Source: Schizochytrium sp. TIO01 (Eukaryota; Sar; Bigyra; Thraustochytrida; Thraustochytriidae). Taken from it: a stretch of DNA of 64,000 nucleotides. The stretch is taken from NCBI GenBank assembly GCA_004764695.1, contig SMSO01000037.1, forward strand, positions 3,160,337 through 3,224,336, given 5' to 3'. Below are positions 1 through 64,000 of the stretch, one piece after another. How positions within the stretch are numbered: the first letter of the stretch is position 1; each line of letters starts with the position of its first letter. The position numbers and the translations under genes were made by a program. The notes under the pieces were generated by a model. It was not told the origin of the DNA and did not search any database. It saw nothing but the letters and a program-made list of their open reading frames with translations.

Positions 1-689
1 CTGTGGCCTCACGAAAAAGCTTTGAGACTTTAGGAAGAACGAAGGGCATTGAAAACTATAGCAGATGGAAGTAGTAGAAGCGAAAACTGCGAGTGAGGGA
101 TGAAACGGAGTTGGGCACAGCGAGAGACGGTTTGGCCAGCGAGTGAACCTAAAAGTGCAAAAGCAACTAAAAGCAATCACAGCAATCCGAAGGATTGACA
201 TACTCCTTTATCTATTAGAGAGGTAACTTGTTTGCTGGTTAGTGCAGTCAATTGATTTGGACAAAAGCAGAAACTAGGATCCACGAATTCATTAAGCAAC
301 TACCTGACACAGCAACGTTGTCTGCCAAGGTTGTTGCTGCTGCTGATACTGCTACAATCAACTGTGCTGTTAGAGTGGTAGCATACTTCTCATCAAAAAA
401 GTAGACGGTCATCATATAAACTGAGAACTGGTACCTTGAGCCTCTACTACCTACCATCGCAGAGACTTTTAACTTGTCTTCAAGTGTATTGTGTGCACAA
501 ACAGCGACGTCCTTACCCAATTCTGGTGTTGAGTGAGCAAATCCTATTTCCGCGCAGAGGACGCGGCGGCCACCGTGCCAAGGTGCAGCCTTCGAAGGTG
601 AAGATCTGAAGCGGAGACAATACAAAGGCTTGCTGTGATTGCCGGTTCTCGGGATCGAATCGCATTGTGAACGCGTTGCCTCAAGCGCA
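1..689. other. Upstream region of the first gene, no gene seen
   Basis: No open frame here begins with ATG and looks like a protein. The stretch presumably holds the promoter and 5' leader of the gene starting at 690. Reading in that gene's frame is open back to about 639, but without an ATG before 690. I recognise no RNA gene or repeat here. Confidence 0.4.
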
Positions 690-3410
690 ATGAAGGATAC
701 TGGCACCGACCAGCTTTCAAGCTTTGAGGCAATTTATAACTCAGAGATAGGCAATGATAGTTTGCAGGACCAGAATGATCTAGAGTATGCGCGTGTTCTA
801 TTTACATTTACAGAGGTTGCCAAGGTCCTCAAGGGCAAAACATTTCTGCAGGGCGTAAAGAAGCTTTTTGCAGATTATGGTGCGATTGGAAGCGACGGGG
901 TGCAACGAGTTGGTTCGAATGGTTTCTTGAAACTTACCATGGAGGGCAAGCTTGTACCATCAATTATTTCTAATATGGATGTATTACAATGTGTAGAAAT
1001 TTGCCTTGATCGAGGCTCCATGGAACGAGCTCACCACTCTGGATTATTGTTTGACACATTTGTGGAATGCCTTGGACGTCTCGCTATGTGCGCATACACG
1101 GGAGTTACGCCAGATCAGGTGGCAGAGCTACTAATGTTGCAGCTCGACCAGTTTACACGTTGTTTAACGTCACGTGGAGTAATCCAGCGTTCAACTCGTT
1201 TATTAAATAACCGCGCGCAAGCTGAAATTGAAGCTATTGCGCAAAAACGAAGACAGGGAGAGCAGAACGGTGTCACTGTTCACAGCAGTAGGTCACAGAA
1301 AAGAGAACATGAGCCATTTGCAGGTCAAAAGCAAAAGCTATCAGTGAAACCAAGTGAACATGTTTTCCTGACTAAAGATTCAGATGAAGTGCCATCCCCA
1401 CTCTCTGGAAGCAACATTCCTGTCCCAAGAATGGCACCACCTCCTTCACCTCAAAGCGGTAACTTTAGCGATGATGATAGTCTTGTTATTGGAAGCGTGT
1501 CAGAATGGGCCGTGAAACAAAAGTCAGTGTTTGCTCCAAGAAGCACGTGTTCACCAAATCCAGAGGATAAGATGGAATCTTTCCTCAGGCGTATGGAGCA
1601 GGATAAGCTTGAACGCGAGGAAAAGATCTCGCAAATGAGAAGGGTTGCAATTCGTGAAAATTCTACTCCCACCACAAAAAATACCTCACTGAGTGCAGAG
1701 AAACAAGCTAAGACAATGGAAAGGCTCCACGCGTCGCGCAAGAAGCACTTTGAAACTAAACGAGACAAATATCAAACCATTCGGACAACAGATGCGAAAA
1801 CGGGACAGCCGCTCTTTAAGCCACGGCTTATTAGTAAGCCTCTTGAAGAGCTTTCACGCTGTGGAACAGGTTCATCAATTGACAGTGATAGCGTGAATAC
1901 GCAAGACATGAATCGTTTTGATCGTCTTCATGCAGAAGCTCTCACTTTGCAACAACGTAAAACTGCACGTTTACGAGCAAATGAAGCAGCGCAAAGGCGA
2001 CTTGCTGAAGCCCCAAAGTCCTCCAGTCGTTCAAGACAGGTTTTTGCCAAACGGATCGTTCGTGATCTTGGCGAAGCTTTTGAAAGCGCAACTATCTTAG
2101 CTGATTCCTCCATACTCAATCGCGAGCAAGCGACAATACTCATAGGAGAATTACTAGGTATATCCCCAGTGCGCACAACCACAGACCAGGTTTTCCTGAA
2201 CGATGTGATTACATACTTGTTTGCGCATAAATCAGGTGGGAGCCTCCAGAAGGCTCGCTTTTTAGAGTTCGCAGCTCAGGTCGGAGAGCATGACCCAGCC
2301 AGTTTTCGCGAAAACCTAATGCCAAAAACCGATGCAAACAAACGCATACACGAGTTTCGCCAAAGGCTTATGGCACAGCGCAAGTTCGCTCACGCCATGC
2401 GAAAATCTCATGTGATGCCAGATCCTACCCCAAAGTTTGTACCGCAACTTTGCGAAAAGTCTCGGGACATTGACGAAAAGCGAAAGCTTCGTGATGCAGC
2501 AACCTTATCTCGTGAGCAAGATCTCATTCAGAGGCGGCAAAGGTCAGAGCGTGCCATTGCAGAAATGCGAATTGCTTCTGCAGAAAATGATGCGAGTATT
2601 AAAGAATGTACTTTCCATCCTAAAATTAGCCATCGTGAACTCCAACCGCCTGTGCCGCAAAAACGTACTCATCGGCTCTGTCGTCAATCACATGGAGGTC
2701 TCTCCCACACGAGTAGTGCAGATTTAAACAGTTGTGCCGGAAGTAGCATGACTAGTCGAAGACAATCGTGTGGTTCGATTCATTTTCAATCGAGCCTTCA
2801 GGATGCAAGTTCTCATTCTGGGCGAGAAGACTTGGAATGTAAATCAGCAAGTGAATCACATCCAAGAAAAACTTCTCCTCGTCGGAAGAGTTTAAATGCA
2901 AGTACTCCTATTGTGCGTCCAAGGGCACGCCCCTTTACATACGCATCGATGATGAACCCTTCATCACGGTCTGTGGAAGCTGTTGATGGGAAGGATTCTA
3001 GTGGAGATAAGGAGAAGTATTCGAGCACTGTCCAAATGCATTGGGAGGCTGAATCCATTACGCCCCTTCGTTCAAAAGAGTCAAACGAGTACAAAATTTA
3101 CAGTGAAGCTTACGAACCGTATGATGAGGACCTCCCCGATGATAGAGACGACATGTACACGGAAATTGGCTCACATAGCGGTGCACAAGAGGATCAGTCT
3201 ATTGCCGAGAGTGTCAGATCTGATGATAGTGATGAACTTTTGTTCTATGCAGATGTGCAAGTACGTAAACAGGTCCATCGCATTCCTGTTTACGAAAATG
3301 ATGATCTAAGAAAAGTTGCCGCTCGCTTTAGTGCCTTGCACAACCTAAGTGCGCGTGTGGAGCAGGCTCTTTTTGCGCATTTGGTATCGCTGATAGAGGC
3401 ATTTCCCTGA
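690..3410 (+). CDS. Large coiled-coil protein, possibly cytoskeletal or flagellar
   Basis: A 906-residue protein that I cannot assign to a named family. The start is the first ATG of the frame (MKDTGTDQLSS); the frame is open about 50 bases further upstream but has no ATG there. The first ~170 residues are compact and hydrophobic, with an EF-hand-like pattern but no clear calcium loop. The rest is charged, low in complexity and predicted coiled coil, rich in Lys, Arg, Glu and Ser. A motif of the type CTFHPKI, plus a weaker FKPRL, recurs; in protist proteins such Phe-x-Pro-Lys motifs are common in ciliary and centrosomal proteins, which is the only hint of function. The acidic C-terminal part contains DEDLPDDRDD. 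It converges on the LRR/coiled-coil gene, whose stop lies about 270 bases away. Codon use and length leave little doubt that it is a gene; its role is inferred weakly. Confidence 0.8.
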   Translation: MKDTGTDQLSSFEAIYNSEIGNDSLQDQNDLEYARVLFTFTEVAKVLKGKTFLQGVKKLFADYGAIGSDGVQRVGSNGFLKLTMEGKLVPSIISNMDVLQCVEICLDRGSMERAHHSGLLFDTFVECLGRLAMCAYTGVTPDQVAELLMLQLDQFTRCLTSRGVIQRSTRLLNNRAQAEIEAIAQKRRQGEQNGVTVHSSRSQKREHEPFAGQKQKLSVKPSEHVFLTKDSDEVPSPLSGSNIPVPRMAPPPSPQSGNFSDDDSLVIGSVSEWAVKQKSVFAPRSTCSPNPEDKMESFLRRMEQDKLEREEKISQMRRVAIRENSTPTTKNTSLSAEKQAKTMERLHASRKKHFETKRDKYQTIRTTDAKTGQPLFKPRLISKPLEELSRCGTGSSIDSDSVNTQDMNRFDRLHAEALTLQQRKTARLRANEAAQRRLAEAPKSSSRSRQVFAKRIVRDLGEAFESATILADSSILNREQATILIGELLGISPVRTTTDQVFLNDVITYLFAHKSGGSLQKARFLEFAAQVGEHDPASFRENLMPKTDANKRIHEFRQRLMAQRKFAHAMRKSHVMPDPTPKFVPQLCEKSRDIDEKRKLRDAATLSREQDLIQRRQRSERAIAEMRIASAENDASIKECTFHPKISHRELQPPVPQKRTHRLCRQSHGGLSHTSSADLNSCAGSSMTSRRQSCGSIHFQSSLQDASSHSGREDLECKSASESHPRKTSPRRKSLNASTPIVRPRARPFTYASMMNPSSRSVEAVDGKDSSGDKEKYSSTVQMHWEAESITPLRSKESNEYKIYSEAYEPYDEDLPDDRDDMYTEIGSHSGAQEDQSIAESVRSDDSDELLFYADVQVRKQVHRIPVYENDDLRKVAARFSALHNLSARVEQALFAHLVSLIEAFP

Positions 3411-3682
3411 AATGTATGACTCAATATCCATACGTGCTCGAAAAACTCAATTCATGATGATTACAACACAATTTATAAATTTCCTTTTCAACATGTCGTT
3501 AGTACAGTTAGGTAGATGTTTATACCTAGTTTCTTAAACTTTTTATTCTTCTGTCCATCTGTTTCAATGATTAAAAAAAGAAATAATATCAGAAACTTTA
3601 CGTTTGTCCTTTCATGAATCCAAATTGATCCGCATAAATATTCAAATTGCTAATTCTATACAAGCTACTGTATGGTGAGCAG

Positions 3683-6600
3683 TTAAAAGTTTTGTGACTT
3701 CATCGCCTCCAATTCTTGGCGCAACTCTCTTACTTTATTCGTCAGTGGCGACTGCATTGCCCGAGTAGCAGTAAGTCTTGGTGCAGACTCATACACCATG
3801 GTATGAAGATTAATATTTGGCGCTAGATGCACAGGAAGTGTCAATGCTGCAGAACGCTGAGACTGGACTAAATCAATTCCTACACGTCCATCTTCCTGCA
3901 TGTGTATATGAGCTTGTTTTGCTCTCACACGTGTCATTCTTGATAGGGTGTTACGTCCGCTCGCAGGTACAGATAGTGTTTCTTCATATCCTTCATCCAC
4001 TCCTTTTCCACTTGCAGTTTCTGGGGAACGTGCAAAATACGTTGACGTATTTGTATGTAGCGATGAAGCCGTGCGAGGTCGAAGATTATTGGTCACGGGA
4101 TATTTTGAGGGACTTGCCCCATTATATTCATCTTCATAAGGCTTTTGATGGTTTGTAGAAAGATGTTCACTCCTTTGATGATGCAAAAGTTTTTCAAGCA
4201 TGGTTTGAAGTTTTTGATTACGTGTAGTCAAGTCTCGCTCGCGCACTTGCATTTCTTTTTGGAGAGCCTCGAGCTGTCCTGACATAAATAAAAGCTTTGC
4301 ATCCTTCTCCGCTAAAGCTGCTTGTGCGTCTTTAGCACGAAAACTCCTATCTCGCTGCTCTGCTAGCTTTACTACACTCTCTCGCAAATCTTGGGCAATG
4401 CCGAGAAGGCGATGATGGCCTTCTGATGCCAAGGCGTCGTTTAGCGCAAGAAGTTGATCTTCGTGACGCCGACGACTTTGCTCAAGCTCCTCGCGTGCAT
4501 GCCGTAGCGCTCGTTTGAGCCTCTTTTCTTTCTCCATAAATGCTTCTTGCACTTGGCGTAAACCATCAACATACACTTGTTTCAAAGACTCCATGACTTG
4601 AGCAGCTTCACTGACTTCGTTGATCGTTGGTTCATCCATCGTATGAATCTGGCCTGAATCACGAGCCAGCTCAAGCAAATCAAGGCGTTGTTCTTCTTTA
4701 CTTCGTTGCTCTCGGATCGCTTCAAGCTCCTTGCGAGCCTTGTCAAGCTCCATAATTTCCGGGAGATCCTTAATCTGCCTCTGTAGCTTAGCAAGCTCGT
4801 CCGCAGCTGCGGACCGCCGAGCTTCTGCTTCGTCAGCAGCAAACTGAGAGTTTTCTTGGCGGCGGCTGAGTTCTCTAACTTTGCGACTCAAATCTTGAAC
4901 TTGGGTATTTAGGCGATCACGCTCGCGCTCTACATCACCTTGCGTCCTGATCATCTCTCGCTGTTTATTAGCTTCCTCTGCATTAGCTTTGGAGGCATCA
5001 GAAGAAAGTGCTGTTAGCTTTTCAAGCTCTCGTTCCAAAGCACCGCGCTCTTTGTGGAGTATCTCAAGTTGCTCACTTTGTGTTCGAGCTTGCTGGCGGA
5101 GATCATTCACGCGCTCGTCCTCAGCTCTTGCTTCAGCTGTCGCACGAGCATGAGCTGCACGGCTTGCTGCGCAAGTGTCTTCCAGCGTAGCCTGTTGTAA
5201 TTCAAGGCTTGTTTTTTGAGTACGAAGACTATCCACTTGGCGAGTCAGTGTTCTCAACTTTGATGCAGATGCTTTTGCTTGCGAATCTGCCTCATTTAAT
5301 CGATCTGCTGCTTCTGAAGTCTTCGTTCGAAGTTCTGTATGCTGTGTTTGCAATTGCTCAATCTCGATTTTAATTGACTTCAGCCGCTCCTCTTCGCGAT
5401 TCGCTGTGCTGGTTGCTTGTAAAGCACGCCGTTCCGCGTCATCAAGCTGATCACGTACTATTGGGAGCGCAGCTTGGACCCGTTCGTACCGCTGTTCTTG
5501 CTCACGCGCGCCACGCAATTTGGATTCGATTTTCGATGTTGAAGTAGCAACACTATTCAAATGTTTTGCACATGCATCGATAGTCTTGGAAAACAGTTCA
5601 ACGGCTGCATGGGCTGGGGACTCTATGCTAACACTTTTCAAAATGTCATTTGTGATCGCTTTACAATCAAGGTGGGCTCCTGGGATTTCAAGCATGCCAT
5701 GAAGACCTTCAGACAAAGCAGTCATTGCGTCGCATAAGCTTTTAATTAATACGTTCTGGTCGCCTTTGATCTGGTGAAGCTTTCTAAGGTCTTCATTTGC
5801 ATTGCTGAGCTGGACCTGAATATCCATCAACTTTGTTTGCGTAGCGGAAAGCTCCTCCTTGGTCATGTCAAGAGTTTCTTTGATTACGTGTGATTGTTTA
5901 AGCTTGTTTGAAGTGTCTTCAAACTGGACCTGTAAGCATTCAAAATTTGAACTGTTCTTACTCAGCTCATCTCGCATTTGTTTTACCTCGTACTCAAGGT
6001 CTGCCGCGCGTTCTTCGCAGTTTTTTGCATCAGCTACAGCTTTATCAAGCTGTTGATCTTTGGTCCTACTCGAAACCAATTGTTCACTGATGCGAGCTTC
6101 AAGTCTTGACTCACGTTCCCGAGTTTCTGTCAGGTCAGCCTGTAGCTCACGGACCTCTTCTTTACAAGCAACTAGATCCTTCAAAACGTTCTTGAAATCA
6201 TGCTTACTTGTCGTTAGTTCCTCTTGCAGCTGACTGACATAGTGATCATTAGCATAATCCATTTCGTGATGTAAAGTTGTTTCAGATACTCGAGCACCCG
6301 GAGAAGGAACATAATGGTCATGAAGAAGAGAAGGGATCTGGACTGACAACTTTGCAAGTTTTTTGCTAGATATGAGCTGAGAAGAGCCATCCGCAAACCC
6401 AATGCGCGCTGGCACGCTTCGAAGTGGGTCAGATTTTTCAACAGAGGTGTAAATCTTGGACAGAGCCGGGGAAAATTTGGCATCAAGCTCAGGGCTATCC
6501 CTTACGACAGCAATGCCATGGAGGATATCTTCCCGTCGGTTCTGCAGCCGCATGACTTCACCATATTGTTTATTGAATGCATGTTGAAGGCTCTGTATAA

Positions 6601-8092
6601 CCTTGCGCTGTTCATCGATTGCGCGTTGGAGATGCTTTTGAGTCGCGCGTAGTCGAGCATGCGTCGCTCGTGTTGATGCCGGGGTCGATGACGAACCTCT
6701 CAGGCAAGCACTAGCTAAGGTTTCTACAGCTTGCGCATAACGCACCTGTTCTTGACCGAATGCAATAGCTATGAGCGCAACTTTTCGCACTTGCTCCTCG
6801 TGACTAAGAGAACTTTCATATTCATTTCTACTTTTCAAAGAGCTCTTTCGATTGGGAGTAGTTTGTGCATTGTTTAACTCCTTTTGAACGCTTAAAAGTT
6901 GGCTCTCCAAGGCGCGAGTTTTCATCTGATGTTCCAGTGCCAGATTTTCTAATTCATCAGTCGTTACTGATGTTGGTAGTGATGAACGTGATTTTGGTGA
7001 GGTTTTGTCATACGAAATTGACCACTCATCAAGAAGTGCTCGAATTTTGGCTAGTTCGCTCTCAGCAGAAGACAGAACATGTGCCGCGGTATCTCGAGCA
7101 TTGCATAGGCGATCCACGCGTGTGCAAAGACTAGCTTCTTCGTCCTGCATATGCTGAATGCGTTCTTTGATTCCACGCAGCTCATGAAGCATACGCGGAG
7201 AAGTAATTGTACGAGCGCCCTTGAGTAGGTTCGCTGAAATGTTAGCGATTGGGAGAGGGGATTCACGACCGTCAATGCGGGAAAACATGAGCTGCTGCTT
7301 GATATCTGCAATCTCGTTGACTACATCAGAAGCAAATGCTGCTTTATGGTCAAGAATTTGGCCTTTAGCATCTAATTCACTTTGAAGGCGAAGCTTATCT
7401 GTGTGTGAGCTTTCAGCAAGAGATCGAGCTTTATCATTCTCCTCACGAAGGCGGGCAATCTCAGCTTGAGAAGAAGCTCGTTCTTTTGCCAAACGCGAGG
7501 CATCAGCTCGAGCAAGATCACGTTCTTCACGCATCCGATCAGCTTCAGAATATTCAAAGCGTGCTCGTGCTGCGTCACGTTGCGAAAGTTTGATGGCCTC
7601 CCCATCTAAAACGTCTAGTGTTTTAATAGTGAAAATTGCGAGGTCTTTGGTAGCAACGTCAGATGCGCAAGGGTTCCCTACGATTGTGAGGCTTGATAAA
7701 CGGTGAAGGTCACGAAGATTCTCCAAATCTGTTGCGCGGTGAATTTTGTTCCGTGCGAGCCTGAGAGTGCGTAGGGACTCAAGTTTCCCAAGAATCGAAG
7801 GGATTGATTCCAAAAGATTGCCACTGAGATTGAGATTTTCTAGTTGCGTGAGCCATTCAAAGCAGCTGTCAATTTGTACAATGCGGTTTTGAGCGAGATT
7901 CAGCACCCGAAGATTGGTAAGTGCGCCAAGATTTCGAGCAATACGAATCTCATTGAAGCTTAGATCGAGCTCTTCCAGCTGCTCGAGCTCATCAAGGTTC
8001 TCAATATCTCGAATTTTCCCACTTCCTCGTGGAAAGTGCAAGTTGAGTGCTCGGACACGCGCAAGGGGGCTTTCGGGCCCCACACCCGCCAC
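3683..8092 (-). CDS. LRR and long coiled-coil protein, centriolin/LRRCC1-like
   Basis: The open frame encodes about 1470 residues. Residues ~15-170 form five or six leucine-rich repeats of the short SDS22-like type (LEELDLSFNEIR, LRVLNLAQNRI, LENLNLSGNLL, LRTLRLARNKI) closed by an LRR cap (IVGNPCASD). Almost everything after ~residue 185 is heptad coiled coil rich in Glu, Gln, Arg, Lys and Ala. This order, N-terminal LRRs then a very long coiled coil, is that of centriolin and LRRCC1, proteins of centrosomes and basal bodies, so a structural role there is likely but inferred. The frame has no ATG before the LRRs: its first codon after a stop is GTG, directly preceded by AAACAG. I therefore think 8092 is near a 3' splice site and that a short 5' exon lies upstream, which I could not find. 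Confidence 0.8.
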   Translation of the reverse strand: MAGVGPESPLARVRALNLHFPRGSGKIRDIENLDELEQLEELDLSFNEIRIARNLGALTNLRVLNLAQNRIVQIDSCFEWLTQLENLNLSGNLLESIPSILGKLESLRTLRLARNKIHRATDLENLRDLHRLSSLTIVGNPCASDVATKDLAIFTIKTLDVLDGEAIKLSQRDAARARFEYSEADRMREERDLARADASRLAKERASSQAEIARLREENDKARSLAESSHTDKLRLQSELDAKGQILDHKAAFASDVVNEIADIKQQLMFSRIDGRESPLPIANISANLLKGARTITSPRMLHELRGIKERIQHMQDEEASLCTRVDRLCNARDTAAHVLSSAESELAKIRALLDEWSISYDKTSPKSRSSLPTSVTTDELENLALEHQMKTRALESQLLSVQKELNNAQTTPNRKSSLKSRNEYESSLSHEEQVRKVALIAIAFGQEQVRYAQAVETLASACLRGSSSTPASTRATHARLRATQKHLQRAIDEQRKVIQSLQHAFNKQYGEVMRLQNRREDILHGIAVVRDSPELDAKFSPALSKIYTSVEKSDPLRSVPARIGFADGSSQLISSKKLAKLSVQIPSLLHDHYVPSPGARVSETTLHHEMDYANDHYVSQLQEELTTSKHDFKNVLKDLVACKEEVRELQADLTETRERESRLEARISEQLVSSRTKDQQLDKAVADAKNCEERAADLEYEVKQMRDELSKNSSNFECLQVQFEDTSNKLKQSHVIKETLDMTKEELSATQTKLMDIQVQLSNANEDLRKLHQIKGDQNVLIKSLCDAMTALSEGLHGMLEIPGAHLDCKAITNDILKSVSIESPAHAAVELFSKTIDACAKHLNSVATSTSKIESKLRGAREQEQRYERVQAALPIVRDQLDDAERRALQATSTANREEERLKSIKIEIEQLQTQHTELRTKTSEAADRLNEADSQAKASASKLRTLTRQVDSLRTQKTSLELQQATLEDTCAASRAAHARATAEARAEDERVNDLRQQARTQSEQLEILHKERGALERELEKLTALSSDASKANAEEANKQREMIRTQGDVERERDRLNTQVQDLSRKVRELSRRQENSQFAADEAEARRSAAADELAKLQRQIKDLPEIMELDKARKELEAIREQRSKEEQRLDLLELARDSGQIHTMDEPTINEVSEAAQVMESLKQVYVDGLRQVQEAFMEKEKRLKRALRHAREELEQSRRRHEDQLLALNDALASEGHHRLLGIAQDLRESVVKLAEQRDRSFRAKDAQAALAEKDAKLLFMSGQLEALQKEMQVRERDLTTRNQKLQTMLEKLLHHQRSEHLSTNHQKPYEDEYNGASPSKYPVTNNLRPRTASSLHTNTSTYFARSPETASGKGVDEGYEETLSVPASGRNTLSRMTRVRAKQAHIHMQEDGRVGIDLVQSQRSAALTLPVHLAPNINLHTMVYESAPRLTATRAMQSPLTNKVRELRQELEAMKSQNF

Positions 8093-9675
8093 TGTTTAAA
8101 TCCAAACACAATCAATGGTTAGCTCCTCGATAAACATGAAAAAAATTATTCAATCCTCTTCAGGATTTTGCAAATCTTATCGCCTAAATTTTCCACATTC
8201 ACATTTCACCCTTTGAAAGAATATATAGTTTCCAACATGCCAAACGAACATCGAAAATTAGACAATGCCAAAGGCTTCGTGACCTCTTTACTTCTTTCCA
8301 TGTTTCGTTCGATGACGAGCTTTTTCCCACCCTGGCGCAAAGAATGGAAACAGTCTACCTAAATTCCACATTCTCAAGATTTCATCTTCGTCACGTCTGT
8401 AAACCCGCATCATAAATACTTACATTTCCTTACTAAATCCTTCGTAAGGTACCTAGGTGGAGCTCGAACATTATCCACGTCATCACTATTGCCACTAGCT
8501 GCGCTTTGCAAGGTATTTTCTGCGCTAAGTCTCAGCTCTGAGTGCCGCATGCCAACCTCAACCAAGGCTCGCAGCGGTTACAAAGCTGCTCAAACACAGG
8601 ACAGGACCTGACAATTCTACGAAACTGGCTGGACGTCTGGTTTTACCCACCACAACCTGAGCCGAGTTTCGCGCAGGTGGACCTGGCTGCCTCTGAGCCA
8701 GGTTTCGCGAGGTCGCCGTGGAAGTCAAGGTTTTGCAATGAAAAGAAATAAATGAAAAAAAAAAAGAAAACAACTCAACTTTGACCGATTCACAGCACAA
8801 TATTTCTGCCCAATACTACAAAGCAAAGAAAGAAGAAAGGCCGTTCCTAAGCGCTCCTAACAATAACATTAGCAGATAAAAGAGAACAAAGAAATGGAGA
8901 CACAGATTGAAGAGCTCTCAAATCGAATTGCTCTCAAAACTAATTGAGAAAAGGCATTGCCGATGAGTGATGCTGATTGACACTGAGGCAGGCATAGAGA
9001 TTTGGAGATTGCCGTCGGGCGACATCGCGTTCGACCAGTACCTTGTAATCTACGTTGGCATTGATTGGTCTTGCTTATGATTAACATCGATGATAGCTGA
9101 GAAATAGAAAGAACTACGTAGGTGCCTACTAATACCACTAGAAGGTCGCGGTAATGAAAGGAGTGTAACAGCAGGCAGATGAGCAGCAGACCTCTTTGAT
9201 TGTGTGTTTGTTTGTCTGCCAGTGTAGTAGCTGGAGGCACTCAACCTTGACTGTGGCAACTTACTCCTTCGCTAGCTGCAGTCTTGCGAGGGAAGTGAGG
9301 TGTTGTTGTTGTTGTTGCCTCTGTTGACGCTGCGTCAGGCTTTGCCACTTCGGGTCTCCCGTGGGACTTCCTGGGCGGTTTTGCTCCCACTATTTTAGAT
9401 ACGTAGGTAAGTACCTACGTACCTACTTACAGAGGCTTGAAGTAAAGGCGAGCTGCTGTGTACATTTCTATTTAAGCACGGCCACAAAGCTGAGGGGAAC
9501 AGTGTCGATTTGTAGATTCCGAGCAGAATAAACGAAATTCTCGGAATTCACGTTTGGGGAGAGCATTTTGGACTGTGCCTGACAATAGTGTAGCAAAGTA
9601 AACTCTGGCGAGTAAGGCGAAGAAGAATTTCAAGTGAACTTTGTACAAGAGTCTCATTTATTGTGCAAAGGAAAG
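8093..9675. other. Intergenic region between divergent genes
   Basis: About 1.6 kb between the LRR/coiled-coil gene (minus) and the TMEM245-like gene (plus), so it must hold both promoters and probably the missing first exon of the former. Short A-rich tracts occur near 8755. A perfect hairpin lies at 9400-9421 and a short TTG repeat at 9302-9316. Reading frames here lack ATG starts or protein-like composition. Confidence 0.4.
9400..9421. repeat. Perfect inverted repeat, 10-bp arms, 2-bp spacer
   Basis: Arms TACGTAGGTA and TACCTACGTA are exact reverse complements separated by AG. The repeat is followed by a further CCTACTTAC. It sits about 255 bases before the TMEM245-like start codon, so it could be a dimeric protein-binding site or a cruciform. 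Partial relatives (ACGTAGGTGCCTAC near 9115) occur in the same intergenic region. Confidence 0.7.
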
Positions 9676-11415
9676 ATGCTGGTGGACGAAGAGGAGAACA
9701 TGGCATCGTTCCCAAATAGTGGGCAGCATCGCCTAAGGCAAGTATCTAAAACACCAAATGTTGCGAAACCGCCGAACAGTATTTTGCGTAAATCCAACAA
9801 CCTCGGACCCAGTTCGAGCACTGTACGCTTCAAGCTGAATCATCGCGATAGCAGTGATAGCGAGCATGAAAATACAGTGGCAGATCGAACCCCTGTAGAC
9901 CCATATCATCGTTCCGGGGCTCAGCAGCAGAACATGATGTCAGGTGACCAACAACGACCTATCGCAAGGACTACAGACCGTGTGACGAAAACAACGTTTC
10001 GTAACTTAGAAAGGCAGTGCAAAGGACTTGCAGAAAAGATTGATGAACTGGGTGACCAATTTACAAACCGAGCCAAGGATAAAAATTTGCGAAAAATGAT
10101 CCACTCGTTGTCTTCATTTGTTTTTGCGCTGCTTTTAGGAGGTATTCTTTATGGCAATTATTTAATGTTGATCCCTCATCTGAATGCGGTGGCAATGGCC
10201 ATTCTTCTTTCTGTAGTGCTCAGCTCAATTAAAACTGAGATGATTTATCAACTGGAGGAATTGCAGATTCATTTGCAAAAAACACCTGTCTTCATTGCAA
10301 TTATTGCCATGAGTACAACAGGAATAATTGCTCTACTCAATGATGTTGCTGTAGCAGGAACCGGCTGGCTTGCGACTTTTATGGGCTTGGTTGGCCTTAT
10401 CATTGCTTTGGTTGATGCGCGCTCTTTAACAGCAGCTCTGCTGACATTTTTTGTTATTTGTGCAATCTTTGTGCCTCTATACTTTGCTTTTCAACAGTGT
10501 GCACGCGAGGTGGAGTTTTTGACCAAATATCTCTTGAAGCTTATACACGATGACGAGGCATTAAGGGCCTTAGTTGATTCCATTTTATCTTCAAATGTTT
10601 ATGTTGCAATGCGTAAACAAATCACGGCCATGTTCGGAGAAGACTCCTTGCCTGCAGATCTAAATAGCACGGTATTTAAGGAGGACATCAAGGCAGATGT
10701 ACGTCGCATGGCTGTGTTGGCGGGAACAAACCTTGAACGCTTTTCTGTAAACATTCTGAACCTTGTCACCAACTTAAGCAATGTGATGTGGGGGTTTACT
10801 ACTTTCTCAACAACTTTATTCTACTTGTTGAGCAATGAGTCGCCATGGGCTATGTTCAATGCACTCTCCCCTTTGAGCCCTCAGGACAATGCTGAGTTGT
10901 ACGAGAGTATGAAAATGTCGACTTCACGCATTCTGTTATGTTCTACATGTATTGGCTTTCTCCACGGAGGACTGATGTACGTAATTTTGTCCCTTGCCGG
11001 GTTTGAAATTGTAGCTATTCCTTCGTTTCTGTGTGGTGCGATGGCCTCGCTGCCGCTATGGGGCACTCACGTTGTTTTTGTCCCTGTGGCCTTGGCTCTT
11101 TGGGCTCATGATGCTCGTGTAGCTGCAGTTTTTGTCTGTGTAGTGGAACTGGTGATGATGTTGGTAGTTGATGCCCGTATCACTGCATTTATCCCCGGTG
11201 ATCGGCACTTTGTTGGCTTGTCTATTGTTGCTGGTTTGTACGCGTTTGGGGCGCTTGGGTTTTTGTATGGGCCATTGCTTATTGGCCTGACTTCATCATT
11301 CGTTGCTATTTACCTGAAGCATTTGCATAATCCTTTAGCCGAGGATATTTTCTCGCCTGCTCCTGTTCGACGCAAGTTGTTATTTTCCTCTACGCCGTCT
11401 TCTACACCCATGTAA
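9676..11415 (+). CDS. TMEM245 / AI-2E exporter family membrane protein
   Basis: A 579-residue polytopic membrane protein. The start is the first ATG (MLVDEEENMA). The first ~150 residues are hydrophilic and cytosolic in character, followed by several hydrophobic helices: a pair at ~155-205, another group at ~220-290, one near 385-400 and a dense block from ~425 to 565. The C-terminal block ends in a glycine-rich segment (GLYAFGALGFLYGPLLIGL), the signature of the PerM/AI-2E domain that eukaryotic TMEM245 shares with bacterial AI-2E transporters. In eukaryotes the transported substrate is unknown; bacterial relatives export autoinducer-2 or act as Na+/H+ antiporters. The order of domains and total length match TMEM245 reasonably well. 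The assignment is good at superfamily level, less certain for the orthologue. Confidence 0.82.
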   Translation: MLVDEEENMASFPNSGQHRLRQVSKTPNVAKPPNSILRKSNNLGPSSSTVRFKLNHRDSSDSEHENTVADRTPVDPYHRSGAQQQNMMSGDQQRPIARTTDRVTKTTFRNLERQCKGLAEKIDELGDQFTNRAKDKNLRKMIHSLSSFVFALLLGGILYGNYLMLIPHLNAVAMAILLSVVLSSIKTEMIYQLEELQIHLQKTPVFIAIIAMSTTGIIALLNDVAVAGTGWLATFMGLVGLIIALVDARSLTAALLTFFVICAIFVPLYFAFQQCAREVEFLTKYLLKLIHDDEALRALVDSILSSNVYVAMRKQITAMFGEDSLPADLNSTVFKEDIKADVRRMAVLAGTNLERFSVNILNLVTNLSNVMWGFTTFSTTLFYLLSNESPWAMFNALSPLSPQDNAELYESMKMSTSRILLCSTCIGFLHGGLMYVILSLAGFEIVAIPSFLCGAMASLPLWGTHVVFVPVALALWAHDARVAAVFVCVVELVMMLVVDARITAFIPGDRHFVGLSIVAGLYAFGALGFLYGPLLIGLTSSFVAIYLKHLHNPLAEDIFSPAPVRRKLLFSSTPSSTPM

Positions 11416-13558
11416 ATGAGCTGCTCTCATGATAGTGGCGGAAACGTTAGTGTGCTCAAATTGTTAATTTTCATGTTATACCTGAAACTAATTCATGTTG
11501 TCTTAGATTGGTTTTCTGTGCCTGCGGGTCTTGTCATAGTTTTGTTATTATCTTCATGTTATATCTGAAACCGAATAATGTTGTCTTACTTATTTTCTAG
11601 GGCTCATGGTGGCAAGATGTAAGTATGACCTCGAAATGCGTGTATAATTACCATAGGCAAATGGAAGATCATCAATTGATGTTACCTGTATCTCTTGAGA
11701 GTTCTGTAGGTGAAACGTGTGCTGTGCATACCTTAAATCGATCTAAGAAAAGAAAAAAATGAAACGAATTCTCAACCTCAAGATTTACTTCGTGACTGCA
11801 CGAACTCCTTCTGGTATTGTAATTTCTCCAAACATGCATGTCCTGAAAAATTTCATAAACTGTTCTTCTCTTCTTCTCTTTTTCACAGGCGACGTTTAGA
11901 GATCTCTCCTCCCGCCACATTCGCTCAGATTTATATCCTCAGCTTCCTTCAATAATTTGCATCACCTTCTCTACCTCCCCATACTATGCAAACGCCACAT
12001 AGGTACGTGCGTAGGTCCCTTCCACTCCCCCTGCTCCTTCCTACCGGTCAATGCGTGCCTATTCCAGATCTCAAGAACATTAAGAACACTGAGAACGCCA
12101 GTCTCTTACTTTGATCTAACTGGACCCAGATTTTATGCTATAAGAGCGCCACTGAAAGAACGCCACGCGAAGAACGTCGAGAACGCCACGTCCGTTTAGT
12201 AGCCTAGTCGCTACTAGCACTGGCTACCCTTATCTGTACAGGCGTGCTAAGAACAGTATCTATTGTAGTGGACACCGCTATCATGGCTATTTATCTACTA
12301 AGAGTGCGTGTTTGCTTCTAATTTCAAAATAAGTTGAAAATTAAATGAAGTTAAAACTTAGTTGACTAGCTGCTCGCTTAGTTGTTGCAGTAGCAGCCAC
12401 ATCTACTGGAAGGCTAGAGCCTAGTAGTTGAATAGCCTGGCTAGTAAGCCAGCTAGTTAGATAGTTATTTATTTGAACTTACTACTTAGCAGAGAGTAAG
12501 TTAACTGTCGGCTGGCGGGGAGGGCACAAGTGGGCTATAAGCCTCCACAAGTGGAGTATAGAGGTGAGCAAGTGGGTTATAGGACAGGCGAAAGGGGGTT
12601 ATAGGATAGGAAGTAGGTTATAGCGGAAGGACTGGGAGTATAGACGAAGAGAGAAAAAGAGAGAAGGGCAAGCAAGGCAAACAAACGAGGAGCAGAAAGA
12701 AGAAGAGGAGGCGAAGGCGGCGGCGAGAAGGCGGTCGCGAGCGGTGACTCTCTTCCGCACTCCGCGCAGACCGTCACGATTGGCGTGTCTGACTGCGCGT
12801 ACCTCACGCGTGTTTCGGCTTGACCTGCATCGCTGCGCATCGGCGGCGAGTTGGCCAGACGAGCAGCTAGATTTTTGAAGCGAAGAAAAGAGAAAGAAAG
12901 AAAGAAAGAAGAAAAGAGGAGAAGAGGGAAGACGGGCGCCACGAAGAGAGCCTTGGCCGCTCTCGGGGCTGTCTCCTTCTTGGTCTGCTGCGTCTCTGCT
13001 CCCTTTTGAGCGCTTTCAGCGATCTTTCCCGCAGATTTCCGGTGAGACCGAGGCGGTCGGAAGCTTCGTTCGTCCTCGGCTCTTGAGAAAAAAGGTCCTT
13101 ATTCCTATTGTTATTTCTCTCTCTCTTTCGTTCTTCTTTGTTTCTCATACTCCACTCCCTTCACTCGCAGTCTAGACTTGCGTGAGATCAGTGGATTTTC
13201 GTGAGGACCGATCTTCAAGGACGACTGAAACGTCGTGGATCACATTAGGGTGTTGCTGCGGAATATTTGATACACTATCTATCTATTACCCCAGCGTCAT
13301 CAGCGACGTAGATATCGACATTTCTGTCAAAATCGACCTTGGCGGACCACTCTTAAGATAGTTCAAGATAGACGAACATATTCACACAGACACACAGACA
13401 CAGATACATCAGCTTTTCGTTGATTGATTGATTCTGATTCATCGACTGACGAATCGGTAAAGCTAAGCTAAACTAAGCTAAGCAAAATAAAACAATCAAG
13501 CAAGGTCAAAGCGATCAATTACGCTTCTCGAGTGGTGGGTGCTTCGGCCCGTTGACAG
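11416..13558. other. Intergenic region and CNOT4 promoter/leader
   Basis: About 2.1 kb without a supported gene. It carries a periodic array of six TATA motifs (12526-12646), a GAAA-type purine stretch near 12885-12930, and a leader just before the CNOT4 start with repeated AAGCTAAGC/TAAACTAAG words near 13460-13490 and ACACAGACACAGA near 13385. The long leader is consistent with a regulated transcript, but the transcription start cannot be placed. Confidence 0.4.
12526..12646 (+). promoter_or_regulatory. Six-copy GGGNTATAG motif array, ~21-bp period
   Basis: Six related words (variants of AGTGGGTTATAGG) place TATA at 12536, 12557, 12578, 12600, 12619 and 12639, that is with spacings of 21, 21, 22, 19 and 20 bases, about two helical turns. 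All point the same way, toward the CNOT4-like gene about 0.9 kb downstream. That points to a cluster of binding sites on one face of the helix, or an old degenerate minisatellite; sequence alone cannot tell which. Confidence 0.55.
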
Positions 13559-15730
13559 ATGGGAATGGATCCCGACTCGGAACCCGAGGAGGAGCTGTGC
13601 CCTATTTGCATTGAGCCCTTAGATGAGGAAGGTGAGACAAAGGAGTTTCGCCCTTGCAAATGCGGGTATCGGCTATGCATGTTCTGCGTTCGTCGCATCC
13701 AGACCGAGTTCGACGGCCGGTGTCCTGGCTGCCGACGTGACTACAAAGAAGAAGAGTTCAGATTCGTTGACAAGCCAATTAGTGCCAGCGGCGCGGCGCG
13801 TAAACGCAAGAACAAACAGCTTCAGCAACACCAGCAGCGCCACGAGGTCTTGACGGCCAGCGGCTCAGCTGCTCACCACCACGCACAGCAGCAGCTTCAG
13901 CAGCAGCAACAACAACTCCAGCTTCAGCTCCAACAACAGCAACTAAAGGCACAGCAGCAGCAGCAGCAGCAGCAGCAACAGCTCCTGCTCCAGCAACAAC
14001 AACAACTTCTCCGCCAGCAGCAACAACAACAGCAACAGCAGCAGCAATTGGTGCACCAAGCTGGAGTCTTGGGCGTCAATGCACAGTCCGTCTCGAGCGG
14101 GGCTGCTGCAGTTGTGGCTGCTGCCGCAGACCCTCAGAACCGCAAGGACCTCGCGAATGTACGCGTGGTGCAGCGGAACCTGGTGTACTTAATCGGTCTG
14201 GCACCGAGCATTGCCGCGGAGGAGACACTGCGGTCAAAGGAGTTCTTTGGGCAGTATGGCAAGATCATCAAGGTCGCGCTTAACCGTAACAGCGACCGCG
14301 GAGACCCTAGCTACAGCGCTTACATAACCTTTGCCAGGGAGCAGGACGCAACCTCCGCAATTAAGGCTGTCAATGGCTTCCCTGTGGACGGTCACGTGAT
14401 CAAAGCATCCTATGGCACCACCAAGTACTGCAATTCTTTTCTTCGCGGCGTCTCCTGCAACAACCCTGACTGCCTCTACCTTCACAAGCTCGGGGACGTT
14501 GCGTCTTCCTTCACAAAAGAAGAGATGGCATCTGGAAACGGCAGCTTCCAGGATATGACCCAGGTCACCAACGAGTCTCTGCAGACGCCACCGCCGCCAC
14601 CGCCGCCGCCGGGGGCGTCTACATCGACTGCTCCAGCGACGACAGCAACAGCAGCACCAACGACAGCCACAACAACGGCGGCAAAGATCGCAGCGGGAAC
14701 GCCAGGAGGAGCCTGGGGGGCTCCCGCAGGCACCGGTGAAACGAACCCTATCCGCCACGGGGGATGGGCAGCAGCAGCGGCGGGACTTGCGTCTTCGTCG
14801 GCGGCCTCTGCCGCACAAGCAGCGGCAAATGCACCGTCAATGACGCTTCTGGAGCAATTGCATCCGAAGGGAGGCATTGTTAAGTCTGATAGACCGCTCG
14901 CAAGGTCCACCTCGGCTCCTGGAAGTGCTAACGGGCTCGCAGAGGATACTGAGGAACAGCAGAAACTGGCAGCGGCGAAGAATGCCACAATTAAAAGACA
15001 GCAGTCGCAAAGCAATGTGGGCTCTGCGAGCAGTGCGAATGGAGCGAGCGAGACCGCGGATTCTAACGAAGACACGGCCTCTGCAGCAATCAATGCTGAG
15101 ACTAATGATGCAGGAGAGTCCAGCGATGATAATGATGCGAAGAACGAAGTTTCCACGACCCAGGACTCAGAGACGAGTGTCGAAACGAACGCAAGAGTGG
15201 CAAGCCCCGTGCCAACATCGTCTAGCCCGGGGCCGAGTGGCACGGCCAACTCAACCACGCCGAGCACGACAACAAGCTCCAGCCCGGCGGTGGCGCCTTC
15301 AGGATCGGCACCGAGTTCGAACGCAAGTAGCAACAGCAACAATAATATCAATATCAATAGCAACACTGCAACACCTAACGCAACAACGCCTAGCGAGACG
15401 GTGTTGAGTTTGCTTGCCACACTAGCTGGTATTGCCCTAGAAGAGTATAATTCTATGCACCCGAATCGCAAAGAGCCGCGCAAGCTCGCGCCTGGTGCCG
15501 AGCGGGAACAGCCGCCTCGGCCCCAGCCAGCTGCAGTCAGCGTGGATGTGATCCATGCTGAAGTGGAGAAGGCACGTGCACAAGTAGCACTGCAGGTTCT
15601 GCAACGCCAGCGGTATTTGGAATCGATTGCAGCAAGCTCGAAGTTGGGCCATGCAGGTATGGCAGCAGACCCTAACACTGGTTTTCGCGGAGATGGCAAT
15701 GGAGCCGCCCCTGTGGCGTCCCACCCTTGA
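13559..15730 (+). CDS. CNOT4/Not4-type E3 ubiquitin ligase (RING, RRM, zinc finger)
   Basis: A 723-residue protein with the order of Not4, the ubiquitin ligase of the CCR4-NOT deadenylase complex. Residues ~18-63 are a RING of the Not4 C4C4 type: CPICIEPL, CKCGYRLCMFC and CPGC place the metal ligands, with no His ligand. A long Gln/Ala-rich segment (~85-165) follows, then an RRM (~200-290; NLVYLIGLAPSI and SAYITFA are the RNP-like strands) and a C-x8-C-x5-C-x3-H-type finger (CNSFLRGVSCNNPDCLYLH), as in known Not4 proteins. The C-terminal half is low complexity: Pro run, Ala/Thr, Ser and Asn repeats. Not4 ubiquitylates ribosomal and other proteins during translational stalling. The ATG at 13559 lies a few residues before the RING. 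The glutamine expansion between RING and RRM is unusually long. Confidence 0.93.
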   Translation: MGMDPDSEPEEELCPICIEPLDEEGETKEFRPCKCGYRLCMFCVRRIQTEFDGRCPGCRRDYKEEEFRFVDKPISASGAARKRKNKQLQQHQQRHEVLTASGSAAHHHAQQQLQQQQQQLQLQLQQQQLKAQQQQQQQQQQLLLQQQQQLLRQQQQQQQQQQQLVHQAGVLGVNAQSVSSGAAAVVAAAADPQNRKDLANVRVVQRNLVYLIGLAPSIAAEETLRSKEFFGQYGKIIKVALNRNSDRGDPSYSAYITFAREQDATSAIKAVNGFPVDGHVIKASYGTTKYCNSFLRGVSCNNPDCLYLHKLGDVASSFTKEEMASGNGSFQDMTQVTNESLQTPPPPPPPPGASTSTAPATTATAAPTTATTTAAKIAAGTPGGAWGAPAGTGETNPIRHGGWAAAAAGLASSSAASAAQAAANAPSMTLLEQLHPKGGIVKSDRPLARSTSAPGSANGLAEDTEEQQKLAAAKNATIKRQQSQSNVGSASSANGASETADSNEDTASAAINAETNDAGESSDDNDAKNEVSTTQDSETSVETNARVASPVPTSSSPGPSGTANSTTPSTTTSSSPAVAPSGSAPSSNASSNSNNNININSNTATPNATTPSETVLSLLATLAGIALEEYNSMHPNRKEPRKLAPGAEREQPPRPQPAAVSVDVIHAEVEKARAQVALQVLQRQRYLESIAASSKLGHAGMAADPNTGFRGDGNGAAPVASHP
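13885..14049 (+). repeat. CAG/CAA repeat coding for polyglutamine
   Basis: A run of CAG and CAA codons, broken by CTC, CTT and a few others, encodes several Gln stretches of up to a dozen residues inside the CNOT4-like gene. Mixed CAG/CAA codons suggest selection for the amino acids as well as repeat slippage. Confidence 0.85.
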
Positions 15731-18700
15731 CGAAGAAGACAAGCATTTCACATCTCATCACACATTAACTTCTACTTTCACCCTATAACGAAACAAACTC
15801 TCAGACTTTCACACACTTAAAATATTTTGTTTTGTTTTTGGTACAATACCTAATTCAACCTATCTATCTTCATCACCCTGACTAACAGTGCCCTCTTCAT
15901 ATAGAGCCTTACTATAATTGCCAAGTATAAGGATGGTATCTTCCCACGTACACGTTCTGCAGGCAAGTTGTTGTTTTAATCTGTAGAAATTTTGGCGTCT
16001 CCCCTCTTGTCACGAGACGGCAATTAGTTAAAAGACACCATCAAGACAAAGATTACCCAGCACGACGTGTTGTTGGACACACAGGCCATTCTTCTCCTTC
16101 TGCTCTTGCTTGTTCCAGAATGCACTCAAGGATTGCTCGCGTCAAAACCCAGCCAAGTATCTGCTACACAAACAAAAATGTCAAGGATCATCAGAAGGAG
16201 GACGAAAGTACACAAACAGGTATGAGCAGCTAAATTACGATAAAGAACTACGAAATCATATAAAGAAAGGATCATTCAAGTAGGAGGTCGACACGAAATA
16301 CTTGTGATGGAAATAATACGAGGCACGTTTGTTTTGATTCGAAATCATCAGAAGAAAAGTTGGTGGTCCGGGGGGTTGTGATCCGGACACCACAGAAACA
16401 GCTGAGTGTGGCCGTGCACTAGGCTCACACATAAACATACATCAGGATGGTTCTAGTTCATATGGTCATGGGCGTCTCTCCAAAAGTCGTGCGTGCGGGT
16501 TAGTGGGGCGCGCCGGCACGTTTGAGTTTGTTGAGTCCATTTCAAAGCTCATCTTAAATACGTTCGCCAACTCAGCCTCAATTTCTTCCATATCTGATGG
16601 CAGATCAAAGAACATCATGGGCTCATGTGAGTCAACGTACTTTGGGGACGGTGCTTGGACAAATCGTGCGTGGTGGTCGTGAAGGTGCATATGTCCCTCC
16701 AAAGACGTCGGCAAGGATGAAGAGAGCATATTCCTTACTATAGATCTCTGTACTTCAGCTTCTTCGAGCACTACTTAGTAGAATCTCTTCTTTAGCTTCT
16801 GCAGTCTTTTGCCCAAGCTCACAGAGGTCTTTTATAGACAGAGTCTCCGGTCCTTCAGTTGCGTCTGCCTACCTGAGGCGCTTTGAGCAATCCAGCCAAC
16901 ACAATTCCCAAAACCCACAGCAAGTAAGACTTCCTCGTGTATTGCACAAAGCTTTGCCTTTGGCTGTTGTCACAACACTCCTCCTCCTCCTCCTCCTTCT
17001 TCTTCTTCTTCTTCTTCTTCTTCTCCGTGCTCAATGCTTGCTCGTCCAAGCAGTCAATGGTCACTGGATGAGTCAATTCTGGGTTTGCTGAGTCTCCAAT
17101 GCTCCAATGATGCTCGTGTGGCGGCTCGCTGACCTCCAACTTGGGGCTCTGCTTTCTTCCAACTTCGCCTTCACTTGACTAATAAGTTGAACATTGTCTT
17201 TTCTTTTCTTTTCTCACCCACATATTATTGGGGCAAATAGGTCCCGCATAGAACCTACCTAGTACTTTCATGTACTCTATTTAGCATGAAAAGAACTCTG
17301 TCTATGGAAATGGCTATCGGGCATTTTGCTCAATCAACTTCTGAAAACCTACCTTGCAAGACAAAACGCCTGCTATTTGGCAGCTGCCCGGGTGAATGGG
17401 CTCGCTTGAAGAGTCCTTACACGATGTCGATGCGGTCATCTCTGAGCAAACACTGAGTTTTCATTTCCACCATCATCCATGTCTCTCGGTGGCTACTTAT
17501 CTTCAGACTAGAATTTTAAAGGAAAGAATAGAGTTTTTATTTAATATATATATATATGCCTATTTATACCTCTAGAGAGGTATATTTATATATTCTTTTA
17601 AAATACGATTAATTGCCTTCTAGGTTGGCTGGATGCCTGGCGTCGATGATTTCTGCTTCATCATCATAAGCGTTGTTCTCGTGAGTCACTTCTAGCAGAT
17701 GCGATGGAAAGCACTTAAGTGCCAGCCACTCCCCGCAATGAATCGCGCAAAGATGCCGTCAACGACCTTGGTGCGGGTTGTTTTGCAGTCCTCAAGCATT
17801 AAATTTGCAGTCCTGGCAATTAAAACAGAATCCGATGAAATGCTGCTACGACTACTTTTTATAAATTCTTGTCTTGGAACTACCTTTTCCTTCTAACGCT
17901 GTGCTCAATGGACGATGGATGGTGCATTGACGACGACGAATCGATGACGATGAATTGGCTTCAGTAGGCTTATTACAGTGATGGTGGTGGCAATGAAGAT
18001 GCTACGCTCCCAGCACATCTTAAAACGCGGCTGGTCAAGTCTTCTGCCTTTGAATTAATGGTCCCAAAGCGACGCGGGAAATCAGCGCCGAGTCGCTCCG
18101 AGCAAGCGCAAGAGCTCAGCAAACAATTGAGCAACACATCAATTGTATAGGGTATGCATAGATCTACGCATTCTTTTATGGCGTGAATTTACTGCTTCTA
18201 AAAGAAAACTTGAAAAAGCGCATTCGCGAATCACAATGAACACGCTCCAAGGGTGAAGACCTCGGATGATGCACCAGGGGCACAGACCACACGGTCCATG
18301 TGCTACCTGATTCCTATATCTTCTCCGATACAATCAGCCCTCAGGCCCCGGTCTTCGTGATCTTTCGAACGAGACTCGCGCGTCGTCGAGTTCTCACCCT
18401 TTTCATAATTTCTCTCATCACCATTCTTGCTTCGTGTTCAGACGCCCACTAAATAGTCACTACCGCCGCGCGCCACCTATTCTATCTTACCAGACTGCAG
18501 ATATTGACCGGATTAACAAGAATGCAATGAAATGTGTCTGCTGACTTATCCACCATATGTGTCGCACTTTGCAACCCATTATAAAACTCAAACAAAGGAA
18601 TAGTGAACTAAAATACAAATAACACCTGGTCCATTGATATTGGCAATGTCCGCACTCGGTGTGCGCGCGTACATGTACAGAGAACAGAAAGAACAGTTCG

Positions 18701-20106
18701 GCGCCAACTCGAGTTTATTGGCATTTGTCAAGTTTCCATGGGGTTGAGGGATAAAGCAGACAAACAACTTGCAAAAGACAACTGAGTGCTTGGGTATTGG
18801 TAGCCGTCTGCTGCGCATTTAAAACTCTCAACTCACTGGTAATCGATAGTTTTAGAGTGAAGTTAATCGTGTCTTGAAATTGATGATGGCCTGTTCTTTC
18901 CAAGTTTGAGTTGAACTCCCCTAAAATTAAAAAACTTCTAAAGTTGTTACGAATTAACCAATAAAAACAAAGGAAAGAAAGAAAGAAAAAATGTTTTAGT
19001 TGAGCGCGGCATTTGGTAAGAAAAGGGACCGCAAGAAGGAGGTCAAATGATGACTTGATAAGAGCAGGAATTGAGTCCACAACCTGAATAAATGCAAGAT
19101 CAAAGTCCATCTTCGCATAGGACAGGGTCTCGCGCGGAACGGGGCCTGGGCTGACAAATTTCATGTTCGAAATCATTTCGCCCGACGTGCTGGGAGGGAA
19201 AGGTGAACTCGAATAACCAGATGCCGGCTGGGGAAGAAACGGACGACCAGTGATGGCATGAGCTGGGGCAGGCGAAGGCGAATGGATGGTCACCTAGAAG
19301 GTCTTCGATGAAATCACTCTTGTAATTATTTTGACAATACTCTTTGACAAGTGCATAGTGCACGTGGTGGTACCAGTGGTGCTATAATTCACGTCTCATG
19401 ACAATGGCGATGACATTGAGTGTTTATGATGTCACTGGAAAGAACTAGGAATCAATGTTATTGTTCCATTTGACTCACCAAGACCCTGCCTGTGTTCCCC
19501 AGCAACCAATGCCGGGACGCCCTGCGAGCACGCTAAAGGTGGTGAGACAGAGAAGCTTTATGTTATTAGAGATTAATTGCAGAGTTACTAAAAACATGCT
19601 TCTTCATACTCTTTCCTATAAAGCGTGGTCAAAATCCAAGACCCGGTACAACTGTGCATGATTATAATATAGCAGTAAACGCCCTCTTTCGCAGTCCATC
19701 TGGCCGCCGCACTTGGATTATTTCCAGCTCCTTCATGAGTAATTTCGGAGACAACCCTAAGACCCTAAGATCCTTTAGCAGCGGACACGACTGAGCTTGG
19801 TATGTTTTATTTTCAGGATTCTGAAGTTGATATCATAGTGTAAATTTCGGGCAATACCTTGTCCCTTGGTTCATACATTTAGGCTCTAGAAGCAGCAATA
19901 ATCACACCACTACGACATCAAAGTAGCAGACTTCCTTGTCTCAAACTTACAGGTAAAAATCACCCTTCAAAAAGAAAAGAATACAAAACGTCAATAGGTA
20001 TGTATGCAGGGAAGCAGGAAAGAATTCAACAAGCCAAGGATTGGAGACATTTTGGCCAGTGAAATCGATGATATCATATTATTCTATATGAGCTAGTAGG
20101 ACCATC
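15731..20106. other. 4.4-kb region without a supportable gene
   Basis: After the CNOT4 stop this stretch contains only weak reading frames. Candidates on the minus strand (16466-16771, 16855-17139, 18715-19363) lack ATG starts or break up, though the one around 19000-19360 has some protein-like character and could be exons or a relic. A CTT/CTC microsatellite lies at 16978-17023, an AT-rich stretch with a 9-bp inverted repeat (TATACCTCT, AG, AGAGGTATA) at 17566-17585, and a TA run just before it. I see no rRNA, tRNA or transposon terminus. Confidence 0.4.
16978..17023. repeat. CTC/CTT trinucleotide microsatellite
   Basis: About six CTC followed by about nine CTT triplets in tandem, on the plus strand. 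Read on the minus strand the run would encode Glu then Lys repeats, but no supported gene contains it. Confidence 0.85.
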
Positions 20107-20475
20107 ATGAAACGATGGCGAGCAGAAATGTCCAGCAATGATATGTTCCCGGGCAGCAACAGGACTCAGCTCAGGATCGCCGACGTGCCTTCTTCCGATG
20201 TCTATATTTGCCGCGACCAGATCAGTCCCTATATCATGGACGATCATAATCTTCTCCGAGCTTTTGTGCGCAAGAGAACGTCTCCCGATGAAGTTGTGTA
20301 CCAATTCACACCAGGTCAGCGATTACTACTGACGAGGCATGACACCAAGACAAAGGAACAATTTATAGGCATGTTTGAAATTGTACAGGCCACCTACGAC
20401 CTGAGCCCAGCCACGATGAAGCTCAAGCGGGACGTGGTTGATCTCATTCTAAAACCTCTACCCCCAATTAAGTAG
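20107..20475 (+). CDS. Orphan 122-residue protein beside the Fic gene
   Basis: A complete small frame from ATG to TAG with balanced, globular-looking composition (VVYQFTPGQRLLLTRHD near residue 63-80). There is no signal peptide, membrane helix or motif that I recognise. It converges on the Fic gene; the two stops are only 22 bases apart, separated by an AT-rich stretch that could terminate both. It could be a partner or regulator of the Fic protein, since bacterial Fic enzymes often sit beside small antitoxins, but nothing in the sequence itself shows such a function. It may also simply be an accessory-region orphan. Confidence 0.55.
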   Translation: MKRWRAEMSSNDMFPGSNRTQLRIADVPSSDVYICRDQISPYIMDDHNLLRAFVRKRTSPDEVVYQFTPGQRLLLTRHDTKTKEQFIGMFEIVQATYDLSPATMKLKRDVVDLILKPLPPIK

Positions 20476-20497
20476 ACTTTTTAAATTAAAAAAAACG

Positions 20498-21148
20498 TTA
20501 GTAAGCCAATTCTAATGCATTTGTTTCCAGAGAAGCTTTGACATACTCTAGAAAGATAGGAATGTGGCGACTTGTCCTCTTGCGTTCTTGTTGAAGCGTC
20601 ACTAAGTAAAGGCGTTTGGGGAAAAGTTGCAAGTTGGCATGGCATGCGAGGTCGTCGGGTGAAAACTTGAGCAAGTAAGGGTGAATCAAATCAGTGCATG
20701 GTGGCGCCAGGCCGCTGTGTTCGAGGATCCAGGCGAAGAGCACTCGCACAGTCCTGCCATTACCATTGGCGAAGGGATGAATGTCGAGGAATGTAGCATA
20801 AAACCTAGTGATGCTCTCGATGGACCACATGTCTAGTTCTCGAACCAATCTTTCAATCTTGGCGTGGATTTCGTGTGGCAAACAATAAACAATAATATCC
20901 TTCGAAAGTTCACCTTGAGAAGTAAGCCTTCTAGTAAAGGCTACTTGAGTCCTAAATTTATTATTATTATGCTGAGAAGTTAAAACTTTTCCGTTGATCG
21001 TTTGGATAAACTCGATCGTTAAGCCACCGCGATGCAACCGCGCGAAGTCTAACGCTACTCCCAATGCTTCGGCCTTCGCCGGGGTTGGGTGTGAGGACTC
21101 CATATTTAATGCACTCGCGACGAAGCGAGCGCGCAAGTACTCACACAT
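20498..21148 (-). CDS. Fic-domain protein (putative AMP transferase)
   Basis: A 216-residue protein with the Fic signature HPFANGNGRTVR near residues 124-135. Fic enzymes transfer AMP or another phosphate-containing group to hydroxyl side chains of target proteins. The His acts as base and the GNGR loop binds phosphates. The residue before GNG, usually Asp or Glu and a magnesium ligand, is Asn here; Asn is known in some family members, but activity may be altered. An upstream segment, NNNKFRTQVAFTRR, resembles the Fic flap. Near the N-terminus, SALNMESSHPT resembles the inhibitory alpha-helix (S/T-x-x-x-E-G/N) that obstructs ATP, so the protein may be self-inhibited. No signal peptide or membrane helix, hence probably cytosolic or nuclear. 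It is the last of six minus-strand genes. Its first eight codons and upstream region occur a second time at about 22975-23160, behind another zinc-finger gene. Confidence 0.85.
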   Translation of the reverse strand: MCEYLRARFVASALNMESSHPTPAKAEALGVALDFARLHRGGLTIEFIQTINGKVLTSQHNNNKFRTQVAFTRRLTSQGELSKDIIVYCLPHEIHAKIERLVRELDMWSIESITRFYATFLDIHPFANGNGRTVRVLFAWILEHSGLAPPCTDLIHPYLLKFSPDDLACHANLQLFPKRLYLVTLQQERKRTSRHIPIFLEYVKASLETNALELAY

Positions 21149-21311
21149 GCTTTACGTAGCAAATTTTTTTTTTTCGCGTTTAATAGTTAGCTTTGCTTCT
21201 TTGCGCACTTCATTCACCATTCAATCCTAATACATATTTATTAATATGCTAAATAAAAATCTGTATATTCCTTGATCTTCTCTCCCGGTTTAAGAATTTG
21301 ATGGAACCATT

Positions 21312-22925
21312 CTAGTATTTTTTTTGGCGAACATCTGGTCCCGACAACCTTGTGTCTACTTTATGGTTTTGCCTAAAGTGCTTGATGATAATATTTTTCG
21401 ATTTATAATGTCTTCCACAGAAATCGCACAGAAATATTGGGTCCCCACCCTCCGGGTTGTATTTCAATATATCAATATAATCAAGAACCACCCTAGTCAC
21501 AAGTGACGGGTCAATGGGAAAGTTCACAATCTTAAATTTAACCGGCAACATAATTTCTGTGTAGAGTTTGACCTTGTCTCCTGTTTTCAGAAATTGACGG
21601 CGCCACTCCAGCAGTTTTTGGCGGTTATCTTGGTCAGCCCTTTTAGCAGCATTATGGTTTAACTCAATGTGTTCTGTGATATCGTATTTACTTTTAAATA
21701 TACTTCCGCAGAAATCACACAGAAATAATGGTTTCCCATCCACCGGGTTGTATACCAATATGTCAATATTATCACCAACCGTTCTAGTCACAAGTGACGG
21801 GTCAGCGCGAAAGTTTGGAAACGTATTCCGAATCGGCAATTTGATATCTGCATAGAGTTTGGGTTTCTTCCCTAGTTTAACAAATTTACTGCGCCATTCC
21901 AGTAGTTGTTGGCGACGCTCTTGGTCAGATAAACGCTTGTGTAGTTTATGTGCGTATTTAATATGCCTGTCAATACTCGCTTTCAATTGATAATGTCTTC
22001 CACAGAAATCGCACAGAAATATTGGGTCCCCACCCACCGGGTTGTATACCAATATGTCAATATTATCACCAACCTCCCTAGTCACAAGTGACGGGTCAAT
22101 GGGAAAGTTTGAAAACTTATTCTTATCCGGCAACATAATTTCTGCATAGAGTTTGACCTTCTCGTTTGGTTTAACAAATTGTCTGCGCCACTCCAGTAGT
22201 TGTTGGCGACGGTCTTGGTCAAGCAACCTTTTCAATCCTCCATGTATGTTTTCAATATGACTGACCAAATTATATTTATCTTGGTAATTTTTTCCACAGA
22301 AATCACACAGAAATAATGGTTTCTCGCCCTTCGGTTGGTATTTCAAGATGTCAATATCATCACGAACCACTCTAGTCACATATCCCGTGTCAGTGATAGA
22401 GATTGTTGGGTAGTTATATTTACCCAGCAACTCAAATTCGTTATAGAGTTTGAGCTTCTCTTCTGGTTTAACAAATTTACTGCGCCATTCCAGTAGTTGT
22501 TGGCGTTTTTCTGCATCTGAATATTCTGCTGCTGCTGGTGATAATGATGCTTTGGGATACTGCGACAAAGCTGTTTCGTTACCGTCTTCCCAATCCATCG
22601 CATCAAACCCCTCTAGAGTATGTAAAGAATCATTATCTTCCCAATCTACCTCACCAACCCCCTCTAGGGTATGTACAGAATAATCATCTACCCAATCAAC
22701 ACTTGCTGGTAAATTTAGGTTGGATGAGCTTTGTTCCATTTCTGTTGGTGACCCAAAATCCCACGTGAGTTGATCATTATCCACACGCGGCCCCACTCCA
22801 CTGTTCGGTGTTGGCTTGTCACCAAAAGCATTACTTACATCAAAATCCTCCTCAACAGAACTAGCATCACTGCCGTCCAAGGAGTGTTTCCGTTTCTGAC
22901 CAGTAAGTTGCTCCAAGAATGTCAT
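21312..22925 (-). CDS. Zinc-finger module protein ZF-D (four C2H2 modules)
   Basis: A 537-residue protein and one of four tandem paralogues. The first ~150 residues (MTFLEQLTGQKRKHS onward) are acidic, with two copies of an S/V-HTLEG repeat around WED. Four modules of about 95-105 residues follow. Each opens with a helix (QQLLEWRRQFV), has a KLY-x-E/D-I-x-LP strand and a VTR-x-V...IDIL-x-Y segment, and ends in one finger of pattern C-x2-C-x12-H-x4-H (CDFCG...). Such fingers usually bind nucleic acid; the wide spacing between fingers is not that of ordinary tandem C2H2 arrays. A basic KRKH near residue 12 may serve nuclear import. Its start differs from the other copies: one base is missing in the MKK leader, so ATG at 22925 is used. 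The next gene, fic, begins 163 bases downstream. No named family is recognised for the module. Confidence 0.85.
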   Translation of the reverse strand: MTFLEQLTGQKRKHSLDGSDASSVEEDFDVSNAFGDKPTPNSGVGPRVDNDQLTWDFGSPTEMEQSSSNLNLPASVDWVDDYSVHTLEGVGEVDWEDNDSLHTLEGFDAMDWEDGNETALSQYPKASLSPAAAEYSDAEKRQQLLEWRSKFVKPEEKLKLYNEFELLGKYNYPTISITDTGYVTRVVRDDIDILKYQPKGEKPLFLCDFCGKNYQDKYNLVSHIENIHGGLKRLLDQDRRQQLLEWRRQFVKPNEKVKLYAEIMLPDKNKFSNFPIDPSLVTREVGDNIDILVYNPVGGDPIFLCDFCGRHYQLKASIDRHIKYAHKLHKRLSDQERRQQLLEWRSKFVKLGKKPKLYADIKLPIRNTFPNFRADPSLVTRTVGDNIDILVYNPVDGKPLFLCDFCGSIFKSKYDITEHIELNHNAAKRADQDNRQKLLEWRRQFLKTGDKVKLYTEIMLPVKFKIVNFPIDPSLVTRVVLDYIDILKYNPEGGDPIFLCDFCGRHYKSKNIIIKHFRQNHKVDTRLSGPDVRQKKY

Positions 22926-22929
22926 TTTT

Positions 22930-22974
22930 TATCGTTTGTTAAATAAAACAAATACTATTTTGATTTATGATTTA
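22930..22974 (-). promoter_or_regulatory. Conserved leader of ZF-D
   Basis: About 45 AT-rich bases before the start (on the minus strand: CAAAATAGTATTTGTTTTAT, then TTAACAAACGAT) that recur almost unchanged in front of all four zinc-finger genes. The copies lie at about 24785-24828, 25904-25942 and 27090-27127. Conservation of a non-coding leader through all duplications, in such short gaps, suggests that it is the promoter or 5' leader. In the ZF-A copy it directly overlaps the end of the NTPase-nuclease gene. Confidence 0.6.
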
Positions 22975-23161
22975 AGCGAGCGCGCAAGTACTCGCACATG
23001 CTTTACGTAGCAATTTTTTTTTTTCGCGTTTAATAGTTAGCTTTGCTTGTTTGCGCACTTCATTCACCATTCAATCCTAATACATATTTATTAATATGAT
23101 AAATAAAAATCTGTATATTCCTTGATCTTCTCTCCCGGTTTAAGAATTTGATGGAACCATT
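22975..23161 (-). pseudogene. Duplicated fic start and ZF 3' flank
   Basis: This gap between ZF-C and ZF-D repeats, with few changes, the stretch from the ZF-D stop to the eighth codon of fic (21124-21311). On the minus strand it reads MCEYLRAR as fic does and then runs at once into the ZF-D leader and a stop. It is a scar of a tandem duplication of one zinc-finger gene together with the beginning of fic, and it shows that ZF-C was once followed by fic. Confidence 0.8.
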
Positions 23162-24784
23162 CTAGTATTTTTTTTGGCGAACATCTTGTCTCAACAACCT
23201 TGGGTCTACTTTATGGTTTTCCTTAAAGTGCTTGATGATAGTATTTCTCGATTCATAAGGTCTTCCACAGAAATCGCACAGAAATATTGGGTCCCCACCC
23301 ACCGGGTTGTATTTCAATATATCAATATAATCAAGAACCTCCCTAGTCACATGTTCCGGTTTAGCGGGAAATTTTTTTAACTTAAAAGTAACCGGCAACA
23401 TAATTTCTGTGTAGAGTTTGGCCTTCTTTTCTGGATCAACAAATTGACGGCGCCACTCCAGCAGTTTTTGGCGGTTCTCTTGGTCAGTCCTTTTAACAGC
23501 ATTATGGTTTAACTCAATGTGTTCTGTGATATCGTATTTACTTTTAAATATACTTCCGCAGAAATCACACAGAAATAATGGTTTCCCATCCACCGGGTTG
23601 TATACCAATATGTCAATATTATCACCAACCGTTCTAGTCACAAGTGACGGGTCAGCGCGAAAGTTTGGAAACGTATTCCGAATCGGCAATTTGAGATCTG
23701 CGTAGAGTTTGACCTTCTCTTCTGATTTAACAAATTGTCTGCGCCACTCCAGTAGTTGTTGGCGACGCTCTTGGTCAGATAAACGTTTGGCTAGTTTATG
23801 TGCGTATTTAATATGTCTGTGAATACTCGCTGTCGATTGATAAGGTCTTCCACAGAAATCACACAGAAATACTGGTTCCCCATCCACCGGATTGTATACC
23901 AATATGTCAATATCAGGACGAACCATTCTAGTCACAAGTGACTGGTCAGCGCGAAAGTTTGCAAACTTATCCTTATCCGGCAATTTGATATCTGCATAGA
24001 GTTTGACCTTCTTATCTCGATCAACAAATTGACGGCGCCACTCCAGTAGTTGTTGGCGACGCTCTTGGTCAGATAAACGTTTGGCTAGTGTATGTGTGTC
24101 TTTAATATGCCTGACCAAATTACGTTTATCTATGTAATATTTTCCACAGAAATCACACAGAAATATTTTCTCCTTCTCATTCGGTTGGTATATTAAGATA
24201 TCAATATCAGGACGAACTATTCTAGTCACAAGTTTTTGATCATTGATTTTAAGTAGAGGTAAGCTGTTAACGGGCAATCTGATATCTGCATAGAGTTTGA
24301 CCTTCTTTTCTGGATTAACAAATTGACTGCGCCATTTCAGTAGTTGTTGGCGTCTTTTTGCATCTGCATATTCTGCTGCTGCTGATGATGATGATGATGC
24401 TTTGGGATACTGCGACAAAGCTGTTTCGTTACCGTCTTCCCAATCCATCGCATCAACCCCCTCTAGAGTATGTAAAGAATCATTATCTTCCCAATCTACC
24501 TCACCAACCCCCTCTAGGGTATGTACAGCATAATCATCTATCCAATCAACACTTGCTGGTGAATTTAGGTTGGATGAGCTTTGTTCCATTTCTGTTGGTG
24601 ACCCAAAATCCCACGTGAGTTGATCATTATCCACACGCGTCCCCACTCCACTGTTCGGGGTTGGCTTATCACCAAAAGCATTACTTACATCAAAATCCTC
24701 CTCAACAGAACTAGCATCACTGCCGTCCAAGGAGTGTTTCCGTTTCTGACCAGTAAGTTGCTCCAAGAATGTCATTTTTTTCAT
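23162..24784 (-). CDS. Zinc-finger module protein ZF-C (four C2H2 modules)
   Basis: A 540-residue paralogue of ZF-D with the same acidic N-terminal region and four C2H2 modules. It starts MKKMTFLEQL. Its third module (from LPIRNTFPNFRADP through the finger CDFCGSIFKSKYDITEH) is identical, or nearly so, to the third module of ZF-D, while modules one and two have their own finger residues. This points to gene conversion or exchange of modules. Modules run about residues 140-245, 245-345, 345-440 and 440-535. The stop is followed by a duplicated fic start rather than by a real fic gene. Function is inferred as for the other copies: a possible nucleic-acid or protein-binding adaptor. Confidence 0.85.
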   Translation of the reverse strand: MKKMTFLEQLTGQKRKHSLDGSDASSVEEDFDVSNAFGDKPTPNSGVGTRVDNDQLTWDFGSPTEMEQSSSNLNSPASVDWIDDYAVHTLEGVGEVDWEDNDSLHTLEGVDAMDWEDGNETALSQYPKASSSSSAAAEYADAKRRQQLLKWRSQFVNPEKKVKLYADIRLPVNSLPLLKINDQKLVTRIVRPDIDILIYQPNEKEKIFLCDFCGKYYIDKRNLVRHIKDTHTLAKRLSDQERRQQLLEWRRQFVDRDKKVKLYADIKLPDKDKFANFRADQSLVTRMVRPDIDILVYNPVDGEPVFLCDFCGRPYQSTASIHRHIKYAHKLAKRLSDQERRQQLLEWRRQFVKSEEKVKLYADLKLPIRNTFPNFRADPSLVTRTVGDNIDILVYNPVDGKPLFLCDFCGSIFKSKYDITEHIELNHNAVKRTDQENRQKLLEWRRQFVDPEKKAKLYTEIMLPVTFKLKKFPAKPEHVTREVLDYIDILKYNPVGGDPIFLCDFCGRPYESRNTIIKHFKENHKVDPRLLRQDVRQKKY

Positions 24785-24823
24785 CGTTTGTTAAATAAAA
24801 CAAATACTATTTTGATTTATGAT

Positions 24824-25903
24824 TTATTTTCTGTTTTTCTTCTGCTTCTTCTCTAGTGCCGTTCCGGTCAGCGTCGCCTTTTGCAGGGTGAAATATGGCC
24901 CCGACAGCCATGTGTCTAGATTATGGTCGCGTCTAAAGTGATTCATCAATATATGTTTACGTGCATAATCTCTACCACAAAAATCACACACATATCTTGT
25001 CTCCTTACTATTCGGCTGGTATACTAAGATGTCAATATCATCATGAACCTCTCTAGTTACAAGTTTTGGATCATCGATTTCAATTAGAGGTTTCCTGTTA
25101 ACGGGCAACTTGATGTCTGTGTAGAGTTTAAGCCTCTCTCCTGGTTTAACAAATTGTCTGCGCCATTCCAGTAATCGCCGGCGACGGTCTTGGTCAGACC
25201 CTATTACTACACCATGAACGACGCGAAAGTGCTGTACCACGTTATCTTTATATTGAAAATATTTTGAGCAAAAATCACACATATATATTTTCTCCTTCTC
25301 ATTCGGTTGGTATATTAAGATATCAATATCAGGACGAACCATTCTAGTCACAAGTTTTTTATCATCGATTTCGATTAGAGGTACCGTGTTAACGGGCAAT
25401 CTGAACTCTGCATAGAGTTTGGCCTTCTTTTCTGGATTAACAAATTGACTGCGCCATTTCAGTAGTTGTTGGCGTTTTTTTGCATCTGCATGTTCTGCTG
25501 CTGATGATGATGATGATGCTTTGGGATACTGCGACAAAGCTGTTTCGTTACCGTCTTCCCAATCTATCGCATCAACCCCCTCTAGAGTATGTAAAGAATC
25601 ATTATCTTCCCAATCTACCTCACCAACCCCCTCTAGGGTATGTACATCATAATCATCTACCCAATCAACACTTGCTGGTAAATTTAGGTTGGATGAGCTT
25701 TGTTCCATTTCTGTTGGTGACCCAAAATCCCACGTGAGTTGATCATTATCCACACGCGTCCCCACTCCACTGTTCGGGGTTGGCTTGTCACCAAAAGCAT
25801 TACTTACATCAAAATCCTCCTCAACAGAACTAGCATCACTGCCGCCCAAGGAGTGTTTCCGTTTCTGACCAGTAAGTTGCTCTAAGAATGTCATTTTTTT
25901 CAT
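24824..25903 (-). CDS. Zinc-finger module protein ZF-B (two C2H2 modules, chimeric end)
   Basis: A 359-residue paralogue with the conserved N-terminal region (~1-140) but only two modules, with fingers CDFCSKYFQYKDNVVQH and CDFCGRDYARKHILMNH. The first finger has Ser in place of the usual Gly after the second Cys. The last ~25 codons (ending EKKQKKNRK) do not match the other zinc-finger proteins; at DNA level they match the 3' end of the NTPase-nuclease gene (27122-27200), including the shared TTCTGTTTTTCTTCTGCTTC. A duplication breakpoint thus gave this gene a new tail. The next gene, ZF-C, starts only 39 bases after its stop. Confidence 0.83.
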   Translation of the reverse strand: MKKMTFLEQLTGQKRKHSLGGSDASSVEEDFDVSNAFGDKPTPNSGVGTRVDNDQLTWDFGSPTEMEQSSSNLNLPASVDWVDDYDVHTLEGVGEVDWEDNDSLHTLEGVDAIDWEDGNETALSQYPKASSSSSAAEHADAKKRQQLLKWRSQFVNPEKKAKLYAEFRLPVNTVPLIEIDDKKLVTRMVRPDIDILIYQPNEKEKIYMCDFCSKYFQYKDNVVQHFRVVHGVVIGSDQDRRRRLLEWRRQFVKPGERLKLYTDIKLPVNRKPLIEIDDPKLVTREVHDDIDILVYQPNSKETRYVCDFCGRDYARKHILMNHFRRDHNLDTWLSGPYFTLQKATLTGTALEKKQKKNRK

Positions 25904-26006
25904 CGTTTGTTAAATAAAACAGATACTATTTTGATTTATGGTACTTAAATAGATTGCTAAATTAAAAAAAAAATAATGTGCGTAGAACTAGACCTTCTTT
26001 CCTGAT

Positions 26007-27089
26007 TTAAGGATTTGACGGCATCAATCCCGACAACCTTGTGTCTAGTTTATGGTTGCGTCTAAAGTGAACTACCAACATATGTTTACGTGCACAATCT
26101 CTACCACAAAAATCACACACATATATTGTCTCCTTACTATTCGGCTGGTATACTAAGATGTCAATATCATCATGAACCTCTCTAGTTACAAGTTTTGGAT
26201 CATCGATTTCAATTAGAGGTTTCCTGTTAACGGGCAACTTGATGTCTGTGTAGAGTTTAAGCCTCTCTCCTGGTTTAACAAATTTACTGCGCCATTCCAG
26301 TAGTTGTTGGCGACGCTCTTGGTCAGATAAACGCTTGTGTTGTTTATGTGCGTATTTAATATGCGCGCGAATACTATCTTTCGATTTATAATGTCTTCCA
26401 CAGAAATCGCACAGAAATACTGGGTCCCCACCCACCGGGTTGTATTTCAATATATCAATATAACCAGGAACCTCCCTAGTCACAAGTGACGGGTTAATGG
26501 GAAAGTTCACAATATTAAATTTAACCGGCAACATAATTTCTGTATAGAGTTTGACCTTCTCGTTTGGTTTAACAAATTGACGGCGCCACTCCAGTAGTTG
26601 TTGGCGACGCTCTTGGTCAGACAATCTTGACAATTCTCTATGTATATTTTTAATATGCTTGTAAATACTGGTTTTCACTTCAACTTGTGTTCCACAGAAA
26701 TCACACAGAAATGATGGTTTCTCGCCCTCCGGTTGGTATATTAAGATATCAATATCAGGAAGAACCTTTCTAGTCACATATCTCGGGTCAGGGATAGTGC
26801 TTGGAACCTCAATTCCAATGGGCAACTCAAATTCGTTATAGAGTTTGGCCTTCTCTTCTTGTTCAATAAAGTGACTGCGCCATTCCAGTAGTTGTTTGCG
26901 TGTTTCTGCATCTGAACTAGCATTTGTACCTGCATGTACACGCGTCTCTACTCCACTGTTCGGTGTTGGCTTGTCACCAAAAGCATTACTTACATCAAAA
27001 TCCTCCTCAACAGAACTAGCATCACTGCCGTCCAAGGAGTGTTTCCGTTTCTGACCAGTAAGTTGCTCTAAGAATGTCATTTTTTTCAT
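26007..27089 (-). CDS. Zinc-finger module protein ZF-A (three C2H2 modules)
   Basis: A 360-residue paralogue. The N-terminal region is shortened: after the common start (MKKMTFLEQL to about residue 48) it lacks the HTLEG/WED repeats and goes straight to three modules. The fingers are CDFCGTQVEVKTSIYKH, CDFCGRHYKSKDSIRAH and CDFCGRDCARKHMLVVH. The last module is nearly the same as the last of ZF-B; the middle one resembles modules of ZF-D. Its start codon lies only 33 bases after the stop of the NTPase-nuclease gene, so its leader begins inside that gene's end. Such spacing is extreme for a eukaryotic nucleus and suggests co-transcription, or a very compact promoter as in large DNA viruses. 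Confidence 0.85.
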   Translation of the reverse strand: MKKMTFLEQLTGQKRKHSLDGSDASSVEEDFDVSNAFGDKPTPNSGVETRVHAGTNASSDAETRKQLLEWRSHFIEQEEKAKLYNEFELPIGIEVPSTIPDPRYVTRKVLPDIDILIYQPEGEKPSFLCDFCGTQVEVKTSIYKHIKNIHRELSRLSDQERRQQLLEWRRQFVKPNEKVKLYTEIMLPVKFNIVNFPINPSLVTREVPGYIDILKYNPVGGDPVFLCDFCGRHYKSKDSIRAHIKYAHKQHKRLSDQERRQQLLEWRSKFVKPGERLKLYTDIKLPVNRKPLIEIDDPKLVTREVHDDIDILVYQPNSKETIYVCDFCGRDCARKHMLVVHFRRNHKLDTRLSGLMPSNP

Positions 27090-27121
27090 CGTTTGTTAAA
27101 TAAAACAGATATTATTTTAAT

Positions 27122-30040
27122 TTATGATTTATATTCTGTTTTTCTTCTGCTTCTTCTTCTACCAGTGCTCTCGTGCCGTTCCACTCTGTTAGTCCGCGTC
27201 GCGTTTCGTGCCTTGTTCATAAATTGAACGTCTCCCCAAAAAACGCCGGCAAGATCACTATGACCACCATCAATGGCCAAAACAATGTCATGGGTATTCT
27301 CGTGACAACCCATGGCGTCGCAATGGATATCTTGAATGTTTTGATGAAGCTCATCAAGATTTGATGTTCCAATTAGTTTTGGGTCAGCATCGCCGCGGCG
27401 TGGGTGACGCAAGAAAGAGCTCAAAAAATCACTCCCTGGTCCTGTCTGACAAACCATCATAATCACAGGACGACGACGGGATTCCCAATCTAAATCCAGC
27501 ATGAAGTCAGTGCATGAGGGGTTCTTGTTATTGCTCTTACACAAGTATTGGTTTTCAGCTTTAACTTCACAATATCGTTGCTCAGAGGCCATATCCAGGT
27601 CCAGCCCGTTAACTCGGAAGAACTGTTGACACGTTTCGAGTATGCTTTCTAATGTTTGCTTGTTGTAGACGCCCCAGTGAAAGAGATCATAATTAGCCCC
27701 ATCATACGGATAGTTCCGAGTCATAGTCTTGGACCTGAAAACCAGTTCCGGAAATACACTCACTAAGGCCTTCCTGTTTAGAGTATTAATTTTCTCAAGG
27801 GATTCACCGTAGTTAGGGTGTTTAACCTGTATCATGACGGGGACGAAAGCATCATCGCTAGTGAGATCCTCCACCGATGTACGACGCATCATCGTTATCA
27901 CATCAGCACCAAAGTTATCAAAGGGGTAACAAAAGGGTTCGATGAAATCCATCCTGCCCGTCGAGGAGAGTTCGTTCATGTTGCTTAACCACTCCAGCGT
28001 CCCATTATAACCCCGGGTACAATTCCTCACCAATTTTCCACATGACGATCTTGTGGGCATTTCAAGTTTTTCAAAGGCCAATGCGCGGTGGTCTTCATCG
28101 TCGTGTATAGTGATGTCCTTTGCATGTTCTAGTGTAGCACCCATGTTTTTGAAAGTACACAGCATGGTATAATACTCTAAATAGACCGCCGGCGGCTTTT
28201 CCGTATCAACCTCACCCGTCAAAATGGCGTCTTTAACGAACTTAAGAAGAGAACCGTCCTTAAGAAAACTGTGCAGTGCCGCCTCGAGTACCAGAGGTTC
28301 CGTAAATGTGACTTTGATATTTATACCGTCTCTTCGTGACCTTTTTTGAGTCACTTGTAGGACTTGGCACAACCCTACATTGACCAGTTTTGGTGTAAAC
28401 TCTCCCGATAACGGGGCGGGCTGATCTGTGAAGAGATGTGTTACGAGTGCCTCTTTGACTTTGTTGAGTCTATCGGCATTTTCGTCGTCTTGGATCCGCT
28501 CGATTGCAGTCTGTGCGGTGGAGCCTTTTCCATAGCGCCAGGATAATCTTGATTCACGTTCAGATGTTGATAGATTATCAAATACGTCTGGCCGTGTCAT
28601 GACTGTGACGAAGCGTCGTATCTCTTTGAGGAACATATCGTTGAGGTTTCCAGAGTTTTCATACTTTCGTGCCAACAGGAGATCCATGAATGCAACTGTC
28701 CACCTAGGTCGTCCTGTAAGCCACTTGCACGTATACTCAAGAATATCCCGATCCAATGTGCTCAAGTCTAGAATACTTCCAAGATAGGCTTCAACACCAT
28801 CCTTGTCTAGTGACTTAAAGTCATAATGCAAGGTCTGGATGAAGGAAGCTTTTCCAGTCGCACTGGAAAGTTGCGTTATTATGTGAGCGACCGAGAAACC
28901 CGTACCAGAGAAGATGGGGTAATATATGCGTTGCTGAGTACGTTTTATAGCATTGAGCGTTAGGGAAAATGGTGAGAGCAAAGATCGTTTCTGGCTTTCG
29001 TCTGTTGTGGAGACAAAGTAGTCCATGAAACTTTCTGCTAGTATCTGTGCTTCGTCAACGGCTATATTAAACTTGATAGGATCTATTGATGATCCAATGT
29101 TATCCCAGACGTTATCTATGCAGTTGTTACACTGAATCGATCTTTCACACAATTTAGTGACTTCGCTAACATCACTTGAGAATCCTAAATGAAATTTGTT
29201 GAGGAGAAATTCAAAGACATCATATCCGAAATAATACTTTGGTGTCAGCTGTACGCGAAGCCATAGCTCACAGGTAAGTTCTTCTCCGAAGACGTGTCGA
29301 AGTACGCAGAAAACTAAAAGTCGGCAGAATATCAGAGCGTTTGTGTAGACGCTTAAAATCTTACTATTTTCCTTCGGATTAGATTTGTTGAAAAATAGCC
29401 CCAGTCCTTCGTAAATGACTGAGAAATCGGAGCTGCCTGGATTCAGAGTTTGGGCGTCAGCTGCAACGAAATATAGTCCGTAGCTTCTCACGAAAATCTC
29501 GAAAATTGTTCTGGTCTTTCCAGCACCTGAGGTGCCGTAAAAACCAACGACCGATGAGTGGGCACCATGAACAATAGCCTCAAGGAGTTCGCTATCCTTA
29601 GGAAAATGCTCTCCGAGTTCATGAGTAAGGAAATCAGGGACTGCGCTAAGAGAGGCAATATTTTTCGGAACCCGGACATCGCTGCGGAGAAGGTCCTGGA
29701 ATGTGCCTTTTGGCTCGAAATATTCTATATCACGGAAAAATATATCCGAATCGTCTGTGATTCGCTGATACAGAGTATCCAGGGTCTCGGAGACCGATGA
29801 CATCGCCTTATAAAAAAAATACTCAGCTTCTGCCGGTTTTAGCTGCCGATTAATATTCGCAATGGCGTCGTCATAGCGCTTGGCCATTTCTTCGGCGATG
29901 CCTTCCGTCGCGAGTAGTGATTCATAGAGCTTGTTGATCTTGTTGTTTAGTTTTTTCACGGCATTTTCCGCAGTCTCATAGCGGGTGAGGACATCGTGAA
30001 GTGGAGAAGACCACATATGGGTTGCTGCGCCATCCGCCAT
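27122..30040 (-). CDS. Crinkler/RHS-like P-loop NTPase with PD-(D/E)XK nuclease domain
   Basis: A 972-residue protein. An N-terminal helical region (~1-110) is coiled-coil-like. Then comes a P-loop NTPase: Walker A GTSGAGKT at 169-176, a Walker B-like NIAVDEAQ at 325-332, and LTGRPRW near 441-447, where relatives carry a conserved GRPR. A C-terminal domain has GAD at 711-713 and IQVK at 737-740, spaced and placed in strands as in PD-(D/E)XK nucleases. This NTPase-plus-nuclease order is that of Crinkler-RHS-type proteins, known from oomycetes, chytrids, other protists and trypanosome retrotransposon hot spots; several are secreted effectors that act in host nuclei. The usual ubiquitin-like Crinkler header and a signal peptide are absent, so an intracellular role is as likely. 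The ATG at 30038-30040 fits. It heads the six-gene minus-strand cluster and is intact from end to end. Confidence 0.82.
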   Translation of the reverse strand: MADGAATHMWSSPLHDVLTRYETAENAVKKLNNKINKLYESLLATEGIAEEMAKRYDDAIANINRQLKPAEAEYFFYKAMSSVSETLDTLYQRITDDSDIFFRDIEYFEPKGTFQDLLRSDVRVPKNIASLSAVPDFLTHELGEHFPKDSELLEAIVHGAHSSVVGFYGTSGAGKTRTIFEIFVRSYGLYFVAADAQTLNPGSSDFSVIYEGLGLFFNKSNPKENSKILSVYTNALIFCRLLVFCVLRHVFGEELTCELWLRVQLTPKYYFGYDVFEFLLNKFHLGFSSDVSEVTKLCERSIQCNNCIDNVWDNIGSSIDPIKFNIAVDEAQILAESFMDYFVSTTDESQKRSLLSPFSLTLNAIKRTQQRIYYPIFSGTGFSVAHIITQLSSATGKASFIQTLHYDFKSLDKDGVEAYLGSILDLSTLDRDILEYTCKWLTGRPRWTVAFMDLLLARKYENSGNLNDMFLKEIRRFVTVMTRPDVFDNLSTSERESRLSWRYGKGSTAQTAIERIQDDENADRLNKVKEALVTHLFTDQPAPLSGEFTPKLVNVGLCQVLQVTQKRSRRDGINIKVTFTEPLVLEAALHSFLKDGSLLKFVKDAILTGEVDTEKPPAVYLEYYTMLCTFKNMGATLEHAKDITIHDDEDHRALAFEKLEMPTRSSCGKLVRNCTRGYNGTLEWLSNMNELSSTGRMDFIEPFCYPFDNFGADVITMMRRTSVEDLTSDDAFVPVMIQVKHPNYGESLEKINTLNRKALVSVFPELVFRSKTMTRNYPYDGANYDLFHWGVYNKQTLESILETCQQFFRVNGLDLDMASEQRYCEVKAENQYLCKSNNKNPSCTDFMLDLDWESRRRPVIMMVCQTGPGSDFLSSFLRHPRRGDADPKLIGTSNLDELHQNIQDIHCDAMGCHENTHDIVLAIDGGHSDLAGVFWGDVQFMNKARNATRTNRVERHESTGRRRSRRKTEYKS

Positions 30041-30193
30041 CCTTGCCAGTTTGCTCGCTCTGAGTTTGGGGTTTGTTTGCTAGCTTGCATTAACGAGGGA
30101 GACTTGTTCTTGGAAAGTTCGGCGATAGGGGTGTGTGAGGCTAAAGAACATATTCGATTCATACCTTTTCTTTTCTTGCTATAACCAGGTAGA

Positions 30194-30403
30194 ATGGAAA
30201 GCGGCCGGCGCGCTAGGAGGTACGAACAACAGCGCGTGAACCTGGGTGTCCTTGGCCGGGGCTTCGTTGCCTTACTTGTCCTCTTTTACTTGACGACTTA
30301 CCTACCAATACTGAACCCTAATGTATCTGATAATAGTCTCTTACCTGATATCGAAAACCCTAACAATTTGGACTATCTACGTGCACACGGAGTCAAAATA
30401 TAG
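30194..30403 (+). CDS. Small single-pass membrane protein
   Basis: A 69-residue frame from ATG to TAG. A basic N-terminal stretch (SGRRARRYEQQR) is followed by one hydrophobic helix (~residues 20-37, VLGRGFVALLVLFYLTTYL) and a polar Asn/Asp-rich tail. It is divergent from the NTPase-nuclease gene, with about 150 bases between the two starts, which may share a promoter region. No family recognised. The positive residues before the helix suggest the N-terminus faces the cytosol. Short, so moderate confidence that it is expressed. Confidence 0.5.
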   Translation: MESGRRARRYEQQRVNLGVLGRGFVALLVLFYLTTYLPILNPNVSDNSLLPDIENPNNLDYLRAHGVKI

Positions 30404-30693
30404 ATTAGAAAAAAAAGTTGCTTTCAAATACTAACGATGTGTTTCAAATACAAGACCTAATGGCTCGTCGCGCTTCAAAGACGACCATTTCCGTTCTTGG
30501 AACGTTCCTTTCGTTCGACGCAAAATATTTCATGCTTTTGAGGATAGAAGACCTTGAGAACACAAATTTATATGACGGAAGCCATTGGCGCAGACCTTAC
30601 AGATGTTGAAGTCGAAATCTACCTGAATCGTTTTCTTTCTGGTTTTACTGCCGAGTATTTGTCATCTTTGTACACAGCTTATTGGACTAATTA
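30404..30693 (+). other. Short frames, possible gene remnant
   Basis: Two small overlapping ATG frames lie here in different phases: one from about 30459 (MARRASKTTISV, ending at 30609) and one at 30572-30694 (MTEAIGADLTDVEVE, 40 residues). Reading them as one gene needs a frameshift near 30570. The second stop overlaps the next possible ATG (TAATG at 30692-30696). This could be a decayed gene or 5' exons of the next gene. Confidence 0.3.
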
Positions 30694-31682
30694 ATGAACA
30701 TGTACAATGTAAAAAATGGCCCTTGTGTAATAAATACTCCTAGCTCAAAAACATCACATCAGAAGATGTCGCGGCAGAGATTGAACTGTTCTTCAGTGCA
30801 GGTGCAACAAAGAATCGGCAATGGAAGAGCAACAAGGCGTTGACGCGGCTTTACTATGCACTGTATGATGCCATTCGTCTCTGTCACTATGACACCATCT
30901 TGGATAAGAAAAAGAACAAATGGGCAATTTATTTCACGTTTCTTCACAAACAAATTGAATATTCTACAAAGGCTGCGCAGGATTACGCCAGTGAATACAA
31001 AATATTAAAAAAGTCATTTAATGATGACCGCATCAAGGATAGGCTGAAAGAATCACTCCCGGGTCTACTTGCCCAAATGGTACTGACTTATGGCATGGAG
31101 GCATCTTCGGGAAAAAAACACAAACACAATCCGTCGTCACCAAATGCACCTTACGCCGCCTGCAAACACGCAGAAGACATTGATACAGATACCCTATATA
31201 AGCCATCGGATCACTTCAAAGATTGGCAAAATAATATGGAACAATTGTATGAAACCCAGGGCCACGTGAAGGCTTTACATAGAGACTGCGAACTCCATTC
31301 TCCGCCACCAATCTACGGAAACGTTCATGCTTCATCGTTAGCCCCAACCTATCTATCAGCATATTACCTTTGTTGCGATATATTTAATCCTTATTCTGTG
31401 TTCCAGGGAGCTGCTGGAGTTAAACTTAATATTCTGAAACACAGTGCCGATGAAATTGCTATTGGTAAGTATTCTGTTTACTCGTTAATCCTCAATAAAC
31501 TGGATCCAGCTAAAAACTCTGCATTCGATGGGCTTGTAAAGAAATGCTACGAGGCATGGAAAAATACATGTGAAGACATTACTGTTGAACACCAACACAT
31601 GAAAAGTATCTTGAGCTTCGAGGACAGGAATTTGGATGAACGTTTAAAGGAAACTAATATTGATAGCTTGAGTCTATACTAG
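30694..31682 (+). CDS. Orphan protein, probable short intron at 30709-30743
   Basis: The clear coding frame runs from 30744 to the TAG at 31680-31682 without an ATG for its first ~110 codons. Joining ATG AAC ATG TAC AAT (30694-30708) to it by removing a 35-base segment that begins GTAAAAA and ends CTCCTAG gives a continuous 317-residue protein. The junction phase and GT-AG ends fit, so I use this start, but such a small intron needs transcript proof. The protein is soluble in character, with Tyr-rich and Lys-rich stretches (TRLYYALYDAIRLCHYD, LSAYYLCCDIFNPYS). I recognise no domain. It lies on the plus strand in the accessory island, followed by the decayed gene from 31761. Confidence 0.45.
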
Positions 31683-33087
31683 GCTATATTAATAAACTTT
31701 TTTTAAAAATAGTAATTAATGAGTACTTTCTACCTCTTTTTTTTTTTTTTTTTTCCAAAAATGAACGATACATTCGACCACTTTGAATTCCCGACCGATT
31801 CTTTGCGGATCTTGTTCAAGACAAGACCCAATGATGAATCATACTTGAAAATTACGCTGGCAGAGAATTGGCGAGATAATTTTTCTGCTTTCAGATGGTA
31901 TCCCGAACGCACCAACGCAGTCAGAAGAATGATTGAGAGGGATGACACAGAAAGGCTTCTCATTAAGCTACTCGTAAGTCGTAACTTGAAACGATTAGAA
32001 ATAACAGTGGAGTCCACTTTAGATGAAATTGTACTGCAGGATATGGTGTTTTTTTTTCATGGATCGAATTACCCCGGCTCTTCAACACACCGTATTAACT
32101 GAATTAGTATTTCGCCACAACGAGCTGTTTTGGTTTGATGTAATCAAATATGTCGAGATAAAGACAGAGAATTTGCGTCTCGTCGTCTCTGATTTTTGCA
32201 AATCAGAAGAACCCATCTTCGACGAGTTGCCGAGTGCCACACTTATGTGGGCGACCAAGATAGAACTTGAAGGGCCCTTGAAAGGATTTTTGGGGAGAAT
32301 GGGTTTTATCACTAAAAGAAGCAATGTCAATGTCAATGAACTGAACTTTAATGTAACTAACACCGACTTCCTTGCAAATGATAATTTTGGGCCTGATTAT
32401 ATGAAGCCTATAGTTATTGAGTACCTCGAAAATATTTGGAATACCATCCGCCCAATGGCCTGACGGTGTTTCGGTTTACTATTCCTGAAGTGCGCCCACT
32501 GGATATTATGACTTATGTGAATAAGTTAGTAAAGTCAAATGAGACTTCCACCATGGTGCAGTACAAATGCCTACACTAACAGGAATTTATGTTCAATTTC
32601 CGAAGTATTGGGGTCGTCCGCTAGATAGGGTTGAAAATATCATTCTACGAATGCTTTGTTTTCTTCAATTATTGTCTCCGATGGCTCATCGGATGGGAAT
32701 GTAGAAAGACTCATGGATGGACGTGGCTATGGCAATCACATTAGTTCCTACTAAATTGGATTTGCTGACGTTTGATAATGAAAGTGATAATACTGAATTG
32801 TTTTTCAACGACACTCATCTCGTAAAGAACATTTTCAAGATTCGGAGAGATGTGTTGTTTTGGAATCAAGTTCGGGTGATTTTGCAAGGCCGGATGTTCG
32901 AAAATAAAACTTCTGAGTTAATGTTGGTCGGTATTAACAGCACACGGTTCAATAATGCCCGTCGATTCGACGCACGTGACAGGAAGTCGGAATGGCTTCA
33001 TGCTTACTTCAACATTTTTCTCAGCATACTTGCTGATATTGGAAAGAAGCTCTTGGTGTATAAATCTATCCAGAACAATTTAGACAC

Positions 33088-33447
33088 TAATGAAACGTGG
33101 TTATGATTACTTAGAGGTATTTGGGGAAATGTCTTAGGTGGTAGTAATTAGTTATTACTATGACTAGGATTGTCTTGTAGAATGTGCTTGATAAATTCAA
33201 GTGCTTCTGGTCGCTTTGGTATTTCGGGTCTGCCTGCAGGTTTTGCTTTGCAGACTCCTCTTGATGCTTGCTTGATTCCCTTCATTCCCTGGTTGATTCC
33301 GGCGCAGTGTTGTACATCACCCATCATGCCATCATGACATCACCCATCATGCCATCGTGACACTTTTGTCCTGCTTTCGTCAGATAGGGGCTCCTCTTAA
33401 TCTTGCGAAGTCATGTCGCAGAGATGTGTCTGAATTCCTTCTCAGTA
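33088..33447 (-). repeat. 3' LTR of the copia element
   Basis: 360 bp, matching 38411-38770 except for two substitutions that I can see (GTAGTAATT against GTAATAATT, and CTATGACTAGG against CTATGGCTAGG). In element sense it begins TACTGAG and ends TTTCATTA, not the usual TG...CA. It contains a direct repeat ATCACCCATCATGCCATC near its middle. The pol stop codon lies inside it, at 33380. Confidence 0.93.
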
Positions 33448-35647
33448 CTCCCCCCAAGTCCGCCGGTTGAGCTTTCATGAGTGTGTCGCTATGTCTCCAA
33501 TGTGGCTCAATAGGTAAGGACTTTGTCAAGCAGTCTGAAGGGTTAAGTTGGCCGGGAATGTGATATACTTTGATCTTGCCTTCTTCTTGTAGTACTGATA
33601 AACTGAGGTATTTGAGAGCCAAGTGTTTATTACGGTCGTTCCAGTGACCTCTGTTTAATACATCAACGAGTGACTGAGAGTCCGTGTAAATATGTATGAC
33701 TCCTGTATTCACACCGAGTTCGTGTAAGAAATTTTTGACTCCTATTGCAGCTCGTGTGGCTTCATGAATACTCATCATTTCGGCTTCCAGAGTACTTAAG
33801 GCAATCATTGATTGGCGGGTGGATTTCCACAGTACTGCACTGTCGTTAATTCTAATCACATAACCAGAAACAGATTTAAGGTGAGGATCTGCAACTGCAG
33901 CATAACTCGCATCTGCGAATACGTTAATTTGTAAGTCTTGTTCGGAAGTATGTCCTCGTAATGTTAGTCCATACTCCTGGGTTCCTTTAATGTAACGCAT
34001 TATTCGTTTTAGTGCATGCATGTGAATGTCACCATTCTTATGTCCGTGTCTGCTGACTTGATGAAGTGCGAATGCTAAGTCGATCCTAGTCTGTCCTAAG
34101 TAAAGTAATTTTCCGAGAATCGATCTGTAGTCCCTGTGTTGTTCCTCTATTGGATGGTCCGGTAAACTACACCCCTTTTCTAATGGTGTTTTAGTAAAGT
34201 TTGCGTTGGACATTCCACTAGTCTCGAGTATCTTTGCAGCGAATTTTTCTTGCGAGATTGTGCACACTTTGTCTTGTCTGTTGTACTTGAATTTGAGTCC
34301 CAGGTAATACACTTCTTCTGGATTGTGTTGTACTTTTACCTCGTACTTGTTCATAAGTGCTTGAACAGTGTTGCGAACCGCATTTGTCGTTCCAAATATG
34401 AAAAGATCATCAACATGAGTAATGATAATGGAATTGTCGTTCATGTAGCAACTGGGATCAAATTTGCTTTTCCTGAGTCCACTGTCACAGAGTGTCTTTG
34501 ACAAATGCTGGGACCAACGTCTTGGGCTTGTTCGGAGGCCATAAAGTGAGCGAGCTAACTTATAAACATGTCCATCCGGGACTGTTACACCTTCAGGTGG
34601 TTCTACAAAGATATTCTCGTTGTCGTGGTCGATTTCAGCTTGGAGAAAGGCTGCGGACACGTCTAGTACTGCTGTTGCCCAATTTCGAGTTAGAGCAACT
34701 ACAAGAGCAGTTCGAAGTGTTAGGCGATCTGAAGTTGGTGCATAGACGTCGACTTTCGATTCGAGTGGTTCGTCAAAGCCTTGCACAACTAGTCGTGCTT
34801 TTGCGATGTCTTCGATTTCTTTGTAGGTAAATACCCATCTGGCTCCCATGGTACCTGTGGTGGCAGTAGATCTTGGGACCAGTAAGAAAGTGCCGCTTCG
34901 TTCAAGGTTTGACCATTCTTTCCGAATAGCTTCTATCCAGGGTTCTTGATCTTCGGGCTTCATCCTTGTAAATTCTTTGTATGTCTTTGGAACTGTGATA
35001 TTTGGAGTCAGTCGCATAATGGAATTTTGTACTGTTTGCATGACATTGCTGTTGTTGGTTTTCTGCTTTACGGAATTTGTTAGATTCTCCCTCTGACGTG
35101 AAGCATGAAAGGCTCCGTCAGAGCGTGGACGTTTGGTTCCGTGTTGAGTATGTGTCATGGAAACACGCTCCCCCATTCCTGAGAAGTCAGGTTGGGACTG
35201 CTCCCCCATTCCGGTTACTGGTATATTTAGTGCGCTGTATGTATGTCTGTTTGCTGCACCAAATGCAGTGTCAGCGTCAATGTTAATACGTGTAACTGGA
35301 GTTCGTGTGCGACTGCTACGTCTGATGCCTGTGGTGATGATAGGTTCCTGTGAGGGTTTATAATCATCATCTTTATCATCAGCATCGTTGTCATCTCCTG
35401 CATTATGGGAGGGTGCTCTTAGCAGTGTATTTTGATCATTTGTACTTCTATTTGATTCATAGGCATCTGCTTCGAGTCTAGCAAAGTCAGGGTTCTCATA
35501 ATCATCTGATACAAAGTCAGGGTTCTCATAATCGTCTGATACAAGGTCAGGGTTCTCATAATCGTCGGATACAAAGTCAATCGTCTGATACAAAGTCAGG
35601 GTTCTCATAATCATCTGCTCCGGGGTTAGCGAAGTCAGGTTTCTCAT
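33380..35647 (-). CDS. Reverse transcriptase-RNase H part of the copia polyprotein
   Basis: About 755 codons in a frame different from the integrase part; formerly one polyprotein. It begins inside the ENPDFVSDDY repeats, has a linker (~100-230), then a copia-type reverse transcriptase (TYKEIEDIAKARLVVQGFDE; catalytic ITHVDDLFIFG, with VDD where YVDD is usual) and an RNase H (VFADASYAA, EAEMMSIHEA, IYTDSQSLVDVL; the acidic residues D, E and D are present). It stops in the 3' LTR. Both catalytic domains look intact, so the break between the two frames is what disables it. Confidence 0.9.
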   Translation of the reverse strand: MRNLTSLTPEQMIMRTLTLYQTIDFVSDDYENPDLVSDDYENPDFVSDDYENPDFARLEADAYESNRSTNDQNTLLRAPSHNAGDDNDADDKDDDYKPSQEPIITTGIRRSSRTRTPVTRINIDADTAFGAANRHTYSALNIPVTGMGEQSQPDFSGMGERVSMTHTQHGTKRPRSDGAFHASRQRENLTNSVKQKTNNSNVMQTVQNSIMRLTPNITVPKTYKEFTRMKPEDQEPWIEAIRKEWSNLERSGTFLLVPRSTATTGTMGARWVFTYKEIEDIAKARLVVQGFDEPLESKVDVYAPTSDRLTLRTALVVALTRNWATAVLDVSAAFLQAEIDHDNENIFVEPPEGVTVPDGHVYKLARSLYGLRTSPRRWSQHLSKTLCDSGLRKSKFDPSCYMNDNSIIITHVDDLFIFGTTNAVRNTVQALMNKYEVKVQHNPEEVYYLGLKFKYNRQDKVCTISQEKFAAKILETSGMSNANFTKTPLEKGCSLPDHPIEEQHRDYRSILGKLLYLGQTRIDLAFALHQVSRHGHKNGDIHMHALKRIMRYIKGTQEYGLTLRGHTSEQDLQINVFADASYAAVADPHLKSVSGYVIRINDSAVLWKSTRQSMIALSTLEAEMMSIHEATRAAIGVKNFLHELGVNTGVIHIYTDSQSLVDVLNRGHWNDRNKHLALKYLSLSVLQEEGKIKVYHIPGQLNPSDCLTKSLPIEPHWRHSDTLMKAQPADLGGVLRRNSDTSLRHDFARLRGAPI
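33448..33455 (-). promoter_or_regulatory. Polypurine tract
   Basis: On the minus strand GGGGGGAG lies directly before the 3' LTR, the expected place and composition for the plus-strand DNA primer of an LTR element. Confidence 0.75.
35488..35625 (-). repeat. 30-bp tandem repeats in pol
   Basis: About four units of the plus-strand pattern ACAAAGTCAGGGTTCTCATA plus ATCGTCTGAT. One unit, at about 35573-35591, lacks the 11 bases GGGTTCTCATA and so shifts the frame between integrase and reverse transcriptase. The units encode an acidic decapeptide, probably a flexible linker. Confidence 0.8.
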
Positions 35648-37976
35648 TCATTAACACGACCGCACTCGTCGCCCGTCTGGATAAAAGAGGGGAACTCAAA
35701 ATCGGTTCATTTAGAGTGGGTGATACAATATTAAGTGGAGACTGTGAGGTCATTCCATCTTTGTCGGGCGGTAAAGCCTGAGCAGTGTGTTCAAGCGGTG
35801 AAGCTGTCACAGTGCTGTTAGAGGATGTGTTTATAGTCGGGCGGTTAGTCCCCAAGGATGTTTCAAAAGAAGGAGGAAGGTTAGTAGAGTTCGATACGTC
35901 AACCCAATCATTGGTATCGGATGTATCATGTGGAGTGTGCGACGATGCAGGTGAGTGTAGTGGTCCAGAATTCAATGGATCTTCAAAGCAGTTGAGTACG
36001 CGATTCGTAATGAAGTCATCATAGAAAACGACATCTCGACTAACGACAAAACGTTTCGTGTCTCGAGTTAGGATGAGGTGCGTATCATAATTGTACTCCC
36101 GTGCAGGGCCTAGGTACAGTCCGCGTAGACCTCTAGGAGTAAGTTTATTTTGAGGATTTTGGTTCTTGTAGACCACATCACTCCCAAAGATATGTAAATG
36201 ATCAAGGGATGGCGGTTTGCCATAGTGACGTTCGTAGGGTGAGATTCGATGACGTTGAGTGCATAAACGATTCCGGAGATAGGCTGCGTGCTGATATGCG
36301 AGCCACCAGAATTTATCTGGAAGTTGTGCCGTACGGAGTAAGACTCGAGTAAGTCGTAGGAAAGTGCCATTTATTGATTCCGCTGGGTGTAGAGCGTGAG
36401 CTCCACTGGGACTAATGCTAAGTGTCCAATCCCATTCGTCACAGAGACGTCGGAATTCTCCATGAAGGAAATATTTGGCTCCGTCTACGTACAGGCGAGC
36501 TGGACGTTTCTCATAGCCATGCCAGTCGGCACGCCATCGTTTGAGAGCAATTGAAACTTCGCTCGGAGTAGTCATTCCGTATGGTTGAGCAATGTCTGAG
36601 GCTAAATCTCGCGCTATTAGAACATATCGAATGTTCTTGGGTAAGCCATCGACAGGCATTGGTCCTACTACATCAAGTGTCGCGGCTTGTTGTGGTTTGT
36701 AGGAACGTTCTTCATGTGGTCCCTGTGGGACAGGTCGCGTCTTGATGTTAGCTAACATGCATTGAGGGCATCGAAATTTGATTTTGGAGACCGGGACGCC
36801 TAATGTATGTGACATCCGGATGGGATTAGGATGGCCCAGACGTAGATGCAATGTTAGCCAGTCCTTGTTATTGACTTGGGTAGTGGTTACTGCCAGAGCT
36901 TGTTGTTTGGTACTGAATGTTAGTGTTGGAGATCCATGATATGAACCCAACTGTATTTGTTCTGTACTAGGGGTATCCATAATAAGTTGTCGTAAGTGGA
37001 TATCATAGCCTTGTGCAAGAAGGTCACTTGTAGAGATGAGAGTAGATTTCATTGCTGGACAGTAGTCTGCCATGAGGCGTATCTGTGTAACTTTCCCGTC
37101 AGTGGTTGGAACCTCAAAGAGTGCAACTCCACCTTGAGTAACGGTGAGGTGTGTGCCGCCTGCCACTTCTATGCGTCTCTTATCAGGGAGATTGTAGAAT
37201 TCTATGAATACATCTCGATTGGCGGTAATCGTTCTTGTGCATCCCGTATCTAAGATAGCCATGTTGGAGGGTATCGAAGGTCCCACATGGAATCCGTAAC
37301 CATCGACATAAGTATCAAAGCTGTTGTTGTTCGTGGTCGAGTTGGTTGAGTTTGTAGGGATATGAATGTTCTGCATGGCTACAGCTGGATCTGCACCTCG
37401 GTTGTTTGGCGGGGACGAAGGTCGTCGAGCCTTATGTGGGCGTTGTCGCTGCGGTTGATTCGCACGTGAGTGTGTATACTGCTGGCGCGGATGTGCACTT
37501 GGATAGGTTCTGCATTCGTCACCATAGTGCCCCTTTTTGCCACACCTTTTGCAGACAATGGTGCTCCGGTACGAACGTTTCCGATTGTACCGACCTTTGT
37601 TCTGTTGGTCAGGTGGACCTTGCGCCATCATAGCTGATTGTTGGACTGGTTCTCGAGCTGTTTTCGAGTATAGATGGTCATTTTCGTGAGGGTTTACATT
37701 GCCAAGTTCCTCTGCATCCATGTGGAGACTCTTTCTATTACCCGCCAGGATTGTCCTGAGTTCGGAACTAGATGCGAATGACCCTATGCTGCTTAGTGTC
37801 GTAAGTAGCATTAATGAAGCAATTTCTTTTGCCACATTGTTTGGGTCCACATAAGTGAGTAGTTCTTCCACTATCGATTCTGCCTTAGCATAAAGGACTT
37901 TGAACTCTGATTTTCCTCGTCGTTGTCTCGCGATGAGTTCTTTTCTTGAGTTTAAGGCTGAGAATGCTTTTATCAA
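35577..37976 (-). CDS. Gag-protease-integrase part of the copia polyprotein
   Basis: About 800 codons open in one frame; it is a continuation of gag, so the first codon is not a true start. In order: the end of Gag, a zinc knuckle C-x2-C-x4-H-x4-C (CKRCGKKGHYGDEC), an aspartic protease (ILDTGCTRTIT), and an integrase with its HHCC zinc site (LRLGHP...CPQC). The catalytic DDE core follows, with D in ATLDVVGP, D in LYVDGAKYF and E in HPAESINGTF. The frame ends in a 30-bp tandem repeat (units coding ENPDFVSDDY) where an 11-base loss shifts it out of phase with the reverse transcriptase. Confidence 0.9.
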   Translation of the reverse strand: MIKAFSALNSRKELIARQRRGKSEFKVLYAKAESIVEELLTYVDPNNVAKEIASLMLLTTLSSIGSFASSSELRTILAGNRKSLHMDAEELGNVNPHENDHLYSKTAREPVQQSAMMAQGPPDQQNKGRYNRKRSYRSTIVCKRCGKKGHYGDECRTYPSAHPRQQYTHSRANQPQRQRPHKARRPSSPPNNRGADPAVAMQNIHIPTNSTNSTTNNNSFDTYVDGYGFHVGPSIPSNMAILDTGCTRTITANRDVFIEFYNLPDKRRIEVAGGTHLTVTQGGVALFEVPTTDGKVTQIRLMADYCPAMKSTLISTSDLLAQGYDIHLRQLIMDTPSTEQIQLGSYHGSPTLTFSTKQQALAVTTTQVNNKDWLTLHLRLGHPNPIRMSHTLGVPVSKIKFRCPQCMLANIKTRPVPQGPHEERSYKPQQAATLDVVGPMPVDGLPKNIRYVLIARDLASDIAQPYGMTTPSEVSIALKRWRADWHGYEKRPARLYVDGAKYFLHGEFRRLCDEWDWTLSISPSGAHALHPAESINGTFLRLTRVLLRTAQLPDKFWWLAYQHAAYLRNRLCTQRHRISPYERHYGKPPSLDHLHIFGSDVVYKNQNPQNKLTPRGLRGLYLGPAREYNYDTHLILTRDTKRFVVSRDVVFYDDFITNRVLNCFEDPLNSGPLHSPASSHTPHDTSDTNDWVDVSNSTNLPPSFETSLGTNRPTINTSSNSTVTASPLEHTAQALPPDKDGMTSQSPLNIVSPTLNEPILSSPLLSRRATSAVVLMNEKPDFANPGADDYENPDFVSDD

Positions 37977-38378
37977 AGCTATGGCTCCTCCATTGTTTTT
38001 TCGATAAGAAATGCGCTTCCAGGTTCTCCCATGCCTTGAGGCCTGACATGGTTTCTGTATTGTTCTTGTTCATGACGAAAAGTAAGTCTCCTTGTGAGCT
38101 TACTATTCCTACTAGAAAGGCATATAGTTTTGTAGTTTAGTCATTGGATCAGTACACGCTCGTATACTTGCTGGATTTAGGTTCCTTATATTCATATTAG
38201 TAAGTAATTCAATACGAGTTGTTCTCCACGTATCTATCCCACCAATCTTTATTTGGGGTAGACTCCATCTCGAGTGGTCGAAGATGGCATCACCTACGAT
38301 CCTCCTATTTTCTCGGTTGGCACTGGCCGTCGCGTCTGTATGAGACGAGGAGGTTGCGTTTTCTTCGTGTTGAGACAT
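37977..38378 (-). pseudogene. gag start region of the copia element, frame-broken
   Basis: Gag begins at the ATG at 38376-38378 (MSQHEENATSSSH). The frame ends at 38112 within PF-stop, while coding sense continues in another frame (FLVGIVSSQGDLLFVMNK...) until a run of six A near 38005, where it changes again into the long gag-pol frame. Two frame breaks within 120 bases make the copy unable to produce an intact Gag, unless these are assembly errors. Confidence 0.7.
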
Positions 38379-38397
38379 TTTTCCAAATGAGTTATCT

Positions 38398-38410
38398 TGG
38401 GCCCATAACC
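38398..38410 (-). promoter_or_regulatory. Primer-binding site, half-tRNA-iMet type
   Basis: The plus strand reads TGGGCCCATAACC, the anticodon stem and loop of eukaryotic initiator tRNA-Met; the element's RNA is therefore complementary to the inside of that tRNA and not to its 3' end. It touches the 5' LTR. This is how Drosophila copia and yeast Ty5 prime, with a tRNA half. Confidence 0.8.
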
Positions 38411-38770
38411 TAATGAAACGTGGTTATGATTACTTAGAGGTATTTGGGGAAATGTCTTAGGTGGTAATAATTAGTTATTACTATGGCTAGGATTGTCTTG
38501 TAGAATGTGCTTGATAAATTCAAGTGCTTCTGGTCGCTTTGGTATTTCGGGTCTGCCTGCAGGTTTTGCTTTGCAGACTCCTCTTGATGCTTGCTTGATT
38601 CCCTTCATTCCCTGGTTGATTCCGGCGCAGTGTTGTACATCACCCATCATGCCATCATGACATCACCCATCATGCCATCGTGACACTTTTGTCCTGCTTT
38701 CGTCAGATAGGGGCTCCTCTTAATCTTGCGAAGTCATGTCGCAGAGATGTGTCTGAATTCCTTCTCAGTA
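38411..38770 (-). repeat. 5' LTR of the copia element
   Basis: 360 bp, near-identical partner of the left LTR. It should hold the element's promoter. It is followed, in element sense, directly by the primer-binding site and about 20 bases later by the gag ATG. Confidence 0.93.
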
Positions 38771-39199
38771 GACACTGTATTCACCCCGAAACTGTTTGGT
38801 TTGGATTTTCATGATGCATTGTTTAATGTAAAAAATGAGGATTCTGACTATGCCTGTGCATTCAGTGATTGTTTCACTATCACTAACACCAATGAAGAGG
38901 AACTCAGGCCAACGACCACATACAGTCTCGATTTCATTCGTAAACCAGGATTGAAGATAGACTTTTGTGAACGATTTCTTGAAGCCGAAGTCGACTACTT
39001 CCGCAAGCACATCCCGCTAATTGTGGATAAAAAACCAGACGGCATGGAATTTTGCCTTCGACTAGAAGGATACACGCCTTAAACTATTCATTTTAAAAAA
39101 ACTAAATTAAGAATAATAATATGTTGCATTTAGAAAAAATTATATATATTATCATCATTGATTTATTTGTATGTTAATAAGAGACACTACTCACGCACG

Positions 39200-39448
39200 A
39201 TGAATGCTATCCACAACTCAGACGAGATCAAGGTAATCCTCACTTGCATGAAATGCAAATACACACCGGGATGGGCAACGTGTCCACATATTGGTACTGG
39301 CGTTTCTGACCTCACAACGATCTCACGTACCAAATGGCAGAATCCGCGTAAGCGCGAATTGATTGACGAGATTGTGCGTCTGGACAAAATCTATCGTGCT
39401 CAAGAGGCTCTTAAAAATCTTGAAATCGCTCAAACAATTGCCAACTAG
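39200..39448 (+). CDS. Small orphan protein with a Cys-rich start
   Basis: An 82-residue frame starting MNAIHNSDEIK. Residues 16-28 contain C-x2-C and a further C-P-H (CMKCKYTPGWATCPH), which could bind zinc; the second half is a Lys/Glu/Leu helix. Past its TAG the coding character continues in another frame to 39725 (NRLNKTSAVVLVLND...), so the gene may be longer and broken near 39440, or have an intron there. No family recognised. Confidence 0.4.
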   Translation: MNAIHNSDEIKVILTCMKCKYTPGWATCPHIGTGVSDLTTISRTKWQNPRKRELIDEIVRLDKIYRAQEALKNLEIAQTIAN

Positions 39449-39725
39449 AGGGAAGAACCGTTTGAATAAAACATCCGCCGTTGTTTTGGTGCTAAACGAC
39501 ATAGTTGCTGATGATGCAGAAGAACTGAACAGCAAATATATATGCATGAGCTGGGACAAGCACTTGCCTATGGCACTGCTACTAATAATAGAAGCAAACT
39601 TGTGCTTTTTGGGACGAATCGACCCCCTCGCAATGCTTCGACACGTGCAAGAAGTACAAAGTGGACGTGGAAATTTTCCAACCGTAGTTAGCTTTTTAAA
39701 ACTAAATGCAAATTTTGAACTTTGA
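39449..39725 (+). pseudogene. Possible continuation of the preceding small gene
   Basis: About 90 codons without ATG start, in a different frame from 39200-39448 but with protein-like composition (MSWDKHLPMALLLIIEANLCFLG), ending at a TGA at 39723-39725. Best explained as the rest of the same gene after a frameshift, or a second exon. Confidence 0.3.
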
Positions 39726-39813
39726 CCAAAAAATAAAATTCAGAAAGCAAAACCCTAACTCAGCGTCGCCGAGCCAACTCAAGAAATAGTAGTCCATTCA
39801 TCCGTTCCTAACC

Positions 39814-40680
39814 ATGACCACTCAAGCTACCAACAACGGCTGACTGCTTCCTACCGTAGATGTGGCGGAGCTCTCTGCCAACCTGGCCCGCCTTACGGGG
39901 GAGCAGCACCAGCAACTCGCTGCCAAGATGCCCTCCAACAAGATGGACCTCTTCACCGCCTACATGTACATCGAGAGCTTCCAGCGCAACCCCGAGACCG
40001 CGAGCACCTTCTGCATCCCCGCCATGCTCGTCGCTGCCATTGCTGGCAGGGCCTATACCCATCGCCAATCTCAAAATGATATGATCAATTATATCGAGAA
40101 CGCCATGGGTGGCATTAGGGGTGTGCATTGGGAGTATTTGAAGCGCAGGCGAATTTTTCCGAATTGCAGTGGAGAAACTGCACTAAAATCCCACCTTGCT
40201 TGTATGAAGGACGGAGCTTGTGTCATTCGGAGTGATTGTGGTAATGCAGCCAAGTTTCCTTATGTGACCCCCATGTTCGCCATGAAGCTTTTGATGATGA
40301 TGCAAAGTCCTCGCCGCGATGATTTCGTGAGCCTGGGCATGGCTGCGCTGAGTGCGGTCGGATCGCTGCTTCGCGGGGAGACGGTTGAAGTACTGGACGG
40401 TGCTGGGAACGTGGTGCATTCTCTGGGCGACAGCCTGGCGAAGGGGGGACGTGGTCGCAAGCGTAAGACCATCATCACTGACGCCGAGGCCCGACATGCC
40501 TTGCGTCGTGTGGAGGGCATTGACACTTACAAGAACCTGAGTGACAAGGCGAAGGACAAGTTTGAGATGAACATGGGGCGCTACGCCGAGATGAATGGGA
40601 TGGTGAACAAGATTGCCACGACGATGGATAAGCGCCAGTGGAACGACTACCACTATGGCCCGAGGCCCAAGAAGATTTAG
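39814..40680 (+). CDS. Unknown protein, in-frame TGA at codon 10
   Basis: From an ATG in good context (AACCATGACC) the frame reads nine codons, meets TGA at 39841-39843, and continues for 278 codons to the TAG at 40678-40680. The first in-frame ATG after the TGA is at 39928; starting there gives 250 residues. The protein is mostly helical, has a basic GGRGRKRKT near its last third that could be a nuclear or DNA-contact patch, and Met-rich helices. Its codons end in G or C far more often than those of its island neighbours, like a well-expressed host gene. The TGA may be a nonsense mutation, a readthrough codon (TGA followed by CTG), or irrelevant if translation starts at 39928. No family recognised. 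Confidence 0.55.
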
Positions 40681-43211
40681 GGAGGATCTATCTGGTATGG
40701 ACCTTTCCTCAATAAAACCTGCCGACTGGCTAGCCCAGTCATCGGAACTTCAGCTCCAATGGTAGGCTATACTGCCGAAAGCTTTCCTTTTGGGCCCTCT
40801 GGGATAACAAATTTGTAAGACCAGAGCCGCATGCTGTCACTGTCTACCTATCTTAGCTGGTGGTGGATAGAGCGATTGGTGAAGGCTCAGCGTCCAACCA
40901 GATTCTGTGTGCGTGTGACGTAAGAGAACACTGAGATTTACTGCTAAGACTTAAAAAAAAAGAAGAAAAAAAAAGTAAGAATGAAAGAAAGAAATGAAAA
41001 CTAATATAAAGCTATTAGGTAGTATTTCGTCTCACTGGTCACCAGAAGCTAACCCTAGCATATGTGTGGTGCTTGTCAGGTCAGATAGAAAGAGTTGAAA
41101 AACAGTGATGGTGGGGGAGTGTACCAAAAAAAATCTGTTGGCACGCAACTCAGTCCGCAGACCATCCATCGATGACGGTTATCATCATCTTCTGATATTA
41201 AAAAAGAATTTTTCAAAATCAGCTTATCTTACAATTAATTCTGAGACAAATCATCATTCAGAAGTTGTAGAAACCAACAGCCAGCAAAAGGTCTTAGAAG
41301 CAGCGGATATACCAAGTTTTCAGGCAAATGTTACCACAGGTGCTGTTAACATATATATGAGTTTTTCAAAGCTACTTACAGAAGTTTTGAGGCAATAAGA
41401 CATGGTGCTGCGTTCTTTGGCGGCTCAGACTCTGATCCTATATGCCAGCTCTACTTAAGAAAACCTGATAGTATTCTTGACCTGCGATATACATCTGCAC
41501 TCCATATGCCATAGGGTTGTTCTAGCTACTTTATACGGGTTTTCAATAGAACATGATAATGCAACAATGACTATGAACTAATCACCAACATATAGCTTGA
41601 ACATAAAAAGTTTGTACCTTCTTTTTGACGAAGAGGTATGGTGTGGTAGGTCACTAAGCATGCAAGACCTGATGTGTGCCGGTAAATGTTCCGCATGACT
41701 ACTGCTACTGGAGATTCGTCATTGATTGCAAAAGAAACATTAACGCGCCCGATTCTGTGGGATATATACGGACATACGGAAACAAATCAAGCACGAAAAT
41801 ATTGCTTCGAATTGAAAAGATATTGAAGAATTGTGACAATATGTTATTAAATGTCTCCAAAGACTTGATATGTCCTAAGAATTTATGTAGAAAGTATAGA
41901 CGCCAATACACTAAGAACCATATTCAGTATAACCATAGTTGGGTCCGTTAATTGTCACCCACACATTGAAGCGTGAACTTCTAAAGCTACGGTTGTGTCA
42001 CTCAAACTCTTTTCGGTTAAACGTGTTGTTTAATTGAACCAAATAGCTGAAGATATTATAGAATGATGCAAATTGTATGCAGATATAATTTCCAGTAATT
42101 AAATTGAACGATAGTATGCACTGGTACCCTCCAAACTTCATCGATGGCAGTATTGCCTTACATCAAATCTATTTGGTCATTCTAAGCTAGGCTTTCAGCG
42201 TTACTAATTTATGAGCTATATAGCTAAGAGTATATAAAATCCTAGCCACAAACCATTTCACTCTGTCTGCGCGAAGGTCTAGCCAGAGAGATCTTATATA
42301 CTTACGGGAATCTAGCCTGAAACCGTGGCTTTGTTCCCATCCTGTTCTTTCCCGACTAAATTGCATAAACTCTGACATAAACGATTTTGATCCGTATAGC
42401 TGTTTCGACCTTCGTAGACGTTCGGCGACAACGTGAGGGACCAGACTGCAGGTACGATCGCTATCATTACCCTATAATCAACTACAACAAGAAGTGATCT
42501 ATTCACTCTACAAACGCCGTATCATAACCGCAGAATGCTAGGTAACCACAAATGCGGCGTGCTTTCCCATGCAACCAACCTCATTAAGTTAACCAGAAGC
42601 AAGATCTCGCATAAGTGCAAGCCCCGCCTTTTGTGGGTAGAACCTAGCTTCTCAGGTCGCGTGGCAGCACGTGCTCTGCCTGAGCTGTTAGAAACCTCAT
42701 AGAAAAACCTACTACCCAGAGTTGATATGATTGATCTTGCTGGTTGCCGCTGCCTCTGCCACCGTTCGATGATTGTTTCATACGCGTTAAAATATGGATA
42801 GCTCTGCGTCTCCTGAGACCTGAGAGCACTCCGAGTCAGCTTGACGCCCAGTTGTGGAAAGGTTCAGAGAGGTCTCCCCTAATATCTCGACTCATAAATG
42901 AGGATTCCTGTACGAAGTTAAATACTAAGACTCTGTTAAGCACAATAGGAGCCGGGACTAGCAAAACTAGCAGAACAACAAAGTCCAAGAGTAAGTCTTA
43001 TTAGGAATTGGTAGGGTCCTCTAATCATGGATTGTGAGTTGAGAATAGTCACTTGTTGAGGCATCAATCTTGCTTCGCAGCAAAGCTCATCAACTCCGAC
43101 CTAGCAAGCCGGCTTGTGGAGCGAAACCTGCAATACTTGAGGTTTCCTGGCTGAACTCGCTGGTTCTCACGCGTTTATTCTGGGGTCGTGCTGTAAAGAG
43201 CTAGATCAGAG
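40681..43211. other. 2.5-kb region without a supportable gene
   Basis: Frames at 41108-41398 and 41676-41951 are short; the first could begin with ATG at 41108 (MVGECTKKN), the second has only GTG. Neither resembles a known protein. Purine-rich A/G tracts lie near 40950-41000. I see no transposon ends or RNA gene. It may be relic sequence at the edge of the island and the promoter of the exchanger gene at its end. Confidence 0.35.
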
Positions 43212-44978
43212 ATGGCGTCGTGGCTGGACATCGAGGCGACAACCTCATGGGCAATGGTCGAAGTTGGCAGGAAACTGGAGAGTTTACAAGATGCCACAAT
43301 GCTGCGAATTCTTGAAGACAGCGATGAAGACGCTAGTGTGAACCCTTTCCTGGTCATCGTACAGGTGGTAGTTTTTATTTACTGCTTCATGGGTCTTGCA
43401 GTTGTCTGTGATGATTACCTAGTCCCAAGCCTCGAAGTATTGTGTATTAGATGGAATGTGCGCGAAGATGTTGCAGGTGCTTCTTTTATGGCATTCGGCA
43501 GTGCGGCTCCTGAAATTATTGTCAATGCAATCAGTACACTGAAGGCAGCAAACGCTAGCCCAGATTCTATTAACCTTGGAATTGGCGCAATCCTAGGTAG
43601 TTCAGTGATTGCCTTCTCTGTGATACCAGGCTGCTGTGCATTATTTTCAGGTCCATTTATTGAAGTCCTCGAGCTAAAACGTCGCCCCCTTCTTCGTGAC
43701 ATTGTGGTTTACACTGCAGCTCTTGCTATGCTCATTTCTTCATTTCGCGATGGGCAAATCACGCTTATGGAGAGCTCGGCCTTTCTGATCATGTACTTTA
43801 TTTATGGATTAATCGTTTTCTTTTCACCAATGGTGCGACAATACTACCTTGAACGTTTCTCCTCGCAGCCGCTGGAGCGCACCGAGTCATTTGTGCTTCG
43901 TAATGAGGAAGCACGTATTGAACAACGTCGTCGCCGAAGGTCTGAGCGTGGTAAGCCTGGTCATCAGAATGATTCATCTGCAAGTCTTGCAACTGAAGCC
44001 ACTAACTCTTCTTCTGGAATCTCTTTGACAGATTTTTCGCACGAAACATCTACCTTTACAGAGCTCAATGATAATGGTGATGAAGATGACGTTGAGCGTA
44101 ACCTCAACAGCCGGCAAGATCAGCAACAGCAAGCTCCCAGCATTTCTCGCAGTGCGGCTTCTGCTAACGTAGCTTCTGAAGAGCTCGCGCTCATGGATGA
44201 TGAAGAAAACATGGCGGGCTCTCTCAGCACATCGATTGTTCAAGCTGCTCACCATCCAGATAGCGAGACAATCCGTCATGAAAGAGGTGAACTTGACTCG
44301 GCATATGACGCTGATGCTGGTGATCATCTGAGCCTTGCTAGCAATGAATCAAATCTGTTTGAGGAACTTGGCCCGTATGGTCGTATGTTCATGACTGGAC
44401 TTGGTTATGCTACATATCCTATTCGCCTAGTACTATGCTACACGTGCCCAACCTGCGAGCGTGGAACTGATGATGAGAAACGCTACCCTTTGTCCTTCTT
44501 TGTTTCGTTCCTTTGGGTATCGCTGTTTAGTCTTATCCTAAGTACTATTGTAGAAGACTGGGGTGCAATGACAAGTATCCCCCTTTCCTTCTTTGGCTTC
44601 TTTCTCATTTCTATCGGTGCGGAAATCCCAGATACTGTTCAATCAGTGACTGTGGCACGTCGGGGGTATGGTTCCATGGCTGTTAGCAATGCCTTTGGAT
44701 CGCAGATCTGTAACATTTGCTTTGGTTTGGGTCTCCCTTACACAGTGACCCTGCTAAGTGGTAGTGAGATTAAAATTACAGATGCTGCTCATCTCCGGGT
44801 CGCGGGTCTTCTACAAGTTGCGAACATCTGTCTCTTGACAGCTCTTCTCTTTGCTCCTGTAGTTGCCTATCGTCAGCACAAGGCAATGCTGACAAAGAAG
44901 AAGGGTGCTGTTATGCTTGGTATGTATTGTATTGTTTTGCTGGCTTATGGTCTCCGCGTTGTCAATATGGATAAGTAA
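43212..44978 (+). CDS. K+-dependent Na+/Ca2+ exchanger (NCKX/SLC24 type)
   Basis: A 588-residue membrane transporter that would move Ca2+ against Na+ with K+. The alpha-1 repeat lies at about residues 85-140 (FMAFGSAAPEIIVNAIST, then NLGIGAILGSSVIAFSVIPG) and the alpha-2 repeat at about 455-520 (ISIGAEIPDTVQSVTVARRG, SNAFGSQICNICFGLGLP). The carboxylates in APE and IPD that bind the cations are present. Between the repeats lies a long acidic and Ser-rich cytosolic loop (~225-390), as expected for this family. About five hydrophobic helices lie on each side. No clear signal peptide; the first helix begins near residue 50. The start ATG at 43212 has a good context (AGAGATGG). Localisation, plasma membrane or internal store, cannot be told. 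Confidence 0.92.
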   Translation: MASWLDIEATTSWAMVEVGRKLESLQDATMLRILEDSDEDASVNPFLVIVQVVVFIYCFMGLAVVCDDYLVPSLEVLCIRWNVREDVAGASFMAFGSAAPEIIVNAISTLKAANASPDSINLGIGAILGSSVIAFSVIPGCCALFSGPFIEVLELKRRPLLRDIVVYTAALAMLISSFRDGQITLMESSAFLIMYFIYGLIVFFSPMVRQYYLERFSSQPLERTESFVLRNEEARIEQRRRRRSERGKPGHQNDSSASLATEATNSSSGISLTDFSHETSTFTELNDNGDEDDVERNLNSRQDQQQQAPSISRSAASANVASEELALMDDEENMAGSLSTSIVQAAHHPDSETIRHERGELDSAYDADAGDHLSLASNESNLFEELGPYGRMFMTGLGYATYPIRLVLCYTCPTCERGTDDEKRYPLSFFVSFLWVSLFSLILSTIVEDWGAMTSIPLSFFGFFLISIGAEIPDTVQSVTVARRGYGSMAVSNAFGSQICNICFGLGLPYTVTLLSGSEIKITDAAHLRVAGLLQVANICLLTALLFAPVVAYRQHKAMLTKKKGAVMLGMYCIVLLAYGLRVVNMDK

Positions 44979-45958
44979 TTCATGTCCACAAGACCATATT
45001 AGATAATGCATTCGCGAGTCACTTAATTAGCTAGCAGTACTTCAAATTTCTGCCATACTATAGTGTACTCACTGTGCTTCACTTTACAAGTTAAAATGCA
45101 CTCTACAATCCGCTAGCGCCCACATTATTTGTGACTTCGCTCCTCAACAAGGGAATCGGTTCATTTTCCGCCGGTTCATCAGACAGAGCAAACAATTGAA
45201 GGCCTTTTCCAATTTGTAAAACATTTAGAGATCATAAATAAGAATCAATGAACTGACTGTCACTTCCGCGTTATAAAGGAATTGAAAATGTAGAATGAAA
45301 AAACAGTATCTAAAAGTACATCTATTTTGTGGAATTTTACCACTCTATAGAGGCATATATTTTCTTACCCTTCAATATTTGTGAAACATTATAACTAAGA
45401 TACAACTCGCTTATTCTTTCTATGAAAGAACTTCTGCTCAAAAGAGCAGGCGGCAGCATCGTTTTCCATCTGCCCCTGATTTTAAAAGCCAAGTTTTTCT
45501 CGCTCAGGATGAGCCACTTTGTCCATTTCAAATTCCGCAACAGAACGATCTTACTCTTTGAACCCATCTTCAGGATGCTTTATTCCAACGCCTAGAGCCC
45601 ATAGTAATGGTTCTAACCCTAGAGACACGGTGTCTAGTTTCCCCACTTCCACCCACTATTCGTGTCAGGCCCTGACTGTTGCGATCAACCCAACTTCAAG
45701 TGAGAATAGACCAGGTAGATCCTGACTGAGGGAATTAAAGGAGTTGAAACAAGAAAATTATAAACGAAGGCTTCAGACAAATAGTGTTGTCTCTGAAGCC
45801 AATAAGAAAGCACACAGTTTTTCTTATTGCAAGTTATTTATGCATAAGCCATAACTCATCTTCAATTTTGTAGGATGAAGCTTACTAGGAGGAAATGAGT
45901 GATCAAGAAATCAAGAAAGAATCAAAAAACATATCAAGCGTCGACGCGTTTAGCACAT
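44979..45958. other. Intergenic region with a hairpin
   Basis: About 1 kb between the convergent ends of the exchanger and L12 genes. No gene seen. At 45770-45801 an imperfect hairpin (GGCTTCAGACAA, loop ATAGTG, TTGTCTCTGAAGCC with two extra bases) lies about 160 bases past the L12 stop and may belong to its 3' end. Confidence 0.4.
45770..45801 (-). repeat. Imperfect hairpin downstream of L12
   Basis: Twelve-base arms GGCTTCAGACAA and TTGTCT(CT)GAAGCC pair except for a two-base bulge, around a six-base loop. Possible 3'-end structure of the L12 transcript; function unproven. Confidence 0.5.
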
Positions 45959-46438
45959 TTACTTTTCCGGGATCTCGAGCTCACCAGCGTCGATCTTTGC
46001 CATGATATCGGTAGGGTGCTCACCGTTGACGGTGCAGCCAACGGAGTGGGCAGTGCCAAGAATCTCCTTGCAGGTTCCGGCGAGGGTGCGGGCCATGGAG
46101 CGGGGGCGCATCACACGTGCAATTTCAATAATCTCGTCGAGGTCCATGTTGCCGTCGTGCTTGACGTTCTTGGGGCCGGCCTTGCGGTCGCGTGCGGGCT
46201 CCTTGAGGGCCTTGATGACCATGGAGGAGGCACTGGGGACAAGCTCAACCTTAGCCTGACGGTTCTGGATGACGAGCTTGACAGTGACCTTGAGTCCCTT
46301 CCAGTCGAGGGTGGCAGCCTTAATGTCCTCACCAACCTTCTTGGGGGAGAGACCAAGGGGACCAACCTTGGGGGCAAGAGCGGAAGCGGCACCGATCTCA
46401 CCACCGATGGCACGCATGGTCACAATCTTAATGTCATC
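45959..46438 (-). CDS. 60S ribosomal protein L12 (uL11), last exon
   Basis: Eukaryotic uL11, which forms the stalk base of the large subunit with the P-proteins and helps bind elongation factors. The frame reads [16 protein letters not shown], then [45 protein letters not shown] and [12 protein letters not shown], matching the family along its whole length except for the first ~8 residues. At the point where the usual N-terminus (MPPK-like) should be, the DNA reads AAACAG before GATGAC, a good 3' splice site at 46439. The frame continues upstream only with unrelated residues. I therefore end this exon at 46438; the short first exon was not found in the next kilobase. The gene shows that introns occur in this genome. 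Confidence 0.93.
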
Positions 46439-47260
46439 CTGTTTACTCAGCAATAAGACGATCATTGATCATAATGTAGCCCAAATGTCCACATGAGTGT
46501 TAAAACCACACCATCACGAGCAGCGAAGAGTCGTCCAATCCGGAAGCCAGTCATAATCAAGACGCATTTCAATTTGCACGCATTAATAAGCAAGAATTAT
46601 CATGTATTCAAAGTCAGTCTCACAGTTCGCTGTAGTCATATTCCCACATACTCAGTATTGCCCTTCAACATCTCTACTTTTGGACGCGACACGCCTTAGA
46701 CATGCAGACATTGACGATGGTACGTATGCAGCACATACCATCTCAAGAATTAATACATTCATGAAAGTTATTGAAGATGAAGTGTCTTCGCAAATTCGCT
46801 CATGGTCACTGTAGTACCCAATGAAAGGCCACCAGACCATCGCACCTCGTTTGAGCGAGTAGAAGACGGGCAGCTGTCAGCTCAATCTTGGGCATCGCTC
46901 CATAATTCGCTTCAGCATACTCTTTACAAACTCCTTCTGAATTAATTCCACTGCGTCCACATCGTCTACAGCCTCCACGAAACAGTGGCAGCCAGCCAAG
47001 TCGTCGAGGTGCCATGTCCAGCATCCAGCATCATGCCGCCATCAGCAACCCGTTGTCCACAGGATCAATCCAGGCCGCGTCCACGAAGAGAGATGTCAAG
47101 CGTCGCATCCGCTGCGTCCGCCACTTACCGCAGGGGGAGGGCCCATCGTGTCAAGAAGCTTGAGCTACTTCGCGCAAGTCTCTAAACTCAAGAAGGAAAG
47201 AAAGGACTTCTGCCGCCTGCTCTGTCGCTCTCTCTCCTCGCCTGCCCTTCTTCTTCCCAC

Positions 47261-47310
47261 ATACCCCCCTCTATACCCTTCTCTCTCATTATACGCCCCA
47301 GCATACCCCC
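47261..47310 (-). promoter_or_regulatory. GGGTATA motif cluster upstream of L12
   Basis: Four words of ATACCC type on the plus strand, at 47261, 47273, 47291 and 47303, so GGGTATA when read toward the L12 gene. They resemble the motif array before the CNOT4-like gene in sequence and in orientation relative to transcription, but their spacing is less regular. Confidence 0.35.
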
Positions 47311-49049
47311 GCTTAGAGGGGTATTCCAAACACACAGCAGGCGCCGCTTCGCCACCCATTCAATCCTCATTACACGCCGCATCGCTCTTGCCACCGAAAC
47401 TACGGCGCTCTGTGCCGCCGAAGTGTGTGCGCCCTAACCCTGTGATATTTTTGCGGTTCTGCACAGTACCACTATATGGAATAGCTTTGGCTATGAGGTC
47501 GCGTGGGAATGGCACGGGAAGGAGCCCAGAGGTCATGACAAGTCGGCTGGAATTCATGGCAAATGGGCAATGAGAAACATAAAGTAGAAGTGAAGGGGAT
47601 AGAAAGCGAAGTTTAGCTTCGATAGGGAATGGGAATAGAAGCAATATTTGATACAGGACCCAGGCATTCAGTCGTCTGCATATAACCCAGCGGAAAACCT
47701 TGGAGTTGCTTGAAGTTGCAGAAATTGTAGGCACTAAGGTAGAGCAAAAGGAAAAGACGGCTTGCTGTGCGAGTGAGAGTGGTGACTTCGTTGATTGAGA
47801 ATTTGAGAATGAAGTGGAGATTTTTAGAGGCAAACTATGAGTCCACACCATGGCAGCATGGTAGGATGTTGCCTTGTGATGGCAGAAGAGAAATTGCATT
47901 TAACCATCTTTGTACGAGCCAGGACTTTGTGTAGGTGACACCATTTATGAGTATTCTTTCTTCTGTTGGTGTAATCAATTTCTCCACATACCTCATGCAG
48001 AGCAGAGCAGACATGTATGTATGTACCTACTCAGTTTGTTGGCAGATGTTCCTTGGTACGTCTCAAAAAATCATCGCAGAGGACTACACAATATTTTCTT
48101 GTTCCACTACATAGACCTTCGCAAGAGCTGCCAAGCTCTTCACTCACTGACCAGAATGGAGAACTCGCCTTCGTGAGAACCTGGAGTTGCCTACCTTCCT
48201 TCTCTATGCTCGAAAACAAACCAGGATGACAATATCCCTGTTGGCACTTCTTTCCAATCGACTCAGACTTCAAAGTGCACGTAAGTCACATGAAATGCGA
48301 TCAATGCCTTAAAGGACAATATTCCCTTTTGGCGATGAACTCCAACAACTCAGTGTGCAAAGAACCAAGCACCAGCTGAGAAGCAGCTCCACCGCCTCCT
48401 TGCCAACGCTCTTGAGCTTGCTTGTAAACCCGCAGGCACCAATGAAAGGCGCTGCAAAGACTCGTAGCACCTGCAAGCAACTGAGAAGGATGAGGAAGGA
48501 GGGCTCCATCTTCTACCCATACTTGTAAACTTGTAAACCCAGCTCATGCACAGTTTGCTTCGCTGGCATCGGCGCCAGGCCGACCACCAAGGCCTCTTCG
48601 GAGTGCAGATACCGCGACCATGAGTGCGCCGGGGCAGTGCTGTGCTCAGCAGTCTGCTGCTCGGCAAGGTCCTTGCAACCCGCAAGCGAGTTCTGCCATG
48701 GGTTTGGTTCCGCAAGAGAGAGAGAGATCTTGAAGCATCGTTGATTGATTGATTGATCTTACACGAATTACATTTTACGTGTCTTCCTGTTCGAGTTTCC
48801 AGATGCTATCTCTCAGAAGGCCATGGCCAAAGAGACGATACTCGAGGCGATGATCTTGACTGCATTGAGGATCCTGCCTGATTGCGACGTCGAGCTCAGG
48901 CGACTTCTTGCCTTGCAGCACGCCGACGGAGTGGCATGGAACCCAAGCAAGCCAACCCGAAGTCCTGCGACAGATTTAGATCAACTGATGCAAGAAGATC
49001 TCAAGCGACCCGAACCTCCAATTCGCTGACTACTTCAACAGAGAGAGCT

Positions 49050-49140
49050 GTTTTTCCTTTCTTTTCCTTTCCTTTCCTTTCTTCTTCCTTTCTTTTCCTT
49101 TCTTTTCCTTTCTTTTCCTTTCTTTCCCTTTCTTTTCTTT
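49050..49140. repeat. CCTTT/TTTCC pentanucleotide-like microsatellite
   Basis: Tandem TTTCC and TTTTCC words, slightly degenerate, for about 90 bases. Simple repeat without visible coding role. Confidence 0.85.
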
Positions 49141-49467
49141 TGAGCCCGACTTCCTTTGCATTGTCCAAGTTATTCAATCACAACTTTTTCTTTTCTGTGT
49201 CATTTGGCACACGAATTCGCTATAGTAGCGGTAGTAGTATCGAGTCAATAAACAAGCACAGCTTTAGAGATGGTTTTAAGCTAAATAGACAATAGGTTTC
49301 AAGTTGTTCCTCCTTCTTTTCTATAATTGAGACTGAAGAGAAAAGGAAAAGGAAAAGAAAAAGCTTAGCGAACAGAATTCTGAGGGGGCAGAAAAGAGCA
49401 AAGAACAAAGGAAAGAGAAGGAAAGAGAAAGGGTAAAACTTTGAGACAAAAGGAAAGATCGAAGAGA

Positions 49468-49493
49468 CAAATAAATAAATAAATAAATAAATA
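49468..49493. repeat. AAAT tetranucleotide microsatellite
   Basis: Six or more exact AAAT (TAAA) units in tandem, upstream of the aldehyde dehydrogenase gene. Confidence 0.9.
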
Positions 49494-49937
49494 ACATTGG
49501 CAGAGTAGTCGGCGTACGATCTTTCGCGCTCACAATCTTCAAGCACAGGCTTGCTCGCGAGCGCCTTCTCGGAGTCCCTCACAGACAGCAGGAGGCAGCG
49601 CCAGCCACCTTTGGGCTGTGAATGCCACCAACTTAGCGCAGTGGACCGAGAAAGCACGTACCTTCGAAGGTAAACGCGGCTTCGGAAAAGATACAACAAA
49701 CTGAGAGGCCCATGAAGGACGAGGTAGCCAGGTAGCAGTTAGTTAGGCGCGAGGTAGCAGTAGTGGGGCGATCTGTGGTTAGACATGTGTACGAGGTACT
49801 ACGGCGGCGTAGAAGAGTGCATTTCACAAGAAGACGGAAGACATAGTGAGGAAGAAGCAAATCCGGATTGAGCAGAAGACCACGGCTGAAGACACGTAGA
49901 TTCGAGCGAGTGCGTGCGAGTTCAAGGTTAAAGCAAG

Positions 49938-51452
49938 ATGACCGGCATGAAGGGAATTGATGAGGAGATGCTGACGGCATCTGGGGTCCTCAAGAACTTC
50001 ATTAACGGCGAGTTCGTGCCGACAATTAGTCTCGCTACACGGGATATTGTCAACCCGTACTCCGAGGAGGTTATTGTCAGGGCCCCTGAAGCCACTCCCG
50101 AAGATGTTGAGGCTGCTGCCTCCGCCGCTCAAGCTGCGCAGAGCTCCTGGGCCAGCCTCACAGGTGCCCAGCGTGCCGAATTTATGCGTGCAATTGCCAA
50201 AGAAATCGCAGAACGCAAGCCGGAGCTGAGTGAGCTCGAGACCATGCAGAACGGTAAGCCCCTCCCGGAAGCCGAATGGGACCTCGATGACTGCTCCACA
50301 TGCTTCAACTACTACGCCAAGCTTGCTGAGGAGCTTGACAACGAGCGTGGATGCAAATCCGTTGATGTCGGTGATGACACTTACGAGTGCACCATTCGCC
50401 AGGAAGCCGCTGGCGTCGCTGGTCTCATCATTGCCTTCAACTACCCTCTGCTCCTCTTCTGCTGGAAGGTGTGCCCTGCCATTGCTGCAGGTTGCACTGT
50501 AGTTGTCAAACCCAGTGAGTACACACCGCTTACCACGCTGGCATTCTGCCGCATCTTGCAGAAGGTTGGAGTCCCTCCCGGCGTTATTAACATTGTGACT
50601 GGCAGTGGACCTACTGGTGCTGCCATCGTTGCTTCGCCCAAGATTGATGTCTGCTCTCTGACCGGATCCCCCGGTGCTGGAGCTGCGGCTGGTTCCGTAG
50701 CTGCGAGCAAGCTAAAGAAGATGGGTCTCGAGCTTGGTGGTCACAGTGCTGCGATTGTCCACGCTGATGCTGCGCTTGACAACGCTGCAGAGTGGGTTTG
50801 CTTTGGATCCTGGTGGACCAATGGCCAGATCTGCAGTTCTACTACTCGTGTCCTCATTGAAGAGTCCATCGCAGACGATTTTGTCGAGAAGCTCAAGGCA
50901 ATCGGCGACAAGATCAAAATGGGCGACCCTATGGACTCCACAACTCGTCTTGGACCTGTCATTTCCCGCAAGCAGCAGCAGCTTGTGCTTGGTATCATCG
51001 AAAAGGCAGTTGCACAGGGTGCTAAGCGTGTCTACGGTAACCCTCCTGCATCTGATGCCAAGGGCTTCTTTGTTCCGGCCACCATTTTGCGTCTGGACAA
51101 GGGTGACAAGCAGAACATTGCCTGGACCGACGAAATCTTTGGACCGGTTCTTGTTATTCAGACTTTCACGACCGAGGAAGAGTCCATTGAGCTTGCTAAC
51201 GACTCCAAGTATGGTCTCGCTGGGGCCGTCTTCTCTAGCGATGCTGGCAAGCTCGAACGCGCTACCCGTGGATTTAAGTCAGGTATTGTATGGAACAACT
51301 GCTCTCAGCCTTGCTTTTGCCAGCTCCCATGGGGTGGTCGTAAGCTCAGTGGTGTCGGCCGTGATCTTGGAGAATATGGTCTCGCCAACTACCTTGAGTC
51401 TAAGCAGGTCGTGGTCTACAAGTCGAATGATCCTCTGGGTTGGTACTGCTAA
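49938..51452 (+). CDS. ALDH10-type aminoaldehyde/betaine aldehyde dehydrogenase
   Basis: A 504-residue NAD-dependent aldehyde dehydrogenase of the usual family length. The ALDH10 subfamily of plants oxidises betaine aldehyde and aminoaldehydes. Its marks here are WDLDDCSTCFNYYAKLAEELD (about 115-135), AFNYPLLLFCWKVCPAIAAGC (~172-192) and the C-terminal WNNCSQPCFCQLPWGGRK. The catalytic Glu is in LELGGHS (~264) and the catalytic Cys in NGQICSS (~298); the NAD-binding TGSPGAGAAAG follows the family GSTATG pattern loosely. No peroxisomal SKL-type end or signal peptide, so cytosolic. If active on betaine aldehyde it would make the osmolyte glycine betaine, useful in a marine cell; polyamine breakdown is the alternative. 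Codons are GC-ending, suggesting good expression. Confidence 0.92.
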   Translation: MTGMKGIDEEMLTASGVLKNFINGEFVPTISLATRDIVNPYSEEVIVRAPEATPEDVEAAASAAQAAQSSWASLTGAQRAEFMRAIAKEIAERKPELSELETMQNGKPLPEAEWDLDDCSTCFNYYAKLAEELDNERGCKSVDVGDDTYECTIRQEAAGVAGLIIAFNYPLLLFCWKVCPAIAAGCTVVVKPSEYTPLTTLAFCRILQKVGVPPGVINIVTGSGPTGAAIVASPKIDVCSLTGSPGAGAAAGSVAASKLKKMGLELGGHSAAIVHADAALDNAAEWVCFGSWWTNGQICSSTTRVLIEESIADDFVEKLKAIGDKIKMGDPMDSTTRLGPVISRKQQQLVLGIIEKAVAQGAKRVYGNPPASDAKGFFVPATILRLDKGDKQNIAWTDEIFGPVLVIQTFTTEEESIELANDSKYGLAGAVFSSDAGKLERATRGFKSGIVWNNCSQPCFCQLPWGGRKLSGVGRDLGEYGLANYLESKQVVVYKSNDPLGWYC

Positions 51453-51846
51453 TCTAGCACTTGTGTATGAACATAATAACATTCAAAATGGAAGTAATAA
51501 CTCATGTTCCACTTTTTTGTTTGCATCCGAACAAATTGTAAAACCCTACTATGTGATTTTATATACAAACGCAGATCGGTCTGGACAAACTAGTTTACGT
51601 GTCTTGCAGTTTGCTTCAGTATAGTTTTGTACAGTCCTCATACTGAATCTAGTTTAAATGGCTAGTCTAAAGTAATGACAAGCTCAATGCACGCAGATTC
51701 GCTAACAAAATGACATGTTTCCGTCTTAGGTTCATACAAACTTTCATTTATTAAAATAAGATATTCAGCCTACCACGGTAATCCTCTTGGACCAAAAAAA
51801 GATGACGTACAATAGATGTACCTAACTCTTTGCATCACCGGGACTA

Positions 51847-54249
51847 TCATCTACTCGTCCATTTCGTCCAATCTAGAAAAGGCACCACCCCTGTCTTCTT
51901 GTAGGGTGGAAAAGGCTCCTCGACTGCCACGGCCTCCTCCATTTTTGCGTCCAGAATTTGCATTGGCATTTGCGTTTCGAGCGTTAAGAAATTTACGGAG
52001 GTCTGCGTCGATGCCTTCAAAGCCATCCATACCTCCGCCCATGCCGCCCATGCCATGCCGCCCATGCCACCCATGCCACCCATGCCGCCCATGCCACCCA
52101 TGCTGTTCATCGCCGCACGGAGGCTACCTGGAAGTCCATTCTTTGAGCGTGCGTCTTTGCGCGCACGTGTAAACTGCCATAAAAATACCAAAACAACTGT
52201 AGCCACAATCAGGGGACCCCTAATCCAGTTGAAGTCCTGTTTAACTTCTTCATATGGCAAAGCTGTTTCGAATAGACGAAGACCAAGCTCTGCATCGTGG
52301 CCCATAATAGCTGCACTCACCAAAAAGCGAGTACCACGGAAAACCTCTGTCAAGCTAATGCTGCGAAGCATCGGCAAAGTCTTAGCGAGTTCCCCACTAA
52401 AATTAGCGTCAGCTTCTGCCTCACTTAGAACATGAGCAAAGAGAAATTTTGGCGGTTTTGTCACAACGTGTGTGGCATTAAAAACACAAAGTACAGGGCC
52501 AACCCGAGCAAGGAGATATCCAGTCACAGTCGCAACATGCACAGGTGCAGCCTTGGGCAAAAGCCTTTGCTGGTCCAGACTCTGTGATTGGAGGAACGCA
52601 ATTGCATGCTGATAAACAGGAACCTTACGGACTAGTGAGCATGATGCACCGCCAGACATAGCCTTCTCACCTTCCTTTGGTCTAGTCCGTGTGTTATAAA
52701 CTAAGACCTCGCCTTGGTCGGTGCCGGCGTATACAAACATAGCCTTTAAAGCATCATAGGCAATGCCGACAAGCTGTGCATCGCGTAATCCTTCGCATAT
52801 CTTGCGTGACTGCACCAATGATCCGCTATTAGCCAAGTACAGTCGAGCTCCATCTGAAAGTGCTACCTGATTACCATTGTTTGCGAACTGCTGGACTGCT
52901 GTGGAGCTAGGCACAAGCTCACCACTCAATGCACCATCGCGTTTAAAGGTGCGCACAAGTCCGTTGGCGAAACTGCAAGTGACGATCGGAGTTTTTCGTG
53001 CGCTAAAAATAGCAGCGTTAACAAGTTCATCACAGCCATCAGGGAAGTTCTCGCTGGCCTCACAAAAGTTGAAGGCTTGCTTCTCTGTTAAAGCAACCCC
53101 AAATCCTGTTGAAGAAGTCTCGCTAGGAGGGACAGGGTCTAGGCCTACAATCCGTTCGTTGTAGATGCTTACACTAACATTGTAAGTAACTGCTGTGCCA
53201 TTTGCATACAAGGCATACATAAACGGGGATGGGGCCGAGAGAGCAAGCAGAAACTTGGGAAGGTGTTGCGGGTCCATCAATTGCTTCTTATAAATACTGT
53301 CCCCCGTCAGTACATCAGTGACCTCTACAATACCTTCTTCATTAAGTGCGAGGGTCAATGCCAAATGACCACGATAGCCAGCTTCATGCAAGTGTTTAGC
53401 ACGAGAACCTTTTGCATGAATCATAAGGATATCAGCACTTATCAATCGTGGAGTGGGAAGCTTAACACGTTCGATAAAGTAGCTTTCAAAAAACTCGCCT
53501 GAACCTAACAAAGCCCCACTCTCTTGTAGCGGTTCCCATTGTTGTTGCTGATGCTGGTATTGTGTTGGCTGTGTGGAAGTCGATGATGAACTGCCCTGAC
53601 TGGCGAAATTATCGCGAGAACTCAGATTCTCGATGTTTTTCAAAAGGTCCTCAATATCCTGTAAGTCACTTAGAGAATTCTCCATCACAGCTTTGCGAAT
53701 CTCTTGTAGAGCCAATAACCGTCGCTCATGTGTACGAATTAATTCCTGAGTCTCGTCAAGCTCCTTCATCAAAATCCTTAGCAGAGCATCGATTTGAAGT
53801 TGTGCTTCATGCTGATTCTGCATTGAGTGAGATAATTTGGAGCCTTGGTCGACAAGGTTTAGCGGGATCTTGCCCACGCCAATACTCTCAAACTCTTCGT
53901 TTTGGCAATCTACACACGAACCGAACTCAGAATCTAAGTCTATCTTTGCAGATACATCTGAATCTTGCCCATTGTTAAGATTTTCGCACTCTTCAATATC
54001 TTCTTGCGTATTCCCCCAATCCCCTACAATTGGCACTTCTTCTCCATCGTCGCTAGAAAGAGCAGCAGAAGCTGAAGCAGACTTGACCTCCTGGCACACG
54101 CCCAGGGTCACGAACAGCGCCCAAACCGCTACTACCAGCACCCAAGCTGTTTTACGTGTAGCATATGCACTCCCTCCTCTGCCATTCCCTCTTCTCCATC
54201 GTGGTTTTATCGCCACCTGCATTGCAGGAGTCGTCTTCAAAGCTATCAT
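51847..54249 (-). CDS. Membrane protein with luminal beta-propeller-like domain
   Basis: An 800-residue protein of unknown family. A basic N-terminus is followed by a hydrophobic segment (~34-52, AWVLVVAVWALFVTLGVC) that is a signal peptide or anchor. Then come an acidic region, a coiled coil (~140-205), and a long beta-rich part (~235-640) whose repeated strands (GHLALTLALNEEGIVEVTD, MFVYAGTDQGEVLVYN) suggest a propeller. A membrane helix lies near 672-692 (PLIVATVVLVFLWQFTRAR), and then Gly-Gly-Met repeats. The order is that of a type I membrane protein of the secretory pathway. At about 52048-52056 one nine-base GGM unit lacks four bases. The given frame then ends in an odd tail, whereas the other frame gives GGMDGFEGIDADLRKFL... 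and stops at 51851, four bases away; I believe the latter is the real end. Confidence 0.8.
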   Translation of the reverse strand: MIALKTTPAMQVAIKPRWRRGNGRGGSAYATRKTAWVLVVAVWALFVTLGVCQEVKSASASAALSSDDGEEVPIVGDWGNTQEDIEECENLNNGQDSDVSAKIDLDSEFGSCVDCQNEEFESIGVGKIPLNLVDQGSKLSHSMQNQHEAQLQIDALLRILMKELDETQELIRTHERRLLALQEIRKAVMENSLSDLQDIEDLLKNIENLSSRDNFASQGSSSSTSTQPTQYQHQQQQWEPLQESGALLGSGEFFESYFIERVKLPTPRLISADILMIHAKGSRAKHLHEAGYRGHLALTLALNEEGIVEVTDVLTGDSIYKKQLMDPQHLPKFLLALSAPSPFMYALYANGTAVTYNVSVSIYNERIVGLDPVPPSETSSTGFGVALTEKQAFNFCEASENFPDGCDELVNAAIFSARKTPIVTCSFANGLVRTFKRDGALSGELVPSSTAVQQFANNGNQVALSDGARLYLANSGSLVQSRKICEGLRDAQLVGIAYDALKAMFVYAGTDQGEVLVYNTRTRPKEGEKAMSGGASCSLVRKVPVYQHAIAFLQSQSLDQQRLLPKAAPVHVATVTGYLLARVGPVLCVFNATHVVTKPPKFLFAHVLSEAEADANFSGELAKTLPMLRSISLTEVFRGTRFLVSAAIMGHDAELGLRLFETALPYEEVKQDFNWIRGPLIVATVVLVFLWQFTRARKDARSKNGLPGSLRAAMNSMGGMGGMGGMGGMGGMAWAAWAEVWMALKASTQTSVNFLTLETQMPMQILDAKMEEAVAVEEPFPPYKKTGVVPFLDWTKWTSR
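52040..52118 (-). repeat. Nine-base repeat coding for Gly-Gly-Met
   Basis: About eight units of CATGCCRCC (plus strand). One unit near 52049-52053 is reduced to five bases, which shifts the reading frame of the membrane-protein gene. Confidence 0.85.
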
Positions 54250-55312
54250 CGCAAGAGATCTGGTGAATTCGAAGAATGCGAACTCCCCTCAACTCAAACA
54301 GCCACTAAGGAAAGTATCTGCTGAAACATCATGTCAACCCACGGGTCGATAAGTTACAGATAACGTTTTTAACTTGGGCATTATTACCCGTTACAAAGTG
54401 CCAGGTTACGAAAACTAATGTAAGAAACCTGTTATTTAGTAACCTCCCGTTATGGATGATGACGTTTTGAGCGCATGATTTTCCCAACGGTTATAGACTT
54501 CATATGTATCCCCACAATGCCTTTCACTATAGCTATTTACCTGTTCAAAATGGCGTACGAGGGGTGCAGATTGCAAGAGTAGACCTGGTCCTGAGAGAGC
54601 TGTTGTGGAGATAAGAATCGGGTATTACAGTAGAGAATGGAGACAGATACAGTAAAGTAAAGAAAAAACTAAAATAGAGAATAGCAAATTATACAGTAGA
54701 GAATGGATGAATACAGCGTAGAATGCGGTGCATGGAGAAGAGGAACAGACCACAATCGCGCGCCCTCTCCCGCACGAAGGTCGGTGGCCAGGCGCGAATA
54801 TCGTCGCTCCCGGTGGCCACGACCTCAATCATCTCACCTTCTTACCCTCATCCTGCTCTACGAGAGCGTCACTGGCGTCTCGTGCCTGTCCGAGCCTGAG
54901 GCCGCGGGTCCGCGTTCATTTACTGAGACATTCAGTGGCCAAATCACTTATTCATTTATTCCTTCATCCATTCCCTCGTTTCTTCACCACTTGGCCAACG
55001 TCATTCACCCGGCCGCAGACAACCTCTTCTGCCGCTTTGGCAGACATTGTACTCCCTCTCGTAAGGCTTGGCTTTGTCTCACCCGAGCGGCTTGCTGCAG
55101 TGTAGGCAGAAGTGCTCACTCAGATTGGAGTTATCCTTCTTCAAAGAGAACAATCCATAACATCAAAGCAAGAGGAAAGAGAAAAGAAAACAGAATCTAC
55201 TACTAAAGTTTAGCATAGGAGGGCATAGCATCGAGCATAGAGGCTCTTCGCTTCTGCTGCTCCACAGACTCATATACAAGCTAATAAGGGGCACCAGCCA
55301 AGCTCGTAGAAG
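54250..55312. other. Intergenic region between divergent genes
   Basis: About 1.1 kb holding the promoters of the membrane protein (minus) and of the nuclear-type protein (plus). A short repeat of TACAGTAGAGAATGGA words occurs at about 54630-54710. Open frames here lack protein character. Confidence 0.4.
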
Positions 55313-57769
55313 ATGCAGCGCGCCACGAGGGCTTCGAGTGCCTCCAGAGACACCAAGCGCAGTGTGACAGGAGGAAAGGGTCCCAAGCGAGAGGAGAGCA
55401 AGGAGAGCGGTAGTAATACCAAGAAGAGCAAGGATGATAAGGATGGCGGCGATGAAGATAATAATGAAGAGTATGGCCTGCGCAGACGGAATCGCGATGG
55501 CAAAAGCGGTCTTGGGCTGAGCATGGGCGCGATGGGCTCCGGCTCAGGTCCTGGGCGTCGAAGGCATAATAAGGAACCGTTGATGTCGTTTGACAAAGGA
55601 TGGTCGGTACCACCGCTGCCTGAAAAGGGCGAAATTCGGGGGCTTACGAAGTCGCAGATCAAAAAGGATCTCAAGATGATTGAGCGCACGGTAGAACCTG
55701 ATATTCTTGAGGATATGTCAGCGAGGTGCGATGGCGAGCAGGAGTGGGCATCTTTCGTAGTGCAAAGGTCGCTGAGAGGCGCTACTGATGTCGAATTAAA
55801 TGCCAGGTCTGGAATCTTTCTTGATGACGAGGGGGAGGATAACAAGACGGCCAATCGCAACAGCGGCAACAAGCGTAGCGGACGCGACGCAAAAGGGGGA
55901 GGGAAGATCAAGAAGAATAACCGGACCTCGACAAATAGCAATAGCAGAAGCAACAGCAGCAGCAGCAGCCATAAAGACAAAGAGTTAGATAGCGACACAG
56001 ACTCAGAGCAACCAAAACAGGAACGTACTAAGGCAGACCAAAAGAAAGGCTCGCGTCCTATGGCAGATATCAGACGTGCGTTTACGCAGACTAAGCGACT
56101 AGGGTCGACAAACTTTTATTTCCCTTTCAAGAAAATGAAAGATTGGGATGAACTTCATGACTACCTCGACTTCGTCAACGAACAAACTTACCTATCGGCA
56201 CGCAACGCTTTTGTACAGAAAATGGCAATGCTCACTCGAAAACGTGAGCAACAGAATGAAGTTCTTTCTTCGCTGTATGAAGTGTATACTGAAAGACTGT
56301 CTACTGTAATGGCTATGGAAAGCGGGATCCGCGAAACCGCACCTCTGCTCGACAAAGTCATCCAACATGTTGCGTATTACAAAGAACGCGCAGACTTAGC
56401 AACGAAGGAGCTTGAAACGTATCGCGCCAACGCTGCCTATCTCAACTCTAGCACTTCCTCGATCAATTTGGATGATCCATCGATAACTCCGCGCAGCCGT
56501 AATCGCAGTCGCTCAAGGTCAAACCCTTCTGCAGCGCCGGTCGGGGAGGCTGTGCCAATGGATACAGAGGGTGGCGAAGAGGATACAAAGACAGATGTAG
56601 ATAGAAAAAAATCGAAAAACTCTGAGGATAATGAATCAACTCATCATCACAATCTGAATAGCGCACATAAGATCGCGGAGCTGCGATGCGTTCATACGCC
56701 TTATGGGTCAGGTGTTTTGCACGATGTTCGCCCTGATGGTTTCGCCATGATTAAGCTTGAATGGGGTGCTACTGCCTTTCTCAAACTATCCACATTATCT
56801 CAAGCAAGTCTTGATCATCTTGCTGAAAGGGAAGAGTCATTACGCGATACCATCGAAGCTCTTGTGACCGAGACAAGGGAACCCACGGAGGTAAATAGAC
56901 GCCCCGTCATGTACACACTTCCAGAGCATGGCCCGCCTAGAGGCATTCCTTTGCAACTGAGCTTGCTTAGTGGCGATGGTCATTTTGCACTTGCTCCCGG
57001 AACCCCTTTAGATCCTATTAGACTCATGCAAGTGTATCGGTCCAAGAATCTGCTCGCAACCCCAGCAGCAAAAGATTTTGTAGAAGAACAAGAGTATGAG
57101 GCAGCTGATTTAGATCTTCGTGAGTATGTCCGCTCGGAAGACCTCAAGCAAGTTCCATTCTCTTGGGGCTCCTTGGATACATCTCCCTGGTCATTGCAGG
57201 AACACAGCATTCCTAAGCGTACAATGGACGTCTGGGAGAAAGACCGTAGTGAACTTTCTATCCTTCGTGCCAAAGTCGGACGTCTTCAACGTGAGCTCAA
57301 GGAGACTCGGGGCTCTCTTCGTCTTCGCGAAAAACTGCTGGAGGATGAACACAAGACGCACGCTCTTCTCTTAGCGCAGATGCATAGTGCACAGAACCAG
57401 ACGCAGGCACAGACGAAGGTTGCTGTGGAGAGTTCAGAGAAGGAAACAGCGACTGCCGATACAGGAGATGATGATGTTCCTTCACATGATGATCAAGACC
57501 CCACTACTAAGAAGAGACTGCCACTTCGCGAAGCATCAGATTCGGAAATGGCGTCACCGCCGCGCAAACGTCCACGTCGCACTCGTAGTGGAAGCAAGGC
57601 GGACTTATCGGCCGATGATACTGACCTCAACAACGGCGGAACACCAGAGCCAGGCCCTCAGATGTCTAGTTTAAGCTCTGCCTCCACATCATCCGGCGCG
57701 TCCGCAAGTAATGCTGCTCAAAATGGGTCCCGTTCGGCGACGCGAAGGCGTGCTCAACGGGTTTCTTAA
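55313..57769 (+). CDS. Unknown, probably nuclear, coiled-coil protein
   Basis: An 818-residue protein. Residues ~1-80 are basic and Ser/Lys/Arg-rich. A conserved-looking block follows (~85-165, SQIKKDLKMIERTVEPDILEDM, QEWASFVVQRSLRGATDVELNA). After low-complexity Asn/Ser/Lys runs comes a helical domain (~245-365, NFYFPFKKMKDWDELHDYLD to YKERADLATKEL). A compact beta segment at ~465-500 (VHTPYGSGVLHDVRPDGFAM) resembles the small 'TPYG-G' barrel found in other protist proteins. A coiled coil lies at ~640-690, and the tail contains KRPRRTR, a likely nuclear signal. Nothing identifies a function; many charged low-complexity parts point to the nucleus or chromatin. The ATG at 55313 is the first of the frame. 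Confidence 0.78.
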   Translation: MQRATRASSASRDTKRSVTGGKGPKREESKESGSNTKKSKDDKDGGDEDNNEEYGLRRRNRDGKSGLGLSMGAMGSGSGPGRRRHNKEPLMSFDKGWSVPPLPEKGEIRGLTKSQIKKDLKMIERTVEPDILEDMSARCDGEQEWASFVVQRSLRGATDVELNARSGIFLDDEGEDNKTANRNSGNKRSGRDAKGGGKIKKNNRTSTNSNSRSNSSSSSHKDKELDSDTDSEQPKQERTKADQKKGSRPMADIRRAFTQTKRLGSTNFYFPFKKMKDWDELHDYLDFVNEQTYLSARNAFVQKMAMLTRKREQQNEVLSSLYEVYTERLSTVMAMESGIRETAPLLDKVIQHVAYYKERADLATKELETYRANAAYLNSSTSSINLDDPSITPRSRNRSRSRSNPSAAPVGEAVPMDTEGGEEDTKTDVDRKKSKNSEDNESTHHHNLNSAHKIAELRCVHTPYGSGVLHDVRPDGFAMIKLEWGATAFLKLSTLSQASLDHLAEREESLRDTIEALVTETREPTEVNRRPVMYTLPEHGPPRGIPLQLSLLSGDGHFALAPGTPLDPIRLMQVYRSKNLLATPAAKDFVEEQEYEAADLDLREYVRSEDLKQVPFSWGSLDTSPWSLQEHSIPKRTMDVWEKDRSELSILRAKVGRLQRELKETRGSLRLREKLLEDEHKTHALLLAQMHSAQNQTQAQTKVAVESSEKETATADTGDDDVPSHDDQDPTTKKRLPLREASDSEMASPPRKRPRRTRSGSKADLSADDTDLNNGGTPEPGPQMSSLSSASTSSGASASNAAQNGSRSATRRRAQRVS

Positions 57770-58806
57770 TGATTGATATTGGCTTGTCTTACATTTAGGT
57801 CAAGGTTGAGACTTCAGTTCACGACGGACATATTGCAAGGCTGTTGCTATGCAACTGCTTCGGTAATGTATAGAAGAACCAAAGATCATTTTCTTCCATT
57901 TTGTTGTACACGACTCTGCTAATAAAACGCAAAATTTCACATTTGGAGACTCAACAATCAGGAAGACAGTCAACGTCTTTTCGGGCTGTACTACCTGCTA
58001 GATCTTAGATTCTTCGTTAAGTATAGGTAATAATAAGAATGTAAAGCCTCACAACGTATTCACTTTTAGATTCCTCCCGCCAACTTCTACCGCCTGTTAC
58101 AATTCAATATCTCCAGTAGTAGAAAGGGAACTTGTTTATTTTTCTACTATTACATGATGCTATATGATGTACTTCTGAAAGGCCACTTATTTCCTGGTAC
58201 TGCAATACATCTTTGAGATGATTGTTGTCACCATACCTTACTTCACGGCAGAGTCAAGCGAATCATCTTTTGTCTAAAAACGAGAGGCTAGAATTTGCAA
58301 TTTTACTTGTCGAGCCATTTCCACAGTTAACTTTAAGATAACAAATAATAAAAACTTTTGAGATCAGGGATAGAAGATAGTCGTAATGAATATATAAGCA
58401 AAGTACTAGTTGATCAGTACAACAAAACTAAGAAGAAAAGGGTACTCCCACTTATCAAAGATGATGATGGCGATCGAATTCCGCTACTCGTTGCTGTAAA
58501 ATTGCTATCGCAGTCTAGGTTTCGTTTGCGTGTGCTAAAGGCATAGTTGGGAAACGGCGCGTTATAACCTCGCTTGCTGCTGCAAGCCAAAGTGGAAGTT
58601 TATCTTGTTGGTGCACCGAGGAGTCGATCGTTGCCACAGTGACTTAATCGCCATCATTGTCGTTGACGTTCAGGCTGACAAAGAAACTTTTGTTTCCCTG
58701 AAAGTTGAGAGACTAGTGCTTAGGAAACTTCTCAGCCTGGTTTAATTTACAGCAATAAAAAGTGAGCATCGAAACGTGCTTTATATTTGTATTCTGAAAA
58801 TATACT
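57770..58806. other. Intergenic region, no gene seen
   Basis: About 1 kb, AT-rich, with AATAAA-like signals shortly after the preceding stop (near 57920, AATAAAACG). A weak 62-codon frame at 58358 has no ATG start. Presumably the promoter of HID1 lies at its end. Confidence 0.4.
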
Positions 58807-61050
58807 ATGGGCAATTCAGATAGTCGTGCAGAGTTTCGAGGCCTTGTAGAGGCGATCTTTGACGTTGAAGAAGATGAAAGTCTCAGCGATGGTGGCGACA
58901 ACAGCAACATTAGCAACACGCGTATCTTGCCAAAAGATCATCCTCTCTGGGATCGCTTTTGGAGCGTAGAGACCGCAGAAAGAGATATATTTGAGTTCAT
59001 CCAGCCAGACCTTGTTCGGAAAATGATGCAGGCTCCAGATGGAGTGCTGCGAACCTCAAACCTCTTGATGCAAGCCGTTGAACAGATGGAAGCAGGACTT
59101 GAGGAGGATAAAATCTCCTCGCGTGGCTATGCCCGTATTCTAAATGCGATTCGCGTAACCACCCGTGTTCTCCCTTTTATTTTGGAGTCATCGCAGGATC
59201 CCCAGATCCATACACTTTTCTGGGTCACAACCTCTTCTGAGGTGGAAGGCACCGAAGCTACAGCAGAAGCACATGCAGAAGTGCAGTCTTGTTGTTTGGC
59301 ACAACGGCTTTTGAAATGTATTGGACGCCTTGCATTTTTACCAGGATTTACACTTCCGGGGCACTTTGAGAAGCCCCTGGTCCCCACGCCGGCAACTTCC
59401 CAGTCCTCTGCTGCTGATCGCTCATTGAGTAATGTAGCCGAGTCCAAAAGCAGCGAGAAAACAAGCCAACAAGCAAGCGAAGGTGACGAGGAATACGAAA
59501 CACTGCTTGATGGCATGCAGAAACACTTGATTTGGTGTGGAGGTATTGGTAATCCAGATGGACCTAATGCTGTTTTTCGGGGACTTAACAAGAACCGCTA
59601 TGAGATTCTCAAACTTTTGATGGTTTCACAGAGCGAGATTTTGTACTCCTCGCCCGCACAATGCGAGCCTGAAATGAACCCATGGATCAAGTTTGCGTCG
59701 TTGACTGACCCCGGGGAAGGCATTCCGTTCGCACGCGAGCTGTTCTGTTCGATGCTCAATACTATCTGTCAACATGATGCTTTGGGTTGGGGCGTGCCGT
59801 ATGGCAATCACATCATCTCGGGTGAAGAAGACAATCGGTTTGCTGATCTTTGTCTGCACAATGTACTTATTTTCCTTGAGGTTAATTCATGGGCAAATTT
59901 ATATCGTGGGATGCTTGGTGATATTTCACGCCATGGAGACTTTGCATTTTTGTATAACAATCTTTCACGTCTACTGGAATCTGTTCCGCGCGCAGAAAAC
60001 ACGTACCTGCCTGGCTCGCAGAAGGGCATTGACTCCTTCCAAGAGGTTCTCGTTCTCCTGTGGAAGATCTTCGACAGCAATAAAAACTTTATTGACTATG
60101 TTTTGCGCCACAACGATGTGAACAGAATTCTGCGGCCAATCTGTTACTTTCTATGGAATGGGCGTAAACGAGAGTCAGAAATCGGGCTTGTTCACATTTG
60201 CACGTTTGTGGTGCTCCTACTGAGTGGCGAGCGCAATTTTGGCGTCGCTCTCAATCTAGAAGTCAAGGAATGCCCATACCTTGCCGGTGCACCACGCATG
60301 TCCAAGATTAATCATGGCGACTTGCTTGTTGTTGTCTTGCATAAATTAATCGTTGATGGTGATGTTCGATTGCAGTCACTCTACAATTGCTTCTTTACTA
60401 TTCTTAGCAATATTTCACCATATGTGAAATCTTTCGGGCATCTAGCATCAACTCGCCTCCTCAGCTTATTTGAACGTTTTTCATCTCGGCGCTACCTTTG
60501 GCGTGCTGAAAGCAACCATCAATACGTCTTTTTTATGCTTGACCTTTTCAACAATGTCATTCAGTACCAATTCGAAGGTAACTCTCGACTCATTTACACC
60601 CTATGCTTGAGTCGAGACAAGATCAAGGAACTTGCAGATATGACGTTCTCTCCGGAAATATCTTCGGGAGCGGAGATGGCTGCAGCTGCAGACCATCAAT
60701 TCGTTCCTACTGCGGAGTGGTTTGCATCTTGGAAGTCAAAGATGCCAATCGGAACATTGCTACGCACTATCGATATCCTCGTTCCCCAGATCGAGGCACT
60801 ATCAGATGGTCCAAAGGATGCCCCGATTGAAGTTCTGGACGAAACAAAGGTTCTACACTTTATCAAAAACACTACTTTGGTTGGACTTTTACCTGTACCT
60901 CACCCCATTGTTATTCGTCGATACCAACCTAATCAATACACGACGCTATGGTTCACCACATACACCTGGGGGGTAATTTTCCTTCGTAATCAGGAGATGC
61001 CTCTTTGGGATGGACGGAAGATCAAACTCTTCTCTATTAACCTAGTATAA
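58807..61050 (+). CDS. HID1: HID1-domain protein (Golgi trafficking)
   Basis: A 747-residue protein that begins MGNSDSRAEFRGLVEAIF, as HID1 proteins do; the Gly-2 start is a myristoylation site in the family. The N-terminal part (FWSVETAERDIFEFIQPDLVR, LMQAVEQME, RVTTRVLPFILESSQDPQ) and the end (LVPQIEALSDGP, HPIVIRRYQPNQYTTLWFTTYTWGVIFLR) follow the family along its whole length; it is all helical repeats. HID1 (human HID1/DMC1, nematode hid-1) is a peripheral protein of the medial and trans Golgi, needed for sorting of dense-core vesicle cargo and Golgi structure. An insertion of about 25 polar residues (~200-225, SQSSAADRSLSN) is low complexity. Confidence is high; the exact cargo in a protist is unknown. 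Confidence 0.92.
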   Translation: MGNSDSRAEFRGLVEAIFDVEEDESLSDGGDNSNISNTRILPKDHPLWDRFWSVETAERDIFEFIQPDLVRKMMQAPDGVLRTSNLLMQAVEQMEAGLEEDKISSRGYARILNAIRVTTRVLPFILESSQDPQIHTLFWVTTSSEVEGTEATAEAHAEVQSCCLAQRLLKCIGRLAFLPGFTLPGHFEKPLVPTPATSQSSAADRSLSNVAESKSSEKTSQQASEGDEEYETLLDGMQKHLIWCGGIGNPDGPNAVFRGLNKNRYEILKLLMVSQSEILYSSPAQCEPEMNPWIKFASLTDPGEGIPFARELFCSMLNTICQHDALGWGVPYGNHIISGEEDNRFADLCLHNVLIFLEVNSWANLYRGMLGDISRHGDFAFLYNNLSRLLESVPRAENTYLPGSQKGIDSFQEVLVLLWKIFDSNKNFIDYVLRHNDVNRILRPICYFLWNGRKRESEIGLVHICTFVVLLLSGERNFGVALNLEVKECPYLAGAPRMSKINHGDLLVVVLHKLIVDGDVRLQSLYNCFFTILSNISPYVKSFGHLASTRLLSLFERFSSRRYLWRAESNHQYVFFMLDLFNNVIQYQFEGNSRLIYTLCLSRDKIKELADMTFSPEISSGAEMAAAADHQFVPTAEWFASWKSKMPIGTLLRTIDILVPQIEALSDGPKDAPIEVLDETKVLHFIKNTTLVGLLPVPHPIVIRRYQPNQYTTLWFTTYTWGVIFLRNQEMPLWDGRKIKLFSINLV

Positions 61051-61563
61051 AGTAGATTTAGTCTCAAGTATGTCTTATTTGTATTTCTATTCTTCCTTAC
61101 TTGCTAGCTTCAGGCTCGCTGGTTCAAATATGCAGTATCTGTTTTTTTTTTTCAAAGCAACTTGATATACAGCTAATTTAATCTCCTTCGAAACTGTTGT
61201 ATTGAATATTTCCCAAAATCTCTAGTAGCTAGAGTCACAGCAGTGGTGTTTATTGTGTTCAGGGGACCGATTGATACTTTCATATTACTAGTGTCACTAG
61301 AGTCATGTTAGTCTACTCTTGTGGTCTGATACTATTTTAAAAAAAAATGTTTAGTGGAAGTCGTAAAACAATTCACGGCGAGGTGTCATCAACAAACTTG
61401 GACAAAATCTACAAAGACGTGGAGGAAGAAAGGCAAACACTGCGATCGAAAATACCGTTCACGATAAAACACGTTTCAACTTCTCGTATATTTCTTCCAA
61501 TCATTGATTCTTTGAAGAGTGTTCACTTGGTGCTGCAATCAAAGCAACTTCCGACGTGCGGCA
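61051..61563. other. Intergenic region between HID1 and the glycosyltransferase
   Basis: About 510 bases. T-rich tract near 61141 and A-run near 61338. The glycosyltransferase frame is open back to 61519 but without ATG. No gene seen. Confidence 0.4.
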
Positions 61564-63771
61564 ATGGATCGACAACGCGATCTGGCGGCGCTCATCGCCT
61601 CTTTCGTGGGAACACCCCAGCAAGCTAAAGTGCCAGAACGTGTTGAAAAGCAGAACATCCAACCTGATGAGGTAGGAGAGCTCACTCACCCGAGCCCAGG
61701 CTCTATTACTGTTCGTGAGCGACTGAAAGAGACAGACTCAAAACAGGAAAGTCTAGTTTCGTATGATGACGTCCCAAACGACCGAGTATTACGCGTGCTC
61801 TGCTTCTCTAAAGACAGAGTGTTTCAGCTAGCAGAGTATCTACGTACACTACATATCTTTGCACGAGGACAAACAAAACTTGAGGTTCATATCTTGTGGA
61901 CTGCTTCGACCGAGGAAATTGCAGGTCTATATGAATCAAAGTTAACCTTGGAGTATCCATGGGTAAACTTTCGCCGTGAGAAGGACTTTTCCACTGATGT
62001 TTGGGATATTGTTTCTACTCCTGGTGCAGAAGCTATACTTTTTGGCGTCGACGACGCAGTTTTTATTCGACCTCTCGACATCGACGTGGCCCTCGCAGCC
62101 CTACGCGAGGACTCCCGGGTGGCTGTGTTTCACATCAAACTTGCAAGAGGGATGAACTTTTGCCACCCTGCTGGAAGGAACATGAAGCCACCACCAGATG
62201 AAACCTTTCATACTATGGAGTGCGGGTCAGTGTGGTCGTTTCCTCTTGGGTTAGGAACATATGATTGGAGTTATCCATGGGATTTATGCGGTTCGCTGTA
62301 TCGTGTGGATGACGCTAAACGCATGCTGTATGAACTCACACCTGCTGAACGGGGCCATCCAAACCTACTTGAAATGAACGGTGCAAAGCGAGTGTCCACA
62401 TTTTTTGGGTTCTCTCGCCGCGCTGCTTGTTATCAAGGTCCTCAGGTCATGGCCGTTGTTACTGTGAACAGGGTTCAAGATCACTATGAGAATGCTGTTT
62501 ACCATAATGCAGAAACATGCAACTCAAGTTCAAGTGGCTCTGAAAAAGAGTCAAGGAATGAGAATATTGATCTTAACCCATTTTACGGAACACACCAATT
62601 TGACCTTACTGCCTTTCAATCAGAGGTTTTCGACCGAGTGCATATTGGGAAATATAAATTACTTCAACGTCATGATGTAAGCGTTATTCTACCCTTTCGC
62701 AATTCAGCTGCCTGTATTGCAGGTGCGCTTGAGAGTATATACGACCAAGACATTATGGACGATGGGCCAAATGTTGTGGAACTTATTCTCGTGAATGATG
62801 GATCAACCGACGCAAGCCTCGATGCTGTCCGCAATTTCTGGAAAGGGCGATCTACAACCCGTCTTCCGTGGAGACTCATCAATGCTGTCGCTTCTCCAAA
62901 CGAAATTAATCAAGAGTCTTGCGGTGTTGCGTGTGCGTTAAACGCAGGGATTGCTGCTGCAACTGGAAACATTATTTTTCGTATGGATGCAGACGATGTA
63001 TCAAGCCTAGAACGGATTCGCAAGCAACTAGAAGTACTTCAAACTCGTCAGGACCTTGGTGTACTTGGGACCGGAGCTTGTAAGGTACGAGGCTTTTCTC
63101 CGCTGACGAATTTCAATGATATTCGTTCTGAGAACCTGGTTACCACATTTGTCGGTGAGGATTTCGTCAACTGGAAGATGTATTTTTCATGTGTGCTTGT
63201 CCATCCAACAGTTGCGTTGCGTCGTAGTGTGGCCTTACATATGCGTGGCTATCGTGATGGACACCCCGCAGAAGACTATGACCTGTGGTTGCGGTGCTTA
63301 GCAGCTGGGTATAAGATTGACAATATTCCAGATATTCTTCTTGGTCTTAAGATTTCTGGCACAAGCGTCACTGGAAAACGCACGATAGAAGAGAGTCGAG
63401 CAGTGCAAACTAGGACATCTCGCGATGCGTGGGTTCGCGCAGGCCTGGTTCCAGCAAGTGTATCGAAATCAAGCATGCAAGCATTATTGTTTGGCGAATC
63501 TCAAGGTAACATGGAAGATACAGCATTATTAATTCAGGCCCTCCAAGGACTTGAACAGCAAATTATTGCAGGGGGGGGTCATGAAGCGGAGGGGAGCGGC
63601 AAGCCCGATCCGCAGTACTCTGCAATTAAGCAGGAGGTTGACGACCGGATCCGAGTGCTCGCTATGATGTCCCAGGACGAGACTTTATGGTCGCAATTGA
63701 AAACCAAGCGCAGTATTGATCGACTCGAGGCATTTCGACAGCTTACGGATCACAAAAATCGCTCGAGATAA
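61564..63771 (+). CDS. Double-domain glycosyltransferase, B3GNTL1-like
   Basis: A 735-residue protein, start at the first ATG (MDRQRDLAAL). The C-terminal half (~370-640) is a GT2-family GT-A domain: VSVILPFRNSAACIAGALES, LILVNDGSTDAS, the metal-binding FRMDADDVSS near 473, and EDYDLWLRCLAAGY near 569 as the acceptor-side ED motif. This half resembles B3GNTL1, annotated as a beta-1,3-N-acetylglucosaminyltransferase-like protein. The N-terminal half (~70-330; LRVLCFSKDRVFQLAEYLRT, ILFGVDDAVFIRP) also reads like a GT-A sugar transferase with a DD metal site, so the protein may carry two active domains. No signal peptide or membrane helix is seen, so it would act in the cytosol. Its last 22 bases overlap the 3' end of the phosphatase gene on the other strand. 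Donor and acceptor are unknown. Confidence 0.85.
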   Translation: MDRQRDLAALIASFVGTPQQAKVPERVEKQNIQPDEVGELTHPSPGSITVRERLKETDSKQESLVSYDDVPNDRVLRVLCFSKDRVFQLAEYLRTLHIFARGQTKLEVHILWTASTEEIAGLYESKLTLEYPWVNFRREKDFSTDVWDIVSTPGAEAILFGVDDAVFIRPLDIDVALAALREDSRVAVFHIKLARGMNFCHPAGRNMKPPPDETFHTMECGSVWSFPLGLGTYDWSYPWDLCGSLYRVDDAKRMLYELTPAERGHPNLLEMNGAKRVSTFFGFSRRAACYQGPQVMAVVTVNRVQDHYENAVYHNAETCNSSSSGSEKESRNENIDLNPFYGTHQFDLTAFQSEVFDRVHIGKYKLLQRHDVSVILPFRNSAACIAGALESIYDQDIMDDGPNVVELILVNDGSTDASLDAVRNFWKGRSTTRLPWRLINAVASPNEINQESCGVACALNAGIAAATGNIIFRMDADDVSSLERIRKQLEVLQTRQDLGVLGTGACKVRGFSPLTNFNDIRSENLVTTFVGEDFVNWKMYFSCVLVHPTVALRRSVALHMRGYRDGHPAEDYDLWLRCLAAGYKIDNIPDILLGLKISGTSVTGKRTIEESRAVQTRTSRDAWVRAGLVPASVSKSSMQALLFGESQGNMEDTALLIQALQGLEQQIIAGGGHEAEGSGKPDPQYSAIKQEVDDRIRVLAMMSQDETLWSQLKTKRSIDRLEAFRQLTDHKNRSR

Positions 63772-64000
63772 GCATTCTCGAGCCGCCTGAGAATGATTGC
63801 AATTTTGTTATCTCCGTGAGTATCAAGTGGTTCTGTGAGGTGAAGAGTGACCATACCGTTGGCATTGCCAAAGACAGTATCTGTGAGCAGGCGGTCTCCA
63901 ACCATGAGAATGGAGCTGGGCCGAAAGCTGAGGTTATCGCTGCGATTCTCAATACGGTAGAAGTTGAAGTGGTTCATGACTTCGTCGAGACAAGCCGGTT
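63750..64000 (-). CDS. GEP4/YqeG-type HAD phosphatase, C-terminal part
   Basis: Partial; the frame is open to the window end and the upstream part is missing. The visible ~83 residues read KPACLDEV-like, then a HAD motif IV segment (SILMVGDRLLTDTVFGNANG) with the metal-binding Asp pair GDR...TD, and a helical tail. GEP4 of yeast and PTPMT-independent plant PGPP1 dephosphorylate phosphatidylglycerophosphate in mitochondria to supply cardiolipin; the KP...HF spacing before the motif fits this family. The C-terminus (RRLENAYLERFL) is encoded within the antisense end of the glycosyltransferase gene. The nucleophile DxD of the first motif would lie beyond the window. Confidence 0.8.
   Translation of the reverse strand, partial: PACLDEVMNHFNFYRIENRSDNLSFRPSSILMVGDRLLTDTVFGNANGMVTLHLTEPLDTHGDNKIAIILRRLENAYLERFL

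Follow-up and report, generated by a model that had tools for sequence, protein, structure and literature searches.

Expanded arrays of C2H2 fingers directed against mobile elements are known from KRAB-ZFP-type proteins, and active AMP-transferring Fic enzymes carry the consensus HxFx(D/E)GNGRxxR. Crinkler-type nucleases have mostly been studied as secreted effectors. As excerpted, a review of Zhang 2016 describes NTPase plus REase as a main architecture of Crinkler-type proteins, reports that Crinkler-RHS (CR) proteins occur in non-pathogens too, and notes a proposal that Myb-headed plant members target invading DNA inside the cell (PMC5289972). For the Spok proteins of Podospora, excerpts of two papers indicate that killing needs the nuclease, resistance needs the kinase together with a cysteine cluster that resembles a zinc finger (PMC6660238), and the killing acts on DNA (PMC9972908). 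The combination of a nuclease, zinc-finger (ZF) proteins and Fic was not found among the matches listed from our literature searches, and none of those matches joined Crinkler with a Fic domain.

The window analysed here is a stretch of 64,000 nucleotides from Schizochytrium sp. TIO01. As the first-pass annotation had it, 9.5 kb of its minus strand holds six intact genes, each reading from ATG to stop in an ORF check (Table 1); four of the gaps given there (103, 39, 236 and 163 nt) were correct, and the one between nuclease and ZF is 32 rather than 33 nt. Six genes in 9.5 kb is a high density when set against the genome-wide prediction for Aurantiochytrium sp. TWZ-97 (62.5 Mb and 11,858 predicted genes in the excerpted text of PMC12258536). 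The six genes look like the one complete copy of an old gene block, decayed remnants of which are scattered over several other chromosomes, and we therefore suggest them as a good candidate for a DNA-conflict or selfish system that has yet to be studied.

Table 1. Genes and flanking segments of the block, in window positions
Feature	Position	Strand	Description
NTPase-nuclease, 972 aa	27122..30040	-	helical N-terminus, AAA+/STAND-like NTPase, C-terminal PD-(D/E)XK signature region, basic tail
ZF4	26007..27089	-	short N-terminal region and 3 C2H2 modules; ATG 32 nt past nuclease stop
ZF3	24824..25903	-	N-terminal region and 2 C2H2 modules; nuclease-tail-derived DNA at 3' end
ZF2	23162..24784	-	N-terminal region and 4 C2H2 modules
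ZF1	21312..22925	-	N-terminal region and 4 C2H2 modules
Fic-domain protein, 216 aa, motif HPFANGNGRTVR	20498..21148	-	Pfam PF02661
ZF1-ZF2 gap	22926..23161	.	holds duplicated fic 5' fragment; junction near 22974
Left-flank ORF, 122 aa, convergent with fic	20107..20475	+	counterparts at C24 and C13 (start only)
segA, 5' flank of nuclease gene	30313..30401	.	partly common to nuclease copies at C13, C36:4.52M and C30; kept at block-less C24
segC, right flank	30401..30596	.	common to C24, C13 (nuclease), C31 (fic) and C13:1.52M

Motifs and fold matches place the largest protein of the block among Crinkler/RHS-like AAA+/STAND NTPases, and its PD-(D/E)XK motifs are conserved. An alignment of 15 sequences shows the P-loop, DEAQ, SGTG and E...D...QxK motifs, and the NTPase region also carries WLTGRPRW. 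The Walker A Lys and the DE of DEAQ occur in 15/15 aligned homologues; among those that reach the C-terminal part, E622, Q738 and K740 are found in 14/14 and D713 in 13/14, and homologues that keep the motifs include two diatoms and one chytrid. An environmental protein, P0001, is 64% identical. Fold matches are to AAA+/STAND proteins. REase is not among them, which is silent on the nuclease part because the matches span mainly residues 103-585. The C-terminal region has no sequence match in PDB, and its predicted model has the order helix-strand-strand-strand-helix-strand. Like CR proteins, the block's protein places a P-loop NTPase before a putative PD-(D/E)XK-type region; unlike them, it lacks a recognised header domain (by eye) and any Pfam family match in a Pfam scan, the fingers are encoded in trans by adjacent genes, and a Fic gene is included. 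By eye, the helical N-terminus has neither a signal peptide nor an LxLFLAK-type header, and the basic C-terminal tail resembles a nuclear signal. In PADLOC the protein did not match known defence families.

ZF1, ZF2 and ZF4 score above the Pfam C2H2 cut-offs, whereas the C2H2 match of ZF3 is slightly under (26.3 bits against a cut-off of 27) and its BED finger slightly over. Across the four paralogues, all four zinc ligands (C-x2-C...H-x3-5-H in each module) are present in 13/13 C2H2 modules, with the aromatic core residue lost in two of the 13 fingers (V, C). Each module of about 97 aa consists of one finger and an additional conserved upstream domain; its predicted structure is poor (pLDDT 59), and none of the candidates scored proved a homologue at E <= 0.001. 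Contact positions -1, 2, 3 and 6 are among the most variable columns, their mean being reached by 89 of 3060 column sets, and synonymous change is also high there. Tandem duplication, retained zinc ligands and variable contact residues are shared with KRAB-ZFP arrays, which differ from the block in the length of the module, its single finger and its extra upstream domain; the Pfam matches listed for the block include neither KRAB nor anything SCAN-like. The modules evolve near neutrality (median dN/dS 0.89), with values of 0.74 at contact positions, 0.42 in the rest of the finger and 1.02 in the upstream domain. The ZF N-termini, with few changes, give about 1.0-1.6, and one recent nuclease pair gives 1.78; relaxed constraint fits these values too.

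Two duplication scars mark the array, as the first-pass annotation had noticed. One pairs 21123-21480 with 22974-23330 (343/357 positions identical) and holds 26 nt from the start of fic, the spacer and the 3' part of ZF1; the other pairs 27005-27157 with 24700-24852 (148/153 identical) and holds the nuclease 3' end (36 nt) and the ZF4 5' end. The annotation also had ZF duplicated jointly with fic and with the nuclease tail. As whole genes this does not hold: because just 26 nt of fic and 36 nt of nuclease coding sequence were carried, the scars show duplication of ZF genes by unequal exchange and not a co-duplication of entire neighbours.

The Fic domain is recognised by Pfam (E 2e-11, 44.9 bits against a cut-off of 24), and PADLOC gives matches to PDC-S04 (E 2e-9) and SoFic (E 4e-9). 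The protein has the GNGRxxR core in common with Fic/Doc proteins (SoFic-like, mobile mystery protein B); unlike them, it falls under every NCBIfam cut-off listed (for instance TIGR02613, E 3e-5, but 24 bits against 124) and, at its small size, has Asn at the usual acidic position of its motif, HPFANGNGRTVR, as do the copies at C13 and C31. The full catalytic consensus is not found in it. We consider it a divergent Fic-domain protein whose predicted enzymatic activity is uncertain, because Asn replaces the acidic residue. No homologues were found at E <= 0.001 among 643 candidates, and there was no match by sequence in PDB or in phage records. Its divergence is constrained (dN/dS about 0.24), and among the genomic copies found of this subfamily the window gene alone is both full-length and unbroken.

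Linkage was checked within this one 64-Mb genome, over 10 kb per locus (18 kb at C9), and the linked neighbourhood proposed by the first-pass annotation is there in part. Ten nuclease loci besides the window were examined; ZF traces lie downstream of the nuclease at four of them (strong at C30 and C35, a start codon only at C13, weak at C4) and were not found at the other six. The distance from nuclease stop to ZF start codon is 32 nt in the window, 38 at C13, 63 at C35 and 77 at C30. A splice fusion of nuclease and ZF through a GT/AG pair seen by eye was rejected, the acceptor being absent from the ZF1, ZF2, C30 and C35 copies. The Fic subfamily has five further copies, each of them broken or truncated and none with a nuclease match nearby (10 kb each). 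At C31 and C33, however, Fic adjoins a flank whose window counterpart is 9.3 kb off, past the nuclease, with order and strand kept, and at C13 there is a match to the start of the left-flank ORF 1.2 kb past the fic copy. C24 lacks the 9.8-kb block: its left ORF (90% nucleotide identity) stands directly against segA-segB-segC. A virgin empty site is the less likely reading of this locus, since segA is still in place and parts of it precede the nuclease copies at three other loci; by eye, no clear target-site duplication marks the junction.

From these dispersed remnants (nuclease-ZF adjacency, Fic beside the outer flank of the nuclease and one block-less locus), the nuclease-ZF-Fic linkage looks older than the locus in the window. 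Most simply, an old unit with the order [122-aa ORF]-fic-ZF(s)-nuclease-flank would have been copied to several chromosomes and have eroded on them, the window block being its only complete survivor found. An ordinary transposon, as a simple insertion unit, was not supported: no transposase occurs among the 20 window ORFs scanned (Pfam) except in a nearby copia element, no inverted repeats >= 60 nt were found within 18000-33500, and different copies share different flanks. Nor was a giant-virus or prokaryotic source supported, since pattern-based scans of viral_contigs confirmed no relatives of the ZF modules or of the nuclease (searched both as alignment and as single protein); nor did the nuclease alignment confirm any in genome_contigs, and BFVD gave no match at E <= 0.001.

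We tentatively favour reading the block as an intracellular, nuclear, ZF-guided nucleic-acid conflict system, a role that the nuclease motifs and conserved fingers would fit. Specific foreign or mobile DNA would be recognised by the C2H2 proteins, which would recruit or license the nuclease; the AAA+/STAND NTPase-PD-(D/E)XK protein would cut the bound DNA, and Fic would act as a switch by modifying a host partner, one of the ZF proteins or the nuclease itself. The architecture would be near that of Crinkler-RHS proteins, except that the DNA-reading part has genes of its own, which tandem duplication has multiplied. The defence or conflict interpretation of the first-pass annotation gains from the older linkage, the nuclease motifs and the conserved fingers, and is weakened by the 6/10 nuclease loci without ZF and the 5/5 Fic loci without nuclease; joint function of the three components is putative. 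Our reading also draws on the short nuclease-ZF spacing, the variable contact positions and the constrained Fic; against it stand the near-neutral ZF modules, the two fingers that lost the aromatic residue, the poor module model, the lack of ZF and Fic homologues among the candidates scored and the Asn in the Fic motif. The block bears on why free-living protists keep Crinkler-type nucleases. A nuclease beside ZF at more than one locus, copies in decay and one locus without the block, all in a single genome, make a conflict or drive role inside the cell directly testable in a culturable group.

It is possible, though rather unlikely, that the block was duplicated without joint function, a member of a Crinkler-like gene family, a ZF gene expanded by unequal exchange and a Fic gene being chance neighbours that moved jointly in segmental duplications. 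Unequal exchange accounts for the tandem array, nuclease and ZF dN/dS values are mid-range, most other nuclease copies have no ZF trace, and nuclease copies with other neighbours do occur in a segmental duplication (C33/C9, 94% over 8 kb). However, the traces at C30, C35, C13, C4, C31 and C33 are all consistent with one order, the nuclease-ZF spacing is kept short at four loci, and unbroken ZF and Fic genes are kept only in the complete block.

Less probable still, and in our view unlikely, is a selfish poison-antidote (drive) locus, in which the PD-(D/E)XK protein would be a DNA-attacking poison, ZF and/or Fic the antidote, and the block would last where complete and decay once split. One complete block amid dispersed broken copies and a locus without the block would agree with this, as would the parallel with Spok, where the nuclease kills and the cysteine cluster and kinase protect (excerpts of PMC6660238 and PMC9972908). 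Against it, four nuclease frames (C2, C33, C9 and C36:4.52M) stay open with no ZF or Fic detected in 10-18 kb, though the C36:4.52M copy has Asn in place of the catalytic Asp. The antidote role is putative, and the likeness to Spok (a PD-(D/E)XK nuclease, a zinc-finger-like part, a modifying enzyme and several genomic locations; excerpt of PMC6660238) has its limits: Spok is one protein that includes a kinase, with no NTPase mentioned in that excerpt, whereas the block consists of several genes and has Fic in place of the kinase. Quite doubtful is the more specific idea of a split three-protein Spok counterpart, in which the ZF proteins would aim or neutralise the nuclease and Fic would switch it, the block spreading as a unit, killing or cutting unprotected DNA and surviving only whole.

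Improbable, too, is a Crinkler-type secreted effector against diatoms, bacteria or hosts, with incidental neighbours: the putative NTPase-REase architecture matches Crinkler-RHS proteins, but the N-terminus without signal peptide or header and the nuclear-signal-like tail (both by eye) speak against secretion, and thraustochytrids are largely saprotrophic. Crinkler and thraustochytrid are each mentioned once in one review (PMC5772912) among the matches listed.

The six minus-strand ORFs that the first-pass annotation had described as a one-strand cluster are present as claimed, separated by gaps of 32, 103, 39, 236 and 163 nt. Besides Fic, Pfam recognizes C2H2 families in the zinc-finger (ZF) paralogues, with ZF3 slightly below the C2H2 cut-off, and gives no match for the 972-aa nuclease protein. 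The duplication scars reported earlier reflect a real tandem duplication, but the coding sequence carried along is short, 26 nt from fic and 36 nt from the nuclease gene.

Features of the gene block, its flanks and its relatives (plain coordinates, window; C, contigs with approximate Mb position; L, stretches fetched there)
Feature	Position	Remark
122-aa ORF, left flank	20107-20475 (+)	
Block	20498-30040 (-)	fic, ZF1-ZF4, nuclease
fic	20498-21148 (-)	Pfam Fic
segA, right flank	30313-30401	
segC, right flank	30401-30596	
280-aa ORF	30840-31682	no Pfam match
copia-type retroelement	33087-38709	3 kb from nuclease start; coding part divided over two frames, 33380-35647 and 35577-37976
ZF trace	C30:3.13M	directly 3' of nuclease; ~58 aa, 50%, E 2e-9
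ZF trace	C35	directly 3' of nuclease; 27 aa, 81%, E 3e-7
ZF trace	C13	3' of nuclease; homology ends 15 nt into ZF start
ZF trace	C4	26-aa module match ~0.9 kb after nuclease remnant; tblastn E 0.003, HMM E 1e-4
Nuclease copy	C36:4.52M, L034:3522-6389	open across 956 codons; Asn at catalytic Asp
Nuclease copy	C2	
Fic copy	C13	in-frame stop
Fic copy	C31:3.30M	in-frame stop
Fic copy	C31:5.65M	in-frame stop
Fic copy	C31:0.80M	split frames
Fic copy	C33	N-terminal 79 residues missing

Remnants in the same genome, observed directly like the gene order itself, indicate that the linkage is real and is eroding elsewhere, with one complete block. Apart from the window copy, the nuclease family is represented at ten loci and by one 36-aa match; the comparison covered 10 kb at every one of the ten loci, or 18 kb in the case of C9. 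ZF traces accompany four of them (Table); none was detected within these distances at C36:4.52M, C2, C33, C9, C30:8.1M or C30:6.42M. Between the nuclease stop codon and the ZF start codon lie 32 nt in the window, 38 at C13, 63 at C35 and 77 at C30. The C36:4.52M nuclease is without the basic tail, and no ZF gene was detected there. The C33, C9 and C30:8.1M copies lie in segmental duplications (93-94% identical, 4.7-8 kb; L036, L037, L039) in which neither ZF nor Fic was detected, and the C33-C9 pair has a dN/dS of 1.78 at dS 0.024.

Judged from frames read without allowing for introns, the window fic is the sole unbroken full-length member of its subfamily found in the genome; eight more matches are limited to the motif region. 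Constraint on Fic is directly evident in comparison with the C13 copy, restricted to its stop-free portion (dN/dS 0.24; 0.074/0.311, 156 codons). About 20 nt from that copy lies a convergent ORF with two distantly ZF-like modules (hhalign E 3e-5, probability 72%), a likeness in sequence that is suggestive only; used as a query, this ORF did not recover the window ZF genes. Sequence matching the beginning of the window's 122-aa ORF (88 nt, 76%) lies 1.2 kb past the C13 fic. Proteins that by eye are EGF-like and share similar repeats (L035:220-2574 and L046:3716-4706) adjoin the C2 nuclease and C33 Fic copies.

A locus on C24 has no counterpart of window ~20480 to 30312. It carries the 122-aa ORF (90% over 401 nt, frame broken), 26 nt, segA (90%), a 185-nt segB absent from the window, and segC (88%). 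Parts of segA also lie upstream of nuclease copies at C13, C30 and C36:4.52M; at C36:4.52M the segA and segB matches are weak (E 2e-4, 6e-4). The right flank adjoins Fic in window orientation at C31:0.80M (74% and 84% stretches) and at C33 (75% stretches, E 1e-14 and 4e-9), the latter seen by direct comparison only and not among the matches when the C24 flank was used to search the whole genome. That search gave five block-related places (C24 itself, the window, C13:6.27M, C31:0.80M and C30:3.13M), and the right part of the flank only at C13:1.52M (no block gene within 3 kb), C31:5.74M and C34 (no nearby block gene among the genome matches listed). At L050:2733-3009, ~1 kb from the C24 locus, lie two tRNA-Asp genes (ARAGORN) and a third similar segment.

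The simplest history suggested by these sequences would be an ancestral order [122-aa ORF]-fic-ZF-nuclease-segA-segB-segC that was copied and then trimmed differently at each locus, and the linkage is probably old. Alternatively, the block may have arisen by stepwise insertion.

ZF1 to ZF4 contain 4, 4, 2 and 3 modules of ~97 aa, in each of which a single C2H2 finger comes after an upstream portion with the conserved pattern LLEWR...KLY...LP...VTR.V..IDIL.Y.P. Zinc ligands are kept in 13 of 13 modules, and an aromatic core residue is missing in two. At finger positions -1, 2, 3 and 6 (standard numbering), which we take to be the contacts, the mean nonsynonymous difference is 0.60, and synonymous change is likewise high. 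Of 3060 sets of four finger columns, 89 reach that nonsynonymous mean. The dN/dS of 0.74 at contacts (remaining finger 0.42, upstream domain 1.02) and the median of 0.89 across module pairs fall short of demonstrating positive selection. No ZF homologue reached E <= 0.001 among 7996 candidates scored.

Motifs and arrangement are observed directly; the joint defence or conflict function proposed earlier is plausible. In this scenario, the products would act in the nucleus, where the ZF proteins may guide targeting, the nuclease protein would cut and Fic could serve as a switch; a DNA reader in a separate gene is a natural variation. The block could instead be a selfish poison-antidote locus, for which the parallel with Podospora Spok speaks.

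Relatives of the 280-aa ORF occur at C3, C31, C30 and C34; on C34 the right-flank sequence is also present, ~2 kb away from the relative. The copia element has two LTR-like direct repeats, and their 99% identity over 300 nt suggests a recent insertion. The genome (64.06 Mb, 37 contigs), probably that of a thraustochytrid-like protist, is similar in size to the genome of Aurantiochytrium sp. TWZ-97, reported as 62.49 Mb with 45.01% GC (PMC12258536), and the GC of the window, ~45%, is similar too. It also encodes a PfaA-like polyunsaturated fatty acid synthase scoring above the family cut-off.
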